NCBI RefSeq assembly: GCF_000226255.1
Contig: NZ_AGFG01000039.1
Location: 1-64,000 of the forward strand
Length of the DNA: 64,000 nucleotides
From: Desulfovibrio sp. A2
GTDB lineage: Bacteria > Desulfobacterota > Desulfovibrionia > Desulfovibrionales > Desulfovibrionaceae
Direction of reading: 5' to 3'
Shown here: positions 1 to 64,000 of the stretch, in pieces
How the letters are laid out: the number at the start of each line of letters is the position of its first letter
Position numbering within the stretch: position 1 is the stretch's first letter
The notes under the pieces: generated by a model
What the model saw: only the letters and a program-made list of their open reading frames with translations
Database searches by the model: none
What the model was told of the DNA's origin: nothing
Position numbers and translations under genes: made by a program

Positions 1-232
1 CCCCCTCTCCACCCTTCCAAACTTTTCATATGGGGCTGACGCCATGGCGTTTTCTCCCACCCGAATAAAAAGTTTGGAGGAAAGGGGATGGGGGTCTGGG
101 GGAAGGGGAAAACTCCTTTTCACGCTCTGCGGTCGCCATCCGTAAGGCTCGAAGACTCGCCAACGGTTGCCGCAAAAGGGGGTTTTCCCCTTCCCCCGGT
201 TCTTCTTGTTATTACAGCCAGCAAAGGACCGC
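1..232. repeat. Composite intergenic repeat: hairpin arms flanking a second repeat type
   Basis: No gene is seen in this stretch. Bases 98-120 and 174-197 are near-perfect inverted arms (GGGGGAAGGGGAAAAC core), so this can fold as a stem of about 23 bp around a loop of about 53 nt. The segment 65-100 (AAAAAGTTTGG, then G-rich) is the reverse orientation of the hairpin repeats at 34272-34341, 36941-37015 and 41509-41580. The first 30 bases resemble the tail of another, forward copy. The loop (about 124-172) weakly resembles the second repeat type at 30639-30716 and 41780-41862. The ribosome binding site of the next gene lies at the right edge. Confidence 0.6.
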
Positions 233-1438
233 ATGAAGACACTGATCCTGAAACGCGGGGAAGAGCGCCGACTGCGCGTGGGGCACCTGTGGGTGTTCAG
301 CAATGAAGTGGACGTGCAGCGCACGCCGCTCAAGGACTTTGCGCCGGGCGAGGCCGCCCTGGTCATGGACGACGGGGGCCGCTGCCTGGGCACGGCCTAC
401 GTGAACCCGGCCTCGCTGATCTGCGCCCGGCTGGTGAGCCGCCGCGAGAACGACCCGCTGAACGCGGACATGCTCAAAACGCGCATTGGCCGCGCGTTGG
501 CCCTGCGGCAGGCGCTGTTCGACACGCCGCACTACCGGCTGTGCTTCGGCGAGGGCGACATGCTGCCCGGGCTGGTGGTGGACCGCTACGGCGACACGCT
601 GGTGGCCCAGATCACCACGGCGGGCATGGACGCCCAGACCGACGCGGTGGTTGCCGCGCTGGTGGAGGCCACCGGTGCCACCGGGGTGCTGCTGCGCAAC
701 GACACGGCCTCGCGCGAGCTGGAAGGGCTGACCCGCGAGGTGCGCGTGGCGTACGGATCCGTGCCCGACACCACGGAGATTTCCGAGAACGGCTGCACCT
801 TCACCGTGCCGCTCACCGCCGGGCAGAAGACCGGGTGGTTCTTCGACCAGCGCGACAACCGGGCCTTTGCCGCCCGCTTCGCCAAGGGGCAGGACGTGCT
901 GGACGTGTTCTGCTACGTGGGCAGCTTCGGGGCCACGGCGGCGCGCGCGGGCGCGGCCTCGGTGACGCTGGTGGATGCGTCCCTGCCCGCCGTCGAACTG
1001 GCGGTGGAAAACGTGAAGGCCAATGGCCGCGCCTATGGGCCAGGCGGTGTGGACGACGCCGACGGCATAGAAGGCGACGCCTTCGAGGCCATGACGGAAC
1101 TGCGGCGCGAGGGCCGCAAGTTCGGCCTGGTGTGCCTGGATCCGCCCGCGTTCATCAAGCGCAGGAAGGACGCCAAGCAGGGCCTGACGGCCTACCAGCG
1201 GGCCAACGAACTGGCACTCGACCTGGTGGCCGATGGGGGTGTATTCGTCACCTGTTCCTGCTCGCAACACCTCGACAGGGAAGAATTGCGCCGCGTGCTC
1301 ACCCATGCCGCGGCAAAACGGAAGATGCAGGCCCAGATCATCGCACAGGGGCATCAGGGCGCGGACCACCCGGTACACCCGGCCATGGCCGAGACCGACT
1401 ACCTGAAATCCTTCACCGCGCGCATTTTCCGCGCCTGA
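233..1438 (+). CDS. Class I rRNA large-subunit methyltransferase, RlmI-like (SAM-dependent)
   Basis: 401 residues. It probably methylates a cytosine C5 of 23S rRNA using S-adenosylmethionine. The N-terminus (about 1-75) looks like a PUA RNA-binding domain (LKRGEERRLRVGHLWVFSNE), followed by a bridging region and a Rossmann methyltransferase core with motif I (LDVFCYVGSFG, about residue 222) and a DPPAFIK motif. The C-terminus carries a CSCSQH stretch, as in RlmI/RlmK-C relatives. The ATG at 233 was chosen because it follows GCAAAGGACC and gives the family's usual N-terminus; an upstream in-frame ATG at 167 would add 22 residues from repeat sequence. The next gene begins 17 bp downstream, so the two may be co-transcribed. 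Family call is solid; the exact target base is inferred. Confidence 0.85.
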   Translation: MKTLILKRGEERRLRVGHLWVFSNEVDVQRTPLKDFAPGEAALVMDDGGRCLGTAYVNPASLICARLVSRRENDPLNADMLKTRIGRALALRQALFDTPHYRLCFGEGDMLPGLVVDRYGDTLVAQITTAGMDAQTDAVVAALVEATGATGVLLRNDTASRELEGLTREVRVAYGSVPDTTEISENGCTFTVPLTAGQKTGWFFDQRDNRAFAARFAKGQDVLDVFCYVGSFGATAARAGAASVTLVDASLPAVELAVENVKANGRAYGPGGVDDADGIEGDAFEAMTELRREGRKFGLVCLDPPAFIKRRKDAKQGLTAYQRANELALDLVADGGVFVTCSCSQHLDREELRRVLTHAAAKRKMQAQIIAQGHQGADHPVHPAMAETDYLKSFTARIFRA

Positions 1439-1455
1439 ACCGGAGACATCGCGGC

Positions 1456-2625
1456 ATGCTCGACAAGCCCCGCCTGCTCACCCCCGGCCCCACGCCCACG
1501 CCCGAACGGGTGCGGCTGGCCATGGCCCATGACATGATCCACCACCGCAAACCCGCCTTCAAGGCCATCATGGCGGCGGTGCAGCCCAAGCTGCGCGAGC
1601 TGTTCGGTACGGCCCAGCCGGTGCTGCCCATGGCCTGCACCGGCTCGGGCGTCATGACCGCCGCCGTGCACGGCCTGTTCAAGGCGGGCGAGAAGGTCAT
1701 CGTGATCGAGGGCGGCAAGTTCGGCCAGCGCTGGCGCGAAATCGCCGCCGTGCGCGGCCTGAACGTGGTTTCCGTGGTGGTGGACTGGGGCCGCCCGGTC
1801 ACACCGGCGGAAGTGGAAGCCGCCCTGAACGAACACCCCGACGCCGCGGGCGTGCTGGTGCAGCTGTCGGAAACCTCCACCGGCACCCTGCACCCGGTGC
1901 GCGAGATCGCCAGACTCACCGCCGGGCGCGACACCCTGCTGGTGGCCGACGGCATTTCCGCCGTCAGCATCTCGCCCTGCCCCATGGACGAATGGGGCAT
2001 CGACTGCCTGCTCACCGGCTCGCAGAAGGGGCTGATGCTGCCGCCGGGCCTCGGCCTCATCGCGCTGTCCGAGCGGGCCTGGCGCAAGGCGGACGCAGTG
2101 CCGCCCTCGTGCTTCTATTTCAACTTCCGGGGTGAGCTGGCCAACCTGGAAAAGCAGCAGACCCTGTTCACCACGCCGGTCAGCCTTATCATAGGGCTTA
2201 ACGAAAGCCTGGACATGTTCCGCGAGGTGGGGCTGGACACCGTGTACCGCAAGCAGTGGGCGCTGACCCAGATGGCCCGGCGCGGAGTGACGGCCATGGG
2301 CCTTGAGCCGCTGGTGAAGGAAGGCTACACATGGGGCCTGACCAGCGTGCTGCTGCCCGAAGGCGTGCCCGCCACCGGCGTGCTGCGCGTGGCGGCCGAC
2401 CGCTTCGGCGTGATCATGGCCGCCGGACAGGACCACCTGAAGGAACGCATCATCCGCATCGGCCACATGGGCTGGCTGGACTGGGCCGACCTGGCCGCCG
2501 GGCTGCACGCCCTGGCCGAGGGCTTCCGGGCCTGCGGCGGGTACATCGGCGCGCGCGACGTGCTGGAACAGGCCCTGGCCGCGTACCAGGCCGGGCTGGC
2601 GGTTGCGCCGGGAACCGAAATTTAA
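1456..2625 (+). CDS. Class V aminotransferase (alanine-glyoxylate / serine-glyoxylate type)
   Basis: 389 residues; a pyridoxal-phosphate enzyme of the purine catabolism/serine-glyoxylate aminotransferase branch. Seen: the family's N-terminal LLTPGPTPTPERVRLAM, the MACTGSGVMTAAV cofactor-phosphate region, VADGISAVS (PLP-ring aspartate) and GSQKGLMLPPGL with the Schiff-base lysine near residue 193. The length is normal. It lies 17 bp behind the methyltransferase gene, without a terminator between them. In sulfate reducers such proteins are usually annotated as alanine-glyoxylate or phosphoserine-like transaminases; the amino donor and acceptor cannot be fixed from sequence alone. Confidence 0.85.
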   Translation: MLDKPRLLTPGPTPTPERVRLAMAHDMIHHRKPAFKAIMAAVQPKLRELFGTAQPVLPMACTGSGVMTAAVHGLFKAGEKVIVIEGGKFGQRWREIAAVRGLNVVSVVVDWGRPVTPAEVEAALNEHPDAAGVLVQLSETSTGTLHPVREIARLTAGRDTLLVADGISAVSISPCPMDEWGIDCLLTGSQKGLMLPPGLGLIALSERAWRKADAVPPSCFYFNFRGELANLEKQQTLFTTPVSLIIGLNESLDMFREVGLDTVYRKQWALTQMARRGVTAMGLEPLVKEGYTWGLTSVLLPEGVPATGVLRVAADRFGVIMAAGQDHLKERIIRIGHMGWLDWADLAAGLHALAEGFRACGGYIGARDVLEQALAAYQAGLAVAPGTEI

Positions 2626-2669
2626 AGCAGCCCCCGGTCATTGCAGGGGCTTACGCACTACCCATCGAC

Positions 2670-2706
2670 GGGGGTGCAGGGGGCGTGCCCCCTGCCCGCC
2701 GGAGGC
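2670..2706. repeat. 37-bp intergenic palindromic repeat, copy 1
   Basis: A G-rich/C-rich imperfect palindrome built around GCAGGGGGCGTGCCCCCTGC. A second copy with one base changed lies at 37039-37075, between trpG and trpD. Here it sits between the aminotransferase stop and the DUF1844 gene. Confidence 0.7.
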
Positions 2707-2746
2707 ACCCAAAAGCCTGCCCGGCCCCAAACGCGAGGATGTGACC

Positions 2747-3082
2747 ATGACCGACAACGAACGCACCGGCTGCGGCTGCCCGGCTGGCGGGGCCAGGGAA
2801 GGCGACAAGAGCGGCGCGCAGGACGGCGCGCCCCAAATGCCGCAGGTGACCTTTTCCACCTTCATCCTGTCGCTGGCCTCGTCGGCGCTGGTGCAACTGG
2901 GCGAAGTGCCCGACCCGGACACCGGGCGCACCAGCGAGAACCTGCTAATGGCCAAGCACACCATCGACGTGCTGACCATGCTGCAAGAAAAGACGCGCGG
3001 CTGCGCCGACGCGGACGAGGCTCGCCTGCTGGAGGGCGTGCTGTACGAACTGCGCATGAAGTACGTGGTGCACAAGAAGTAG
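2747..3082 (+). CDS. DUF1844 family protein
   Basis: 111 residues. The N-terminus (1-30) is Cys/Gly-rich (CGCP) and probably disordered. Residues about 35-105 match the DUF1844 pattern: VTFSTFILSLASSALVQLGEVPDP, then a helical segment with NLLMAKHTIDVLTMLQEKT and an acidic end. No catalytic residues are visible and the family's function is unknown. The ATG follows GCGAGGATGTGACC, a usable ribosome site. It precedes argC by 58 bp on the same strand and could be translated from the same message. Confidence 0.85.
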   Translation: MTDNERTGCGCPAGGAREGDKSGAQDGAPQMPQVTFSTFILSLASSALVQLGEVPDPDTGRTSENLLMAKHTIDVLTMLQEKTRGCADADEARLLEGVLYELRMKYVVHKK

Positions 3083-3140
3083 CCGCCGGATTCCCCAAAT
3101 CACACGGACCAAACAGATCAAACAGCGCAAGGACCACGGC

Positions 3141-4193
3141 ATGACTAGCATCCGCGCCGGGCTCGTGGGCGTTACCGGCTACACGGGCATGGAACTTACC
3201 CGCCTGCTGGCGGGCCACCCGAACATGCGTCTCGTGCGGGCCACCTCGCGTACCGAGGCGGGCCGCCCCCTGTCCGACATCTATCCCTTTCTGCGCGGGC
3301 TGCCCGGCGGCGACGTGGTCATGACCGCGCCCGACCCGGACGACCTGGCCGCCAACTGCGACGTGGCCTTTCTGGCCGTGCCCCACGGGGCGGCCATGGA
3401 AATGGGCGCGACGCTGCGCCAGCGCGGCCTGCGCGTGGTGGACCTTTCGGCGGACTTCCGCCTGCGCGACCCCGACGTGTACGAGGCCTGGTACAAGGTG
3501 CCCCACACCCGCCGGGCCGAACTGCCCCAGGCCGTGTACGGCCTGCCGGAACTGTACGGCGAGGCGGTGAAGAAGGCGGGCCTGGTGGCCAACCCCGGCT
3601 GCTACCCCACGGCCACCATCCTCGGGCTGTACGCGGCGCTCAAGCACGGGCTGGTGGAAACCGACGGCATCGTGGTGGACGCCAAGTCCGGCGCAACCGG
3701 CGCGGGCCGCAAGGCCGCCGTGGGCACGCTGTTCTGCGAGGTGTCCGACACCTTCCGGGCGTACAACATCGGCAAGCACCGCCACACCCCGGAAATCGAG
3801 CAGGAGCTGTCGGCCATCGCGGGCGCGTCCATGGTGGTTTCGTTCAACCCGCACCTGTTGCCCATCAACCGGGGCATCCTGACCACCATCTATGCCAAGC
3901 TTGCCAAGCCCGTCAGCCCGCAGGACGTGCAGGCGGCCTTCGAGCAGACCTGGCAGGGGTCGCGCTGGGTGCGCGTGCTGCCCGCCGGGCAACTGCCGGA
4001 AACCCGCCACGTGCGCGGCACCATGTTCTGCGACATCGGCGTGGTGACGGACCAGCGCACCGGCCGCCTGGTCATTCTTTCGGCCATCGACAACCTGTGC
4101 CGGGGCGCTTCCGGCCAGGCCGTGGCCAACGCCAACCTGATGTTCGGCCTGCCCGTGGAAACCGGGCTGATGCTGGCCCCGCTGATGCCCTAG
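3141..4193 (+). CDS. argC: N-acetyl-gamma-glutamyl-phosphate reductase
   Basis: 350 residues, full length. It catalyses the NADPH-dependent reduction of N-acetylglutamyl phosphate to the semialdehyde, the third step of arginine biosynthesis. Visible: N-terminal Rossmann glycine motif GVTGYTGMELTRLL, the catalytic cysteine in LVANPGCYPTATIL (about residue 154), the KSGATGAGR loop, and HRHTPEIEQEL, which carries the family's conserved histidine. The start codon follows CAAGGACCACGGC. A strong intrinsic terminator follows the stop, so argC ends this transcription unit. The other arg genes are not in the window. Confidence 0.96.
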   Translation: MTSIRAGLVGVTGYTGMELTRLLAGHPNMRLVRATSRTEAGRPLSDIYPFLRGLPGGDVVMTAPDPDDLAANCDVAFLAVPHGAAMEMGATLRQRGLRVVDLSADFRLRDPDVYEAWYKVPHTRRAELPQAVYGLPELYGEAVKKAGLVANPGCYPTATILGLYAALKHGLVETDGIVVDAKSGATGAGRKAAVGTLFCEVSDTFRAYNIGKHRHTPEIEQELSAIAGASMVVSFNPHLLPINRGILTTIYAKLAKPVSPQDVQAAFEQTWQGSRWVRVLPAGQLPETRHVRGTMFCDIGVVTDQRTGRLVILSAIDNLCRGASGQAVANANLMFGLPVETGLMLAPLMP

Positions 4194-4221
4194 GGCCCGG
4201 CACGGCAATCGTCGTCACCGC

Positions 4222-4254
4222 AAGGGGACGCTCCGGCGAGGGGCGTCCCCTTTT
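4222..4254 (+). terminator. Intrinsic terminator after argC
   Basis: Perfect 10-bp arms, AAGGGGACGC and GCGTCCCCTT, separated by 11 nt and followed by TT, 29 bp after the argC stop. Confidence 0.85.
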
Positions 4255-4346
4255 CGTGCGCGCGGCAGACATTTTCCGCGCGCATGATAATCATGGGACA
4301 TATCCCCTGCCCCCTGTCATGCAGGCATAGATAGGGGGTACGCCAC

Positions 4347-6338
4347 ATGAGCATCCGGTTGCGCATACTGCTCGCCGTCCTCGGCCAGGCGCTGCTTGCC
4401 GTCGCCATCTGCGCGGCGGTCATCGTCATTTCCAACCGCCAGACCACCGACGGCATGGCGGTGAACCTTGCCGGGCGTCAGCGCATGCTGAGCCAGAAAA
4501 TGACCAAGGAGGCGCTGTCCCTGCTGCATGGCGGTCCGGCCGCGTTGCGCCAGTCCATTGCCAACCAGTTGCGCGTCTTCGACGCCACCCTCGCGGCGTT
4601 CATCGACGGCGGCGCGGCCCCGCTCACCCTGAAGCCCGATGGCCCCACGGGGCAGTTGCCCCCGCCCAGCGGGCCGGTGCGCGACCAGTTGGCGACCGTG
4701 CGCGGCGAATGGCTGCGTCTGCGCGGCCTGGTGGAGGCCACCCTGCCCGAAGGCGCGGTGGCCACCCCGGACACGGCGGCCGCCCTGCTCGCCGCCAGCG
4801 ACGGAGTGCTGGACGCCATGAACAAGGCGGTCGCCCTGATGCAGGGCGAATCGGAAAGCCGGGTGCGCACGCTGCTGGTCAGCCAGTTCGTGGGGCTGTG
4901 CCTGGCCCTTGCCCTGGGCGGCGTGGCCGTGCTGGTGCTGCACCGCCAGGTCATCCGGCCGCTGCACGCCATCCGCGACTTCGCACGTGAGCAGGCCCAG
5001 GGGGCCCGCTGCATGGAACTGGCCGGCAACTTCCATAGCGAAATGCGCGAGGTGGCCGACGCCCTGTGCGCCATGACCGGCAGCCTTACCAGCGCGCTGG
5101 GCTTCGCCGAGGGCATTCTGCGCAGCATAGAGACCCCCTACCTGGTGGTGGATACCCAGGAAAAGGTGCTGCGCTGCAACGCGGGGCTGCTCACGCTCAT
5201 CGAGCGGGACGGCAACCCCGACAACTACCGGGGCATGGGGGCCTCGGAATTCTTCTATGGCGATGCGGGGCGGCAGACCGTGGTGGGGCGGGTGATGCGC
5301 GACGGCAACTCGGTGGTGCGCGAGGTGGAAATAACCGGACGGCGCGGCGCGGTGCGGCGGGTGAACATTGCCGCCTCGCAACTGCGCAATTCCATGGATG
5401 ATTCCCTCATCGGCGGCATCTGTCTGTACACCGACCTCACCGAACTGCGCCAGGCCGAGGCCGACGCGCACGCCCGCAACGAACGTCTGGCAGATGCCGC
5501 GCGCGAGGCCGACGGCATCTCGCGCGAGGTGGTGGACCGCTCCGAGTCGCTGTCCGCCAGCGTGCGCGACGCGGCCTTGGGCGCGCAGACCCAGCGTGAC
5601 CGGGTGGATGAGACCGCCTCGGTCATGCAGGACGTCAACGCCATGGCCGTGGACGCCACCCGCCTGGCCGGGCGCGCCGCCGATGCGGCCGACAAGGCCG
5701 GGGACGAGGCGCGCGACGGGGCGGACAAGGTGCGCCGCATGCGCGAGGCCATGCACGGCGTGGTGGAGCGGTCGGAGGAGTTGCGCGGCGGCATGCGCGA
5801 GTTGGGCGGGCAGGCGGAATCCATCGGCCGGGTGATGGGCGTCATCGCCGACATCGCCGACCAGACTAACCTGCTGGCGCTGAACGCGGCCATCGAGGCG
5901 GCCCGCGCCGGCGACGCGGGGCGCGGCTTCGCCGTTGTCGCCGACGAGGTGCGCAAGCTGGCTGAAAAGACCATGCAGGCCACCAGCGAGGTGCACGCGG
6001 CCATCACCGCCATCCAGCACGGGGTGCGCGAAAGCATGAACCGGGTGGACGCATCCGGCGGGGCCATCGACGAGACGGCGCAACTGGCCCGCGAATCCAG
6101 CGAGGCGCTGGAGCGCATCGTGGAACTGGTGGGGGCCACCACCGGCGAGGTGGCCGCCATCGCCGACGGCGCTGGCCTTCAGGCCGACCAGGCCGCGCGG
6201 GCGGCCATGGCCATCGACGTCATCCGCGAGGTGGCCGAGGGCATGGCCCACGGCATGGACGAGGCGGCCTCCGCAGTGGACGGGCTGCGCCAGCAGGCCG
6301 ACCGGTTGCAGGCGCTCATCGTGCAGATCACCGCGTGA
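4347..6338 (+). CDS. Methyl-accepting chemotaxis protein with PilJ-type sensor and PAS domain
   Basis: 663 residues. TM1 is at about 7-30 and TM2 at about 180-200. The periplasmic region between them begins with [18 protein letters not shown], the signature of the type IV pili methyl-accepting (PilJ/NarX-like) sensor. After TM2 comes a short HAMP-like segment, then a PAS domain (about 255-370). The cytoplasmic signalling coiled coil has the conserved tip [20 protein letters not shown] near residue 505. It relays an unknown signal to CheA/CheW. The gene stands alone, with AGGGGG upstream of the ATG and a terminator-like hairpin after the stop. No che genes are nearby. Confidence 0.92.
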
Positions 6339-6374
6339 TGTCCGGCGGCTCGCCAGCCCGGCGCGGCCGCCACG

Positions 6375-6414
6375 CAAAACGGGGACGCCCCGGCATGGAG
6401 CGCCCCCGTTTCGC
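6375..6414. terminator. Bidirectional terminator between convergent genes
   Basis: AAAACGGGG(A)CGC and GCGCCCCCGTTT arms around CCCGGCATGGA form a hairpin between the chemoreceptor gene and the convergent HD-GYP gene; short A and T runs flank it on the two sides. Confidence 0.65.
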
Positions 6415-6502
6415 ACGAAAAATCCTGTTTCCGCCTCGGGGCGACAGGGCGCGGGGCCGCGCCGCCCGGACCGGACAGTGGCGCTGGCGCGCCCCGGCGC
6501 GG

Positions 6503-7711
6503 CTACTCCACCCCCAGCACCTGGCCGGGGTCGATGCCCGCGTCGCGCGGGTCGAGGCAGGCGATGACCTTCACGGCCGTCTGGCCGGAAAGGTCCAGCC
6601 TGCGGGCCGGGCCGGGCCGCCCCTTGGGGTCGCGCACCACTATCACCTCCGGCAGCAGCGGTTCGCGCGCGTTGGCCTTGCTGACCACGCCGCGCTGGCC
6701 GGTGTTCAGTTCCACCACGCTGCCCACGGGGTAGATGCCAAGACACCGTATGAACCGCTCCACGAAGCCAGGGTGAAAATCCTGCCCGCGCATGCCGTAC
6801 ATCAGGCCCAGCGCCTTGTGCGGCAGCATGGCGGCCTTGTACACCCGGCGGCTGGTAAGGGCGTCGTACACGTCCACCACGGCCAGGATGCGGGCGATGA
6901 TGCTGATCTCCTCGCCCTTGAGGCCGCGCGGGTAGCCGAGGCCGTTGTACTTCTCGTGGTGCTCCAGCATGCCCGCCAGCACCTCGTCGTAGACCATGGG
7001 GTTGTCGCGCACCTGTTCCCACCCCAGTTCGGGGTGGCGCTTCATCACGCCGAACTCATCCGGCGTCAGGCGGCGCGGGCTGTTCAGGATGGAATCGGGC
7101 ACGCGGGCCTTGCCAAGGTCGTGGAACAGCCCGGCCAGCCCCACTCGGCTCAGGGTGATGTCGCCAAAGCCCAGGTGCCGCCCGAAAACCACGGCCAGCA
7201 CGGCCACATTGATGCAGTGGGTGTAGGTGTACTCGTCCACCGTGCGCAGCTTGGAAAGGCCCAGCAGCGCGCTGGCGTTGCGGGTGACGCTGGAAAGGAT
7301 ACCCTCGACCATGGGCTGCGCGCCCTGCACGTCGACAAAGCCGTCCTTGCGCATGACGTCCATGGCCTTGCGGGCGAATCCTACCGAATCGTCGTACAGC
7401 GCGCGGGCCTGGGGCATTTCCTCGGCCAGCGGCACCAGGGGGGCCAGGGGGTCCTCGTCGCCAAGGTCGCGCGCCAGTTCGGCCGATATGGCCTCTTCGT
7501 CGCTGAGGCCGTCGGTGCCGTCGCCCCCCAGCGAACGGCGCGTATCCACGAAGACTTCCATGAAGCCCTCGCGCTGGATGCGCAACACGTCGCCTTCAGA
7601 GGCGATGACGCCAACCTGGCTGTACAGGTACGGATTCTCAAGCCACGACAGGCCCATGTCCACCACGTACATGCCCGGTTTCAGATCCCGCGTGGAGATC
7701 TTCTTGAGCAC
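6503..7711 (-). CDS. HD-GYP domain cyclic-di-GMP phosphodiesterase
   Basis: 402 residues. The N-terminal DUF3391-like segment (about 1-120, MLKKISTRDLKPGMYVVDMGL) precedes an HD-GYP domain. The metal and substrate motifs are intact: HDLGKARVPDSIL, LEHHEKYNGLGYPRG and DVYDALTS, so c-di-GMP hydrolysis is expected. The start is taken as GTG at 7711 because a strong AGGAGGAA site sits just ahead of it; upstream in-frame codons give unrelated low-quality sequence. It is divergent from the EAL-HDOD gene at 8026, and the pair probably belongs to one c-di-GMP signalling circuit. Confidence 0.9.
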   Translation of the reverse strand: MLKKISTRDLKPGMYVVDMGLSWLENPYLYSQVGVIASEGDVLRIQREGFMEVFVDTRRSLGGDGTDGLSDEEAISAELARDLGDEDPLAPLVPLAEEMPQARALYDDSVGFARKAMDVMRKDGFVDVQGAQPMVEGILSSVTRNASALLGLSKLRTVDEYTYTHCINVAVLAVVFGRHLGFGDITLSRVGLAGLFHDLGKARVPDSILNSPRRLTPDEFGVMKRHPELGWEQVRDNPMVYDEVLAGMLEHHEKYNGLGYPRGLKGEEISIIARILAVVDVYDALTSRRVYKAAMLPHKALGLMYGMRGQDFHPGFVERFIRCLGIYPVGSVVELNTGQRGVVSKANAREPLLPEVIVVRDPKGRPGPARRLDLSGQTAVKVIACLDPRDAGIDPGQVLGVE

Positions 7712-8025
7712 CGGTTCCTCCTCCCCTCCCCGTTGCCGCCGAAGCGGCGACACCTTGCATCTACGTGTCTTTGCAGCAAAAAACAACACCCGTCCCCGGC
7801 ACTGTGCCCGAAGCGGACAGAAAGTCGCGCAGGCCCGCAACATGTGGTGGCGCACCCCCATTCCCAAGTCGCGCACCCTTCCCGCGGCAGGGGATATCAC
7901 CACCTTGCACCAGCGAACTGCGCCTGCCATACTGCATGACCCGATATTGCAATCGGCCCACCGGAACGGCGCGCCCGGCTCGCCCGCCGTCCAGCACACG
8001 CGCACGCGGGGCGGAGCCCGCACCC
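7712..8025. other. Divergent intergenic region between two signalling genes
   Basis: 314 bp between divergent start codons, containing the GGAGGAA site of the HD-GYP gene. It must hold both promoters, but no convincing -35/-10 pair or palindrome stood out by eye. Confidence 0.4.
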
Positions 8026-9267
8026 ATGCAGGCCCAGAACACCACGCAACAGCCCCCCACCGTGTTCATCGCCCGGCAGCCCATTTTCGACGCCTCGGGC
8101 TCGCTGTGGGGGCATGAACTGCTGTTCCGCGACAGCCCCAGCGGCCCCGCGCGCATCGACGACCCCGACGCGGCCACCGCCTCGGTCATCGCCGACGGCT
8201 ACGCCATAGCCAGTGAGACCATTCCCGGCGTCACCCCCTTCCTGATCAACTTTCCCGAAGGGCTGCTGCTGTCCGGCGCGGCGGAAGTGCTGCCGCCCGA
8301 CCGGTGCATCCCGGAAATCCTGGAAACCGTGCAGCCCACGCCCGAACTGGTGGAGGCACTGCGCACCCTGAAGCGCGCGGGCTACCGCCTGGCCGTGGAC
8401 GACTTCGTGGGGCAGGACCAGGCCCTGCCGCTGCTGGGGCTGGCCGACATCATCAAGGTGGACGTGCTGGCCGTGCCCCAGACGGAACTGCACGCCCTCA
8501 CGGCCAGCCTGCGCAAGCGCCACCACGCCCAATTGCTGGCGGAAAAGGTGGAGAACGCGGCCATGTTCGGGCTGTGCCGCATGCTGGGGTACACCCTGTT
8601 CCAGGGCTACCACTTCGCGCGGCCGGTCATCGTGCCGGGACGCACCCTGTCCTCCGCCCAGACCGCGCGTCTGCACCTGATGCAGTCGCTGACCGGCGAG
8701 GCCGACCCGCACACGCTGGTGCGCGCCGTGACCGTGGACCCCGGCCTGACCTACCGCCTGCTGCGGTACATCAACTCCGCGTGGTTCGCCCTGCTGAAGG
8801 AAGTGACATCCGTCCAGCAGGCGGCCTCGCTGCTGGGCTTCGATACGCTGCGCAAATGGCTGCTGGTGATCACCCTGGCCGACACGGCGGGCAGCGCCGC
8901 CCCGGCCGAGGCCATGCGCTCTGCCGTGACCCGGGCGCGGTTCCTGGAACTGCTGTGCGGGGTTACCCGCTCCTGTTCGCACGCGCCGGAATCCATGTTC
9001 CTGCTGGGGCTGCTGTCGCAGCTGGACGCCCTGCTGGGCATCGCCATGCCCCACCTGCTGGCCCACCTGCCGCTGGACGCAGACTTCCGCGCCGCCCTTT
9101 CCGGCGAGGCGTCGGCCATGAGCGACGAACTGCGCCTGGCCGTGCTGCTGGAACGCGGCGCTTGGGACGAGGCCATGCCGCTGATGGCCAAGCTGGGCTT
9201 TTCGCCCATGGACGTGGCCCGCAGCCATGTGGACGCGCAGGTGTGGGCCAGCCGGATACTCAGCTAG
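8026..9267 (+). CDS. EAL/HDOD two-domain signalling protein (YuxH type)
   Basis: 413 residues. Residues about 12-210 are an EAL-like domain (FIARQPIFDASGSLWGHELL); the catalytic EAL triad reads ELL and several acidic metal ligands are missing, so it more likely binds than cleaves c-di-GMP. Residues about 215-400 are an HDOD domain (LMQSLTGEADPHTLVRAVTV, LLRYINSAWF, VQQAASLLGFDTLRKW). This architecture is common in delta- and gammaproteobacteria and is linked to motility and surface behaviour. The ATG at 8026 gives the conserved N-terminus. It is divergent from the HD-GYP phosphodiesterase and ends at a bidirectional terminator. Confidence 0.88.
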   Translation: MQAQNTTQQPPTVFIARQPIFDASGSLWGHELLFRDSPSGPARIDDPDAATASVIADGYAIASETIPGVTPFLINFPEGLLLSGAAEVLPPDRCIPEILETVQPTPELVEALRTLKRAGYRLAVDDFVGQDQALPLLGLADIIKVDVLAVPQTELHALTASLRKRHHAQLLAEKVENAAMFGLCRMLGYTLFQGYHFARPVIVPGRTLSSAQTARLHLMQSLTGEADPHTLVRAVTVDPGLTYRLLRYINSAWFALLKEVTSVQQAASLLGFDTLRKWLLVITLADTAGSAAPAEAMRSAVTRARFLELLCGVTRSCSHAPESMFLLGLLSQLDALLGIAMPHLLAHLPLDADFRAALSGEASAMSDELRLAVLLERGAWDEAMPLMAKLGFSPMDVARSHVDAQVWASRILS

Positions 9268-9317
9268 GGATTGGCATGGCGTCGCGCGCCGACGAAATCC
9301 GGCTGACGCCGGACGCG

Positions 9318-9346
9318 AAAAGGGCACGCCGAGGCGTGCCCTTTCG
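9318..9346. terminator. Bidirectional terminator
   Basis: AAAAGGGCACGCC and GGCGTGCCCTTTC arms with a minimal loop, between the convergent EAL-HDOD and ligase genes; A-run on one side and T-run on the other. Confidence 0.8.
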
Positions 9347-9390
9347 TTGCAATGTATTTCCCCCGCGCGGTCCAGCCGCCCCAAAGGGTC

Positions 9391-10686
9391 CTACCCGTCG
9401 GCCATGCGCAAGTCGGTCACCCGCTTGGACTTGCCGAACGAACGCGGCAGCACGCCGGGGTCCACCACCTGCACGGCCACGCGGGCCATCAGCTTCTTGT
9501 GCAGACGGTCGCCCACCTCGCGCGTGAGGCCCGCGTCCGTGTCCGCCGTCGCGCCTTCCAGCCGTTCCACCTGCAGCAGCATGGCGTCGCGGCCGTCGGT
9601 GCGGGTGAGCTGGATGTGGTACTCGGAACCCAGCACCGGGAATTCGTGCAGCACGTCGGCGATCTGGCCGGGGTAGATGTTCACGCCCCGGAAGATGATC
9701 ATGTCGTCCGAGCGGCCCAGGATATGGTCGTGCCGGGGGATGCATCGCCCGCACGAACACTGGCCGGGCAGCATGCGCGTCAGGTCGCGGGTGCGGTAGC
9801 GGACCAGCGGCGAGGCCTCCTTGCGCAGCGAGGTCACCACCATCTCGCCCACCTCGCCGGGGGCCACCGGTTGCAGGGTGGCCGGGTCCAGGATTTCGAT
9901 GATGAACAAATCCGCCCAGTAGTGCAGGCCCTCGCGCGCGTCGCATTCCAGCCCGGTGCCGGGGCCGTACATCTCGGTCATGCCCGCGATGTCGTAGCTG
10001 CCCGACAGCCCCAGCTTCTGCTCGAAGGTGGCGCGCATGCGCGGGCTGTGCGTTTCGGCGCCAAAGATGACCTTGCGCAGCTTCACCTTGTCCAGCAGGC
10101 CGTTGCGCTCCACTTCCTCGGCCATCAGCAGGGCCATGGACGCCGTGGACCCCAGGCAGGTCACGCCCATGTCCACCAGCAGCTGCAACTGCATCTCCAG
10201 GTTGCCCGGTCCCACCGGCACGGTGAGCGCCCCGAATTTCTCGGACCCCAGCTGAAACCCGGCCCCCGCCGTCCACAGGCCGTAGCCCACGGCGATCTGC
10301 ACCCGGTCTTCGCGGGTAAGGCCCGCCAGTTCGTAGCAACGGGCCATCTGCAGGGCAAAGGTGTCCACGTCGTTCTGGGTGTACGCCAGTATCTTGCGCT
10401 TGCCCGTGGTGCCCGACGAGGCGTGGATGCGCACCACGTCGCTCTCGGGCACGGACAGCAGCGGCAGGGGGTAGCCCTCGCGCAGGTCTTCCACGCTGGT
10501 GGTGGGCAGGCGCACGATGTCGTCCAGGGTGCGGATGTCGTCGGGGCGCACGCCCGCCGCGTCGAACTTGGCCTTGTAGGCCGGGCAGTTGGCGTAGGCG
10601 TGGCGCACGGTCCAGCGCAGGCCCTCGGTCTGCACGCGATGCAGGGTTTCGGGGTCGAGATGGGGCAGGAAGCGATGCTGCGACAT
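9391..10686 (-). CDS. paaK: Phenylacetate-CoA ligase
   Basis: 431 residues. An AMP-forming acyl-CoA ligase of the PaaK branch, activating phenylacetate or a related aryl acid in the cytoplasm. Seen: the AMP-binding P-loop region RIHASSGTTGKRK (about residue 95), the MTEMYGPG adenine-contact motif, YRTRDLTR, and the PaaK-type C-terminal domain (GRSDDMIIFRGVNIYP). The ATG at 10686 was chosen because GAGGAG lies ahead of it and it gives the normal N-terminus. In anaerobes these enzymes often work with indolepyruvate/phenylpyruvate oxidoreductases; none is encoded here, so the role is inferred from family. Confidence 0.9.
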   Translation of the reverse strand: MSQHRFLPHLDPETLHRVQTEGLRWTVRHAYANCPAYKAKFDAAGVRPDDIRTLDDIVRLPTTSVEDLREGYPLPLLSVPESDVVRIHASSGTTGKRKILAYTQNDVDTFALQMARCYELAGLTREDRVQIAVGYGLWTAGAGFQLGSEKFGALTVPVGPGNLEMQLQLLVDMGVTCLGSTASMALLMAEEVERNGLLDKVKLRKVIFGAETHSPRMRATFEQKLGLSGSYDIAGMTEMYGPGTGLECDAREGLHYWADLFIIEILDPATLQPVAPGEVGEMVVTSLRKEASPLVRYRTRDLTRMLPGQCSCGRCIPRHDHILGRSDDMIIFRGVNIYPGQIADVLHEFPVLGSEYHIQLTRTDGRDAMLLQVERLEGATADTDAGLTREVGDRLHKKLMARVAVQVVDPGVLPRSFGKSKRVTDLRMADG

Positions 10687-11119
10687 GGAAGCGGACTCCT
10701 CGGGACGGCGGAATATGTGGGCACGGGCACGGCGCGCGACACCGGCACGATACGGCGGCCCTGTACGGCGGCGCGGCTTGTGCGCGGGCGCAAAAGCCTG
10801 TATTTGAGCCCCACGCGACGCGCCGGCCCGCCCCCCTTTACGAGGAGAACGGCAACCCACCGGAAAGCCGCCGACGGCTTGCCGCTGGCTATGCCCGCCA
10901 CGGGCGCACCGCCAGCGGAAACCGGGGCCGCACCCGACCGTCAGGACCGCACGTGGCCTGAAGGCACCGAAATGCGGCGTCGCATGGCGCTCACCGGATT
11001 GTATACAATCCGAGGGCGCGTCCGAGAGCTACCACGAATCACGGCGGGGGAAAACCCCGGCCCGGCTTCCCGCCGCGCGGCCCCCGCATCATCACCCTTG
11101 CCGCATCAGGAGGCCCACA
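10687..11119. other. Divergent intergenic region upstream of purD
   Basis: 433 bp with no gene-like reading frame. It carries the paaK ribosome site at the left, the 18-bp palindrome at 10995-11012, and the purD ribosome site at the right. Confidence 0.5.
10995..11012. promoter_or_regulatory. 18-bp perfect palindrome, candidate operator
   Basis: CGGATTGTATACAATCCG is a perfect palindrome 107 bp before the purD start. The core TTGTATACAA has the look of sites bound by GntR-family repressors, though no such regulator is encoded in the window. It could control purD, or paaK on the other strand. Confidence 0.45.
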
Positions 11120-12397
11120 GTGCGGATACTCATCGTCGGATCCGGCGGGCGTGAACACGCCCTGGCCTGGAAGCTGCGCCAGAGCCCCCTCGTCAAGGAC
11201 ATCTTCATCGCGCCCGGCAACGGCGGCACCGCCCTGGAAGGCACCAACGTGCCCATTTCCGACGGCGACCTGCCCGCGCTGGTGCGCTTTGCGCTGGACG
11301 AAAAGATCGACCTCGTGGTGCCCGGCCCGGAACTGCCGCTGGTGCTGGGCATCAAGGACGCCATGGTCGCGGCGGGCGTGTCCTGCTTCGGCCCCGACGC
11401 CTACGGCGCGCAGTTGGAAGGCAGCAAGGCCTTCGCCAAGGAAGTCATGCGCGCGGCGGGCGTGCCCACCGCCGCCTTCGGCGTGTTTGACGATGCCGAG
11501 GCGGCCCGCGCCTACATCCGCCAGAACGGCGCGCCCGTGGTGGTCAAGGCCGACGGTCTGGCCGCAGGCAAGGGCGTGGTCGTTGCCCGCAGCGTGGACG
11601 AGGCGCTGGAGGCCGTGGACGACATGATGGTCAAGCGCGCCTTTGGCGATGCGGGCGCGCGCGTGGTGGTGGAGAGCGCGCTGGCGGGCGAGGAGGCATC
11701 CTTCCTGTGCCTGTGCGACGGCGAAACGGTCATCCCCCTGCCCTCGGCGCAGGACCACAAGGCCGTGTTCGACAACGACGAAGGCCCCAACACCGGCGGC
11801 ATGGGCGCGTACAGCCCCGCGCCGGTGCTGCCCGAATCGCGCTACGAGGAAATGATCGACCTCGTGATCCGCCCGGTGCTGCGCGAACTGATCAAGCGCG
11901 GCCACCCCTTCACCGGCGTGCTCTACGCGGGGCTGATGATGACCGCCGACGGCCCCATGGTGCTGGAATTCAACACCCGCTTCGGCGACCCGGAATGCCA
12001 GCCGCTGCTGATGCGCCTTGACGGCGACCTGGCCGCCATCATGGTGGCGGGCTCGCAGGGCCGCCTGCACGAAACCGCCCTGCCCCTGAAGCGCGAAACC
12101 GCGTTGGGCGTGGTGCTGGCGGCCAAGGGCTACCCCGGCGCCTACGCCAAGGGCATGACCATTTCCGGCATCGAGGATGCCGAGGCGCTGGGGCAGGTGA
12201 AGGTGTTCCAGGCGGGCACCGAACTCCGCGACGGCGTTGCCGTGTCGCGCAGCGGGCGCGTGCTGTGCGTGACCGCCCTTGGCGGCACCCTGGCCGACGC
12301 GCAGGCGCTGGCGTACAAGGCCGTCTCAAAGGTGCGCATGGACAATGCCCACTACCGCAGCGACATCGGGGCCAAGGGCCTGAAGCGCGGGGGGTAG
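11120..12397 (+). CDS. purD: Phosphoribosylamine-glycine ligase
   Basis: 425 residues, the family's normal length. It ligates glycine to 5-phosphoribosylamine with ATP, the second step of purine synthesis. An N-terminal GSGGREHALAWKL motif, the ATP-grasp core (VVKADGLAAGKGVVVA) and the metal-binding EFNTRFGDPECQ segment are all intact. The start is GTG at 11120, 4 nt behind CAGGAGGCC; no ATG is available nearby. purE follows 209 bp downstream on the same strand, and the two probably form a small purine unit closed by a strong terminator after purE. Confidence 0.96.
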   Translation: MRILIVGSGGREHALAWKLRQSPLVKDIFIAPGNGGTALEGTNVPISDGDLPALVRFALDEKIDLVVPGPELPLVLGIKDAMVAAGVSCFGPDAYGAQLEGSKAFAKEVMRAAGVPTAAFGVFDDAEAARAYIRQNGAPVVVKADGLAAGKGVVVARSVDEALEAVDDMMVKRAFGDAGARVVVESALAGEEASFLCLCDGETVIPLPSAQDHKAVFDNDEGPNTGGMGAYSPAPVLPESRYEEMIDLVIRPVLRELIKRGHPFTGVLYAGLMMTADGPMVLEFNTRFGDPECQPLLMRLDGDLAAIMVAGSQGRLHETALPLKRETALGVVLAAKGYPGAYAKGMTISGIEDAEALGQVKVFQAGTELRDGVAVSRSGRVLCVTALGGTLADAQALAYKAVSKVRMDNAHYRSDIGAKGLKRGG

Positions 12398-12606
12398 CCC
12401 CGCGTGCGGAGTGGTAGGCCGCCGGGCCTCGCCGCTCGTCCCCCGAAGACATTCACGGCACTGCCAGCAGGTCCCACTGATTCGGACATGGCCCGGTCGC
12501 AAACGGCTCCCGGTCAGGTCCGAACCAGTCCGGCCCCGCTGAAGAGCGGGCAGACGCCATACGCGACGCGGGTTACCGAACCCTTATCGACCACAGGAGA
12601 TCAGCC

Positions 12607-13107
12607 ATGACCAAGGTTGCCGTTTTCATGGGCTCCGCCTCGGACGAGCCCACCGTGAAGCCCTGCACCGAAGTGCTCGACAGCCTGGGCATTTCCTACC
12701 TGTTCACCGTCAGCTCCGCCCACCGCACCCCGGAACGCACCGAGGCGCTGGTGACCAGGCTGGAGGCCGAAGGCTGCCAGGTGTTCATCTGCGCGGCGGG
12801 CATGGCCGCCCACCTGGCCGGGGCCGTGGCCGCGCGCACCCAGAAGCCGGTCATCGGCATTCCCGTGGCGGCGTCGGCCCTTGGCGGCATGGACGCCCTG
12901 CTGGCCACGGTGCAGATGCCCCCCGGCTTTCCGGTGGCCACGGTGGCCCTGGACAAGGCGGGCGCGCGCAACGCCGCCTGGCTGGCCGCGCAAATCCTGG
13001 CCCTGGCCGACCCGGCCCTGTCGCAGCGCCTTGCCGCCGCCCGCGCCAAGATGAAGGCTGATGCGGAAAAGGCCGGAGAAGAACTGGAAGCCCGGTACCG
13101 GAAATAG
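12607..13107 (+). CDS. purE: 5-(carboxyamino)imidazole ribonucleotide mutase
   Basis: 166 residues. It converts N5-carboxyaminoimidazole ribonucleotide to the 4-carboxy isomer in purine synthesis. The class I signature is intact: [14 protein letters not shown] at the N-terminus, [10 protein letters not shown] with the catalytic histidine (about residue 40), [15 protein letters not shown], and [23 protein letters not shown]. The ATG follows CAGGAGATCAGCC. A partner PurK is not in the window. It is followed 24 bp later by a perfect 12-bp terminator stem. Confidence 0.95.
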
Positions 13108-13130
13108 GCACGCCTGCTTCCCGCACGCAA

Positions 13131-13168
13131 ACGACGGCCGCGCCCCATGGGGACGCGGCCGTCGTTCA
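13131..13168 (+). terminator. Intrinsic terminator after purE
   Basis: Perfect 12-bp arms ACGACGGCCGCG and CGCGGCCGTCGT around 11 nt, followed by TCATT. Confidence 0.75.
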
Positions 13169-13468
13169 TTCGATCCATTCCGACAAGGTTACGTCCTTGC
13201 CGTGGGGCAACCGGGAGGTTGCGAATCCCTCAAGTCCTCTGTTCCGGTCAATTCTTCCGATCCAGTCAAATCTACTGATTCCTCAAAGCACCTGATCTTG
13301 CCAGTTGCTCTGATCCGGCTGTTCGGCGCGTGCGCAGCCGCCCGGCCCATGTGACCGTGCGGGCACGCCGCCTTCCTGTCTCATCCGGTCTGGTCCGGTC
13401 TGGTCTGGTCCGGTCTAAACCGGTCTAACCCGGCCTGGCCCGGTCCGTCGGGTCTTTGGCCTTGCTCG
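13169..13468. other. Gene-free stretch with tandem repeats
   Basis: No convincing coding region. The first 200 bp are unremarkable; 13385-13446 is a degenerate tandem array, described separately. Confidence 0.5.
13385..13446. repeat. Degenerate 10-bp tandem repeat (CCGGTCTGGT-like)
   Basis: About six imperfect copies of a 10-bp unit close to CCGGTCTGGT or CCGGTCTAAC follow one another without spacers. They lie just beyond the stop of the small zinc-ribbon-like gene on the other strand. Confidence 0.75.
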
Positions 13469-13792
13469 TCAGGCGTTGCCCACCGTTTCGCCATCACGCA
13501 GCAGATCTCGATGTACGATTTCGCTGATGCGGATGACCTTCATGCGGTAGTCGTCCTCTGCCGGGCGGCAGTGCGAGCATCCGTCGGTGACGATCATGCA
13601 ATGGTCGTCAAGGTCGGATGTCTGTACACCCACGCCATGCAGCACAACGGTTGCGCGGCCCTGTTCCCACATCACCGGCCTGCCGCAACGGGCGCATTCC
13701 ACAAACATCAGTTCAGGGTCATAGCCTTTCGGCTTCGATGGCACGTGGGGCTGCCGCAAAACACCGCGGTCGATGCGATCAATCTGGCGCAT
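13469..13792 (-). CDS. Hypothetical zinc-ribbon-like protein
   Basis: 107 residues, not recognised. Two cysteine pairs (CARC near residue 38 and CSHC near residue 78) are spaced as in a zinc ribbon, with His and Asp between them. The C-terminus (MKVIRISEIVHRDLLRDGE) looks helical. There is no signal peptide or membrane segment. The ATG at 13792 is preceded by GGGAGGAACGCC; the ORF extends upstream without further ribosome sites. It might bind RNA, DNA or metal, but there is no direct evidence. The next gene upstream on the strand belongs to an ABC transporter unit. Confidence 0.65.
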   Translation of the reverse strand: MRQIDRIDRGVLRQPHVPSKPKGYDPELMFVECARCGRPVMWEQGRATVVLHGVGVQTSDLDDHCMIVTDGCSHCRPAEDDYRMKVIRISEIVHRDLLRDGETVGNA

Positions 13793-13940
13793 GGCGTTCC
13801 TCCCTGGCTTGTGCCCGGCTCGTGCCGAACTGGTATGGTCGCGGAATAACTGGTCGTTCGTCCTCCCGGTTGTCACCATCAGTCGTGCGAGGTGTGCGGC
13901 GGGCGATGTCCGTAACCACGCCGTCCGCCTTTTCCACGCC

Positions 13941-14738
13941 CTACGCTTTCAACAGTAAGTTATGCGCGCGTCCGAAGCAACGTTTTCGCACCAGGTGCAA
14001 CACCATGAACGTGGCCAGCGCCGTCGACGCCACGATCATCAGCATGACCACGATCTGGTAGCGCACGGCGTCGGCCGGGTCCGCCCCGGCCATGATCTGG
14101 CCGGTCATCATGCCGGGTATGGACACCAGGCCCACGCCCATCATGGAATTGACGGAGGGGATCATGCCCGCGCGCAACGCCTCGCGAAAGATGTCGGCGC
14201 TGGCCTCGTCGCGGTCGGCGCCAAGGCACAGGCGCATTTCCACCTCTGCCCGGCGCGTGCGCAGGTCGGAAAACAGGCGGTCCAGCGCCACGGCCAGCGC
14301 GTTCATGGAATTGCCCGCCACCATGCCGCCGATGGGGATGAAGTATTGCGGCTCCCACCACGGCTTGGCCCCGATGATCAGCCCCGTGACCACGAAGGTG
14401 ACCAGAAAGAAGGTTACCTGCACCGCCAGCAGGGTGGGCATGAAGTAGTCCACGCTCTTCTCGCGCACCCGCCCCTTGACGATGCGCGCCGCGAACCAGG
14501 TCATGACCATGTACATGGCCACCACCAGCAGCGCCGATTTCAGGCCGAACAGGATGCGCAGCAGGTAGCCCATGGCGAACAGCTGGGCAAAGGTGCGCAG
14601 CGTGCCGATGGCCAGGTCGCGTTCCAGCTTCAGGTGGTGCACCAGCGACAGCGCGCCCGCCAGCACCACGAACACCACGGCCACGGCCAGCTGCCACGGG
14701 CCGATCTGGATGTAGGCAAGCCCCAGCGGGTCGTTCAT
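13941..14738 (-). CDS. ABC transporter permease, UPF0014/FetB type
   Basis: 265 residues with about seven predicted membrane segments and the family's conserved loop MRLCLGADRDEASADIFREALRAGMIPSVNSM, here only partly quoted by position (about 155-185). FetB partners with the ATPase FetA and is linked to iron efflux and oxidative-stress resistance in E. coli; the substrate here is inferred from that. Its start codon overlaps the stop of the ATPase gene by ATGA, so the two are translationally coupled. Confidence 0.85.
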   Translation of the reverse strand: MNDPLGLAYIQIGPWQLAVAVVFVVLAGALSLVHHLKLERDLAIGTLRTFAQLFAMGYLLRILFGLKSALLVVAMYMVMTWFAARIVKGRVREKSVDYFMPTLLAVQVTFFLVTFVVTGLIIGAKPWWEPQYFIPIGGMVAGNSMNALAVALDRLFSDLRTRRAEVEMRLCLGADRDEASADIFREALRAGMIPSVNSMMGVGLVSIPGMMTGQIMAGADPADAVRYQIVVMLMIVASTALATFMVLHLVRKRCFGRAHNLLLKA

Positions 14739-15562
14739 GCGGCACCCCCGGCCACCATCGCGGCGGCGTCCGCGTCATCGGGAAGGGCCACGGCCACTTC
14801 GCGCACCCCGCCGTCCTGCACGCGCACGTCGCGCCACGGGCGGCGCGCCGGGCGGTAGGCCCCGTGGGTGACCATGAGCACGGTCACGCCGTCCTCGTTC
14901 AACTCCTCGGTCAGGGCTTCCACCACCCCGCTGCTTTCCGGGTCCAGCGCGCTGGTGGGCTCGTCCATCAGCAGGGCGGCCGGGCGCAGCAACATCGTGC
15001 GGATGATGCACACCCGCTGGCGCTGCCCCACGCTGAGCGCGGCCGCCGTGGCGTCCAGCCCCACCCCCGCCAGCCGGAAGCGGGCCAGCCACCCGGCCAG
15101 TTCCGCGTCGTCCGGGGGCGTCAGTCCCTTGTTGGCGGCAAAGGAGAACGGCAGCAGCAGGTTGTCGCGCACCGTGCCCGCGCCCACCGTGGGGGTCTGC
15201 TGCACGAAGCCCAGGGTGCGGCGCAGTTCGGCCGGTGGAATCTCCGCCACCGGTCGGCCGCCACACCGGACCATCCCGGCGTCGGCCTCTTCCAGCCGCA
15301 CGGCCAGGCGCAGCAGGGTGGATTTGCCCGCGCCCGACGGCCCGGTGAGCATGACGAAATCGCCGGGGCGCACCGCCAGGTTCACATGAGCGAGGCCGGG
15401 CGGATGAGGAGGGGTTAACGCACCGGCCCCACCGGACACACCGGCCCCCGCTGGCACGGGGGCCGACGCAACGCTCCCCGCCTTGGGGCTGGGCGCGCCA
15501 TCGCCTGTCCTGCCGGGCGCATACGCGAACGACACGTCATCGAACTGAAGAAGTGGCTGCAT
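14735..15562 (-). CDS. ABC transporter ATP-binding protein, FetA type
   Basis: 275 residues. The nucleotide-binding domain is complete: Walker [11 protein letters not shown]-loop FVQQTP, signature [10 protein letters not shown], Walker [13 protein letters not shown], and the H-loop histidine in MVTHG. Unusually, about 45 Ala/Gly/Pro-rich residues (about 16-60) interrupt the domain between the first beta strands ([11 protein letters not shown]) and the PGDFVMLTG strand. The insertion is low-complexity and probably a surface loop. It couples to the permease gene by a 4-nt overlap and energises the same exporter. It is divergent from mutL. Confidence 0.88.
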
Positions 15563-15763
15563 GCGCCCAATTTACCGCCGGGCCCGCGGGGGTGTCATCA
15601 ACTATCATCCCGCCCGATGGGCGGCGCGCATGGCATGGGCCAGAGCCGTGGCGCGCGGGCGCGGCCTGTCCTCCATACCCTTCCATACCTCCCCCGCGCC
15701 CCTGCCGCGCGCCCTTCCCCGCCGCCGCTTTACCTTGCCCGCCCGAGTGGCTACAGATGGACC

Positions 15764-17929
<2,166 letters not shown>

Positions 17930-18289
17930 CCCCGGCGCGGCGAAAAAACCGGCCCTCGCGCCCTGCGCATGCCGCTGGCGGCCCGCCACGGGCAGGAGTG
18001 CGCCTTTCTGCCCTGCGCCACACCGCGTAGCGTGAAAGCCGCGCCCCCGCCTTTCGCGCCTGGCGCGGTGCATCCCCCCCACCCGCGCCCCTTTCGCGCC
18101 GTTTCCGCTCAGCCCCTTTACCCAATGCGCCCGGCGGGGTATTCTGAACAGGATACCCCTGCCGCGCCGGGCGCATCCCCGCCCTTCGGCCGCCTTACGC
18201 CTTGAGCCCTTTGCCGACGGAACACCCCGTGTCCGCAACGCCAAGCCCGCGCGCCCCCGCCCCGCGCGGCCGCAAGGAGCCCGGCCCCC
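17930..18289. other. Gene-free stretch between mutL and the response regulator
   Basis: 360 bp, GC-rich, with no supported reading frame, RNA gene or repeat. The right end holds CAAGGAGCCC, the ribosome site for the next gene. Confidence 0.4.
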
Positions 18290-19816
18290 ATGCCCCCGCA
18301 GTCCTCACCCCTCACGCCGCCGCCCGGTGTCCATCACGCCCCGTCCCCGCACGACGCCGCATCAGCCCCCACCCGCGTGCTCTCGGTGGAGGACGACCCG
18401 GTCATCCGGCAATCCATCGCCGCGTGGCTCACCGACGAGGGCTACGAGGTCATGGAGGCCGCCGACGGCATCCAGGCGCTGCAGGCCGTGCGCGAACAGC
18501 GGCCCGACGTGGTGCTGCTGGACCTGGGCATTCCCGGCCTTTCCGGCGACACGGTGCTTGAGCACATGTCGGCGGAACACCCCGACGTGCCGGTGGTGGT
18601 GGTTTCCGGCCGGGCCGAGATCGGCGACGCCATCAACGCCTTCAAGCTGGGCGCGTGGGACTACATCACCAAGCCCATCCTGAACATGAACATGCTGGGG
18701 CTCACGGTGCGCAACTGCCTGGAGCGCCGCCGCCTGCGCGAGCGCCTGGCCGCCATGGAGTCGCGCTACGCGGGGCTGGTGCGCAACCTGCCGGTGGTGG
18801 TCTTCAGCCTGGACGACACGCTGGAACTCACCTTCGTCAACGAGGCCTGCCGCCCCGTGCTGGGCTGGAACCCGGACCAGGCCCTGCTGGAGCCCGGCTG
18901 GTTCATGGGCAACGTGTTTCCCGAAGACCGCGAGCGGGTACGCGCCGCGTTTTCCGGCGCGTTCGCGGCCAGCGCGCCCTTTTCGCTGGAATTCCGCATG
19001 GTCAACCCGCGCGGGTTGCCCCTGTTCGTGCAGGCGCGGTCCACGGCCGTGGCCTCGCCCGATCTTGCGCGCGGCATGCCGGGCCGCATAGAGGGCGTGC
19101 TGATCGACCTTTCGCGCCGGGTGTTTCTGGAACGGCTGCTGGTGCAGCGCGAAAAGCTGAACACCCTGGGCGCGCTGGTGGACGAGATAGCCCACGAATT
19201 CCGCAACCCGGTCTTCGCGCTGGCGGGCTTTGCCCGCACCCTGCGCCGTAAGTTTCCCGACGCGCACGAGGCAGAGGTGGTGCTGGAAGAGGCCAGCCGC
19301 CTGGAAGCCCTGATCAACCGGGTGCAGCAGTACCTGGCCCCCGTGGACGTGGCGCGCCGCCCGTGCAGCCTGGCCGCCGTGCTGGACTTTGCGGCGGACC
19401 TGCTGCACGGCCCGCTGCTGCGCAAGGGGGTGACGCTGCGCGTGGAGGCCCCGGCGGATCTGCCCCCCGTCCTGTCCGACCCGGACCTGCTGACCCAGAT
19501 CGTGGTGGGCATGGCGGGCCTGGCCGTGGAACACGGCGCGCCCGGCAGCGAAACCGCCATCCGGTGCCGCGACCTGGGCCGGGGCCAACTGGTGGAGGTG
19601 CTGATGCGCACCGAGGCCCCCCTGCCCCACGACGCGGAACTTTCGCTGATGCCCTTCGGCGACCAGCAGGGGCCGCAGCCGCTGGCCGTCAGCTACAAAC
19701 TGGCCCGCGACCTGAGCTGCCTGCTGCACGTGCGCCGCGAGCCGGACGGGCTGCTGCTGATGCTGGCCGTGCCGTTGAGCCCGGACGACGTGGCCGACCT
19801 GCTGGCCGAGGAGTAG
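18290..19816 (+). CDS. Receiver-PAS-histidine kinase-like protein with degenerate ATPase domain
   Basis: 508 residues, no membrane segment. Order: disordered Pro/His-rich start (1-30); receiver domain with phospho-accepting Asp near residue 78 ([10 protein letters not shown]) and TKP lysine; PAS (about 165-270); HisKA dimerisation helix with H near residue 302 ([20 protein letters not shown]). The C-terminal segment where the ATPase should be (about 365-500) lacks the Asn of the N box and has no recognisable G1 or G2 glycine boxes. It may therefore be a phosphotransfer or scaffold protein rather than an active kinase. The ATG follows AAGGAGCCCGGCCCCC. Confidence 0.8.
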
Positions 19817-19849
19817 CGCCCGGCTCCACACCCCCTCTCCTTTCCCTGA

Positions 19850-19883
19850 AAGGCCCGGCCGCCCCCCTGCGCCGGGCCTTTTC
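19850..19883 (+). terminator. Intrinsic terminator
   Basis: AAGGCCCGGC and GCCGGGCCTT arms, followed by TTC, 34 bp after the response-regulator stop. Confidence 0.8.
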
Positions 19884-20059
19884 GCATGGGGCATCCGCCG
19901 GCCCCGCGCACAACCGGAGCGCGGCCCATCCTGCCCCCCTCCAACCCGCCATTCGTGGCACGTCCTCACGTTTCGTGCCGCATCATGATTATCATTCGCC
20001 GCCATCCGCATGCCCAATACGTTGCAGCATCCACAACCCCCATCAGGGAGGCGAACCCG

Positions 20060-20464
20060 ATGCACCGTATCCGATGTCTTGCGGCGGCTTTCCTCCTGCT
20101 CCTGCTGCCCACGGCGCTGCTGGCGTACGAGGTGCCCAAGGAGATCATCATCAAGCGGCCGGAAAAGAACCAGCCCCTGGCCGTGTGGGTGGCCCCGGTC
20201 ACCTTTCCCCACGGCAAGCACGCCGTGCTGAATTCCTGCGACTCGTGCCACCACGAAGAGTCGGACAGGACCCTCGGCCAGTTCCTGCCCTGCACCCAGT
20301 GCCACAACAAACCCACGGTCACGGAAACCTCGTCGTTCTACATGGCCTGGCACAACGACAGCACCCACAGTTGCCTGGGCTGCCACCGCAAGATGCGCGA
20401 GGCCGGAAAGATGCCGCCGCTCTCCTGCACCCGTGGCTGCCACAAGAAGACGGAGGCCCAATGA
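20060..20464 (+). CDS. Periplasmic multiheme c-type cytochrome (c3-like), hydrogenase partner
   Basis: 134 residues with a cleavable signal (hydrophobic core [16 protein letters not shown], about 6-21). Heme sites are CDSCH, CTQCH, CLGCH and a last one written CTRGCH (three residues between cysteines instead of two or four). Several further histidines (HGKH, HH) can serve as axial ligands, as in cytochrome c3. The ATG at 20060 follows AGGGAGGCGAACCCG. It overlaps the hydrogenase small-subunit start by ATGA, which argues that it is the direct electron acceptor. The same order (cytochrome, hynB, hynA) occurs at the isozyme-2 hydrogenase of D. vulgaris. Confidence 0.88.
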
Positions 20465-21429
20465 ACGCTCTCGCCCAACTCGTGGCGCGCCGTGCAGAGG
20501 CCGAGGAACGCGGCGTCTCGCGGCGCGACTTTCTGAAATTCTGCGGCATGGTGGCCGTGGCCATGGGGCTGGAGGCCTCCATGGGCGCGCAGATCGCCCG
20601 CGCGCTGGAAGGAAAGAAGAAGCCGTCGGTCATCTACATGCACGGCGCGGAATGCACCGGCTGCACGGAAGCGCTGTTGCGCCTGGTGGACCCGTACTTC
20701 GACGTGCTGATCATGGAGGTTGTCTCGCTGGACTACTGCGAGACGGTCATGGCCGCCGCCGGGCACGCCGCCCACGCCGCGCTGCAAAAGGCCATGAAGA
20801 ACCCGGGCGGCTACTTCTGCGTCATCGAAGGGGCCATCCCCACCCGCGACGGCGGCGTGTACGGCCAGGTGGGCGGGCAGACCATGCTTTCACTGTTCAC
20901 CGAGGTGGCGGGCAAGGCCAAGGGCGTCATCGCCATGGGCAGTTGCGCCAGCTACGGGGGCATCCAGGCCGCAGCGCCCAACCCCTCGAAGGCCATCGGC
21001 GTTGGGGCCGCTCTCAAGCCGCTGGGCATCGCGCCCATCAACCTGCCCGGCTGCCCGCCCAACCCCGTGAACTTCGTGGGCACGGTGGTGCATCTGCTGA
21101 CCAAGGGCCTGCCCGAACTCGACACCTCGGGCCGCCCCAAGCTGTTCTACGGCAAGACCGTGCACGACATGTGCGAACGGCGGCCCCACTTCGACAAGGG
21201 CGAATTCGCCCTCACCTTCTCGTCGCAGCAGGCGCGCGACGGCTGGTGCCTGCACAAGCTGGGGTGCCGTGGCCCGTGGACGTACAACAACTGTCCCACC
21301 GCACTGTTCAACCAGACCACCTGGCCGGTGCGCTCGGGCGCGCCCTGCATCGGATGCAGCGAACCCGGATTCTGGGACCAGCTTGCCCCCTTCAACCGCG
21401 ACGTGCGCGAAAAGGGCGATGACGCCTGA
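20461..21429 (+). CDS. hynB: Periplasmic [NiFe] hydrogenase small subunit
   Basis: 322 residues. A twin-arginine signal ([10 protein letters not shown], about residues 20-29) exports the folded complex. The mature part carries the cysteine ligands of three Fe-S clusters: [18 protein letters not shown] and PGCPPNP for the proximal cluster; the distal and medial sets lie in [23 protein letters not shown] and [11 protein letters not shown]. Electrons pass from the Ni-Fe site in HynA through these clusters to the cytochrome encoded just upstream. It is translationally coupled to that gene (ATGA) and 11 bp ahead of hynA. Confidence 0.96.
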
Positions 21430-21440
21430 GGAGGCATTTC

Positions 21441-23090
21441 ATGGCTGACAAAGCCTATACCGGCCGCATCGTGGTGGACCCGGTCACCCGCATCGAGGGG
21501 CACCTGAAGATCGACGTCTCGGTCAAGAACGGGGTGGTGGACAACGCGTGGTCCAGCACGCAGCTGTTCCGGGGGCTGGAAATCATCGTCAAGGGCCGCC
21601 CGCCGGAAGACGTGCACAACTACGTGCAGCGCGCCTGCGGCGTGTGCACCACCACCCACTCGCTCACCAGCATCCGCGCCGTGGAGAACGCCATGGGCTT
21701 CAAGGCCCCCCCGGCGGCGGAACTGGTGCGCCACCTGATTCTGGCCACGCTCATCGTGCACGACCACCTGGTGCACTTCTACCACCTGCATTCGCTGGAT
21801 TTCTGCGACGTGGCCAACGCCCTGAAGGCCGACCCCGTGGCCGCGGCGAAGCTAGCGTCGCAGGTTTCCGGGCGCGAGGTGGCTCCCGGCGACCTGTTCG
21901 TGGTGCACGGCAGGCTGAAGAAATTCGTGGAGGCCGGGCAACTGGGCTGGCTGGACAACGCCTACTTCCTGGGCGGGCACCCGGCCTACCGCCTGTCGCC
22001 GGAAGAAAACCTGGTGCTGGCCGCCAACTACATCGAAGCCCTGCGCGTGCAGATGAAGATCGCCAAGGCCATGGCCATCTTCGCGGGCAAGAACCCCCAC
22101 TCGCAGACCATGCGCGTGGGCGGCGTGACCTGCTACGAGGCCCTGCGCCCCGAACGGCTGGCGGAATTCCGCGCCCTGTACGAGGAGTGCCGCGCGTTCA
22201 TCAACCACAACTACCTGGGCGACCTGACCATTCTCGGCCGCCGCTACCCCGAGGTGGCCGCCTACGGGCGCACCACCAACTACATGGACTTTTCCGACTT
22301 CCACGACCCGGAAACCGGCAAGGATCCGTTTTTCCGGGGCGGGGTGCTGTGGGGGCACGCCATCGGCAAGGCCGAAGACCTGGACCCCGCGCAGATTCAG
22401 GAGCACCTGTCGCGCGGCTGGTACAAGCCCGGTCCGCCCGCGCACCCCTATGACGGCGTGACCGACCCGGACTACACCGGCTACGACCCCGACGGCCACT
22501 ACTCGTGGTCCAAGGCCCCGCGCTACAAGGGCGAGGCCGTGGAAACCGGGGCCCTGGCCCGCCGCCTGATCGCCTATTCGCGCGGGGAAAAGGAAACCAT
22601 CACCCGCATGGACGCCTGGCTTGCCGCCTGCAAGCTGAAGCAGGAGAACCTGTTCTCCACCATGGGCCGCACGGCGGCGCGCATGGTGGAAAGCGTCATC
22701 CTGATGAACCGCGTGCAGGGTTGGCTGAACGACCTGGAGGACCGCGCCAAGGCCGGCCCCGTGGAACTCTACAGGGAATGGAAAATGCCCGACGAGGCAA
22801 AGGGCGTGGGCTTCTGCGCGGTGACGCGCGGGGCGCTTTCGCACTGGATACGCATAGAAAAGGGCAAGACCGCCAACTACCAGATGGTGGTGCCCAGCAC
22901 CTGGAACCTGGGCCCGCGCTGCGACAAGGGCAAGCCGTCCGCCGTGGAGCAGTCGCTGATGGGCAACCCGGTGCTGGACCCCGACCGCCCCGTGGAGCTG
23001 CTGCGCACGGTGCACTCATTCGACCCGTGCATTGCCTGTTCCGTGCACGTGGTGCACGCGGGAGGCAAGCGGTCGTTCCGCATCCTGTAG
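21441..23090 (+). CDS. hynA: Periplasmic [NiFe] hydrogenase large subunit
   Basis: 549 residues. It oxidises or produces H2 at a Ni-Fe(CN)2CO site. The four metal-binding cysteines are all present: RACGVCTTTH (C66, C69) and DPCIAC (C530, C533); there is no selenocysteine. The C-terminal peptide after H536 (13 residues) should be clipped by a maturation protease. It has no own signal peptide and travels with HynB. The ATG follows GAGGAGGCATTTC. No protease (hynD/hupD) or hypC gene follows; the next gene is convergent, so maturation depends on genes elsewhere. Confidence 0.96.
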   Translation: MADKAYTGRIVVDPVTRIEGHLKIDVSVKNGVVDNAWSSTQLFRGLEIIVKGRPPEDVHNYVQRACGVCTTTHSLTSIRAVENAMGFKAPPAAELVRHLILATLIVHDHLVHFYHLHSLDFCDVANALKADPVAAAKLASQVSGREVAPGDLFVVHGRLKKFVEAGQLGWLDNAYFLGGHPAYRLSPEENLVLAANYIEALRVQMKIAKAMAIFAGKNPHSQTMRVGGVTCYEALRPERLAEFRALYEECRAFINHNYLGDLTILGRRYPEVAAYGRTTNYMDFSDFHDPETGKDPFFRGGVLWGHAIGKAEDLDPAQIQEHLSRGWYKPGPPAHPYDGVTDPDYTGYDPDGHYSWSKAPRYKGEAVETGALARRLIAYSRGEKETITRMDAWLAACKLKQENLFSTMGRTAARMVESVILMNRVQGWLNDLEDRAKAGPVELYREWKMPDEAKGVGFCAVTRGALSHWIRIEKGKTANYQMVVPSTWNLGPRCDKGKPSAVEQSLMGNPVLDPDRPVELLRTVHSFDPCIACSVHVVHAGGKRSFRIL

Positions 23091-23134
23091 CCGCCGCAAG
23101 GCCGGAAACCGAAAAAGACCCAAAACAATGAACA

Positions 23135-23169
23135 CGGGGCGGACAGCGCACTTCGCGCGGTCCGCCCCG
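23135..23169. terminator. Hairpin between convergent hynA and hldD
   Basis: CGGGGCGGAC and GTCCGCCCCG are perfect 10-bp arms around 15 nt. There is no strong T-run on either side, so termination efficiency is uncertain. Confidence 0.5.
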
Positions 23170-23266
23170 CATGCATTTCGGCCTGCCGCCAGCGCGGCCC
23201 ATCATTGCCGGGCCAGGCGGCGCTTCCGCCAGCCAGACAGCCAGCGGGCCAAGGCAGCCCGGCTTC

Positions 23267-24250
23267 CTACCCTTCCGATCCCAGGTACGGATCGTCCGTG
23301 GCCAGGTAGCCGCGAATGTAGTCGTCCACGCCGTCTTCCAGCGACCGGAAGCCCACGTCGCACCCGGCCCGGCGCAGCTTGTCCATGCTGGCCTGGGTGT
23401 AGTTCTGGTACTTGCCCGCGAGGTGCGCGGGCATGTCCATGTATTCGATGACCGACTCGCGGTCCATGGCGGCGAACACGGCGCGGGCAAGGTCGTTCCA
23501 GGTGCGCGAGGTGCCGGTGCCCACGTTGAACACGCCGCCCACCTCGCGGTGTTCCAGCAGCCACCACATCACTTCCACGCAGTCCTTCACGTACACGAAG
23601 TCGCGCATCTGGCCGCCGTCGGCGTAGTCCGGGTGGTTGGAGCGGAACAGCGTGATGCGGCCAACGTTGTTCACGTTGTGGAACGACTTGCAGATGACGC
23701 TGCGCATGTCGTCCTTGTGGTATTCGTTGGGGCCGTAAACATTGAAGAACTTCAGGCTGGCGATGGAATCCAGCACGCCCTCGCGCCGGGCCCACAGGTC
23801 GAACAGCTGTTTGGAGTAACCGTACATGTTCAGGGGCTTCAGGCGCGGCATCAGGGCATCGTCGTCGGAAAAGCCCAGCGAGCCGTCGCCGTAGGTGGCG
23901 GCGCTGCTGGCGTTGACGAAGCGCGCGCCGGTCTGCATGGCCAGCTCGCACAGCATGCGGCTGTAGCGGAAGTTGTTCTCCATCAGGAAGTCGGCGTCGC
24001 GTTCGGTGGTGGAGGAACACGCCCCCATGTGCACGATGGCGTCCACTTCCCACGGCAGGTCGCCGTGCAGCACCATATCCATGAACCCTTCGCGGTGGAT
24101 GTAGTCCGCGTAGCGCAGGTTCACGAGGTTCTTCCACTTTTCCGTGCTGGCCAGGTTGTCGACGATGATGATGTCGTCGATGCCCATGCTGTTCAGCTTC
24201 CAGACCATGGCGCTGCCGATGAACCCCGCGCCGCCGGTGACGATGTACAT
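23267..24250 (-). CDS. hldD: ADP-L-glycero-D-manno-heptose 6-epimerase
   Basis: 327 residues, normal length. It epimerises ADP-heptose at C6 to supply L-glycero-D-manno-heptose for the lipopolysaccharide inner core. Seen: Rossmann motif VTGGAGFIGSAMVWKL, SSAATYG with the catalytic Ser, YGYSKQLFD with the Tyr-x3-Lys pair, and the family's KYQNYTQASMDKLRRAG segment near the C-terminus. The ATG follows AAAGGAGCCTGAA. No other heptose genes (hldE, gmhA/B) are adjacent. The product confirms a Gram-negative envelope. Confidence 0.93.
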   Translation of the reverse strand: MYIVTGGAGFIGSAMVWKLNSMGIDDIIIVDNLASTEKWKNLVNLRYADYIHREGFMDMVLHGDLPWEVDAIVHMGACSSTTERDADFLMENNFRYSRMLCELAMQTGARFVNASSAATYGDGSLGFSDDDALMPRLKPLNMYGYSKQLFDLWARREGVLDSIASLKFFNVYGPNEYHKDDMRSVICKSFHNVNNVGRITLFRSNHPDYADGGQMRDFVYVKDCVEVMWWLLEHREVGGVFNVGTGTSRTWNDLARAVFAAMDRESVIEYMDMPAHLAGKYQNYTQASMDKLRRAGCDVGFRSLEDGVDDYIRGYLATDDPYLGSEG

Positions 24251-24455
24251 TTCAGGCTCCTTTCGAAGGCTTCCCGGCGGGTGCGCCGGGCGTGCGGCAT
24301 GATGCCGCGATGCGGCCCGCAGGGCAAGGGGGCGGCGGGTGGATGGCCGCCGTGCCCGGCCTGTCCGATGGTTCCGGCGGCCCCGCCGGTCCCGCCGGTC
24401 CGGTTGGTCCGGTTGGTAATGACAGGTGATGACTGGCGATGCCCGCTCGCGGCAG

Positions 24456-25424
24456 TCAGCTGCCGGAACCGGGCGGAAGCACCAGTTCCGGGCCGTCGGC
24501 GGTCATGCGCACGGCCACGCCGTACATCACCGCCGTGGCCGCCAGGGTGCGGCCCAGCAGGAAATCCAGTTCTTCCATGGCCGCTCCGGCGCGTTCGCGC
24601 ACCAGCGACCGGAAGGCGAAATCGAACCGCACGGCGTCCAGGAAGGTGGCGACGGCTTCGGCCACTTCCGCCGCACCGGCCTGTCCGGCCGCATCCTGTC
24701 CGGACGCATCCTGTCCGGACGCATCTGGCACGTCAGGCGCGTCAGGCAGATCAAGCAGACCGGGCAGGGGCACGGGATGCACCGCGCCGGGGTTGCGGGC
24801 GCGCATCTCTTCCGCCGCGCGTTGCAGGGCCGCGCCCACAGGGGCCAGCACAGCGTAGCCGCAGCGTTCCTCGTGCGCGGCCAGGATGTCCGCCCACGGC
24901 ACGCCGGGGTTGGCGCAACCGGCGGGTGCGGCGTGGGGCTGACCGGCGTCTGCCTGTGTGGCGTCGGCAGCGGCACTGGCACGTGCCGCCGCACCTTCCG
25001 CCCAGGCGGCCAGCACATCCAGCCGGGTCACCCGTTCCACGGCGTGCAGGGTCTGGATGGCCCAGGTGTCGCGGCACAGCAGGGCGCGGCATTCGGCGGG
25101 ACGGTGGGCGTAGACGGAGCACCGGCTGTCGGCCTGGTTCAGGAACAGGCAGGTCCAGTCGCCGCCACGCGCCGCCATGCGCGGGCGCAGCTTCACCAGT
25201 TCCCGTTCCAGCGGGCGCAACTGGCCGTCCAGATCGCGGGCCAGTTCGCCCGCGCGCAAGGTCAGGCAGTGTTCCGGCGCAAGATGCCCGGCCCGGAACA
25301 GGGCAAGGTCTTCCGCGTGCAGGGCCGGTCCGCCCTTGCGGCAGCAGGTGCCGCAGCCCCGGCAGTCGGTGTCGGCGGCAGCGTCCTGCGGGGCGAGGGC
25401 GGGCATGTCATGTTCGTTGTGCAT
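24456..25424 (-). CDS. YkgJ-type cysteine cluster protein
   Basis: 322 residues. The N-terminal half has the CxxCxxCC-type cluster (DCRGCGTCCRKGGPAL, about 23-38) and further cysteines in WTCLFLNQADSRCSVYAHRPAECRALLC, spaced as in YkgJ/FliB-like proteins that bind Zn or Fe-S. The C-terminal half is helical, interrupted at about 235-250 by a low-complexity run built on a 15-bp DNA repeat. The start is uncertain: ATG 25424 is used, but ATG 25406 is possible and neither has a strong ribosome site. Function is unknown; the neighbouring kinase is on the same strand, 113 bp upstream. Confidence 0.75.
   Translation of the reverse strand: MHNEHDMPALAPQDAAADTDCRGCGTCCRKGGPALHAEDLALFRAGHLAPEHCLTLRAGELARDLDGQLRPLERELVKLRPRMAARGGDWTCLFLNQADSRCSVYAHRPAECRALLCRDTWAIQTLHAVERVTRLDVLAAWAEGAAARASAAADATQADAGQPHAAPAGCANPGVPWADILAAHEERCGYAVLAPVGAALQRAAEEMRARNPGAVHPVPLPGLLDLPDAPDVPDASGQDASGQDAAGQAGAAEVAEAVATFLDAVRFDFAFRSLVRERAGAAMEELDFLLGRTLAATAVMYGVAVRMTADGPELVLPPGSGS
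24681..24725. repeat. 15-bp tandem repeat, three copies, inside a coding region
   Basis: CTGTCCGGACGCATC is repeated three times (first copy with one change). On the minus strand it encodes DASGQ-like units within the YkgJ-type protein and keeps frame. Confidence 0.85.
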
Positions 25425-25537
25425 CCGGATTCCGTGACGGTGAAAATTGCGTGGTGAGCGCGCCAACGAGCGCAGCGTTCGCAATGCTGCGCTCGGATTG
25501 CCGACGCGGGAACGCGAAGGTGCGGGGGCGACAGCCG

Positions 25538-27364
25538 CTATACCGAGCGAGTACGCCCGTCCGTCATGTCCCGACCGGCGCGAGTTGCCCGCACCGCCCG
25601 CACATGAAAACGGCAGGAGTCGTCCTGCCAGCCCACGAAGCCCATGGACGCGCTGACGAACCACCCCGCCGTGAACGACTTGCGGTCCGCCGTCCACAAC
25701 GGGTCGGGGGCCGGGTCCAGCACGGGGGGCACGCAGTGGCCGTCCCCTTCCGGCGGCGGGGCCAGCAGGGTGCACAGTTCGTCCACCGTGGGCAGCCGCC
25801 AGTCGTCGAACCCGGCGAAGCGCGCCGCGTTCAGGTCGGCCACGTGTTCGCGGGCCTCGGCCAGGGTCAGTCCCCATTCGCTGCCGCCGCGCTGCCATAG
25901 CAGCCCCGTGGCCGGTTGGTACGCCACCAGCGCGGCAAGATCAATCGGGCTTGCGGGGGGATCGGCGGTGGCAGTGTCGGGGGTGGGGGCAGCGGGGGGC
26001 TTCGCCACGGCGGCGTCCCGCATGGGCAGCCCCGGCAGCAGCCCGCACGCGGGGCCGCCGTTGCGGGCTGCGCCCGATGCACGCGATGACGGCGCGGACA
26101 TGCCGGCGGGCCGCCACAACTCGTCCAGCCCGAACAGCCCGCGCGCCTCGCGGGGCATGACCTTGACCGGAGTGGCCCTGACTGGTGCGGCCATGACTGG
26201 TGCGGCCATGACCCGTGCGGACCTGACCGGGGCGGCATGCCCCGGCGAACCGCCTTTGGCCGCCGGGCCAGCGCCCGCGCCGCCCGGCCCGCCCGCATCG
26301 TCGGCCGCGCCATGCTCTTCCGGCAGCAGGCACACCGCGTCCACCCGCTGACGCCACGCAGCCACCAGCGCATCCAGTTCCGCCGCCATGGCGCGGGCAT
26401 CCGCAAACCGCTCACCGGGGTCGCGGGCCATGGCCCGCGCGAAAAAGTCGTCCCACGCCGTGTCCAGGTCCGCGTGGCGCTTGCTGGCGCGGGGGATGCG
26501 CCCGCCAAAGGCCTCATCCGTGGGCAGCACGCCGGTCAGCATGCGGAACAGCATCACCCCCACGGCGAACAGGTCGGCCCGGCCGTCCGCCGCGTCCGGG
26601 TCGCGCTCCTGCTCCGGCGCGGCATAGTACGGCGAACCCACCTTGACCCCGCGCGGCAGCGGCTGCGTTTCGCCGCCCAGGCGCGACAACACGCTCGTTT
26701 CGCCGCGCAAGCGCGACAGTGCGCCCGTTTCGCCGCGCAGGCGCGAGAGGCCGAAGTCGATGAGCTTCACGTCGTCTTCGGCGGTGACCATGATGTTGAA
26801 GGGCTTCACGTCGCGGTGCACCACCCCGGCGTGGTGCATGCGGGCCAACGCGTTGAGCGTCTGCGCGGCGTAGCGGCAGGCACGCTCCAGCGGCAGGCGG
26901 CGGGTGGGGGCCTCTACCCGGTAGCTTTCGCCGATCAGCAGCCCCAGGTTCAGGCAGTAGTATTCCATGACGAAGAACGGCAGATCGCCGAAGCGGGCCA
27001 CGCGGGCCTCGCGATCGCGCGCCGGGTCGCAGTCCTCCGGGGCGGCGGCCGTGTCCTCTCCACCCCACGCATCGGGCGACGGGCACACGTCATCGCCGGA
27101 GGGCAAGCGCAACGTGCCCGCCGGGGCCACGTCCACATCCCACACCGCCGCCACGTGGGGGTGGTCCAGCGCGGCCATTACCTGCGCCTCGTGCAGGAAG
27201 CGACGGCGAAGGTCGTCCATACCGGACAGGTCGGCCAGCGTGTCGGCGGGACGCAGCAGCTTCAGCGCGGCGATGCGCCCGGTTACCGGCTGGCGCACTT
27301 TGTACACCGCGCCCATGCCGCCCCGGCCCAGCAACCCGCACACCTCGTAACGACCTATGCGCAT
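25538..27364 (-). CDS. Ser/Thr protein kinase with C-terminal DUF1566 domain
   Basis: 608 residues, cytoplasmic, no membrane segment. The Hanks-type kinase domain is complete: GRGGMGAVYKV glycine loop, catalytic K35 (AALKLL), HRDVKPFN (183-190), DFG (203-205), APE (249-251). Between DFG and APE lies a tandem threefold SRLRGETGAL-type repeat (207-236). A long Ala/Pro/Val-rich linker (about 350-480) contains another short repeat (VMAAPVMAAPV). Residues about 485-600 form a DUF1566/Lcl-like domain (ATGLLWQR, FDDWRLPTVDEL, FHVRAVRA), which usually binds ligands. Substrates are unknown. The ATG at 27364 gives the normal kinase N-terminus. Confidence 0.9.
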   Translation of the reverse strand: MRIGRYEVCGLLGRGGMGAVYKVRQPVTGRIAALKLLRPADTLADLSGMDDLRRRFLHEAQVMAALDHPHVAAVWDVDVAPAGTLRLPSGDDVCPSPDAWGGEDTAAAPEDCDPARDREARVARFGDLPFFVMEYYCLNLGLLIGESYRVEAPTRRLPLERACRYAAQTLNALARMHHAGVVHRDVKPFNIMVTAEDDVKLIDFGLSRLRGETGALSRLRGETSVLSRLGGETQPLPRGVKVGSPYYAAPEQERDPDAADGRADLFAVGVMLFRMLTGVLPTDEAFGGRIPRASKRHADLDTAWDDFFARAMARDPGERFADARAMAAELDALVAAWRQRVDAVCLLPEEHGAADDAGGPGGAGAGPAAKGGSPGHAAPVRSARVMAAPVMAAPVRATPVKVMPREARGLFGLDELWRPAGMSAPSSRASGAARNGGPACGLLPGLPMRDAAVAKPPAAPTPDTATADPPASPIDLAALVAYQPATGLLWQRGGSEWGLTLAEAREHVADLNAARFAGFDDWRLPTVDELCTLLAPPPEGDGHCVPPVLDPAPDPLWTADRKSFTAGWFVSASMGFVGWQDDSCRFHVRAVRATRAGRDMTDGRTRSV

Positions 27365-27492
27365 GGGGAAAATCCTCGGGACGGGATGCGGGCGACGGCG
27401 CGCGGGCGGCGGGTTGTGGCAAAGGGTGTCGGGGGGGAATGCATCATGACGCGACAGGGCCGGATGGTATGCAACATGGCACCGAACAATCC

Positions 27493-28221
27493 CTACAAGA
27501 TACGCAGCACATACCGCTCATTCACCCCCGCCTCGCGGAAACGCCGGGCGGCGTCCTGCACGTCATACTGCACGAAACGCACCGTCAGGCGGCGCTGGGC
27601 GGGTTCCCACAACAGGTACTTGGCGCGGTTGTCGCCGTCGCGCGGCTGGCCCACGCTGCCCGCGCTGATCAGGTAGCGCCCCCCGGCGGGCAGCACGCGC
27701 GCGCCCTCGGTCAGCGGTTCGCGGGCTACCACGCCGTCGGCGTCGCAGCGGACCAGTTCAAGGTCGTGGGTGTGCCCCACGAAGCAGATGGGCTCCGGAA
27801 ACAGGTCGAACACCGACGCCAGCCGCTTGCCGTGAAATTCGTACAGGTAGGTGAAGGGCGAATCGGGCGGCATGCCGTGCACGAAGCGGCAGCCTTCGCG
27901 CACCAGCACGCGGGGCATGGCGCGGGCCAGCTCCACCTCGTCGTCGTCCAGCCAGTCCATGGTCATGCGCACGGCCTCGCGCGACTGGCTGTTGAACTCG
28001 CGCAGCCAGCGGGCGTCGGCCACGGCCATCTCGTGGTTGCCCGCCACCGAAGGAATGTGCCGACTGGCCACAAGGCGCAGCACCGGGCCGGGGTCCGGCC
28101 CGTAGCCCACGTTGTCGCCCAGCGACACGGCGCAAGTTACCCCCTGGGCGTCCATGTCGGCCAGCACCGCCTTGAACGCGCCGAGGTTGCCGTGGATGTC
28201 GGAAATGACCGCCAGCTTCAT
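27493..28221 (-). CDS. Calcineurin-like metallophosphoesterase (YfcE/MJ0936 type)
   Basis: 242 residues. Dinuclear metal-site motifs are complete and in order: DIHGNLGAF, GDNVGYGPDP, GNHE, and GHTHD near residue 145. The domain fills the protein and there is no signal peptide, so it acts in the cytoplasm on an unknown phosphodiester or phosphoprotein. It lies 128 bp upstream of the kinase gene on the same strand, and dephosphorylation of kinase targets is conceivable but unproven. Upstream begins an AT-rich island. Confidence 0.88.
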   Translation of the reverse strand: MKLAVISDIHGNLGAFKAVLADMDAQGVTCAVSLGDNVGYGPDPGPVLRLVASRHIPSVAGNHEMAVADARWLREFNSQSREAVRMTMDWLDDDEVELARAMPRVLVREGCRFVHGMPPDSPFTYLYEFHGKRLASVFDLFPEPICFVGHTHDLELVRCDADGVVAREPLTEGARVLPAGGRYLISAGSVGQPRDGDNRAKYLLWEPAQRRLTVRFVQYDVQDAARRFREAGVNERYVLRIL

Positions 28222-28376
28222 GGCTTACGGATAGCAGGCGCGGGGTTGGTTGGGAAGGGCAAGGCATTTGCTTCCAACAGGCCCACACTCGCGTTGCTTC
28301 CTTGCGGATTTTGATCTTTTTTTATAAAAAAACGACTAGAGCAATTAGCAAGCACCCAAAAAGCTAGGATAATAAA

Positions 28377-29639
28377 ATGCCAACCTATAGAACATCTGAT
28401 GTTTTTGGAATTCAGCGTGATATACCATTAAATTACACAGAGCGTGAATCCGCCGACAAGCGCCTTATCGACAACCTTACCAGAGAGAAGCACCTAGTTA
28501 TCTTTGGCAGCTCAAAACAAGGGAAAACAACTCTACGCAAACACACTTTAAATGAAAACGACTACATTGTAGTTCATTGTTCAAATAGATGGAATATAAC
28601 AGAAATAAACAATGCTATTCTCAAAAAAGCTGGATTTGAACTTACCCAGTCTACTTCAAAAACAACGAGCGGAAAATGGAAAGTATTTGCAAAATTTGCA
28701 TCTGGTCTAATTGCATCATGCGGTGGAGAAGTAGAACAGTCTGATACTATTCAACGCACAACAACGCCACTAGAACTTGACACAGAAGACGTCAATGATG
28801 TTATCTCAGCACTAAACAGCATTAAGTTTGATAAATACATAGTCCTTGAAGACTTTCACTATCTAACAACTGAAGCCCAAAAAGACTTCTCTGTTGCACT
28901 AAAAGCATTTCACGAAGAATCAAAAATTTGCTTTATTATAATTGGCGTCTGGCTGGAAGAGAACAGGCTTACAGTTTATAATGGCGACTTAACAAGCAGG
29001 GTCTGCTCTATTGACGCAGACAGGTGGACAGACAACGAGCTTGAGAGCGTCATTTCCAAAGGTGAACAACTTCTTAATATTAAATTCTCTCGCGACTTTG
29101 TAGAAACTTTAATTCGCAACTGCTTCAACAGCGTATATATTGTTCAAGAAACATGCCTACATTGCTGCGAAAAATACGGAATAGATTCAACACAAAAGAA
29201 CAATATTGATGTTGGAACAGGAAGCGATGCCAAAGAGTTAGTTGACGTCGCTATAAGCCAGCAATCTGGAAGATTCCACTCCTTTATCACACAGTTTTCT
29301 GATGGATTTCACCAAACCACACTCCAAATGTACAGATGGCTGTTGTACCCTGTGCTCACTGCTGACATAAATGCTCTCCGCGTCGGCCTCACGTATAGCG
29401 AAATTCGAAGGTCACTGTCTGAGCACCACCCAGAACGGGGGCAACTCAACCCCGGAAACATCACCCAGGCATTACAATCTTGCGCTTCATTGCAAGTCAA
29501 GAAAGAAATCAAACCCTTGGTATTAGACTACGACCAAACAAACTTACGCCTTCGCGTTGTTGATAGCGGATTTCTATTATGGCTTAGCAGACAAGACAGG
29601 GATGAGCTTCTCACCCTTGCAGGACTTCCACAATCTTAG
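28377..29639 (+). CDS. Orphan P-loop (AAA/STAND-like) ATPase with C-terminal winged-helix region
   Basis: 420 residues. Walker A is FGSSKQGKTTL (about 43-53), Walker B IVLEDFHYL (about 155-163, E158/D159), followed by a beta strand CFIIIGVW in the sensor-1 position and a possible arginine finger (DLTSRV). The C-terminal third (LTYSEIRRSLSEHHPERGQL onward) looks like a winged helix that may bind nucleic acid. Codon use is AT-rich, unlike every neighbour. The ATG follows CTAGGATAATAAA. No partner gene is adjacent. A stand-alone defence or regulatory ATPase is possible; the specific function is unknown. Confidence 0.8.
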   Translation: MPTYRTSDVFGIQRDIPLNYTERESADKRLIDNLTREKHLVIFGSSKQGKTTLRKHTLNENDYIVVHCSNRWNITEINNAILKKAGFELTQSTSKTTSGKWKVFAKFASGLIASCGGEVEQSDTIQRTTTPLELDTEDVNDVISALNSIKFDKYIVLEDFHYLTTEAQKDFSVALKAFHEESKICFIIIGVWLEENRLTVYNGDLTSRVCSIDADRWTDNELESVISKGEQLLNIKFSRDFVETLIRNCFNSVYIVQETCLHCCEKYGIDSTQKNNIDVGTGSDAKELVDVAISQQSGRFHSFITQFSDGFHQTTLQMYRWLLYPVLTADINALRVGLTYSEIRRSLSEHHPERGQLNPGNITQALQSCASLQVKKEIKPLVLDYDQTNLRLRVVDSGFLLWLSRQDRDELLTLAGLPQS

Positions 29640-29654
29640 GCGAACAACATCAAG

Positions 29655-29689
29655 ACTCCTGAAGCAGTATAGCGACTTCAGGAGTTTTG
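29655..29689 (+). terminator. Intrinsic terminator after the orphan ATPase gene
   Basis: ACTCCTGAAG and CTTCAGGAGT arms around 11 nt, followed by TTTGC, 15 bp after the stop. Confidence 0.85.
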
Positions 29690-29749
29690 CTTGCACTATA
29701 GCATACACTTGCAATCTTCATCACAAGACATACTCATCAGACAGCAAAA

Positions 29750-30349
29750 CTACGGCAGGTACACCTTGGGCGCCAGCGGCATCATGGTGTCGGAAAAGGC
29801 GTCGCGCTCGTAGGACGCCGAGCGGCCCGGCGACAGGGGACGCCAACCATAGCGCGCATCGGCCTGCGCCTCGCGGGCGTTGGCCAGGGCGGCTTCTTCG
29901 GCGTAGCCGCGCGCGGCGTCCGGACCAAGGGCCAGTTCACCGACCTGCAACTGCTGCACGCGCGGCCGGATGGCCCGCACGATCTCGAATCGGCTGGAGG
30001 TCCACTCCAACCACGCGGTACGTGCGGCGGCTTCATCGCGGGCGGCAATGGCAGCGATGCCCGCCCAGAACCGGGCGTATTCGGCGGCGCGGCGGTTGGT
30101 CCACAGGGGCTTCAGGACATCCTGCGCGGCCTGGTAGTCTCCGGCGCGGTACAGCGCATAGCCGCGCCGCACGCCAGCTTGCCAGTCGTCGGGGTTTTCG
30201 CGCTGGGCGGCGGCGTAGGTTTCCGCCGCCTGACGGTACTGCCCGCCTTCCAACTGCGATGAGGCGCGCATGCTGGTGGTGGCGCAGCCCGTAACGGCAA
30301 ACGCCGCCAGCACGGCGGCGAGGGTGAGCATGCGAAGGTGGGTGTTCAT
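29750..30349 (-). CDS. Lipoprotein with tetratricopeptide-like repeats
   Basis: 199 residues. A signal sequence ends in a lipobox AVTGC (C near residue 22), so it should be lipidated and anchored in the envelope. Residues about 30-120 contain helix pairs of the TPR type (EGGQYRQAAETYAAAQRENP; RAGDYQAAQDVLKPLW). The ATG at 30349 follows AGCAGGAGAACACC. It probably acts as an assembly or binding scaffold; there is no further evidence. Neighbouring genes are an AT-rich island on one side and isocitrate dehydrogenase on the other. Confidence 0.8.
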   Translation of the reverse strand: MNTHLRMLTLAAVLAAFAVTGCATTSMRASSQLEGGQYRQAAETYAAAQRENPDDWQAGVRRGYALYRAGDYQAAQDVLKPLWTNRRAAEYARFWAGIAAIAARDEAAARTAWLEWTSSRFEIVRAIRPRVQQLQVGELALGPDAARGYAEEAALANAREAQADARYGWRPLSPGRSASYERDAFSDTMMPLAPKVYLP

Positions 30350-30512
30350 GGTGTTCTCCTGCTTGCCGGGGTGCATGACGGCCTCGGTACGGGCAGCACA
30401 ATCATAAGCATGGCCCGGCGGCGCGCAAGGTACGCACGCACCCTATCCCGCCATTATCACAAATGATTGCATTGGCTATGCCATGTGTGCAAGGGGCAGG
30501 ACAATATATCGA

Positions 30513-30547
30513 AACGCCCCCGGAAGCTCACCGCTTCCGGGGGCGTT
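30513..30547 (-). terminator. Strong hairpin downstream of icd
   Basis: AACGCCCCCGGAAGC and GCTTCCGGGGGCGTT are perfect 15-bp arms around 5 nt. On the minus strand the tail is TTTCGATATATT, a weak U-tract. Confidence 0.7.
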
Positions 30548-30600
30548 GTCACTAATTCACAGGTTACCCGTTGCGTGAAGGGCACTGCTCTACATTAGGA

Positions 30601-30716
30601 TTTTTGTTCGTTGGCGAGGTTTGACCTCGTTGCGCACGATGTCCGTAGGGCTCGCAAGCTCGCCCAACGGCCACGCTTCGCGCCCTTCGGGTCGGACGCC
30701 AACGGGCAAAAGGACC
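30601..30716 (-). repeat. Modular intergenic repeat, type II, copy after icd
   Basis: Bases 30639-30716 match 41780-41862 closely (for example CTCGCAAGCTCG, AACGGCCACGCTTCGCGCCC and GGGCAAAAGG are shared). Both begin about 5-13 bp after a stop codon on the minus strand, and both end in a GAACAAAAATCC module. Confidence 0.8.
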
Positions 30717-30729
30717 GTTCAGAGCATGC

Positions 30730-31878
30730 TTACAGGGCCTTCGCCACCATCTCGCCAAACGCCACGGTGCCCACGGTGGTGGCCCCGGCCATCTGCGAGG
30801 CCAGGTCCACGGTGACGGTGCGGTTGCCGATGGTGGTGTTGATGGCGTTGTAGATGCGGGTGGCCGCATCGTTCCAGCCCATGTGTTCCAGCATCAGCGC
30901 GCCGCACAGAATGAGGCTGCCGGGGTTGGCCTTGTCCTGCCCGGCAATGGTGGGCGCGGTGCCGTGGGTGGCCTCGAAGAAGGCCAGCGAGTCGGACATG
31001 TTCACGCCCGGCGCAAGACCAAGGCCGCCAACCTGCGCGGCCAGCGCGTCGGACAGGTAGTCGCCGTTCAGGTTGGACGTGGCGATCACGCTGTACTGGT
31101 CGGGGCGGATCAGCACTTCCTGGAACATGGCGTCGGCAATGCGGTCCTTCACCACCACCTTGCCCGCCGCGCCCCCGGCGTCGGCCTCCAGCACGGAAAC
31201 GTCGGCGAATTCGTCGCGCGCCACTTCATAGCCCCATTCGCGAAAGCCGCCTTCCGTGAACTTCATGATGTTGCCCTTGTGCACCAGCGTGAGGCTGGAC
31301 CGCTTCTGGGCCACGGCAAAGTTCATGGCGCGGCGCACCAGCCGCTTGGAGCCGCGCGCGGTCATGGGCTTGATGCCCACGGCGCTTTCCGGGTCCACGT
31401 TGGCGCCCAGTTCGTTGCGCAGAAAATCGATGAGCCGCTTGGCTTCCGGCGTGCCCGCCTTGTATTCGATGCCCGCGTACACGTCTTCGGTGTTTTCGCG
31501 AAACACCACCATGTCCACCAGGTCCGGCCGCTTCACGGGCGACATGATGCCCTCGAAGTAGCGGATGGGCCGGATGCAGGCGTACAGGTCCAGCGTCTGG
31601 CGCAGGGTGACGTTAAGGCTGCGGAAGCCCTTGCCCACCGGGGTGCCCAGGGGGCCCTTGATGGCCAGTTCCGCGCCGCGCAGGGCCTGCATGGTGGCCT
31701 CGGGCAGGTATTCGCCAGTGGCGGCGTAGGCCTTTTCACCGGCCAGCAGTTCCTTCCATTCGATGGAGCGCGCGTCGCCGTAGGTTTTCGCCACCGCCGC
31801 ATCAATGACGGGACGGGCGGCCTTCCATACGTCGGGGCCGATGCCGTCGCCTTCAATCCAGTAGACCGTCTTCCGCAT
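30730..31878 (-). CDS. icd: Isocitrate dehydrogenase with NAD-type cofactor residues
   Basis: 382 residues. It oxidatively decarboxylates isocitrate to 2-oxoglutarate; here this probably feeds glutamate synthesis. The substrate site is conserved (RSLNVTLRQ, RENTEDVYAGIE, ATSNLNGDYLSD). Against E. coli Icd, the NADP-selecting residues K344, Y345, V351, Y391 and R395 are T310, I311, A317, V357 and S361. I345, A351 and S395 match NAD-specific forms, so NAD+ use is predicted even though the family is often labelled NADP-dependent. The ATG follows AAAGGAGCGCCTCC. It is downstream of trpA on the same strand but separated by a terminator. Confidence 0.93.
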   Translation of the reverse strand: MRKTVYWIEGDGIGPDVWKAARPVIDAAVAKTYGDARSIEWKELLAGEKAYAATGEYLPEATMQALRGAELAIKGPLGTPVGKGFRSLNVTLRQTLDLYACIRPIRYFEGIMSPVKRPDLVDMVVFRENTEDVYAGIEYKAGTPEAKRLIDFLRNELGANVDPESAVGIKPMTARGSKRLVRRAMNFAVAQKRSSLTLVHKGNIMKFTEGGFREWGYEVARDEFADVSVLEADAGGAAGKVVVKDRIADAMFQEVLIRPDQYSVIATSNLNGDYLSDALAAQVGGLGLAPGVNMSDSLAFFEATHGTAPTIAGQDKANPGSLILCGALMLEHMGWNDAATRIYNAINTTIGNRTVTVDLASQMAGATTVGTVAFGEMVAKAL

Positions 31879-32251
31879 GGAGGCGCTCCTTTGCGCAGGC
31901 CCCGCCGGGGCGGGGCCGTACTGTCGTGCTGATGTCGTGCTGCCGAAAAGCGGCCGGACGGCGCGCCGCCCGGCCTTGTATCACGTGCTTCCGGTGGGAT
32001 CCGGGTACCCTTGGGGGTCAGTTCCGGTAGCCGGTTTGGCGGATTTTGTCAAAACGTGAGGGATGCCCGCGACGGCAGACGCCACGGCTGGCCGATGTGC
32101 CCCCGCCCTTCCCCAGCTTCGCGCCCCCCCACCCCGCTTGTAAAAACGGGACCGTCTCCCGCGCAGGGCGGGACGGTCCCGAAGGTTTGTGAATGCTGCC
32201 GCGCCACATCCGCGCGGCGGGCAGGGCGCTGCCCCGCCCTATCCTGTCCCG
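31879..32251. other. Intergenic region between trpA and icd
   Basis: Holds the terminator of the trp genes (32142-32181) and presumably the icd promoter. No clear -35/-10 pair was picked by eye. Confidence 0.5.
32142..32181 (-). terminator. Intrinsic terminator at the end of the trp operon
   Basis: On the minus strand CGGGACCGTCCCGC pairs with GCGGGAGACGGTCCCG and is followed by TTTTTA, 70 bp past the trpA stop. Confidence 0.88.
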
Positions 32252-33064
32252 CTACTTCCACGCGGCCAGGAACGATTCCGCGCTGTTGCCCGCGTCGATG
32301 TGGCGCAGCAGGGCAGACCCGAACACCACGGCATCGGGCCGGTCGGGGAAGCCTTCCAGTTGCTTCGGCTCCTTGATGCCGAAGCCCAGCGCCAGCGGCA
32401 GGCGGAAGGCCTTGCGGGCGCGGGCCAGCGTCTGCGGCACTTCCGGCGGCAGGCCTTCGCGCACGCCGGTGATGCCCAGCACCGACACCACGTACACGTA
32501 GCCGGAGGCCACGGCGGCGTATTCGGCCATGCGTTCCTCGCTGGTGTTGGGGCCGACAAGGGCGATGAGGTCTATGCCCCGCGCGGCCAGCAGCGCGCGC
32601 ATCTCGGCGTCTTCCTCCAGCGGCAGATCGGGCACGATGAAGCCCGCCACCCCCGCCGCCGCCGCGTCCGCCGCCAGGTTTTCCAGCCCGTACTGCAGGA
32701 ACGGGTTGTAGTAGCCCATCAGCACCAGCTCGGCGTTGTAGCGGTCCTTGCGGGCCTTCAGGCCGTCCAGTATCCAGCGCAGGGTCACGCCGTTTTCCAG
32801 CGCCCGCAGGGATGCCGCCTCCACCACCGGGCCGTCGGCCACCGGGTCGGAGAAGGGCACGCCGATCTCGATGACGTCCGCGCCGCCGCGATCAAGGCCG
32901 TCCATTTCCTCCCAGAAGCGGTCCAGGGTGGGAAAGCCCGCCGTCAGAAAGGGCACCAGCGCGGGCCGCCCCGCCGCGTTGGCGGCGGCCACGCGGGCTT
33001 CCAGCCGCGACACCGGGGCCTCGGGCAGCATGTCGTTCATGTCGGTATGAATGGCCGCGCTCAT
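32252..33064 (-). CDS. trpA: Tryptophan synthase alpha subunit
   Basis: 270 residues. It cleaves indole-3-glycerol phosphate and passes indole to TrpB. The catalytic acids lie in the TIM-barrel motifs [28 protein letters not shown] (catalytic Asp) and the N-terminal Glu region; the phosphate loop [10 protein letters not shown] is present. ATGA overlap with trpB couples translation for 1:1 subunit supply. It is the last gene of the supra-operon, followed by a terminator. Confidence 0.96.
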
Positions 33065-34245
33065 GCCAGCTCTCCTTCGCGGAACAACACTTCCCGCACG
33101 ATTTCCATGTCCTTGTCGCCACGGCCCGAAAGGTTGACCACCACGTGGCCCCCGGCAGGCAGCTTGTCCCGGTTGTTCAGCACCCACGCCAGCGCGTGCG
33201 ACGATTCCAGCGCGGGGATGATGCCCTCGCGCCGGGTCAGGGCCTGGAAGGCCTCCAGCGCCTGGCTGTCGGTGGCCATGCCGTAGGTCACCCGACCAAT
33301 GGCCCCCAGATGCGCGTGCTCCGGCCCCACGCCGGGGTAGTCCAGCCCGGCGGACACGGAGTGCGACGGCTCTATCTGGCCGTCCGCGTCCTGCAGCAGC
33401 ATGGTGTGCTGGCCGTGCAGCACGCCGGGGCGGCCCAGGTTGATGGGCGCGGAGTTGTAGCAGCCCGGCTCGCCGGTGCCTGCCGCCTCCACCCCCACGA
33501 TGCGCACCGAGGCGTCATCCACGAACGGATGGAACATGCCGATGGCGTTGGATCCGCCGCCCACGCAGGCCACCACCATGTCGGGCAGCTGGCCCACGCG
33601 CTCCTGCATCTGGGCGCGGGTTTCGCGCCCGATGACGCATTGCAGGTCGCGCACCAGCGTGGGGAAGGGGTGCGGCCCCGCCGCCGTGCCGAAGCAGTAG
33701 TGGGTGGAATCCTGCTGGGCTATCCAGTAGCGCAGGGCCTCGTTGATGGCGTCCTTCAGGGTCTTGGTGCCGCTCTGCACGGGCACCACTTTCGCGCCCA
33801 GCAGCTTCATGCGCATGACGTTGGGGGCCTGGCGCACCACGTCCGTCGCGCCCATGTACACCACGCATTCCAGCCCCAGCCGGGCGGCGGCCGCCGCCGT
33901 GGCCACGCCGTGCTGGCCCGCGCCCGTTTCCGCCACCAGCGCGGTCTTGCCCATGTATTTCGCCAGCAGCGCCTGCCCAAGGGTGTTGTTGACCTTGTGC
34001 GCGCCGGTGTGCAGCAGGTCTTCGCGCTTCAGCCACAGGTTAACGCCCAGTTCCGCCGACAGCGTGGGGCAGGCCGTGAGCGGGGTTTCGCGCCCCGCGA
34101 AGTTGCGCAAAAGGTCGTCCAGTTCCGCCCGGAACGTGTCCGAGGGCAGGATGTCGCGCATGGCGGCTTCCAGTTCCCGCAGCGGCGGCATGAGCATCTC
34201 GGGCACGAACTGCCCGCCGAACTCGCCGAAATAGCCTTTTTTCAT
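33061..34245 (-). CDS. trpB: Tryptophan synthase beta subunit
   Basis: 394 residues. The PLP enzyme condenses indole with serine. It has the TrpB1-type pattern: [10 protein letters not shown] start, [11 protein letters not shown] with the Schiff-base lysine (about residue 87), [26 protein letters not shown] for the PLP phosphate, and a [12 protein letters not shown] loop. The ATG follows ATAAAGGATACCACC. Upstream, between trpF and trpB, a type I hairpin repeat is inserted (34272-34341). It overlaps trpA by 4 nt. Confidence 0.97.
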
Positions 34246-34271
34246 GGTGGTATCCTTTATCTTTTTGGAAG

Positions 34272-34341
34272 AGGGTGCGCCGGGGAGGGGACCTTTTGGA
34301 AAAGGTCCCCCTCCCCGGACCCCTCCCCCCAAAACTTTTTC
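34272..34341. repeat. Type I hairpin repeat between trpF and trpB
   Basis: Arms CCGGGGAGGGGACCTTTT (34280-34297) and AAAAGGTCCCCCTCCCCGG (34300-34318), then CCCCTCCCCCCAAAACTTTTT. Same architecture as copies at 36941-37015 and 41509-41580. In the transcript it would be a very stable stem. Confidence 0.85.
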
Positions 34342-34392
34342 ATTGGCCAGCCCGTTATGGGGGCAGCATCATTCACTGTGCCGTATTCCTTC

Positions 34393-35076
34393 TCACCCTC
34401 GCAGCGCCGCAAGGGCGGCGGCCACGCGGGTTGCATCCTTCTGGCCGGGGGCGCTTTCCACCCCCGAATTGAGATCGACGCCGATCAGCATGGCGGGGGC
34501 ATGGCCGCCGCAGGCGGCAACGGCGCTGGCCACGTTGTCCGGGGTCAGCCCGCCCGCCAGCAGCCACGGCGCGCCGGGGGCCAGGCCGCGCAGCGCGGCC
34601 CAATCCATGGTGGCCCCGTGACCGCCACCGCTGGTGCCCGCATCCAGCAGAAAGCAGCGCACATGCGGGGCAAGCCCGGCCAGCTCTGCTTCCAGTGCCC
34701 TGCGGTCCGCATGGCCTGCGGAATCCGCATGACGTTGCGGCCAGGCCACGCGGATGACCCGTTCCGGCCCCACCCGGTCGCAGAAGGCGGCGTCCTGCCC
34801 GCCGTGCAACTGGGCAAAGTCCAGCCGGGCCGCGTCCATGATGGCCAGCACCTCGTCGGCGGACTGCTTCACGAACACCCCCACCCGCGCCATGCCGTGG
34901 CTGTGCAGCCCGGCGACCACGGCGGGCGTTACCCCGCGCGGGCTGGCCGGATGGAAGATGAACCCGCACAGGTCCACCCCGGCCTGCGCGCAGGCGTCCG
35001 CATCCTGCTGCCGGGTCAGGCCGCAGACCTTCACCAGCAGGCGGGAGGGGCTATCGAACACGGCGGCTGGTTTCAT
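34393..35076 (-). CDS. trpF: Phosphoribosylanthranilate isomerase
   Basis: 227 residues. It isomerises phosphoribosylanthranilate to the deoxyribulose phosphate. The catalytic Cys is in LVKVCGLTRQQDA (about residue 18), the catalytic Asp in LLDAGTSGGGHGA, and the phosphate loops in LAGGLTPDNV and GVDLNSGVES. It overlaps trpC by ATGA. The next gene (trpB) is 147 bp away because of the inserted repeat. Confidence 0.95.
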   Translation of the reverse strand: MKPAAVFDSPSRLLVKVCGLTRQQDADACAQAGVDLCGFIFHPASPRGVTPAVVAGLHSHGMARVGVFVKQSADEVLAIMDAARLDFAQLHGGQDAAFCDRVGPERVIRVAWPQRHADSAGHADRRALEAELAGLAPHVRCFLLDAGTSGGGHGATMDWAALRGLAPGAPWLLAGGLTPDNVASAVAACGGHAPAMLIGVDLNSGVESAPGQKDATRVAAALAALRG

Positions 35077-35900
35077 CGGGCACCTTCGGTTTCGCCGCAG
35101 CCCAGAAGCCGCATCAGCGAGCCTTTGAGGTCACCGCCATCCATGAGTGCGGTGCCCACCAATACCGCGTCATACCCGGCATGGGCGGCTTCCGCCAAGT
35201 GGCGGTTCTCGGATATCCCGCTGGCCGCTATCCACACCTCGCCGGAGGCGCGCAGCGGCCCCAGGCGCAGGCAGGCGGTGCGGTCCACGGCCAGGGTTTC
35301 CAGGTCGCGGTTGTTCACCTGGATGATCCGCGCACCGGATTCACGGGCCAGCGCCAGATCCCCCTCGTCGAAGATCTCCACCACGGCGTGCATGCCGTGC
35401 GCCTCGGCCTGCTCGCGCAGGTCGCGCAGGGTGCGCGCATCGGGCGTCAGCCGCACGATGAGCAGCAGCGCCGCCGCCGGGGTGGCCGCCGTGGCCGACA
35501 CCTGCAACGGGTCCATGATGAAGTCCTTGCGCAGCAGGGGAACATCAGGATGCACCCCGGCCATGCGGCCAAGGTAGGCCAGGTCGCCGCCGAAGTACTG
35601 CTCTTCTGTCAGCACCGAGATGGCCGTGGCCCCGGCGGTGGCGTAGGCCGTGGCCGCGTCCTCGGGCGATACGCCCGTCTCGATGACCCCGCGCGAGGGC
35701 GAAGCGCGCTTGTACTCGGCGATGACCGCCACCGGGGCATCCGGGTAGCCGCTGCGGCCCTGCAACGCCCGCAGGAAGTCGGGGCGCGAGGTGCCGCCAT
35801 CTGTCCCGGACGCCAGCGGCGCGGGCATCCCGCCTGCGGCGGCCAGCTTGCGCAGCCGGTCCAGTTCCGGCTGCTTGGCGATGCGAAAGCGATCAAGCAT
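35073..35900 (-). CDS. trpC: Indole-3-glycerol phosphate synthase
   Basis: 275 residues, a single-domain TIM barrel not fused to TrpF. It closes the indole ring of the Trp precursor. Seen: VIAEYKRASPSRGVI (catalytic Lys), LRKDFIMDPLQV, HAVVEIFDEGDL, QVNNRDLETLAVD and IAASGISENRH. It overlaps the trpD end by 8 nt and trpF by 4 nt, so this block is translated as a coupled set. Confidence 0.96.
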   Translation of the reverse strand: MLDRFRIAKQPELDRLRKLAAAGGMPAPLASGTDGGTSRPDFLRALQGRSGYPDAPVAVIAEYKRASPSRGVIETGVSPEDAATAYATAGATAISVLTEEQYFGGDLAYLGRMAGVHPDVPLLRKDFIMDPLQVSATAATPAAALLLIVRLTPDARTLRDLREQAEAHGMHAVVEIFDEGDLALARESGARIIQVNNRDLETLAVDRTACLRLGPLRASGEVWIAASGISENRHLAEAAHAGYDAVLVGTALMDGGDLKGSLMRLLGCGETEGAR

Positions 35901-36909
35901 GCAGCACCTTCCCCCCTGCCCCGGCGGCCAGGGCCAGCCGCGCGGCGGCCATGGCGTCGGGCAGGGCCAGGCCCGGTTCCAGCAGGTGCAGGGCCATGCC
36001 CACGTTCAGCACCAGCATGTCGCGCATGGGGGCCGGGCCGCCGCCGGACAGCAGTTCGCGCAGCACGCGCACGGCGGAGTCGCGGTCAGGCACGGCCAAC
36101 TCCTCGGGGGTGCACGGCGCGATGCCGTAGTCCGCCGGGTCCACGCTGATTTCCGTCAGCGTGCCGTGGCCTTCGCCGTCGCCCTCCAGCAGCAGGATGC
36201 GCGCGGGGCCCATGGGCGTCAGTTCGTCGTAGCCGCCCGCGCCATGCACCACCGCCGCCCGGCGCACGCCGGTCATCAGCAGGGTCTGGGCCATCAGGGG
36301 CAGCAGTTCGGCGCGGGCCACGCCCAGCAGCATGTGGGTGGGCCGGGCCGGGTTGAGCAGCGGCCCCAGCAGGTTGAACAGGGTGCGCACGCCCAGTTCG
36401 CGCCGGATGGGCATGACGTTGCGGAACGCCGGGTGGAAGCGCGGCGCGAACAGGAAGGCGAAGTTGCGCTGCGCCACCAGCCTGCGCACGTCCTCCGGGT
36501 CCAACTCCAGCGGCAGGCCCAGGCCCTCCACCGCGTCCGCCGCCCCGCACGAGGACGACACCGCGCGGTTGCCGTGCTTGACCACCCGGTGGCCCATGCC
36601 CGCCAGGGTCAGCGCCGTGGCCGTGGAGCAGTTGAACGACGAGCGGCCGTCGCCGCCGGTGCCCACGATGTCGATGGTGGGGCCGTCGATGCCGGTCACC
36701 CGCACGGCGCGAGCCAGCGCGGCGCGCACCGCCTCGGTGAGTTCCTGCGGGGTCTCGCCCTTCATGCGCAGGCCCATCAGGAACGAACCCGCCTGCGCGC
36801 AGGTCATCTCGCCGTCCATCAGGCGCGAGAACCCGGCCTCGGCCAGTTCCGGCGCAAGGTCCATACCCGTGGCCAGTGTTTCCAGTATGGTAGACGTTGC
36901 GGTCTGCAT
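35893..36909 (-). CDS. trpD: Anthranilate phosphoribosyltransferase
   Basis: 338 residues, not fused to TrpG. It transfers phosphoribosyl from PRPP to anthranilate. Conserved parts: IDIVGTGGDGRSSFNCST (PRPP-binding), VVKHGNRAVSSSCGAADAVE, and HPAFRNVMPIRRELGVRT. The ATG follows TGAAGGAGACAGCAA. It is separated from trpG by 195 bp holding a type I hairpin repeat and a 37-bp palindrome copy. Confidence 0.96.
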   Translation of the reverse strand: MQTATSTILETLATGMDLAPELAEAGFSRLMDGEMTCAQAGSFLMGLRMKGETPQELTEAVRAALARAVRVTGIDGPTIDIVGTGGDGRSSFNCSTATALTLAGMGHRVVKHGNRAVSSSCGAADAVEGLGLPLELDPEDVRRLVAQRNFAFLFAPRFHPAFRNVMPIRRELGVRTLFNLLGPLLNPARPTHMLLGVARAELLPLMAQTLLMTGVRRAAVVHGAGGYDELTPMGPARILLLEGDGEGHGTLTEISVDPADYGIAPCTPEELAVPDRDSAVRVLRELLSGGGPAPMRDMLVLNVGMALHLLEPGLALPDAMAAARLALAAGAGGKVLHA

Positions 36910-36940
36910 TTGCTGTCTCCTTCAGGAGTTCTTTGTCGGG

Positions 36941-37015
36941 AGGGGAGGCACCGGGGGAAGGGACCCTTTGAAAAGGGTCCCCTTCCCCCGAACCCCCATC
37001 CCCCTAAACTTTCTT
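36941..37015. repeat. Type I hairpin repeat between trpG and trpD
   Basis: CGGGGGAAGGGACCCTT and AAGGGTCCCCTTCCCCCG arms (36952-36990), followed by AACCCCCATCCCCCTAAACTTTCTTT. Same architecture as the copies at 34272 and 41509. Confidence 0.85.
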
Positions 37016-37038
37016 TATGGGCGGGCAGCCCACCTAAA

Positions 37039-37075
37039 GGGGGTGCAGGGGGCCTGCCCCCTGCCCGCCGGAGGC
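37039..37075. repeat. 37-bp intergenic palindromic repeat, copy 2
   Basis: Differs by one base from 2670-2706 (GCAGGGGGCCTGCCCCCTGC core). It lies directly next to the type I repeat, so the two form a composite insertion between trpG and trpD. Confidence 0.75.
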
Positions 37076-37104
37076 GAACAAGAAACCTCTTCGTCGCCCC
37101 GCTC

Positions 37105-37683
37105 TCACTTCTCCGCCACCTGGGCGGGAAAGTTGGCGAGCATGCGCACGCCGTCGGGGGTCAGCACGGATTCGGGGTGGAACTGCACGCCCACCCAGGG
37201 CCGGTCGGTGTAGCGCAGGGCCATCACCTCGCCTTCGGGGGCGCGGGCGGTGACGGCCAGCAGGTCGGGGCGTTCCTCGGCGTGCACGATGAGCGAATGG
37301 TAGCGGCCCACCTGCATGGGGCTGGGCACGCCGTGGAACAGGCCCTGCCCGTCGTGGGTGATGTCCGAGGTCTTGCCGTGCATGATGCGCGGGCCCACAT
37401 CCACGGTGGCCCCGGCGAACAGCCCCAGCACCTGATGGCCCAGACACACGCCCAGCACGGGCACGGTGTGCGGCAGGCGCGACAGGAAATCGAGGCAGAA
37501 GCCCGCGTTGCGCGGGTGGCTGGGGCCGGGCGAGATGCACACCATTTCCAGCGCGGGGTCTTCGGCCATGGCGGGCACGGCGGGGTCGTCGTTGCGGACC
37601 ACCACCGGCGTGAGCCCAAGGCCGTAGAACGCCTGCACCAGATTGAAGGTGAACGAGTCGTAGTTATCGATTAACAGGAACAT
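37105..37683 (-). CDS. trpG: Anthranilate synthase glutamine amidotransferase component
   Basis: 192 residues. It supplies ammonia from glutamine to TrpE. The class I amidotransferase triad is visible: LGVCLGHQVLG (catalytic Cys, about residue 80) and VQFHPESVLTPDG (His and Glu); the oxyanion loop is CISPGPSHPRN. The start at 37683 is 3' of CGGAGGGGAAT and lies inside the end of trpE (20-nt overlap), giving tight coupling. Confidence 0.96.
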   Translation of the reverse strand: MFLLIDNYDSFTFNLVQAFYGLGLTPVVVRNDDPAVPAMAEDPALEMVCISPGPSHPRNAGFCLDFLSRLPHTVPVLGVCLGHQVLGLFAGATVDVGPRIMHGKTSDITHDGQGLFHGVPSPMQVGRYHSLIVHAEERPDLLAVTARAPEGEVMALRYTDRPWVGVQFHPESVLTPDGVRMLANFPAQVAEK

Positions 37684-39220
37684 ATTCCCCTCCGGTGACG
37701 GCGGCGCGGATGACGGCGGCCTTGTTGTTGCACTCCTTCCATTCCATCTCGGGCACGGAATCGAACACGATGCCCGCACCGGCCTGCCAGTGCACCTGGC
37801 CGTCGCGCACCCACATGGAGCGGATGGTGATGCCGGTGTCCAGGTTCACCGAGTCACGGTCCAGCCCCAACCAGCCGATGGCCCCGGCATAGGGGCCGCG
37901 CGCAAGGCCTTCCGCCTCGGAAATGATCTCCATGGCCCGCACCTTGGGCGCGCCGCTGACGGTGCCCGCCGGGAAGGTGGCGGCCAGCACGTCCAGCGCG
38001 TCGCGGCCCGGTTCGATCTGGGCGGTCACGCGCGAGGTCAGGTGCATGACGTGCGAGAACTTTTCCACGTCCATGAACCGTTCCACCTGCACGGTGCCCG
38101 GCGCGGCGATGCGGCCCAGGTCGTTGCGGCCAAGGTCCACCAGCATGACGTGCTCGGCGCGTTCCTTGGGGTCTTCCAGCAGTTCCTGGGCCAGGGCGGC
38201 GTCGTGGGCGTCGTCCGTGCCGCGCGGGCGGGTGCCCGCGATGGGGCTGACCTGCAGCTTGTCCGCCCGGCAGCGAACCATGACCTCCGGCGAGGACCCC
38301 AGCAGCGAGACGCCGGGCAGCCGCATGAAGAACATGTACGGCGACGGGTTGATGCGGCGCAGGCGGCGGTACAGGGTGAACGGGTCGCCGCTGAACGAGG
38401 CCTGGAAACGGGTGGACAGCACCACCTGGATGGCCTCGCCCTGGCGGATCATGTCTTTCACCCGGGCCACGGCGCGGGTGTACACGGCCTCTTCCGGCAC
38501 GTTGATGACGGGGCCAACTTCCGGCGGCTCGGGCGTGCGGTCCACCTGGCTGCGGTCCACCCTGGCCCCCGGCAGGTCGGTGAGCGAAAGCTGGCACAGC
38601 CGGTTGTACAGGTGGTCGAACAGCACCACGGTGCCGGGCAGGGCCAGGCAGGCCTCTGCCGAAGACGGCGGCAGCACCTTGGCCAGCTTGGGCTCGAACA
38701 GGCCGGACACGCCGTAGCCGAAATAGCCGTACAGGGCGCGGGTGATGGGGGGCTGGTCGGCGAAGGCCCCGTCCGGCTCGATGCGCAGGGCGCCCATCAC
38801 CGCGCGGGTGCCCTCGATGAAGCCCATGCCGTCGAACCTGCGCAGCGGGGCAAGGCGCGGATCGCGCACGGCCACTTCCAGCTTGCCGTCGCGGCAGCCG
38901 AGGCGCAGCAGGAAGTTGAAGGCGATGACGCTGAACCGGCCCCAGCGGCCGTCCACTTCGGCGCTTTCCAGCAGGATGCCCTGCCCGGACCCCACCATGC
39001 CCAGGAACACGCTGATGGGGGTGTCCACGTCGGCCTCCAGCCAGCGGCCGGTCTGGCGCAACACGATCTCGCCGCCTTCGGACAGCGGGGGGATGTCGTC
39101 ACCGGAACCGGTGGGGGCGCAGCCGTTGCCATTGGCCGGGGTCTGCACGGTTTCCGGAGCCTGGGGAGCCTTCGCCGTTTCGGGGGCTTCGGCCTGCGTG
39201 GGCATTTCGGGCATTTCCAT
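37664..39220 (-). CDS. trpE: Anthranilate synthase component I
   Basis: 518 residues. It makes anthranilate from chorismate with TrpG. The N-terminal 45 residues are Pro/Glu/Ala-rich and not conserved. The LLES element of the Trp feedback site is present (ILLESAEVD), so allosteric inhibition by Trp is likely. The chorismate-binding domain has SPIAGTRPRG, HVMLVDLGRNDLGRIA, VSGAPKVRAMEII and ITIRSMWV. ATG 39220 was chosen since AAGGAGGACCAG precedes it; the in-frame TTG at 39235 is part of that site's neighbourhood. It is the first trp-specific gene and sits directly behind the tyrA-trpE attenuator. Confidence 0.96.
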   Translation of the reverse strand: MEMPEMPTQAEAPETAKAPQAPETVQTPANGNGCAPTGSGDDIPPLSEGGEIVLRQTGRWLEADVDTPISVFLGMVGSGQGILLESAEVDGRWGRFSVIAFNFLLRLGCRDGKLEVAVRDPRLAPLRRFDGMGFIEGTRAVMGALRIEPDGAFADQPPITRALYGYFGYGVSGLFEPKLAKVLPPSSAEACLALPGTVVLFDHLYNRLCQLSLTDLPGARVDRSQVDRTPEPPEVGPVINVPEEAVYTRAVARVKDMIRQGEAIQVVLSTRFQASFSGDPFTLYRRLRRINPSPYMFFMRLPGVSLLGSSPEVMVRCRADKLQVSPIAGTRPRGTDDAHDAALAQELLEDPKERAEHVMLVDLGRNDLGRIAAPGTVQVERFMDVEKFSHVMHLTSRVTAQIEPGRDALDVLAATFPAGTVSGAPKVRAMEIISEAEGLARGPYAGAIGWLGLDRDSVNLDTGITIRSMWVRDGQVHWQAGAGIVFDSVPEMEWKECNNKAAVIRAAVTGGEYVPVNR

Positions 39221-39260
39221 CTGGTCCTCCTTCAAGTGCGGTGTGCCGTGAGTGGTGCAT

Positions 39261-39299
39261 CAAAAACAAAAAGCCGCGCTCCCGGGGAGGGAGCGCGGC
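39261..39299 (-). terminator. Intrinsic terminator between tyrA and trpE
   Basis: GCCGCGCTCCC and GGGAGCGCGGC, perfect 11-bp arms around TCCCC, followed on the minus strand by TTTTTGTTTTTG. It sits 41 nt past the tyrA stop and 40 nt before the trpE start. Confidence 0.92.
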
Positions 39300-39387
39300 C
39301 TACGATTGCCTTGTCCGTTACTCTACTACTTACGTGCAGCTATGACGGACGCACTCCTCCCCTTTCGGTGTGCGAACGCCACCACCA
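39261..39387 (-). promoter_or_regulatory. Candidate trp attenuator using the TyrA C-terminus as leader peptide
   Basis: Three consecutive Trp codons of tyrA (39379-39387) come 36 nt before its stop. Segment 1, CGCAC (39370-39374), can pair with GTGCG (39350-39354). Segment 2, GGGGAGGAGTGCG (39350-39362), can pair instead with CGCGCTCCCTCCCC (39284-39297), which is most of the terminator 5' arm plus loop. Segment 3-4 is an 11-bp stem (39289-39299 with 39273-39283) followed by TTTTTGTTTTTG. Stalling at the Trp codons would cover segment 1 and favour antitermination; a ribosome reaching the stop would cover segment 2 and favour termination. Confidence 0.78.
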
Positions 39388-40140
39388 CTGGGCGCGGTCG
39401 ACCAGCACGTCCACATCGCCGGCTGCGGCGAAGTTGAGGAACGACAAGTAGCTGCGGACAGCGGTCTGGCTGTGGGGATTGGCTTCGAACATGCCTTCGA
39501 AGAGGGATGCGTCCTCGGTGAGCATCTTGCGCGCCGCGTCGAGACGACGGCGGAACGAGGGGGTGATGAAGGGGGTCAGTTCGTCGCGGTGGGCCAGCGT
39601 GGCAAGGTAGGCGACGCTGGTGATGAAGTTCAGGCCCTGGATGCAGGCGGCGGCCTCGTCATGCTCGTCCGCCGTGGTGCGGAAGGGCACGCAGCCCATA
39701 TCGGCGAAGACGCGCTCGATGAGCGCCACGTCCGCCTCGTGCGCCCCCTCGCCGGGGGTCACGGCCACGCGCAGGTTCTGCGCAGGATCGTCCCCGGATG
39801 AGGGGGGCGGCACCGGGCCGAACAGCGGGTGGGTGCCCACCACGGGGCCAGCGTAGTGGCGCTCCATGACCTGCATGGGGCGCACCTTGACGGAGGTGAT
39901 GTCCGCCAGCACCTGCATGCCGTTCAGCAGCGGGGCCACCTGGCGCAGCACCTCGTCCATGGCTTCCACGGGCACGCACAGCAGCACGGCGGCGGCACCG
40001 TCCACGGCATGACGCAAGGCATCCTGCGTCAGCGGACGGTCCACGCCCCCCACCGCGTATCCGGCGGCGGAGAGCCTGTCGGCGAACAGGCGGCCCATGC
40101 GGCCCCCCGCGCCAACCAGCGCGATTTTCACAGCGTTCAT
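39340..40140 (-). CDS. tyrA: Prephenate dehydrogenase (with Trp-Trp-Trp C-terminal motif)
   Basis: 266 residues. It oxidatively decarboxylates prephenate to 4-hydroxyphenylpyruvate for tyrosine. The Rossmann motif is VGAGGRMGRLFADRL; GTHPLFGP and EHDEAAACIQGLNF carry the conserved catalytic histidines. No chorismate mutase or ACT domain is fused. Residues 252-254 are WWW, 12 residues before the end; these codons precede a terminator and look like the sensing codons of a trp attenuator. ATGA overlap with aroA couples it upstream. Confidence 0.93.
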   Translation of the reverse strand: MNAVKIALVGAGGRMGRLFADRLSAAGYAVGGVDRPLTQDALRHAVDGAAAVLLCVPVEAMDEVLRQVAPLLNGMQVLADITSVKVRPMQVMERHYAGPVVGTHPLFGPVPPPSSGDDPAQNLRVAVTPGEGAHEADVALIERVFADMGCVPFRTTADEHDEAAACIQGLNFITSVAYLATLAHRDELTPFITPSFRRRLDAARKMLTEDASLFEGMFEANPHSQTAVRSYLSFLNFAAAGDVDVLVDRAQWWWRSHTERGGVRPS

Positions 40141-41489
40141 GCGCGTACCTTTTCCCACTCGTTCCAGAAATGCGGGAACGACTTTGCCACGCAGGCAGGG
40201 TCGTCCAAGGCCACCTGTACCCCGGCGAACCCCAGAAGCGCAAGACTCATGGCCATGCGATGGTCGCCGTATGACAAAAATGGCATCACTTTTTCGTCAA
40301 TCACGGGCGCAGGCCCGCCGCTGCGCAGCGAACCATGCACTATGAGGCCATCGTCCAGTTCCTCCACCCGCACACCGGCCTTGCGCAGTTCCGCCGCCGG
40401 GGCGGACAGCCGGTCGCATTCCTTGATGCGCAGGTGCGCCACGTTGCGAATGATGGTCATGCCTTGGGCAAAGGCCGCCGTGACCGCCACCGTGGGCACC
40501 AGGTCCGGACAGTGGCCCATGTCCACTTCCACCCCGGTCAGGCTGGACGGGGCCACCACCACGCCGTTGTCGGCCCGCTCGAAGCGCGCGCCCATGCGGC
40601 CCAGGATGTCCAGCATGGCCCTGTCACCCTGCAATGAGTCAATCCGCAATCCCGCCACGCGCACCGGGCGCGGGCCCACGGCCCCCGCCGCGAGGAAGTA
40701 CGAGGCGTTGGACCAGTCGCCCTCCACCCGGTAGTTGCCCGCGCGGTACACCCCCGGCGACACCACGAAGCGCACCAGGCCGGGCCGGACTTCACGCAAC
40801 AATCTCCAGTCGTCGGCCTGCCACTTGCCGCGCGGGGTTTCGCGCGTTTCCACGCGAAAGCCGATGCCGAAGTCCTCCAGCGCTTGCAGGGTCAGCGCCA
40901 CGTACGGCCACGACACCACCTTGTCGCCGGAAACCTCGATGGTCAGGCCGCTGGTGAGCGGCGCGGCCAGCAGCAGGCCCGACAGGTACTGGCTGGATTC
41001 GCCAAGGCCGATGGCGGTGGAACCGCCGGTCATGCCGTCGGAATCGATGAGCAGGGGCGGGCAGCCTTCGCGGCCCTCATAGGTCACGCGCACCCCGCGC
41101 CCGCGCAGCACGTCCACCAGTTCGCCGATGGGCCGTTCGTGCATGCGCGGCGCGCCGTGGATGCGGAACATCCCCTTGCCCGCCGCCAGCACCGCCGTCA
41201 GCAGGCGGCACGTTGTGCCCGATTCGTGCACGTCGCACGATACCGGCGCGTCGAATCCGCCCGCAGGCGTGCCCGCCACGCCCGACACCGCGAACCTGCC
41301 GTCGCCCTGGCGCTCTATACGCGCGCCCGCCGCCCGCAGGATGTCCGCCGTGCGCTCGATGTCGCGGCTTTCCAGCACGTGCTCCACCACCGAATCACCG
41401 GCGGCCAGCGCCGCGCCGATCAACATGCGGTGCGACACCGACTTGGACGGCGGCGCCGCCACGATCACGGTTTCACGTTTGGTTTCCAT
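40137..41489 (-). CDS. aroA: 3-phosphoshikimate 1-carboxyvinyltransferase (EPSP synthase)
   Basis: 450 residues. It joins PEP to shikimate-3-phosphate. Conserved: APPSKSVSHRMLIGAALAAG (N-terminal Lys/Ser/Arg loop), VHESGTTCRLLTAV, MHERPIGELVDVLRGRG, SSQYLSGLLLAAP, DMGHCPDLVPTVAV and RIKECDRLSA. ATG 41489 follows CAAAGGAATTTCC. It overlaps tyrA by 4 nt. Upstream toward pheA is a 377-bp gap filled with repeats. Confidence 0.96.
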   Translation of the reverse strand: METKRETVIVAAPPSKSVSHRMLIGAALAAGDSVVEHVLESRDIERTADILRAAGARIERQGDGRFAVSGVAGTPAGGFDAPVSCDVHESGTTCRLLTAVLAAGKGMFRIHGAPRMHERPIGELVDVLRGRGVRVTYEGREGCPPLLIDSDGMTGGSTAIGLGESSQYLSGLLLAAPLTSGLTIEVSGDKVVSWPYVALTLQALEDFGIGFRVETRETPRGKWQADDWRLLREVRPGLVRFVVSPGVYRAGNYRVEGDWSNASYFLAAGAVGPRPVRVAGLRIDSLQGDRAMLDILGRMGARFERADNGVVVAPSSLTGVEVDMGHCPDLVPTVAVTAAFAQGMTIIRNVAHLRIKECDRLSAPAAELRKAGVRVEELDDGLIVHGSLRSGGPAPVIDEKVMPFLSYGDHRMAMSLALLGFAGVQVALDDPACVAKSFPHFWNEWEKVRA

Positions 41490-41508
41490 GGAAATTCCTT
41501 TGCAGCGT

Positions 41509-41580
41509 ACCGGGGGAAGGGACCCTTTGGGAAAGGGTCGCCTTCCCCCGGACCCCTATACCCCCAAACTTTTTATTTGG
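41509..41580. repeat. Type I hairpin repeat upstream of aroA
   Basis: CGGGGGAAGGGACCCTTT and AAAGGGTCGCCTTCCCCCG arms (41511-41550) followed by GACCCCTATACCCCCAAACTTTTTATT; architecture as in the copies at 34272 and 36941. Confidence 0.85.
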
Positions 41581-41686
41581 GAGTAGGAGACACAACCCGG
41601 ATGCACCCTGTCGGTGGATCCGGCTCGAACTCATTTACGCAAAGAGCGCCGGTCACCGTCGCCGAGGCGCGCGCGGTGCGGATTTT

Positions 41687-41862
41687 TGTTCTCTGGCAAG
41701 GAAGGCGAGCCTTTCAAGAGGGGAGCGTACTCTTCGGTACGTGACCCGAAGGAAAGGCGACGCCTGACGCTCTGCTCTCGATGGCCGTAAGACTCGCAAG
41801 CTCGTCTAACGGCCACGCTTCGCGCCCTTTGGGTCGGTCCGCCAGAGGGCAAAAGGCCGCAC
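41687..41862 (-). repeat. Modular intergenic repeat, type II, copy after pheA
   Basis: Read on the minus strand it begins about 5 nt after the pheA stop. Modules: the CCTTTTGCCC...CTTGCGAG part shared with 30639-30716; a hairpin with apex GGTCACGTACCGAAGAGTAC, shared with 44337-44372; and the TTGCCAGAGAACAAAAATCC end, also shared in part with both other copies. Confidence 0.8.
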
Positions 41863-41866
41863 CGCG

Positions 41867-43087
41867 TCAATCACCGCTCATATCCAGTTGCGGCCCGGCC
41901 GGATAGCTCCCGAGTATTCTGAGGGTATGACACAGCCTGCGCAGTTCGTGCACCACCCGGCCATAGTCCTCGTTGCCGAGGTCGCATTCCACGTCCACGA
42001 AGAACACGTACTTCCACTTTTCGCCGCGCAGGGGCCGCGACTCCAGCTTCTTCATGTTGATGCCCTCGCGGGCCAGCAGGTTCAGCACCTCTGCCAGCGC
42101 GCCGGGCCTGTCCGGCACCGAGAACAGCATGGAGGTCTTGTCCGTGCCGGGCTGGCCCGCCGGGGCGGGGCCGATGACCACGAAGCGCGTCCAGTTGTCC
42201 GGCTGGTCCTCTATGCCGCGCGCCAGGATGTTCAGCCCCAGCAGCGCGGCCAGGCTGCGGTGCCCGATGGCCGCCGCGCCCTTCTCCCCCGCCACCCGCC
42301 GCGCGGCCGAGGCGGTGGAATCCGCCGGGATGATCCGCGCCCCCGGCAGGGCCTGGCGCAGCCAGCCGCCGCACTGGGCCAGCGGCTGCGGGTGCGAGTA
42401 CACCGTGGTCACGTCGGCCAGGCTGGTTTCCGTGGTCAGCAGGCAATGGCTGATGCGGCAGAACAGCTCGGACTGGATGAATACCTCGTGCGTCAGGAAC
42501 AGGTCCAGGCTCTGTCCCACGGTGCCGTGCAGCGAATTTTCCAGCGGCACCACGCCAAGCTCGCACTGCCGGTCGTGCACGGCGCGGAACACCCCGTCCA
42601 AATCCTTGTGCGGCATGTATTCCACGGCCTTGCCCAGGAATTCCACGCCCGCGAAGTACGAAAAGGTGCCCTCGGGGCCGAGGTAGGCCACCTTCTGGGG
42701 CCGTTGCAGGCTGCGCGAGGACGAAAGGATCTCGCGCCAGATGGAGCGCAGGTGCTCGTTGGGCAGCGGCCCGCCGTTGGCGGCCATGAGATTTTCCAGC
42801 ACCTCGCGCTCTCGGAAAGGCTTGAACACGATGCCCGCGTCGTCGGCCTTGATGCGCCCCACCTCCAGGCTGAGCGAGGCGCGGCGGTTCAGCAGGTGCA
42901 GCAGGTCGGAATCCAGCCCGTCGATCTCGTGGCGGATCTGGCCCAGCCGTCCGGCCAGCGCCGCTTCCGGATCGTTTCCAGCCCCAGGTTGAGGGGTGGA
43001 CGAGGGCGCGCCGTCCGTGACGTCGGGGGAACTGGCGGCAAGGGCGTCCCCTCGCCAGTTGGGGTCCTTGTCGTCGGTGAGGCTCAT
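41867..43087 (-). CDS. pheA: Bifunctional chorismate mutase / prephenate dehydratase
   Basis: 406 residues. A disordered start (1-45) is followed by an AroQ chorismate mutase domain (about 48-130, IRHEIDGLDSDLLHLLNRRA; KPFREREVLENL), a prephenate dehydratase domain (about 133-315, VAYLGPEGTFSYFA; GVVPLENSLHGTVGQSLDL; TRFVVIG with the catalytic Thr-Arg-Phe), and a C-terminal ACT domain (FSVPDRPGALAEVLNLLA; ESRPLRGEKWKYVFFVD) for Phe feedback. The ATG follows GGGAGGATACGCCC. It lies 34 bp behind the DHQ synthase II gene. Confidence 0.96.
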   Translation of the reverse strand: MSLTDDKDPNWRGDALAASSPDVTDGAPSSTPQPGAGNDPEAALAGRLGQIRHEIDGLDSDLLHLLNRRASLSLEVGRIKADDAGIVFKPFREREVLENLMAANGGPLPNEHLRSIWREILSSSRSLQRPQKVAYLGPEGTFSYFAGVEFLGKAVEYMPHKDLDGVFRAVHDRQCELGVVPLENSLHGTVGQSLDLFLTHEVFIQSELFCRISHCLLTTETSLADVTTVYSHPQPLAQCGGWLRQALPGARIIPADSTASAARRVAGEKGAAAIGHRSLAALLGLNILARGIEDQPDNWTRFVVIGPAPAGQPGTDKTSMLFSVPDRPGALAEVLNLLAREGINMKKLESRPLRGEKWKYVFFVDVECDLGNEDYGRVVHELRRLCHTLRILGSYPAGPQLDMSGD

Positions 43088-43121
43088 GGGCGTATCCTCC
43101 CGAGGTGCATGGTGGTGCGCA

Positions 43122-44093
43122 TCAGCATTCCTTGATGTCCTCCTTGATGCGCATGCCGAAGTGACGGCCCGCGCAATCGGTGCGGCACAGGATCTGGTCG
43201 CCTTCCTTCAGGGTCACCACGCTCACCGGGGTGCCGTCCGGGCGGGTCAGGCGGATGGTTTCCGCGTTCTGCAGGAACACCGCGCCCTCCACGTCGCCCA
43301 CCCTGGCCCGCACCAGCAGCATGGGCCGCGCCTCCACCTTCAGCCTGCCCACGGTGGCCACGGTGGTGGAACCGTCGGCGCCGACGATGAGCACCTCGTC
43401 ACCCGCGCGCAGTTCTTCAAGGTAGGTGGTCCTGTCGCCGGGCATCTGGGCATAGGCGTGCACGGCCCCGGCATTGATGCGGAACGGACGTGCGGCCACG
43501 TATTCGTTGTGCTCGGTCTCGGCATGCACCAGGAAGGTGAACGCGCTGGAATTGCCCACCAGCATGCCCTGCCCCCGGCGCAGCATGGACATGGTGTCCA
43601 CGCACACCCGGTGGCCAAGGCCCACGTTCTCCACCGCCGTGACCACGGCGGGGGCAAGGTCGATGCAACCCTGCGACAGCTTGAGATCGGCCACGATGGA
43701 CTTCAGTTCCCCTGCGCCCTCGGGCAGCACCACCACGGTGGCCACGCCCCGCTCCAGAATGCCCGCCGCAAGGCGCGCCTCGGAAAGGTCGGCCACTTCC
43801 ACGGCCACGTTGTCCGACTGCGCCAAAAGATTCTCCACCGGAATGATCTCCCACCCGCGCGCCAGCACCACGGTTTCGCCCCGCGCCAGCCGCGCGGCGG
43901 CGTCCTCTTCGTCGGCCTTGGCCGACAGCGCGATGGTCACGACGTCCTCGTCGGCCAGCACCCGGCACCGGGCCAGCGCCGCCACCGAATCCACCTGCGC
44001 ACGCGGCACGATGATGCCGTCCACGCCCGATTCCAGCGCCAGGGTCACCAGGCCCTTGTCGAAAGGCACGCTCTTGAAAAGAATGGTCCGCAT
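43122..44093 (-). CDS. 3-dehydroquinate synthase II (archaeal type)
   Basis: 323 residues. It converts 2-amino-3,7-dideoxy-D-threo-hept-6-ulosonate to 3-dehydroquinate with NAD+, replacing AroB. Recognised by VTALENVGLG-like text (VTAVENVGLGHRVCVDTMSML), GMLVGNSSAFTFLVHAETEH, ARPFRINAGAVHAY and the C-terminal barrel ending DCAGRHFGMRIKEDIKEC. The ATG at 44093 follows TGAGGGGTCGG. It pairs functionally with the aldolase-like ADH synthase encoded upstream; in bacteria this pair is known from Desulfovibrio. Confidence 0.93.
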   Translation of the reverse strand: MRTILFKSVPFDKGLVTLALESGVDGIIVPRAQVDSVAALARCRVLADEDVVTIALSAKADEEDAAARLARGETVVLARGWEIIPVENLLAQSDNVAVEVADLSEARLAAGILERGVATVVVLPEGAGELKSIVADLKLSQGCIDLAPAVVTAVENVGLGHRVCVDTMSMLRRGQGMLVGNSSAFTFLVHAETEHNEYVAARPFRINAGAVHAYAQMPGDRTTYLEELRAGDEVLIVGADGSTTVATVGRLKVEARPMLLVRARVGDVEGAVFLQNAETIRLTRPDGTPVSVVTLKEGDQILCRTDCAGRHFGMRIKEDIKEC

Positions 44094-44419
44094 CCGACCC
44101 CTCACATTTTTGTCATGGCGGCGAACCGCTCTATAAATCCGCCCAGTGCGCGGCCCCATTCGGGCCAACTCTCTTCGGGAGGAACAAGGACATTCAGCCG
44201 TTCACTGCCGGACGTCATGCGCTTCCGACTCTCCCGGATTCGGCGCCGTTCCGTTCTCTGGCAAGGAGGTGGCCACCGCTCGAACCCGACCACTTCCCGC
44301 GCGCGTATCGGTGCGCCGGCTAGGAGGACAAGGATTCCGGGAGGGAGCGTACTCTTTGGTACGTGACCGACCGGAAGCCGCCGTCCGACACCGCCCGCGC
44401 GCCGATACGCCGCGGGAAG
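44094..44419. repeat. Intergenic inverted repeat with type II modules
   Basis: No gene. Arms CTTCCCGCGCGCGTATCGG (from about 44284) and CCGATACGCCGCGGGAAG (to about 44420) form a long interrupted inverted repeat; the apex GGAGCGTACTCTTTGGTACGTGACC matches the apex module of the copy after pheA, and CTCTGGCAAGGA matches its far end. The right arm runs into the last codons of the ADH synthase gene. Confidence 0.7.
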
Positions 44420-45217
44420 CTAGTCGCCGACGAGAGCCATCGCCTGCTCCACATCCCAATCCTCATGCACCAGGCCGCGCAGGGCCTTGACGAGGGCGGG
44501 GGTGCGTTCGTGCTGAAAGATGTTGCGGCCCACGGAAAGACCAGCCGCGCCAGCGCGCACCGCGTCGTGCACCATCTGCAGGAACGACCGGGTGGAATCC
44601 AGCTTGGGGCCGCCCGCGATGACCACGGGCACGCAACAGGAGGCCACCACGTGGGCGAAGCTGTCCATGTCGCCGGTGTAGGCCACCTTGACCACGTCGG
44701 CGCCCAGTTCCACGCCCACGCGGGCGGCGTGGGCCACCACCTCGGGGTCATACTCGTTCTTGATGCGGGGGCCGCGGGCGTACATCATGGCCAAAAGCGG
44801 CATGCCCCAGTCGTTGGCCACGGTGGCCACGCGGCCAAGGTCGGCCAGCATGTCGCGTTCGGTCTCGTCGCCCAGGTTCACGTGCACGGACACACCGTCC
44901 GCGCCGTGCTTCAGGGCGTCTTCCACGGTGGCGACCAGGGTCTTGGCGTTGGGGCGGGGGGAAAGGGAGGTGGATGCGGAAAGGTGCACGATGAGGCCCA
45001 CGTCGCGGCCGCCCTCGCGGTGGCCGCAGCGCACCAGGCCCTTGTGCATGAGCACGGCGTCCGCGCCGCCTTCGGCCACCTGGTTCACGGTTTCGCGCAT
45101 GTCCACAAGGCCGTAGATGGGCCCCACGCTCACCCCGTGGTCCAGCGGCACGATGACGGCACGCCCGGTTTTTCGGTTGAAAATGCGCTCCATCCTGATT
45201 CTTTTGCCGATTTGCAT
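44420..45217 (-). CDS. 2-amino-3,7-dideoxy-D-threo-hept-6-ulosonate synthase
   Basis: 265 residues. A class I aldolase that condenses aspartate semialdehyde with a 6-deoxy-5-ketofructose phosphate donor, the DAHP-independent first step to the shikimate pathway. Markers: [67 protein letters not shown] (Schiff-base lysine) and VVIAGGPK. The ATG at 45217 follows AACAGGGGACGATACG. It is the first structural gene of the supra-operon and is preceded by an aromatic-codon leader and terminator. Confidence 0.93.
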
Positions 45218-45439
45218 CGTATCGTCCCCTGTTCTTTCGGAAAGGTTGCGGCGCAACTGGCCGTGATCGTTCGTCCTTACCTTGCGACCGGGCCGTGTGG
45301 CGCGGACGCCGGGGGATATCCCCCGTGTACCGGGTACTGCTGATGCGGCAGCGTCGGGCTGCGGGCCGGGGTTGCCTTGCGGCGTGCCCGGCCTTTGGGG
45401 CACACGCTCCGGGGCGCGCCGCGCGTAACGCGCCACCGG

Positions 45440-45482
45440 AAAAAACAGAAAGGGGCCGCCGGCTTTTCGCCCGCGGCCCCTT
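45440..45482 (-). terminator. Intrinsic terminator in the leader of the aromatic supra-operon
   Basis: On the minus strand AAGGGGCCGC (45473-45482) pairs with GCGGCCCCTT (45450-45459), extended by an inner GGC/GCC, and is followed by TCTGTTTTTTCC. It lies 33 nt after the leader ORF stop and about 220 nt before the first structural gene. Confidence 0.88.
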
Positions 45483-45542
45483 GAGTCTTCGTGTGTTTAC
45501 ACCTTCGTCAGATGCTTACGCACGCTCCATGCGGCCACGGGC
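45469..45542 (-). promoter_or_regulatory. Candidate antiterminator of the aromatic attenuator
   Basis: Leader codons 27-30, GCCCGTGGCC (45533-45542), can pair with GGCCGCGGGC (45469-45478) inside the terminator 5' arm: 10 bp with one G-U. This is mutually exclusive with the terminator. A ribosome stalled on codons 16-20 of the leader would leave the upstream strand free. Confidence 0.7.
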
Positions 45543-45620
45543 TTCTCCATAGCTAAAAAAGTACCAAAAGTAATAGTTGGTACGGAAAGCGGTGGTGAAG
45601 GTGGCGGAGGTGGAAAGCAT
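45516..45620 (-). CDS. 34-aa aromatic-rich leader peptide of the aromatic supra-operon
   Basis: Translated from ATG 45620 to TAA 45516. Residues 16-24 read YYFWYFFSY: four Tyr, three Phe and one Trp in nine codons, with further Phe at 8 and 12. GCAAGGA lies 11 nt before the ATG. The peptide has no other recognisable feature and ends 33 nt before an intrinsic terminator, the classic layout of a ribosome-mediated attenuator. It would sense charging of tRNA-Tyr, -Phe and -Trp together and control genes from ADH synthase to tyrA, and in part the trp genes. Confidence 0.82.
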   Translation of the reverse strand: MLSTSATFTTAFRTNYYFWYFFSYGEARGRMERA

Positions 45621-45693
45621 CTTGAATGATGTCCTTGCGGAAATCCGGTTTGGTGTCCCGACGTTATCCGTTTCAGGTGTTTCGGGAAACGTA

Positions 45694-45717
45694 CGCCCGC
45701 CCCGCGAAAGCTGTCAA
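45694..45717 (-). promoter_or_regulatory. Possible promoter of the aromatic supra-operon
   Basis: A perfect TTGACA (45712-45717, minus strand) lies 92 bp before the leader ATG. The -10 is weak: TACGTT at 19-bp spacing is the best reading. The -35 match and position are suggestive only. Confidence 0.4.
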
Positions 45718-46038
45718 GCGGAATATTCGGGGCAATCCCGTTTTTCCACGGCTTCAGCCTTGTTCTGTTTTACGTTTTTGTTTCTCCAAACACTCATCGC
45801 GTATTCAAATTTGTAATTATAATGCCAAGCACATTGCCGCCCACCTCGCCTACTGACCCGTGATGCCTTGAAATTCACCATGTTGCCGCCGTTGGCCCCT
45901 GTTTTGCTAACTTCCCGGCATGGTCACGTGGACGGCTTGCCGCCGTGCACGCCCCCCCTCTCCGGTTGCCCGCCGGAAAGGGGACCGGACATAACAGCAA
46001 CCACAGGGCCTCCGCCGCGACCGGCACGGAAAGACGCC
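45718..46038. other. Divergent intergenic region, AT-richer than its surroundings
   Basis: Includes an AT-rich patch (about 45770-45830, with TATAAT-like text on the minus strand) that could carry additional promoter elements for the aromatic supra-operon or for the divergent gene at 46039. No gene is seen. Confidence 0.4.
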
Positions 46039-46644
46039 ATGCACCCCGCACACCGCCATACGCCAGACAGCCCCGCACACCGCCGCCACGGCGCGGCCCG
46101 CGCCACGGCCCTGGCCCTGCGCGACCACGCGGACGTGCTGCCCTTCCTGTGCGCGGAACCGGCCGGAGACCCCGCCATACCAGCGCCGCCCGCGGGCGCC
46201 GGACGTGCCTGCGACACGCCCGGCCACACCTCGCGCGGCCTTGCGCCGGGGCTCTCGTGCCTTCTGGCGGCCGGGCTGGGCGTGATTGCCGCCGCCCTGC
46301 CCGGCGACCCGGCCCGCGTCGTCTGCGCGGCCATGGTGTGCGCGTGGCTGGTGTTCACCATGCACGTGGCCGCCGCCTCGCTGCGCAGCCTGCTGCGCGC
46401 CCCGGCGGATGTCGATGCCCGCAACCTTGATGTTTTGCTGCGCGCCCGCGTGCACGCCGCCCCCCATGCGGGGGACGGCATCCGCGCGACGGGCGGTGGA
46501 TTTCCGCCGGAGGCCCTTGGCGCACACACCGCGCCAGGCTTCGCGGTTCCTTCCGTGCACCGGTCCGCCGGGGGGAGCACCCTGCCGCTCCACCTGCAAC
46601 CCGGCAAGATCGCGCACGGTTCCTCGCCTTGGCGAAGGAACTGA
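46039..46644 (+). CDS. Hypothetical small membrane protein
   Basis: 201 residues, not recognised. Two hydrophobic stretches, about residues 72-90 (LSCLLAAGLGVIAAALPG) and about 95-115 (VVCAAMVCAWLVFTMHVAAA), could span the membrane as a hairpin; both flanks are His/Pro/Ala-rich. The ATG at 46039 is used because the ORF upstream of it has no ribosome site, while CACGGAAAGACGCC precedes this one. Third-position GC fits a coding frame, but the sequence is low in conservation signals and the gene could be spurious. A strong terminator follows. Confidence 0.45.
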   Translation: MHPAHRHTPDSPAHRRHGAARATALALRDHADVLPFLCAEPAGDPAIPAPPAGAGRACDTPGHTSRGLAPGLSCLLAAGLGVIAAALPGDPARVVCAAMVCAWLVFTMHVAAASLRSLLRAPADVDARNLDVLLRARVHAAPHAGDGIRATGGGFPPEALGAHTAPGFAVPSVHRSAGGSTLPLHLQPGKIAHGSSPWRRN

Positions 46645-46700
46645 CAACGGCGTGAACGGGCGGCGACACCCCAGCAACCCCCGCCGCCCGCACCCTCCGC

Positions 46701-46752
46701 CGGACCGGGGCACCCTTCCCCCGCCCGCCGCCCCGGTCCGGCCCTTTTTTTG
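46701..46752 (+). terminator. Intrinsic terminator before the EAL gene
   Basis: CGGACCGGGG and CCCCGGTCCG, perfect 10-bp arms around 20 nt, followed by GCCCTTTTTTTG. Confidence 0.85.
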
Positions 46753-46784
46753 CCCGCGCGCCGCCGCGCCCACGAGACGACCAC

Positions 46785-48125
46785 ATGATCGCCACGACCA
46801 CGGCGCGCGCAGCCTCCCCCTCGCCCGCCGAACCGCATAGCCACACCCCTTCCGCCGCCCGTCCAGCGGCGCATGGCGGCACGCCCGCCCGCGAAAAGGG
46901 ACGCCCCCCGGCGCCTGGCCTGGCCATTGCCGACGTGTTCACCCTGTTCCAGCCGCTGGTTTCCGTGCGCCGCAACGCGGTTGTGGGCATGGAGGCATTG
47001 AGCCGGGGCCGGGTGCCCGGCGGCGCGGTGATGCCCCCGGACATCATGTTTTCCACGGCAGCCGCCAACGGCGGCGCGCTGGAACTGGACCGCCTGTGCC
47101 GCGAGCGGGCCTTTGCCGCCTTTGCGCCGTTGGTGCGCCGCAGGCCGGAACTCCTGCTGTTCGTGAACATCGACACCGCCGTGCTGCGGCGCGGGGTGGT
47201 GGGGTCCGGGCACATCCAGCGGCTGGCCGAGTCCACGGGCATAAGCCCCAACAACGTGGTGTTGGAAATCGTGGAGTCGCAGGTGGACGACACCGACGCG
47301 CTGATGGATTTCGCCGCGCGCCACCGCAAGCTGGGCTTCCTGGTGGCCCTGGACGACGTGGGGGCGGGGCATTCCAACCTCGAGCGCATCGCCGCGCTGA
47401 AGCCCGACGTGCTCAAGCTGGACCGTTCGCTGGTGTCCGGCCTGCCCGATTCGTTCCACCGCCAGGAGGTGGTGCGGGCGCTGGTGGGCCTTGCCCGGCG
47501 CATCGGGGCCATGACCGTGGCCGAGGGCGTGGAGCACGAGGCCGAGGCCGCCCTGCTGATGGACCTGGGGGCCGACGTGATGCAGGGCTTTCTGTTCGCG
47601 CATCCCTCGCCAGAAGGGGCGGTGGCCGAAGGCGGCACGGCCATGCACAACGTGGCCCGCGCCTATGCGCTGCTCACCCTGGCCCAGGTGGAGGAAGAGG
47701 AACGCCGCGTGGCCACCCTGCGCAGTGCCGTGCACCGCCTGCGCGAGGACCTGCACCGCGCCCGCCCCGGCGATTTCGACGGGATACTGGCTGGATACCT
47801 GAACGCGGAATCGACCCTGGAATGCCTGTACGTGCTCGACGCCTCGGGTCGGCAGATATCGGACACGGTGTGCAACCCCTACCGGCTTTCGGCCAGCAGG
47901 CGCTTCATCTACCAGCCCGCCCGGCGCGGCACGGACCATTCGCTGAAGGAATATTTTCTGCCCATGCGCAGCGGCATAGAGGAATGCCTGACCGCCCCGT
48001 ACATTTCGCGGGCCTCGGGCAACCTGTGCGTGACCCTGGCGGTGCGCTTTACCGATGCCTCTGGCGCGCCCCACGTACTGTGCGCCGACGCGGGCCGCCC
48101 CGACCGCAGGCGGCGCGGGGCGTAG
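46785..48125 (+). CDS. EAL-domain c-di-GMP phosphodiesterase with C-terminal sensor-like domain
   Basis: 446 residues, no membrane segment. A disordered start (1-45) is followed by an EAL domain (about 48-285). Key residues look intact: GMEALSRG, FVNID (Asn), EIVES, DDVGAG (the DD pair; loop 6 differs slightly from DDFGTG), KLDRSLV (Lys) and AEGVE. Activity is therefore plausible. After a helical linker, residues about 340-435 (LECLYVLDASGRQISDTVCNP ... LCVTLAVRF) resemble a PDC/Cache-type fold that may sense a ligand. The gene stands alone. Confidence 0.87.
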   Translation: MIATTTARAASPSPAEPHSHTPSAARPAAHGGTPAREKGRPPAPGLAIADVFTLFQPLVSVRRNAVVGMEALSRGRVPGGAVMPPDIMFSTAAANGGALELDRLCRERAFAAFAPLVRRRPELLLFVNIDTAVLRRGVVGSGHIQRLAESTGISPNNVVLEIVESQVDDTDALMDFAARHRKLGFLVALDDVGAGHSNLERIAALKPDVLKLDRSLVSGLPDSFHRQEVVRALVGLARRIGAMTVAEGVEHEAEAALLMDLGADVMQGFLFAHPSPEGAVAEGGTAMHNVARAYALLTLAQVEEEERRVATLRSAVHRLREDLHRARPGDFDGILAGYLNAESTLECLYVLDASGRQISDTVCNPYRLSASRRFIYQPARRGTDHSLKEYFLPMRSGIEECLTAPYISRASGNLCVTLAVRFTDASGAPHVLCADAGRPDRRRRGA

Positions 48126-48429
48126 CCCCGGCGGCCCGGCCTCCCTCCCGCCGGACTGACGGCCCACCGGCCATGCGGGGCACCCGGCCATGGTTCCTTT
48201 CCCTTCCCTCCACGCGCAAGGCCGCCCCCCCGGAACCCCGGAGGGCGGCCTTGCCATATGCGCGCGGCAGGCGGCATGACGGCTGAGAACCGCAAACCGC
48301 CCCGTGAACGAGCGCGATTGCACGCCATGGGGCGTGGCGCACGCGAATCGGCACGGTGCACGGCAACACCGGCCCGCAAGAAAGAGGAAAATACGGGGGG
48401 AGTAGGACGAAATCGCGCGGCCGGGGCCG
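48126..48429. other. Intergenic region between convergent EAL and DHH genes
   Basis: 304 bp. Apart from the hairpin at 48218-48252 nothing was recognised. Confidence 0.45.
48218..48252. terminator. Hairpin terminator between convergent genes
   Basis: AAGGCCGCCC and GGGCGGCCTT arms around 15 nt, with short T-runs at both ends; usable in both directions. Confidence 0.65.
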
Positions 48430-49659
48430 TTACTTGGCGCCCGTCACCACGGGCGCGTCCGGTGCGACTGCCGCAACGGGCGCATCAGACACACCGGGCG
48501 CACCGGCGGGGGGTGCGGCCGTGCCCACGGGCAGTGCCTTGACCGGGGCCTTCTGGGCGGGTTGCGGGGCAGCCTCGGCGTCCGGCTTGACGTCCGGCTT
48601 GACGTCCGGCTTGACGTCCGGCTTATCCACGGCCTTGGCGTCTGCTTTGGCGTCCGGCTTCGCCTCGGGCTTCACCTTGGCCCGCTTGCGGGGGGCCAGC
48701 AGCCGCTTGTAGATGAAGAACTCCACGTTGCGGCCTTCGGCGGTGGACAGGGGAATCTCGGCGCGGGCCATGGCCCGGTGCCCCCCGGCCGAGCCCACGT
48801 CGCCGAACTGGAGATTGGCGTACCGGCCAAGGTCGCGCCCCATGCCGTCGCCGCGCAGGATGACCACGATGGTATCCCCGTACACCCCGCACACCGCCGC
48901 CCAGCGGATTTCGTGCACCCGCATGAAGAAGTCGGCGATGACCACCAGGATGTCCGGGTTTTCCACCTCGCCCACGTACACGTACTGGCCGGTGCCCAGC
49001 TTGTGCATGCTGATGAACGCGCGAGAGAAGTAGTCCAGCCAGTGCAGCCGAAATTCACTGCGCACGATGCGCGACAGCAGGGCGTGATCCGCGAACTTGC
49101 TCAGATAGCGGTAGGCGCGCATGTCCACGTCGCAGAAGGCGCGCTCGAAGCTGGCGGTGTCGGTCTTGATGCCGAACTGCAACGCCGTGGCCAGCAGCTT
49201 TCCGGGCCGGATGCCGAGATTGTACAGGTACTCGGTCATGACGGTGGAGGTGGCCCCGTAGTCGTTGCGGATCTCCTTGAAGTCGGCCACCACCGGGTGT
49301 TCCTCGCTGAGGGGGTGGTGGTCGATGACCAGGGAGAAGTGCAGGTCCTTGAAGGAAGGGTGGTGGTGGGGCTGCGAATCGACCACGGCGAAACGGTCGA
49401 ACTGGGCGGCCAGCGTGGGGGTAAGCTTGACCATGGGGATGCGCAGGTAGCGGGCCATGGCCAAGTTGTCGGGCCGGGTGATCTCGTTGACGCGGGCGAT
49501 GGCCACGTCGTCCACGCGGTGGATCATGATGCGTTTCAGCGCCAGGGCCGAGGCCATGGCGTCCGGGTCCGCGTTGATCACGATGAGCCAGCGTTCGGCG
49601 CGGTCGAGCAGCTCCAGCAGATGGGTGAGCTTTGTCTCCAGCTTCCTGAAGTAACTCAT
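48430..49659 (-). CDS. DHH-family phosphoesterase (NrnA/GdpP-like core)
   Basis: 409 residues. The DHH domain motifs are present: NADPDAMASALAL, VVDSQPHHH and VIDHHPLSEE; a DHHA1-type end (GDVGSAGGHRAMARAEIPL, about 285-305) carries the GGHR substrate motif. This suits Mn2+-dependent hydrolysis of short RNA, pAp or cyclic dinucleotides. The last 80 residues are a Lys/Pro/Ala-rich tail containing a KPDV repeat. The ATG at 49659 follows GAGAGGAAACC; the longer upstream frame is Arg/Gly-rich and rejected. No cyclase is adjacent. Confidence 0.87.
   Translation of the reverse strand: MSYFRKLETKLTHLLELLDRAERWLIVINADPDAMASALALKRIMIHRVDDVAIARVNEITRPDNLAMARYLRIPMVKLTPTLAAQFDRFAVVDSQPHHHPSFKDLHFSLVIDHHPLSEEHPVVADFKEIRNDYGATSTVMTEYLYNLGIRPGKLLATALQFGIKTDTASFERAFCDVDMRAYRYLSKFADHALLSRIVRSEFRLHWLDYFSRAFISMHKLGTGQYVYVGEVENPDILVVIADFFMRVHEIRWAAVCGVYGDTIVVILRGDGMGRDLGRYANLQFGDVGSAGGHRAMARAEIPLSTAEGRNVEFFIYKRLLAPRKRAKVKPEAKPDAKADAKAVDKPDVKPDVKPDVKPDAEAAPQPAQKAPVKALPVGTAAPPAGAPGVSDAPVAAVAPDAPVVTGAK
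48579..48624. repeat. 12-bp tandem repeat in the DHH gene tail
   Basis: TCCGGCTTGACG is repeated about four times, encoding KPDV units in the C-terminal tail. The length is a multiple of three, so copy changes keep frame. Confidence 0.85.
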
Positions 49660-49814
49660 GGTTTCCTCTCGGCCCCGGCCACATATGCGTCCGCCGCGCT
49701 GCGACGCGCGGCGCTGTGTCCTGTTGCGAAATCCTGCTGAAGGTTGTCGCCGCCGCCCGACTATCCGGGCGGTTCCGGCACTTCCGGCATCCCCTTCACC
49801 GGTGGGTCTTCCGA

Positions 49815-50624
49815 CTACCCGGCGGCCAGCAGGCGGTCCAGCACCGGCAGCGAGGCCAGCACCCCGTCCCAGGCGAACACCTCCACCGTCAGCACCGCAT
49901 CCGGCGGCAGGGCGGGCAACACCCGTGCGGCCCATGCCGCCTCGGGGGGCGTCAGCTCCGTGAGGGGACGGTGACGGTCCATGCCGCCCGGTGCGTGCAC
50001 GTGCGCCATGCGCACCCGCGCCAGCAGCGCGGCGGATGCGGGCAGCCTATGTTGACCGTAGGTCAGGACATGGCCCATGTCCAGACACACATTGCAGTTT
50101 CCGTCGGCGATGGCCGGAATCAGGTCCACCAGATCCTGCCCGGCGATGTTTTCCAGCAGCAGATCGGCCGGGTTCCGGCCGTGGCGCGCCCATTCGTCCA
50201 GAAACACGCCCAGCAGCCGGGCCGGGCCGGACGGACCGGCAAAACCCGCCGCATGGGCCTGCTCCGGCGTGGGCGGGTGCAGCACCGCGCGCCGCGCGCC
50301 CAGAAAGGCCGCCCTGTCCATCAGCAGGGCACAGACGCGCGCCGCGCCCGTGCCGGGCGCGCCATGCGGGCCGTGGCCCCACGCAAGGTCCACCGGAAGG
50401 TGGGCGTGCCAGGACAGGGGCAGCCCGGCAAGGGCCGGGGGCAGATCGGCATCGGTGTAGGCAAGGCAGGCTTCGGCCTCGAACAGGCACAGCCCCACCT
50501 CGTGCACTTTCTCCGAAAGAAATGCGCAATTATCATGGACGTTGCCGGAAATGACCCACGAGGGGGCCGCCACGGTTCTGGACAGAAGCCGAGGCGATGC
50601 GGTAAGGGCCTGCGAAACGTGCAT
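49815..50624 (-). CDS. AP-endonuclease-2-like TIM barrel; candidate cobamide-remodelling phosphodiesterase CbiR
   Basis: 269 residues. Seen: N-terminal APSWVISGNVHDNCAFLSEK, then VGLCLFEAE, SWHAHLPVDL, AVLHPP, LLLENIAGQDL, VCLDMGHVLTYG, MAHVHAPGG, VEVFAW. These are the metal-ligand strands of the xylose-isomerase/AP-endonuclease-2 fold. The overall pattern, with the early xSGNVxDNxxFL stretch, recalls CbiR, which opens cobamides for remodelling and suits a corrinoid-using anaerobe; this assignment is from memory of the family, not a search. The start at 50624 lacks a strong ribosome site. Confidence 0.6.
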   Translation of the reverse strand: MHVSQALTASPRLLSRTVAAPSWVISGNVHDNCAFLSEKVHEVGLCLFEAEACLAYTDADLPPALAGLPLSWHAHLPVDLAWGHGPHGAPGTGAARVCALLMDRAAFLGARRAVLHPPTPEQAHAAGFAGPSGPARLLGVFLDEWARHGRNPADLLLENIAGQDLVDLIPAIADGNCNVCLDMGHVLTYGQHRLPASAALLARVRMAHVHAPGGMDRHRPLTELTPPEAAWAARVLPALPPDAVLTVEVFAWDGVLASLPVLDRLLAAG

Positions 50625-50867
50625 ACCGTTCCGGTTACGGGCTTTCCGCCCGCCGGGCAAGCGCGGCCCGGCAAAAATGTGCCGCCCGCGCCCGCCGGAA
50701 CGCCGGTTTCCCGCCGTCCGTCAGTGTCCGCCCACGTTCGGCAGACGCGCCCCTTCCGCAAGGTGCCGTCACCATGGACCACGGCCCGCCACGGCATGCG
50801 GCATGCACGGCATACGTCGTTCCCCCGTCAGACTTCGGTTGACCACGACGGGGAACAGGAGACCTGG

Positions 50868-51017
50868 ATGCGCCACGTGAAGCACTTTCTGCAGCACCGT
50901 TTCAACCCCCTGCACGTCTACTGTCGCCTGCGCGACGCGGGCCTCAGCCCCCGCGCGGCGGGCCGGGTGTCCGGCCTGTACGAGCGCTACGTGTACAGGG
51001 TGTGCTGTCCGCTGTAG
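50868..51017 (+). CDS. 49-aa small basic protein
   Basis: MRHVKHFLQHRFNPLHVYCR is its first part; the rest continues with LRDAGLSPRAAGR and ends in VYRVCCPL. It is basic, His/Arg-rich and predicted helical, with no membrane segment. AACAGGAGACCTGG lies directly ahead of the ATG, an excellent ribosome site, which is the main reason for believing it. No function is recognised. A hairpin terminator follows about 100 bp downstream. Confidence 0.6.
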   Translation: MRHVKHFLQHRFNPLHVYCRLRDAGLSPRAAGRVSGLYERYVYRVCCPL

Positions 51018-51116
51018 CCTCCGCCCCCGCCCCCGCGCCCGGCCAGCTTTACGCATGCCGGGCCACGCGCGACGGCGCACCGTCCGCTACGCCTTCCCCT
51101 TCCCCGAAAAAACACC

Positions 51117-51139
51117 ACGGCCCGGCATGACCGGGCCGT
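51117..51139. terminator. Bidirectional terminator
   Basis: ACGGCCCGG and CCGGGCCGT arms around CATGA. On the minus strand it is followed by GGTGTTTTTTC, ending the helicase gene; on the plus strand by TTTCC. Confidence 0.78.
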
Positions 51140-51242
51140 TTCCGTTCTGCGTTTTTGGGAAGGGGTGCACCCCGGCGCGGACGCCAAGGCCTGCGCGCCC
51201 CGGAAAACCGAAGCACCGCGCAGCGGCACGGGCCTGCCGGGC

Positions 51243-54200
51243 CTACATCAACGGCAGCTGCCGCTCCTTGCGCTTCTGGTGCTGCACCAGCATGGAGCGG
51301 CGCAACCCCTCCAGCGGCACGTCGTCCAGGAAGCGCGACGGCTTCAGGCGCAGTTCGCGGCCGTACAGCTGGCGGCGCGCGGCGCAGCTCAGGAACAGCC
51401 CCTCGGAGGCGCGGGTCATGCCCACGTAGAGCAGGCGGCGTTCCTCGTCCACGTCGCTGCGCGCCTCCGGGTCGGGCTTGCCGGTCAGGGTGCCCGCCCC
51501 GGCAAAGGGCATGATGCCGTCCTCCAGCGCGGGCAGGAACACCGCGCGGAACTCCAGGCCCTTGGCCGCATGCAGGCTCATGATCTGCACCTTCTCGCTG
51601 CCGCGCCGCACCAGCTCCAGTTCGCTTTGCAGGCTGATCCAATTCATCAGCCCGGCCCAGCCGCCGTGGGTATCGTAGGCGCGGGACAGCGCCCGGAAGG
51701 CCGAGGACTGCCAGAACAGATCGTCGAAGGGCGGGGTTTCGCGCAGGTAGGCGGCCACGCCCAGCGGACCCCTGGCCAGCACCTTGGGCGGGCAGTCCAC
51801 CTCGGACGGCGTGCCGCGCGCGGGAATTTCCGCGTCGGGCCGCAGGGGGGCCTCGCCGCAGTCCGGCAGGCCGGAAACGGCAGCGCCAGAATCCTCGGCA
51901 TCGTCACCTTCCCCCTCGTGCGTAAGGGACGCACGCAACTGCGCCGCCGTCAGCCCCAGCCGGTCGGCCAGCGAGGGATGTACCCCCTCCGCCGCCAGAC
52001 GGCGATGGCTGAGCCCGGCGGGCAGCGCAGGACCGCCGGATGCGCCCTGCGGCGACGTGGACCCGATGCCCAGCATGCGCCCGGCCGCGCCCAGGATGAG
52101 CGCCACGCGCTGGTCGGTCCAGAAGGCTTCGGCCTCGGGCACGGCGCAGGGCACGCCGAAGCGGGTCAGGGTGCGCTGCAACTGGGGAATCAGCGACTTC
52201 ACGCGCACCAGCACCGCGATGTCGCCGGGGCTGAACCCGCCCTCGTCCAGCACCGTGGCCCGGCGCGAACGGCCGTGCCCGGCATCCAGCAGCGAATGGC
52301 TGGTGGACCCGATGAGCCCGCGAATCTGCTCGCCGATCCAGGCCGCCTCGCCTTCCGCCGTGGGGGCCTCGAACAGGTGCAGTTCGCCGGGCAGGTCGCG
52401 CGCGGCGCGCAGCAGGCCGCAGGCCGAGCGCCCCCGCATCAGCCCCCCCGCGAAGTCGAGGATGCGGGCCGAGGAGCGGTAGTTTTCCTCCAGCGCCACC
52501 ACGGAAAGGTCGGGCCACGCTTCGCGCAGGAAGGCGGCCACGTCGCCGTGCGCCCCCCGGAAGCCGTAGATCGACTGGTCCGGGTCGCCGATGCCGAAGA
52601 ATCCCGCGCCGCCGTGCGGGGCCAGCGCCCGTACCAGGGTGAGCTGAAGCGGCGAAAGGTCCTGGATCTCGTCCACCAGCACGTGCCGCCACGGGCTGGC
52701 GTAGATGTTGTTCTGCATCTGATCCAGCCAGAATTCCAGCAGATCGGTGTAGTCGGCCAGGTTCCACGCCGCCTTCTGCTCGGTGTAGCGGGTCAGCAGG
52801 GGGGCATGCTCCACCAGGCACGAGCGCATCTTCTCGCGGCACACCCCGATGGCTTCCCACGCCTCGCGCAGGCGCTGGGCGGGTTCGTCGGGGTTGGCCT
52901 CGGCGAACACGCGGCGGGCCGCCTCTTCCGAAAGCAGCACCGGGGGCGTGGGCGTGGCCCGGTGCCAGTACTCGAAGGCGAGAGCGTGCAGGGTGTCCGT
53001 GCGCGGCAGGGGGGCGTCCTCGCCAAGGGCGGTCGCCAGGCGCTCGTCCATTTCCGCCGCCGCGCGGCGGGTGAAGGTGACGGCCAGGATGCGCCGGGCG
53101 TCGATGCCCGTTTCCGCCAGGTGCAGCACCCGGCCGACGAGCGTGCGGGTCTTGCCCGTGCCGGGACCGGCCAGCACCAGCACCGGCTGCGGACCTGCGG
53201 TCAGGGCGCGGCGCTGGGCTGGGTTGAAGCGCATGGATGCGCCCTCCGGCGGGCGGGGCGCGCTGAGCGCGGCAAAGGCGGGCGGCGGGGGGCCGTCGTC
53301 GCCGTCCGAAAGATCGGGGGCGTCAATGGAGCCGGGCGCGGGCGCGGGAGAAAATTCGAATTCAGGCTCCCCGGCGGGGCTGGATGCCGAGCCCGATACC
53401 GAACCGGACGCCGTGCCGGGCACCGGAGCGGAGGCCCTGCGCCCCTCCCCGGCCGCCATGGGGCCAGTCTGACCAGCTTGGCCAGCCTGACCAGACGGGC
53501 CGGAAAGGGCGTCCAGCAGCGAGGGGCGGTCCGCCCCCTTGGCCTTCTTGCCCTTGCCCGTGGCGCTGACGGCGGCCTTCCCGCCTTCCGCGCGCGGGGC
53601 GGCGGTCACGCCCATGCCCTCCAGCAGGGGCAGGCCGCCCACCACCGAACGGCGCTGGATGGAGGCGCGCTCCTTGTCCGTGAACACGCGCACCACGCCG
53701 TATTCGCCGTCATAGCCGGACTGGCGCAGCACTTCGCGCCGCCGCATGCGGGCAATGCCTTCGCCCAGCGGCTCCCAGAACCGCGACAGCTCGACCTCCG
53801 GCACGTCCTGCAAAATGTTCAGTTCCGAGCCGAACCGGGCCACGCAGCGGGCGTGCTGCTCGGCCACCTTGCGGCTCTTGGCCCCCACGCCCAGCAACTC
53901 GCCCAGAATTTCCGGCAGCGGGATGAGCGAAAGATACCCCTGCTGCCCCGGCGACTGGATGGGGGTTTCGCGGTCAGCCAATTCCACCACCCGGTGCAGC
54001 ACGCCCACGGTCACCGGCTTGCCGCACACCGGGCACAGGCCGCCACGGGCGCGGGTTTCGCGCGGCTCCATGACCACGCCGCACTTGCGGTGGCCGTCCA
54101 GGTGGTATTTGCCTTCCTCGGGAAAGAACTCCAGCGTGCCCAGAAACCGCCCGCCGATGCCCTGCCCTTTCAGACTGCGCAGGATGCTTTCGTAGCCGAT

Positions 54201-54932
54201 CTCGCCGGAAAACAGGTTGGCCTCGCGCCCCAGGTTTTCGCCGGAGTGGGCGTCGGAGTTGGAGATGAGCGCGAAGCGGTCCAGTTCGCTCCACAGCCAG
54301 TTCATTTCCGGGTCTGACGACAGGCCCGTTTCCATGGCGAAGATTTCGGACGACAGGTCGCCGAAGCATTCCGCCACCGAGTCGAAGCCCGATTTCGAGC
54401 CGAACAGGGCGAACCACGGCGTCCAGATGTGCGCGGGCACCAGAAAGGCCTGAGGGTGCGTTTCCAGCACCATTTCCAGCAGGTTGCGCGAGTCCAGGCC
54501 AAGGATGGGCCGCCCGTCGGACTCGATGTTGCCCACCTCCGCCAGGCGGCGGGACAGGCGGTCGGCGGCGTCCATGTCGGGCACGTAGACAAGGTTGTGC
54601 ACCTTGCGCACCTTACCGCCGCGCTTGTAGATGCTGCTGATTTCGGCCTGGAGCATGAACAGGGTGCGCCCGGCCAGGGGCTTGCCCGCGTATTCCGGCA
54701 GTTCGGCGTCCAGCCCGCGCGGGTCCCGCAGGCGGTACAGGCCGCTGGCCTCGTCCAGCACCAGTTGCTCGGCCAGTTCCGCCCGCCACTTGGGGTGCGT
54801 GAAGTCGCCGGTGCCGAGCACGTCCAGCCCCTTCACCCGCGCCCACGCGGCCAGATGGCGGGCGTTGAGCCGCCCGCTGGTGGCGCGCGAAAATCGGGAG
54901 TGGATGTGCAGGTCGGCCCGGAACTGTTGCAT
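51243..54932 (-). CDS. EndoQ-like PHP nuclease fused to UvrD/PcrA-type helicase
   Basis: 1229 residues. Residues 1 to about 420 match the PHP-fold endonuclease Q family: ADLHIHSRFS, GTGDFTHPKW, EISSIYKRGGKVRKVHN, VPAHIWTPWFALFG, ISNSDAHSGENLGREAN, and a zinc-binding CGVVMEP ... CPVCGK pair. A Lys/Ala/Gly-rich linker (about 430-575) leads to a complete SF1A helicase: AGPGTGKTRT (Walker A, about 590), LVDEIQDLSP, GIGDPDQSIYGFRG, LEENYRS, MSLHAAKGLEF and LYVGMTRA. It would nick at deaminated bases and unwind from the nick (inference). ATG 54932 follows CAGGAGCCCGCCCG. Confidence 0.88.
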   Translation of the reverse strand: MQQFRADLHIHSRFSRATSGRLNARHLAAWARVKGLDVLGTGDFTHPKWRAELAEQLVLDEASGLYRLRDPRGLDAELPEYAGKPLAGRTLFMLQAEISSIYKRGGKVRKVHNLVYVPDMDAADRLSRRLAEVGNIESDGRPILGLDSRNLLEMVLETHPQAFLVPAHIWTPWFALFGSKSGFDSVAECFGDLSSEIFAMETGLSSDPEMNWLWSELDRFALISNSDAHSGENLGREANLFSGEIGYESILRSLKGQGIGGRFLGTLEFFPEEGKYHLDGHRKCGVVMEPRETRARGGLCPVCGKPVTVGVLHRVVELADRETPIQSPGQQGYLSLIPLPEILGELLGVGAKSRKVAEQHARCVARFGSELNILQDVPEVELSRFWEPLGEGIARMRRREVLRQSGYDGEYGVVRVFTDKERASIQRRSVVGGLPLLEGMGVTAAPRAEGGKAAVSATGKGKKAKGADRPSLLDALSGPSGQAGQAGQTGPMAAGEGRRASAPVPGTASGSVSGSASSPAGEPEFEFSPAPAPGSIDAPDLSDGDDGPPPPAFAALSAPRPPEGASMRFNPAQRRALTAGPQPVLVLAGPGTGKTRTLVGRVLHLAETGIDARRILAVTFTRRAAAEMDERLATALGEDAPLPRTDTLHALAFEYWHRATPTPPVLLSEEAARRVFAEANPDEPAQRLREAWEAIGVCREKMRSCLVEHAPLLTRYTEQKAAWNLADYTDLLEFWLDQMQNNIYASPWRHVLVDEIQDLSPLQLTLVRALAPHGGAGFFGIGDPDQSIYGFRGAHGDVAAFLREAWPDLSVVALEENYRSSARILDFAGGLMRGRSACGLLRAARDLPGELHLFEAPTAEGEAAWIGEQIRGLIGSTSHSLLDAGHGRSRRATVLDEGGFSPGDIAVLVRVKSLIPQLQRTLTRFGVPCAVPEAEAFWTDQRVALILGAAGRMLGIGSTSPQGASGGPALPAGLSHRRLAAEGVHPSLADRLGLTAAQLRASLTHEGEGDDAEDSGAAVSGLPDCGEAPLRPDAEIPARGTPSEVDCPPKVLARGPLGVAAYLRETPPFDDLFWQSSAFRALSRAYDTHGGWAGLMNWISLQSELELVRRGSEKVQIMSLHAAKGLEFRAVFLPALEDGIMPFAGAGTLTGKPDPEARSDVDEERRLLYVGMTRASEGLFLSCAARRQLYGRELRLKPSRFLDDVPLEGLRRSMLVQHQKRKERQLPLM

Positions 54933-55265
54933 CGGGCGGGCTCCTGTGGGGCTGGCCGGACGGGACGGGCGGCGCGAAAAGGGCCGCCTTGTCCGGCTGG
55001 TGTGCTGCGGGCCTGGTTGCGCCGGGGCAATACCCTGGTCCGCGAACGATGGACCGCGAGAAGGCCGGGGATTGCGTGGCGGACCCCGCCGCACGAATCC
55101 GGCCCGTGACCTTTTGTCTATCAAAATAGACTAGCTTGGCAAATGGGTTGGCGAACAGGGCTACCCCGCCCCATTGCCAGTTGGTTACCAGTCCGGGCCG
55201 ACCCGGTTGCCAGCCGGGTTGTCGACCCGGTTGTCAACGGGGCACCGCCCGGATAGCCTGCCCCC
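54933..55265. other. Divergent intergenic region with short repeats
   Basis: No gene. Bases 55190-55245 contain three near-copies of GACCCGGTTG in direct and inverted arrangement. No clear promoter was identified. Confidence 0.5.
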
Positions 55266-56204
55266 ATGACCAACCCTGCCGCAGAACCCCGCCCGGACGC
55301 CATGCAGCCTGCCCCGAAGATGGGCGAACCCGTCATGCTGCCCGACGCCATCCTTCAGGCCCGCGCCCTGTTCCCGCGCGGTCTGGCCCAGCCGGAAGGC
55401 AGCTTCCGCTTTTCCGTGGACGCCCTGCTGCTGGCGGCATTCGCGGGGGAAGGGGTGGCAGCAAGGAAAGGAAAGACTCGCGACGGGGGGCCAATTGCCC
55501 CTGATGCGCGGGCCATGCCGGGTCACGACAAGCCGCTGGCCTTCGCGGACCTGGGCGCCGGGTGCGGCGTGGTGGGGCTGGCCCTGCTGCTGGCGCATCC
55601 GGGTCTGACACGTTGGGGCCTGACGGGCACGGGCATCGAGATCGACGGGCTGCTCGCGGACGCCGCGCGGGATAACGCTGCGCGGCTGGGGCTGACGGAA
55701 CGCTTCCGGGTGCTGCGGGCCGACCTTGCCGCTCCCGACATGTCCGCCTTCGACGCCCTGCCCCCGGCCGGGTCCATGGACCTGGTGGTGGCCAACCCGC
55801 CCTACCGTCGGCACGGCTCGGGACGCCCCTCGCCCAGCAGCCAGCGCACCCGCGCCCTGTTCGAGGCCCCCGTCACGCTGCCCGCCTTCGCGGGGGCTGC
55901 GGCGCGCCTGCTGCGCGCCCGAGGCCGCAGTTGCTGGGTATACGGGCCGGACCGCCTGCCCGATCTGTTGCAGGAACTGCGCGCAGCGGGACTGGAACCC
56001 AAGCGAATGCGCTGCGTCCATTCCCGTGCCGACGGACCGGCCACGCTGGTGCTGGTGGAGGCCCGCCGCGCGGGCAGGCCCGGCCTTGCGGTGGAGCCGC
56101 CGCTGGCCCTCCACGCAGGCGAAGGGGCGGCCACGGCCCTCACCGACGAGGCGCTGGCCTTCTGCCCCCTGCTGGCGTGCAACGCCGGGGGGCATGGACG
56201 GTAG
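55266..56204 (+). CDS. TrmN6-like N6-adenine methyltransferase
   Basis: 312 residues. A Rossmann methyltransferase with motif I FADLGAGCGVVGLALLLA (about residue 92) and the N6-adenine motif VVANPPYRRHG (about residue 175). The N-terminal FRFSVDALLLAAFA segment is the hallmark of the tRNA1(Val) A37 methyltransferase family (TrmN6/YfiC), so a tRNA target is likely. The region 55-80 is a non-conserved insertion. The stop is followed 34 bp later by the convergent CLC gene. Confidence 0.8.
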   Translation: MTNPAAEPRPDAMQPAPKMGEPVMLPDAILQARALFPRGLAQPEGSFRFSVDALLLAAFAGEGVAARKGKTRDGGPIAPDARAMPGHDKPLAFADLGAGCGVVGLALLLAHPGLTRWGLTGTGIEIDGLLADAARDNAARLGLTERFRVLRADLAAPDMSAFDALPPAGSMDLVVANPPYRRHGSGRPSPSSQRTRALFEAPVTLPAFAGAAARLLRARGRSCWVYGPDRLPDLLQELRAAGLEPKRMRCVHSRADGPATLVLVEARRAGRPGLAVEPPLALHAGEGAATALTDEALAFCPLLACNAGGHGR

Positions 56205-56238
56205 GCTGGCCCGCAGGCGGGGTCGACAGGACAGCTTC

Positions 56239-58056
56239 CTACTGATCTTCCCGCAACGCCTTCAGCGAATCGCTGTACGCCCGGAACAGGTCGGACCGTT
56301 CCAGCAGGCCCAGCACCTGTTCCTCGTTGTCCTTGGAGACCACGGGCAGTTGCGAAAGATCGGTCTCCACGAAGGCCAGCAGGGCGGTGTACAGGTCGTC
56401 GTCCTCGGTCAGGGCGGTCAGGGGGCGGGCCAGGTCGCCCGCCAGCACGAGGTCGAACAGGTCCGCCTCGTACAGGATGCCGCGCACGTCCTGCACGGCC
56501 AGCAGGCCGTTCAGCCTGCCATGCATGCCCCGCACCGGAAAGGTGAACGCTTGGGTGCCCGCGATGATGTCCGTGAGGGCCTTCAGGGTCACGTTTTCTT
56601 CCACCACCGCCACCCGGCCACGCGTGTAGCAGTCGCGCACGCGCATGGTGGCCAGCAGGTTCACCGTGGCATCCTGCAGGTGGGCGGGCGACTCGAACTT
56701 GTTCTCCACCTGATTCTCGTACAGCGCCGTGCGCCGCCCCAGCAGGATGCACACGGCCGAGGACAGCATCAGCGGGGCCAGCAGCCCGTACCCCTGGGTG
56801 AGTTCGCAGACCATCACCAGCGGCCCGATGGGCGCGTGCGCGATGCCCGCGAAGAACGCGGCCATGCCCACCAGCACGTAGCCGCCGGGCTGGGTGACCA
56901 CGTCCGGCTGGGCCTGCTGCGCCGCAAACCCCACCACCCCGCCGGTCATGCCGCCCACGAACAGGGCCGGGGCGAACATGCCGCCGCTCATGCCCGAACC
57001 CAGCGTAAGCGCCGTGGCCAGCGTCTTGCCCAGCAGGATCGTCATCATGGTGACCACCGGCAACTGGCCCAGGATGGCCTGCTCGATCCACCCGTAGCCG
57101 TCGGAGAGCACGGGCGGGTACAGGATGCCGAACAGCCCCATGAGCACGCCGCCGAGGGCCGTGGTCCACATGATGCCCACCCGCGCCCGCAGCTTGCCGA
57201 ACACGGAATACTTGAGCACCCGGAAGGTGCGCACGTAGGCCCAGCCCGTGGCCGTGCAGGCCAGCGAGAGCAGCAGGTACCACGGCAGTTCCAGCGCGGA
57301 GGTGAAGCTGAAGCGGGGAATGCCGAAGATGGGCGCGGTGCCGAACACGAAGGTGAACAACGAATAGGACACCACCGACGAAAGCACGGCGGGCAGCAGG
57401 GCTTCCGACTCGAAGTCCTCGCGGTACAGCACCTCGATGGCGGTCAGCGCGCCGCCCAGCGGGGCGCGGAACACCGCCCCAAGCCCCCCTGCCGCGCCCG
57501 CCAGCATCAGGATGCGCCGCTCGCGCGGGGAAAGCCCCAACCGCATGGACAGCCACGAGCCTATGCCCGCCCCGATCTGCGACACCGGCCCCTCGCGCCC
57601 GGCGCTGCCGCCCGCCGCGATGGTGCAGATGGAGGTAAGCCCCTTCAGGACCGGGGCGCGCCCCCGGATGACGCCCTTTTCGGCGTGGAAGGCGCGGATC
57701 ATGGCGTCGGTGCCGTCGGTCATGCCGTCGAGGCTGTTGGGCAGAAAGCGCTGCACCAGCCAACCGGTGACCAGCCCGGTAATGCCGAGCGCCGTCACGA
57801 TAACCCAGGGCCGGTAGATGCGCGCGGCCGATTCCGCTTGGCCGAACAGGGTTTCACCGGCCGGGGCGGGCAAGGACAACCCGGCCCAGACCACCTGGAT
57901 GTAGTGCTTGCCCGCCTCTATGCCCAGAAAGAACAGGATGGCCGCGCACCCGGACAACAGGCCCAGCCCCATGCCCAGCACGCCAAGGCGCACGTAGGCC
58001 ACGGTGCGGTACAGGCGCAGGAATTCGTGCACGGGTTTCTTGAGCATGCGCAGCAT
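56239..58056 (-). CDS. CLC-family chloride channel/transporter with CBS pair
   Basis: 605 residues, about 10-12 membrane helices then two CBS domains (about 455-600). The anion filter motifs GREGP (153-157, gating E155) and GGMFAP are intact, while the GSGIP motif of E. coli ClcA is replaced by unrelated residues. The position equal to the proton glutamate E203 of ClcA is V209 (TAIEVLYRED). Since channels of this family carry Val there, uncoupled channel behaviour is possible. The CBS pair could bind adenine nucleotides. It is convergent with the methyltransferase gene. Confidence 0.9.
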   Translation of the reverse strand: MLRMLKKPVHEFLRLYRTVAYVRLGVLGMGLGLLSGCAAILFFLGIEAGKHYIQVVWAGLSLPAPAGETLFGQAESAARIYRPWVIVTALGITGLVTGWLVQRFLPNSLDGMTDGTDAMIRAFHAEKGVIRGRAPVLKGLTSICTIAAGGSAGREGPVSQIGAGIGSWLSMRLGLSPRERRILMLAGAAGGLGAVFRAPLGGALTAIEVLYREDFESEALLPAVLSSVVSYSLFTFVFGTAPIFGIPRFSFTSALELPWYLLLSLACTATGWAYVRTFRVLKYSVFGKLRARVGIMWTTALGGVLMGLFGILYPPVLSDGYGWIEQAILGQLPVVTMMTILLGKTLATALTLGSGMSGGMFAPALFVGGMTGGVVGFAAQQAQPDVVTQPGGYVLVGMAAFFAGIAHAPIGPLVMVCELTQGYGLLAPLMLSSAVCILLGRRTALYENQVENKFESPAHLQDATVNLLATMRVRDCYTRGRVAVVEENVTLKALTDIIAGTQAFTFPVRGMHGRLNGLLAVQDVRGILYEADLFDLVLAGDLARPLTALTEDDDLYTALLAFVETDLSQLPVVSKDNEEQVLGLLERSDLFRAYSDSLKALREDQ

Positions 58057-58216
58057 GGTGCGTCCTTGGATGTGGCGCTTCCGGGCTGATGCTTCCGGGG
58101 CCGAGGCTTCCGGGCTGGCGGTAACGCGTGCACGCCGTCAACACACAGGGACGCTGTGCGTTACGGCGGCATGCGGGCCGCGCGGCGCGGCACATGGCCG
58201 GGCGCGCGTCAGAACG

Positions 58217-58272
58217 AAAAAATCCGGCGGGACGGCGAGTCCGGCCGATATGGCGGGACGCATCCCGCCGGA
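58217..58272 (-). terminator. Intrinsic terminator after ribF
   Basis: On the minus strand TCCGGCGGGA (58263-58272) pairs with TCCCGCCGGA (58223-58232), followed by TTTTTTCG, just past the ribF stop. Confidence 0.8.
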
Positions 58273-58275
58273 AGG

Positions 58276-59220
58276 CTACAGGCGCGCGTCGGGCGCGGAC
58301 AGGATCTGCCGGGCCAGGTCCACGTCGCGGCGTATCTGCGTCACCAGTTCGTCGAGGCCGGAGAACTTGCGCTCGTCACGCAGGCGGTGCACGAATGAAA
58401 CGCGGATTTCCCAGCCGTAGATGTCGCGGTCGAAGTCGAGGATGTGCGTTTCCACGCTGAGCCGGGCGTTGTCGAAGGTGGGGTTGTAACCCACGTTGGT
58501 CACGCCCTGGTACACCTGCCCGTCTATCTGCACCCAGGTGGCGTACACGCCGGGCCTCGGCATCAGTTCGTCGCGCGGCTCCATGTTGGCGGTGGGAAAG
58601 CCCAGCAGCTTGCCGCCCCGGTCCATGCCGCGCACCACCTTGCCACGGATGGCGTAGAAGCGGTCCATGAGCGGACGCACGTCCCACACGTCGCCCGCGC
58701 GGATCAGGTCGCGGATGCGGGTGGAGCTGACCACGGCGTCGTTGATGATCACCGGGTCGAGCCGTTCTGTGGCGAAGCCGTACTGCGCGCCCAGGCGCTG
58801 GAGCAGTTCGAAGTTGCCCTTGCGCCCCTTGCCCAGCGAAAAATCGTAGCCGATGACCAGTTCGCGCACGTGCAGCGCGTCCACCAGCACGCGGCGCACG
58901 AACTCTTCCGGTTCCTGCGCGGCCATCTCGCGGGTGAAGCGCAGCATCAGGGTAAGGTCCACCCCCAATGCCTCGAACAGGTCCAGCTTCTTCTCGTAGT
59001 CGGTGATCAGTGGCGGAGTGTGCGGCCCCACCAGTACCCGCAGGGGATGCGGGCAAAAGGTGACCACCACCGAGGGCACGCCCAGCGCGGCGGCCTTGGC
59101 CATGACCCGCCCGATGAGCTTGCGATGACCGTTGTGCACGCCGTCGAAGTTGCCGACGGTGACGCAGCTGCCCCGCGAAAGGTCGAGGCTGATTTCCTGT
59201 AGTTCGCGTGCGATTTCCAT
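58276..59220 (-). CDS. ribF: Bifunctional riboflavin kinase / FAD synthetase
   Basis: 314 residues. The N-terminal nucleotidyltransferase has VTVGNFDGVHNGHRKLI (HxGH-type site) and SSTRIRDLI; the C-terminal riboflavin kinase has RGMDRGGKLLGFPTANM (with the PTAN motif) and GVTNVGYNPTF. It makes FMN from riboflavin and then FAD. ATG 59220 was chosen as the first start giving the normal N-terminus; no strong ribosome site precedes it. It stands alone, upstream of a terminator. Confidence 0.95.
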   Translation of the reverse strand: MEIARELQEISLDLSRGSCVTVGNFDGVHNGHRKLIGRVMAKAAALGVPSVVVTFCPHPLRVLVGPHTPPLITDYEKKLDLFEALGVDLTLMLRFTREMAAQEPEEFVRRVLVDALHVRELVIGYDFSLGKGRKGNFELLQRLGAQYGFATERLDPVIINDAVVSSTRIRDLIRAGDVWDVRPLMDRFYAIRGKVVRGMDRGGKLLGFPTANMEPRDELMPRPGVYATWVQIDGQVYQGVTNVGYNPTFDNARLSVETHILDFDRDIYGWEIRVSFVHRLRDERKFSGLDELVTQIRRDVDLARQILSAPDARL

Positions 59221-59655
59221 GAATACTCGTGACGGCGGAATGGTGCGCGGCGCGGCGGCCGGGCGGGTCGGGCCGGAAGTGGCGGCCCACGCGGCGGAGT
59301 GCCGGAGCGGCGGACGGCTGCCCGCACTGGCGAACAGATGCGGAAGCCCCCGCCGAGCCCATGGCGCGCAGGAGGACACCCCGCAGACGGACGGATAGTC
59401 CAGAAGGCCGCCCGTGCGGCCCGACACGGTTCCTCCGCGCCGTTTCGTGCTACCCCAAACCGCCCGCGGGTTCAAGGGCGGCAGGGGCGGACCGCCCGAT
59501 GCTCCCGTCCACGGGCGAGCCATGCCGCGGCACCATCCGGGGCGACGCGGCGCGCGCCCCTGCGTGCCTTCCTTATAAGGCGCACACAGATTTCGGCACG
59601 TTCGCAAAAAACTGCTTGCCAAGCACGCCGCCATGCGGCTATACGACTTCTCCGC
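59221..59655. other. Divergent intergenic region between ribF and tRNA-Leu
   Basis: 435 bp with no supported gene or repeat. It must include the ribF and tRNA promoters; TTGCCA-like and TATACG-like text at about 59617 and 59640 might serve the tRNA. Confidence 0.4.
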
Positions 59656-59742
59656 GCCGAAGTGGTGGAATTGGTAGACACGCTAGGTTCAGGGTCTAGT
59701 TCCCGCAAGGGAGTGGGAGTTCGACTCTCCCCTTCGGCACCA
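59656..59742 (+). tRNA. tRNA-Leu (anticodon CAG)
   Basis: GCCGAAG pairs with CTTCGGC in a 7-bp acceptor stem. The D arm holds TTGGTAGAC, the anticodon arm CTAGGTTCAGGGTCTAG, then a long class II variable arm (TCCCGCAAGGGAG) and GTTCGACTC in the T arm. The 3' CCA is encoded (59740-59742). An intrinsic terminator follows at once. Confidence 0.96.
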
Positions 59743-59748
59743 TCGACA

Positions 59749-59780
59749 AAAAAGGTCCCGGTATCCGCCGGGACCTTTTT
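59749..59780 (+). terminator. Intrinsic terminator after tRNA-Leu
   Basis: AAAAAGGTCCCGG and CCGGGACCTTTTT arms around six nt, with the T-run continuing as GCGTTTTC. Confidence 0.9.
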
Positions 59781-60024
59781 GCGTTTTCTGCCAGGATGTT
59801 GACAGGCGATACTCCTGTGTGGCCGCCTTGCCGGAACATCTTATTTGCGATACTTTGTTACACCGCGAACAGCATCCGTCCCAGCCAAGGGTACGGAAGA
59901 CATGCGATGCATGCCCTGCACGGGTAATTCACACGTTCACGCATCGCCACCGCGAAACCGACATCCGGCCATGCCGCCAGCGCACCGCGCCTTGCGGTGC
60001 AACTGCGCCCATGCGCGACATATA

Positions 60025-61842
60025 ATGTTTCTCAAACACCTCGCCACACAACTCCGACTCATCTTCCGCCATGCCAAACCCGGCAAGGCCTGGGCCGGTG
60101 CATCCCTCCTCCTGCTTGTCTTGGGCCAGGCCGTCGCGGAACTCGCGCTGACCGGCACTGTATCGCTGCTCGGCGTGGCCATGGCCTCCCCGGAAAGCCT
60201 CGGCCGCTTTACCTGGCTGCACCGAATGCTGGCACTCTTTCCGCTGGCCGAGCACCACGCCAGTCAGCCCACGGGCATGCTGACCATCGTGTTGCTGCTC
60301 GTCGTTATCGGATCCATCGTCAAGAACGCGCTGACGGCGGTGACCACATATTTCCAGACCCGCTACGGCCAGGCCGTCGCCGCCGACCTCGGCCATTCAC
60401 TGTTCCGCGCCTACCTTTCCAGCCCGTACCTGTGGCACCTCTCGCAGAACACAGCGGAACTGTCTTCCGTCCTGAGTTTTCGCACCTTCACGGCGCTCTA
60501 CGTCGTCTCCGTGCTGCGCCTGGTCACCCAGATCACCATCGGCTGCTGCCTGCTGGCCGGCGCGCTTCTGTTCGCCACGGAAGCAGCCGGGATTGTCATC
60601 GGGCTTTCGGCGCTCTGCGCGGCATTCATCTACAGATTCGCGCGCACCCGCGTAAGCTGGCTGGGCAAAAACGGCGTGCGCCTGAACAAGGGAGCCACCC
60701 GCATCGGGCTGTCCGCGCTGCAGGGTATCCGCGAAGTGCTGATCTACCGCCAGCAGGATGCCTTTCTCTCGCAGTACACCCAGCAGATCGACGAACTGGG
60801 AAAGAACCAGGCCAAGGCGCAGACCTACGCGCCCATGCCCATGTGGGTGCTTGAGCCCGTTGGCGTGTGCACCCTGCTCGGCGCGCTGCTGTACATGATC
60901 TCCGTGGACATGCCGCTCGGCAGACTTACGGGCACGCTTACCCTGCTGGCCGCCATGGCGTGGCGGTTGCTGCCGTGCATGAATAAGACAGTAACAGAAC
61001 TTATCTCCCTGCATTCCCAACGTCATTACGTCGATACTTTCCTGCAACGGTTGCGGGAAATGCCCCCTCTCGAAGCCTGGAGCACGCCGCAGGCCCTGCC
61101 GTTCACCCGGGACTTCCGCATGCGCGGAGTGCGCTTCCGCTACCCCTCCGCCAACGCCGACGCCTTGGATGCCATCGACATCGACATCCCGAAGGGGAAA
61201 ATGATCGGCGTCGTCGGCCCGTCCGGCGCGGGAAAAAGCACCCTCATCGGCATCCTGACCGGCCTGCTGGAGCCCACGGACGGCGAACTCCTGGTGGACG
61301 GTGCCCGCATGACCCCGGAACGCCTTGCGGCGTGGTCCCGCAACATCGGGTACGTGCCGCAATCACCCTACCTGCTCGACGCAAGCCTTGCGGAGAATGT
61401 CGCCTTCAGCCAGTGGGGCAGACCCATAGACCGCGAACTCGTGCTCCAGTGCTGCCGCATGGCCGCCATGGACTTTCTGGAGCAGCTGCCCGACGGCATC
61501 GACACCCTGATCGGTGAACGGGGCATGCGCCTTTCCGGCGGTCAGATGCAGCGCGTGGCCATTGCCCGAGCGCTGTACTGCAAACCGGAGATCATCGTGT
61601 TCGACGAAGCCACCAGCGCCCTGGACAGCGCCACGGAAGACGCCATCCAGAAGACCATCCTTGCCTTGCGCGAAACCATGACCCTCGTCATCATCGCCCA
61701 CCGCCTGTCCACCGTGGAGCAATGCGACACCGTGTACTGGCTGAATGGCGGGCGGGTCAGCGCCAGCGGCGCGCCGGGTGATGTCCTGCCCGCCTATCGC
61801 GCCGCGCTCAAGCAGGGCCGAGAGCCCGTGGCCGCACAGTAG
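60025..61842 (+). CDS. ABC exporter, fused membrane and ATPase domains (MsbA/PglK-like)
   Basis: 605 residues. A six-helix membrane domain (about 25-310) is followed by a complete nucleotide-binding domain: [16 protein letters not shown] (Walker A), YVPQSPYLLD (Q-loop), RLSGGQMQRVAIARAL, IIVFDEATSALD and IIAHRLS. It would act as a dimer flipping a lipid or lipid-linked glycan, or exporting a peptide; the substrate is not evident. ATG 60025 gives the family-like N-terminus but has no clear ribosome site, so the start is uncertain. It lies 27 bp ahead of an aldehyde dehydrogenase gene. Confidence 0.85.
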   Translation: MFLKHLATQLRLIFRHAKPGKAWAGASLLLLVLGQAVAELALTGTVSLLGVAMASPESLGRFTWLHRMLALFPLAEHHASQPTGMLTIVLLLVVIGSIVKNALTAVTTYFQTRYGQAVAADLGHSLFRAYLSSPYLWHLSQNTAELSSVLSFRTFTALYVVSVLRLVTQITIGCCLLAGALLFATEAAGIVIGLSALCAAFIYRFARTRVSWLGKNGVRLNKGATRIGLSALQGIREVLIYRQQDAFLSQYTQQIDELGKNQAKAQTYAPMPMWVLEPVGVCTLLGALLYMISVDMPLGRLTGTLTLLAAMAWRLLPCMNKTVTELISLHSQRHYVDTFLQRLREMPPLEAWSTPQALPFTRDFRMRGVRFRYPSANADALDAIDIDIPKGKMIGVVGPSGAGKSTLIGILTGLLEPTDGELLVDGARMTPERLAAWSRNIGYVPQSPYLLDASLAENVAFSQWGRPIDRELVLQCCRMAAMDFLEQLPDGIDTLIGERGMRLSGGQMQRVAIARALYCKPEIIVFDEATSALDSATEDAIQKTILALRETMTLVIIAHRLSTVEQCDTVYWLNGGRVSASGAPGDVLPAYRAALKQGREPVAAQ

Positions 61843-61869
61843 ACGCCGCCTCCCTCGAAAGGAACCACC

Positions 61870-63333
61870 ATGCAGCTTCCCGCTTCCATCCCCAACTGGA
61901 TACAGGGCCGTGAAATTCCGGCCCGATCCGGCGAAACCGTGGAAAAGCTCTCACCCGCCGATGGCCAGAGGCTTTGCACCCTGGCACGCTCGGGTGCGCA
62001 GGATATCGACGATGCCGTGGCATCCGCCCGCGCCGCGCACCCCGGCTGGGCCTCGCTGCCCGCGCCGCAGCGGGGCAACCTGCTGTTCGCCTATGCCGCG
62101 CGCATGCAGGAAGCACGCGATGACATCGCCGCCATCGTGGCCGCCGAAACCGGCAAATCCCTGCGCGAGGCACGGGGCGAAACCGATGGCGCCATTGCCC
62201 TTGCCCGCTTCTTCGCCGGCGAGGGCCAGCGCCTGTATGGCCGCACCCTGCACAGTGGAACCCCCGGCAAGCATTCCCAGACCATTCGCCAGCCGCTTGG
62301 CGTGGGGGGGCTCATCGTGGCGGCCAACACGCCCGTGGCCAACGTGGCATGGAAGATATTTCCGGCGCTCATCTGCGGCAACGCCGCAGTGCTGAAAATG
62401 ACCGAGGACGCTCCGGCAACCGCGTGGATGCTCGCGCGCCTTTCACGCGAGGCGGGGCTGCCTGACGGCGTGCTGAACGTCGTGCAGGGGCTGGGGCGCG
62501 AGGCGGGCGGTGCTCTGGTCGAACACCCCGGTGTGGACGTGGTGAGCTTTACCGGTTCCACCGCTGTAGGGCGGTGGATCGCCGAGACGTGCGGGCGCAG
62601 GCTTGCCCGTGTCTCGCTGGAACTTGGCGGCAAGAACCCGCTGGTGGTCTGCGACGACGCCGACATGGACAATGCCGTGCGCTGGTCCGTGCTGTCCGCG
62701 TTCAGCAACGCGGGCCAACGCTGCGCCGCGGCAAGCCGCATCATCGTATTCGATGCCGTGTACGACGAATTCAAGAGCCGCCTGCTCGACGCCACGCGCG
62801 CCCTGAGCATCGGCCCCACGGACGGGGACGACCTCGGGCCGGTCATCAACGCCCGGCAACTGGAAAACATGAGCCACGCCGTGGCCACCGCCGCGCGGGA
62901 GGGCGCATCCATCCTCATCGGCGGCGATCGCCTGACGGACCCCGCTCACGCCAACGGATTCTACATGGCTCCCACCGTGTACGAAGGCGCCGCGCCCGAT
63001 GCGGCCATCTCGCGGCAGGAGCTGTTCGGGCCCATCGTGGGCCTTTACCGGGCGGCGGACTTCGAAGAAGCCCTCGCGCTGGCCAACGCCACCGAGTACG
63101 GGCTGACCGCCTGCATCCACACGGCCAGCCTGCACCGTGCAACCGTGTTCACCCAGCGGGTGCGCTCCGGCGTGGTCATGGTCAATGCGGGCACCTACGG
63201 CAGCGAACCGCATTTCCCCTTCGGCGGCTTCGGGCAGTCGGGCAACGGCACGCGCGAACCCGGCGTGGAGGCGCTGGATGTGTACTCCGAGTTGAAGGCC
63301 GTGCATGTCTGCGTGAACCCGGAAAAGGCATGA
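61870..63333 (+). CDS. NAD(P)+-dependent aldehyde dehydrogenase
   Basis: 487 residues, full length for the superfamily. Catalytic C285 lies in NAGQRCAAASRI and the general base E251 in LELGGKNPL; the nucleotide-binding SFTGSTAVGRWIAE loop and the C-terminal FPFGGFGQSGNGTRE are present. It oxidises an aldehyde to the acid; closeness to succinate-semialdehyde or betaine-aldehyde types cannot be decided. The ATG follows CGAAAGGAACCACC. Its tight spacing with the ABC exporter suggests one operon, perhaps modifying an exported compound. Confidence 0.88.
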   Translation: MQLPASIPNWIQGREIPARSGETVEKLSPADGQRLCTLARSGAQDIDDAVASARAAHPGWASLPAPQRGNLLFAYAARMQEARDDIAAIVAAETGKSLREARGETDGAIALARFFAGEGQRLYGRTLHSGTPGKHSQTIRQPLGVGGLIVAANTPVANVAWKIFPALICGNAAVLKMTEDAPATAWMLARLSREAGLPDGVLNVVQGLGREAGGALVEHPGVDVVSFTGSTAVGRWIAETCGRRLARVSLELGGKNPLVVCDDADMDNAVRWSVLSAFSNAGQRCAAASRIIVFDAVYDEFKSRLLDATRALSIGPTDGDDLGPVINARQLENMSHAVATAAREGASILIGGDRLTDPAHANGFYMAPTVYEGAAPDAAISRQELFGPIVGLYRAADFEEALALANATEYGLTACIHTASLHRATVFTQRVRSGVVMVNAGTYGSEPHFPFGGFGQSGNGTREPGVEALDVYSELKAVHVCVNPEKA

Positions 63334-63430
63334 ACAGCGTAGTCCGCCAGTATCGCATGACCTGGCCGGTTTCCGTATGGAATAAGGCTGTGCTTGCTCG
63401 CCATGGCCGCCTCCGGACACGGACTCCGTA

Positions 63431-64000
63431 ATGTCAAAAAGCATTGCCCTACTTCTGCTGACAGCATGCGCGACGGCATTCTATGCACCGAATTTTGTCA
63501 TAATTTCTGTAGACCTCGAAAGCTTTTTCTCGACGGTGTATTCCACCCTCACGCTTTCAGAACACCTTGGGTCCCCCTTTAGGGCGTTATGGACCACCGA
63601 CCTCGGCCTGGGCATGCCGCAGCCTTTCGCACAGTTCCTCTTCTTCCATCCAATCCAGCTGCTACTGCAATTCGCAAGCATAAAGCACGCTCTCATCGCG
63701 TTCTATCTAGGGCATTTGCTGGTTGCAGCATTCTGCATGTTTGCCGTGTGCAGACACTGCGGCATCTCGGTTGCCGCGAGCACGCTCTGCGGCATCACAT
63801 TCACCTTTGCGTCCCCGTCCATCAACTACACACTCACGGATTTCTGGCCCAGCCTGCTCAATGCCTGGACCATGCTCCCTCCCACGCTGCTTTTCATGCT
63901 GCGCGCCATCGACGGCAACAAGACATCATACAGATTATACAACGCATTGGCGCTTTCCCTGTGCGCGTCCATACTTGTGTTGAATGGCCACAGCGGCGTT
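63431..64000 (+). CDS. Multi-spanning membrane protein, partial (YfhO/glycosyltransferase-C-like), runs off the window
   Basis: 190 codons from ATG 63431 without a stop, open at the window end. The start MSKSIALLLLTACATAFYAP is hydrophobic; further hydrophobic segments at about 85-110 (ALIAFYLGHLLVAAFCMFAV), 115-130 and 170-190. TDLGLGMPQPFAQFLFFHP in the first loop recalls the periplasmic loop of YfhO-like or GT-C-type glycosyltransferases (xDLGxGxP...). Codon use is less GC-rich than the chromosome average. It probably belongs to an envelope-glycan locus that begins with the ABC exporter, but only the N-terminal part is available. Confidence 0.65.
   Translation, partial: MSKSIALLLLTACATAFYAPNFVIISVDLESFFSTVYSTLTLSEHLGSPFRALWTTDLGLGMPQPFAQFLFFHPIQLLLQFASIKHALIAFYLGHLLVAAFCMFAVCRHCGISVAASTLCGITFTFASPSINYTLTDFWPSLLNAWTMLPPTLLFMLRAIDGNKTSYRLYNALALSLCASILVLNGHSGV

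Follow-up and report, generated by a model that had tools for sequence, protein, structure and literature searches.

The 3′ end of tyrA as a probable tryptophan-sensing attenuator leader for trpE in Desulfovibrionales

The 3′ end of tyrA very probably acts as the leader of a tryptophan-sensing attenuator for trpE, a reading to which we assign, from the sequences compared here, a probability of about 0.9. It was followed from one window, the whole 64,000-nucleotide stretch of Desulfovibrio sp. A2 DNA that was analysed, to related tyrA junctions. The original prediction that the coding end of tyrA doubles as this leader is in agreement with the terminator, a covarying antiterminator, a fixed spacing and free-standing leaders found elsewhere. 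Sequence comparison establishes the parts, their covariation and spacing, a codon bias and the free-standing equivalents. An upstream translated ORF with the regulated codons, a predicted terminator before the first gene and an exclusive antiterminator at the correct spacing, as expected of an attenuator, are all recognizable in the sequence; a conserved hairpin between segments 1 and 2 is the element missing from this set. The dedicated short ORF of a conventional trpL is absent from the window and present at 19 of 19 loci where trpE is separated from tyrA.

In the window, the relevant genes lie on the minus strand and were taken from the ORF list. tyrA (39340..40140), the gene with the proposed leader at its 3′ end, encodes prephenate/arogenate dehydrogenase (Pfam PF02153 on homologs), and its ATG overlaps the stop codon of aroA, which lies upstream and ends at 40137. 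The upstream supraoperon genes are aroA′, aroB′, pheA and aroA (40137..45217; named by recognition). As predicted, trpE (37664..39220), the first gated gene, follows tyrA after 119 nt, with its ATG at 39220 and the tyrA stop codon at 39342-39340; trpG, trpD, trpC, trpF, trpB and trpA (32252..37683; named by product recognition) would form the remainder of the gated operon. The gene order aroA′…tyrA > [trp operon] is given for D. vulgaris in PMC1173090. No sigma-70-like promoter emerged in 30000-46000 from a strict consensus scan, which is weak evidence given that about one is expected by chance. The sole Rfam match of the window at gathering thresholds is a tRNA gene at 59656-59739 (plus strand). 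No trp leader is present among the seven weak Rfam matches (E ≤ 5) in nine loci, the window giving only the tRNA, and the plasmid collection gave no match.

On the minus strand, the end of tyrA reads ...CAG TGG TGG TGG CGT TCG CAC ACC GAA AGG GGA GGA GTG CGT CCG TCA TAG. The three tandem Trp codons (39379..39387, minus strand), identified from the sequence as the putative sensor, encode the only three Trp residues of the window TyrA. Segment 2, the antiterminator 5′ strand AGGGGAGGAGTGCGTCCG (39346..39363, minus), starts 15 nt past the last Trp codon within the tyrA coding end and is supported by duplex energy and covariation swap tests; GGGGAGGAGTGCG at 39362-39350 (minus strand) pairs with the 5′ arm of the tyrA-trpE terminator. 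Segment 3, GGCCGCGCTCCCTCCCC (39284..39300, minus), comprises the terminator 5′ arm and loop, and its partner is either segment 2 or segment 4, the terminator 3′ arm (39271..39283, minus). The T-rich tract of the intrinsic terminator (39261..39270, minus; from the sequence) is separated from the trpE ATG by 40 nt. The predicted hairpin that precedes the T tract has a stem (39301-39271) of 13 pairs, which folds at -26.7 kcal/mol and begins 39 nt past the tyrA stop. The Trp codons, CGCAC (39374-39370), GGGGAGGAGTGCG, the terminator and the tyrA stop are all located where they had been predicted.

Terminator-like sites are unremarkable in number in 30000-46000 (seven, below a shuffle mean of 10.8), and the other six sites have 5 or 6 pairs versus the 13 of the tyrA-trpE terminator. 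The duplex between the tyrA tail and the terminator 5′ arm has an energy of -28.7 kcal/mol, versus -17.1 kcal/mol on average over dinucleotide-shuffled sequences (z -3.8, p 0.010). TGGTGGTGG is frequent in the genome, with 542 occurrences on both strands versus 328 for the reversed control; the triplet alone is therefore no proof, and it is the combination and its conservation that carry weight.

How the switch would operate step by step, and that it would respond to tryptophan, we infer from these parts. The attenuator at the tyrA end would set how much transcription passes from the aro-phe-tyr genes into trpEGDCFBA, and aroA′, aroB′, pheA and aroA are proposed to escape gating by this internal element. 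When charged tRNA-Trp is ample, the ribosome trailing RNA polymerase would clear the Trp codons, reach the tyrA stop and cover segment 2, so that the terminator would form and RNA polymerase would halt ahead of trpE. When charged tRNA-Trp is scarce, the ribosome would wait at the Trp codons and leave segment 2, about 15 nt downstream, exposed; segment 2 would then pair with segment 3, no terminator would form and trpE would be transcribed. Minimum-energy folds of the window locus kept the terminator in every run, including those with segment 2 free, so the switch would have to be kinetic or rest on co-transcriptional order. The E. coli trp switch is likewise kinetic.

WWW is found near the C-terminus in 112 of the best 120 of 914 TyrA homologs examined. 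The comparison of junctions drew on a contig scan of 147 relatives, 80 of which were kept, on searches of the family, the order and the phylum with matches in 177 of 199, 115 of 120 and 116 of 148 genomes, respectively (the last with five from the window's family), and on 100 further stretches. A total of 267 loci gave 266 with a tyrA match and 213 distinct junctions, 25 of which, from other orders and with a TyrA less than 40% identical to that of the window, were left out. The 188 junctions counted comprise 185 placed in Desulfovibrionales by record title or kinship and three with broader or no labels; four had too little flank to be classed, and loci L087 and L252 and five 'other' loci were assigned to a class by hand.

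The junctions fall into three states. The embedded state, with trpE next and a terminator between, accounts for 86 of the 188 (83 by a strict rule and three by a relaxed T-tract rule, with L090, embedded by the relaxed rule only, doubtful); hairpins inside trpE at L220, L245 and L257 are spurious and stand outside the 83 strict loci. The Trp run of the embedded loci is WWW or WWWW in 84, LWW in one and CWW in one. trpE is next without a terminator at 29 loci (WWW in 9, xWW in 20), and no trpE, meaning none within the available flank, which is 1,000 nt or longer (1,500 nt or longer in 50 of 69), is seen at 69 loci, 54 of which have WWW. The first Trp is lost in 20 of the 29 terminator-less adjacent loci (Fisher p 1.6e-13, uncorrected for kinship), and WW persists in 20 of 20 of these losses, the first Trp being the residue replaced. 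For a joint loss of the first Trp and the terminator, independent pairs number four among adjacent loci (1.4 the same, 0.0 opposite; not significant) and ten among all loci (2.4 versus 0.1, in the predicted direction, with few events and not significant). In L084, L097, L220, L223, L240, L257 and their relatives, trpE lies a few nucleotides past the tyrA stop with no terminator, and TyrA has AWW or TWW. These AWW/TWW loci represent an apparent loss of the embedded attenuator.

Pairing between the tyrA tail and the terminator recurs across the embedded loci. Of the 83 strict loci, 72 have a duplex more stable than shuffles at p ≤ 0.05 and 42 at p ≤ 0.01, the p-values of related loci not being independent; 11 miss the 0.05 level. 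Swap tests over 57 loci that differ in their terminator arms gave a mean energy of -22.2 kcal/mol for a locus's own tail and -16.6 kcal/mol (sd 0.40) for swapped tails, and none of 20,000 permutations matched the real pairing. The same result, 0 of 20,000, was obtained with 42 loci whose TyrA are less than 75% identical and with 23 loci below 60%, and a control segment of equal length before WWW gave no clear effect (1,394 of 20,000). Eight loci have a terminator and no visible trpE; their median z is +0.4, and p ≤ 0.05 is reached in three (one of them, L089, on a contig that ends 591 nt downstream).

Segment 2 starts 15.1 ± 2.4 nt past the last Trp codon (n = 83), versus an sd of 7.7 when its position is taken relative to the stop codon, and it begins inside tyrA in 77 of the 83 loci and behind tyrA in 6. 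A fixed distance to the Trp codons with a variable distance to the stop is what a ribosome stalled on Trp codons would require as a sensor. Gly codons after the Trp run are GGA or GGG in 127 of 140 cases. The corresponding figures are 577 of 1,414 for the body of tyrA and 37 of 80 for tails with no trpE behind them, and the bias points to selection on the RNA as well as on the peptide. From the terminator end to the codon matching residue 51 of TrpE, where the conserved part starts, there are at most 70 nt in 49 of 83 loci, which leaves scant room there for a separate promoter.

Where trpE lies apart from tyrA, it appears to have a leader of its own. trpE was sought in 22 genomes without trpE behind tyrA, with 20 matches, one of them weak; in G073 the contig ends 87 nt past tyrA, so that the separation is presumed. 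Upstream of the 19 strong matches, a short leader ORF with WWW (17) or WW (2) followed by a terminator is found in 19 of 19, for example MNVFSNTISNSFKGWWWRIQLRGGDVRA and MLNAFSLTFSAYRWWWRVVDVKGGVRPA. The distance from the Trp run to the start of segment 2 is 14.2 ± 1.5 nt, and the duplex reaches p ≤ 0.05 in 16 of the 19. The leader peptide tail, WWWR...GG(D/V)VR, closely resembles the TyrA tail WWWRSHTERGGVRPS in most of the 19, and a TTGAC-type promoter-like match, a count with no chance control, lies upstream in 17 of 19. As judged from these loci, the attenuator travels with trpE rather than tyrA, and tyrA is the leader where the two are adjacent. The original prediction held that WWW retained without the terminator would speak against it; WWW is kept in 54 of the 69 loci without trpE, and the 19 of 19 separated trpE loci that were read carry their own leader attenuator. 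The free-standing leaders (L268-L286) are about 26-32 aa long, the ORF start of L276 having been read too short. No NCBIfam model matches the two peptides searched and no Rfam trp leader the five loci searched, and these leader peptides may be unannotated.

One part of the original prediction that fares poorly is pairing between segments 1 and 2. A CGCAC:GTGCG helix is present in the window and possible in its genus, where the tyrA tail is identical across seven loci and thus offers no variation for a covariation test. Over 57 loci the swap test indicates no conservation of this pairing (z -0.4), segment 2 gave only negative swap tests with the stretches that precede, cover and follow the Trp codons and with the spacer, and a conserved spacer hairpin has weak support only (mean z -0.61; below -1 in 20 of 56). 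The ribosome-free state is therefore left unexplained by the model. A 1:2 pause or protector hairpin belongs to the textbook scheme of E. coli; here it is treated as accessory, and not defining, for ribosome-mediated amino-acid attenuators.

Part of the conservation of WWW has its origin in the protein. In the predicted structure of TyrA (mean pLDDT 85), WWW (252-254) lies in the last helix, 243-261, and the pLDDT drops below 50 over residues 261-266, whose codons make up most of segment 2. This predicted C-terminal helix and the 54 of 69 TyrA without trpE that keep WWW indicate that the run is conserved partly for TyrA itself; the proposed regulatory codons, present in 84 of the 86 embedded loci, are not purely regulatory. 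A stronger form, in which WWW has only a structural role in TyrA of this lineage and an ordinary terminator lowers expression of the distal trp genes through partial polarity, is improbable in our estimation. It would suit these two observations and the persistence of WW in 20 of 20 terminator-less adjacent loci where the first Trp is gone, but it leaves unexplained the covariation of tail and terminator, the anchoring to the Trp codons, the GGA/GGG bias, and the recurrence of the same Trp run and spacing in leader peptides of separated trp operons. The Trp run contains the only Trp residues of TyrA in 77 of 86 embedded, 11 of 29 terminator-less and 5 of 69 no-trpE loci, a pattern consistent with a gene from which Trp codons that could stall ribosomes earlier have been kept out, but one that is confounded with kinship. 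Among the counts that weigh against an attenuator are the nine of 29 terminator-less adjacent loci that keep WWW, the 11 of 83 duplexes above p 0.05 and the three of eight loci at or below that level with a terminator and no visible trpE.

A coupling of the kind seen at rph-pyrE, in which the proximity of the ribosome suppresses the terminator in general and the rate of translation or transcription is sensed instead of tryptophan, appears even less probable. In its favor, the terminator stem starts 39 nt past the tyrA stop, and terminators shortly after stop codons are repressed by ribosomes in an E. coli reporter according to PMC4824070. Yet segment 2 keeps its distance from the Trp codons rather than from the stop, the antiterminator covaries, and the free-standing versions retain the Trp codons. 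We give next to no credence to the tail being a translation-level signal, similar to GGAGG and a ribosome-binding site, with the terminator incidental: GGGGAGGAG is Shine-Dalgarno-like, but in the window no ATG, GTG or TTG follows 5-10 nt behind it, and at some loci AGGGGTGCGGC or AGGGACGCGG takes its place, with terminator arms that match.

The conservation in relatives that had been expected within the family extends to the whole order Desulfovibrionales in the order-wide sample. In 25 of 25 distant TyrA, which come from other orders, the last 60 residues lack WW, and the stronger profile matches beyond Desulfovibrionales end before the WWW columns; in this sample, the motif therefore seems peculiar to the order. 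A quick tree of TyrA without the tail, rooted on five distant TyrA with a very long outgroup branch, places embedded loci on both sides of the root. By parsimony, the embedded leader thus looks like the ancestral arrangement in Desulfovibrionales. The state without trpE occurs mostly in one clade (58 representatives), grouped with the window's clade through a joining node that lacks support.

A second putative attenuator is found at the head of the supraoperon. Its leader ORF, MLSTSATFTTAFRTNYYFWYFFSYGEARGRMERA (45516..45620, minus strand), contains the Tyr/Phe/Trp cluster NYYFWYFFSY, and its terminator (45452..45480, minus; -27.1 kcal/mol) was missed by the 30000-46000 terminator scan. The head terminator 5′ arm pairs with 45542-45531 in the leader ORF at -27.5 kcal/mol, a value with no shuffle control. 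An aromatic-rich short ORF precedes aroA′ in 18 of 18 related genomes, three of them after the searched stretch was widened, in a comparison that covers leader ORFs, not terminators, and has no chance control. aroA′ is duplicated in tandem at L290 (2838-4473) and L291 (2652-4285), where the aromatic leader precedes the first of the two copies. Table 7 of Song et al. 2005 (PMC1173090) lists a putative attenuator, from Merino's database, for D. vulgaris aroA′…tyrA > [trp operon]; the TyrA tail is not mentioned in the part of PMC1173090 consulted. Among the open-licence papers searched, no title or abstract describes a trp leader embedded in tyrA. Arranged in series, the two attenuators would place the first part of the operon under all aromatic amino acids and the second under tryptophan alone.

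If this is correct, one gene end would bear enzyme sequence, sensor codons and a strand of an RNA switch throughout the order, and the long aromatic transcript would be split into a general part, under the Phe/Tyr/Trp attenuator at its head, and a part responding to tryptophan only. We tentatively extend this reading, with rather more doubt than confidence, to one ribosome stall with two opposite outputs and to freed leaders that are cut-down tyrA ends. On Trp shortage, the ribosome would wait on the last TyrA helix, so that completion of the enzyme would drop while the trp genes open, which would place a branch-point switch in the C-terminus of the competing prephenate-to-tyrosine enzyme. The trp leader genes of the separated clade would then be leader peptides that originated from an enzyme. 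Amino-acid attenuators usually have short leader ORFs that are regarded as serving no further purpose, and the natural series of embedded, lost and free-standing forms would illustrate how such peptides arise. It also suggests that gene tails in operons are worth a search for sensors, as screens of intergenic regions or short ORFs would miss such cases.

Within the same organism, the head attenuator follows the same logic as the tyrA tail; it differs from it as a conventional leader peptide with a terminator, in which a dedicated short ORF at the operon start carries mixed Phe/Tyr/Trp codons. In the trp attenuator of E. coli, the tandem Trp codons lie in the trpL leader peptide. The arrangement at tyrA resembles it in its Trp codons, its translated leader and the exclusive antiterminator and terminator directly before trpE. 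In contrast to E. coli, a functional enzyme gene contributes its 3′ end as the leader, which lies in mid-operon with no promoter or start of its own, segment 2 starts in coding sequence in 77 of 83 loci, and there is neither a conserved 1:2 hairpin nor an Rfam match. The rph-pyrE system of E. coli senses the coupling of transcription and translation (UTP), with no known regulatory amino-acid codons or antiterminator in the gene tail. As in rph-pyrE, the end of a real upstream gene is translated and would affect an intergenic terminator. A deletion at rph-pyrE lowers PyrE according to PMC3071312. Unlike rph-pyrE, the tail of tyrA carries both Trp codons and an antiterminator.
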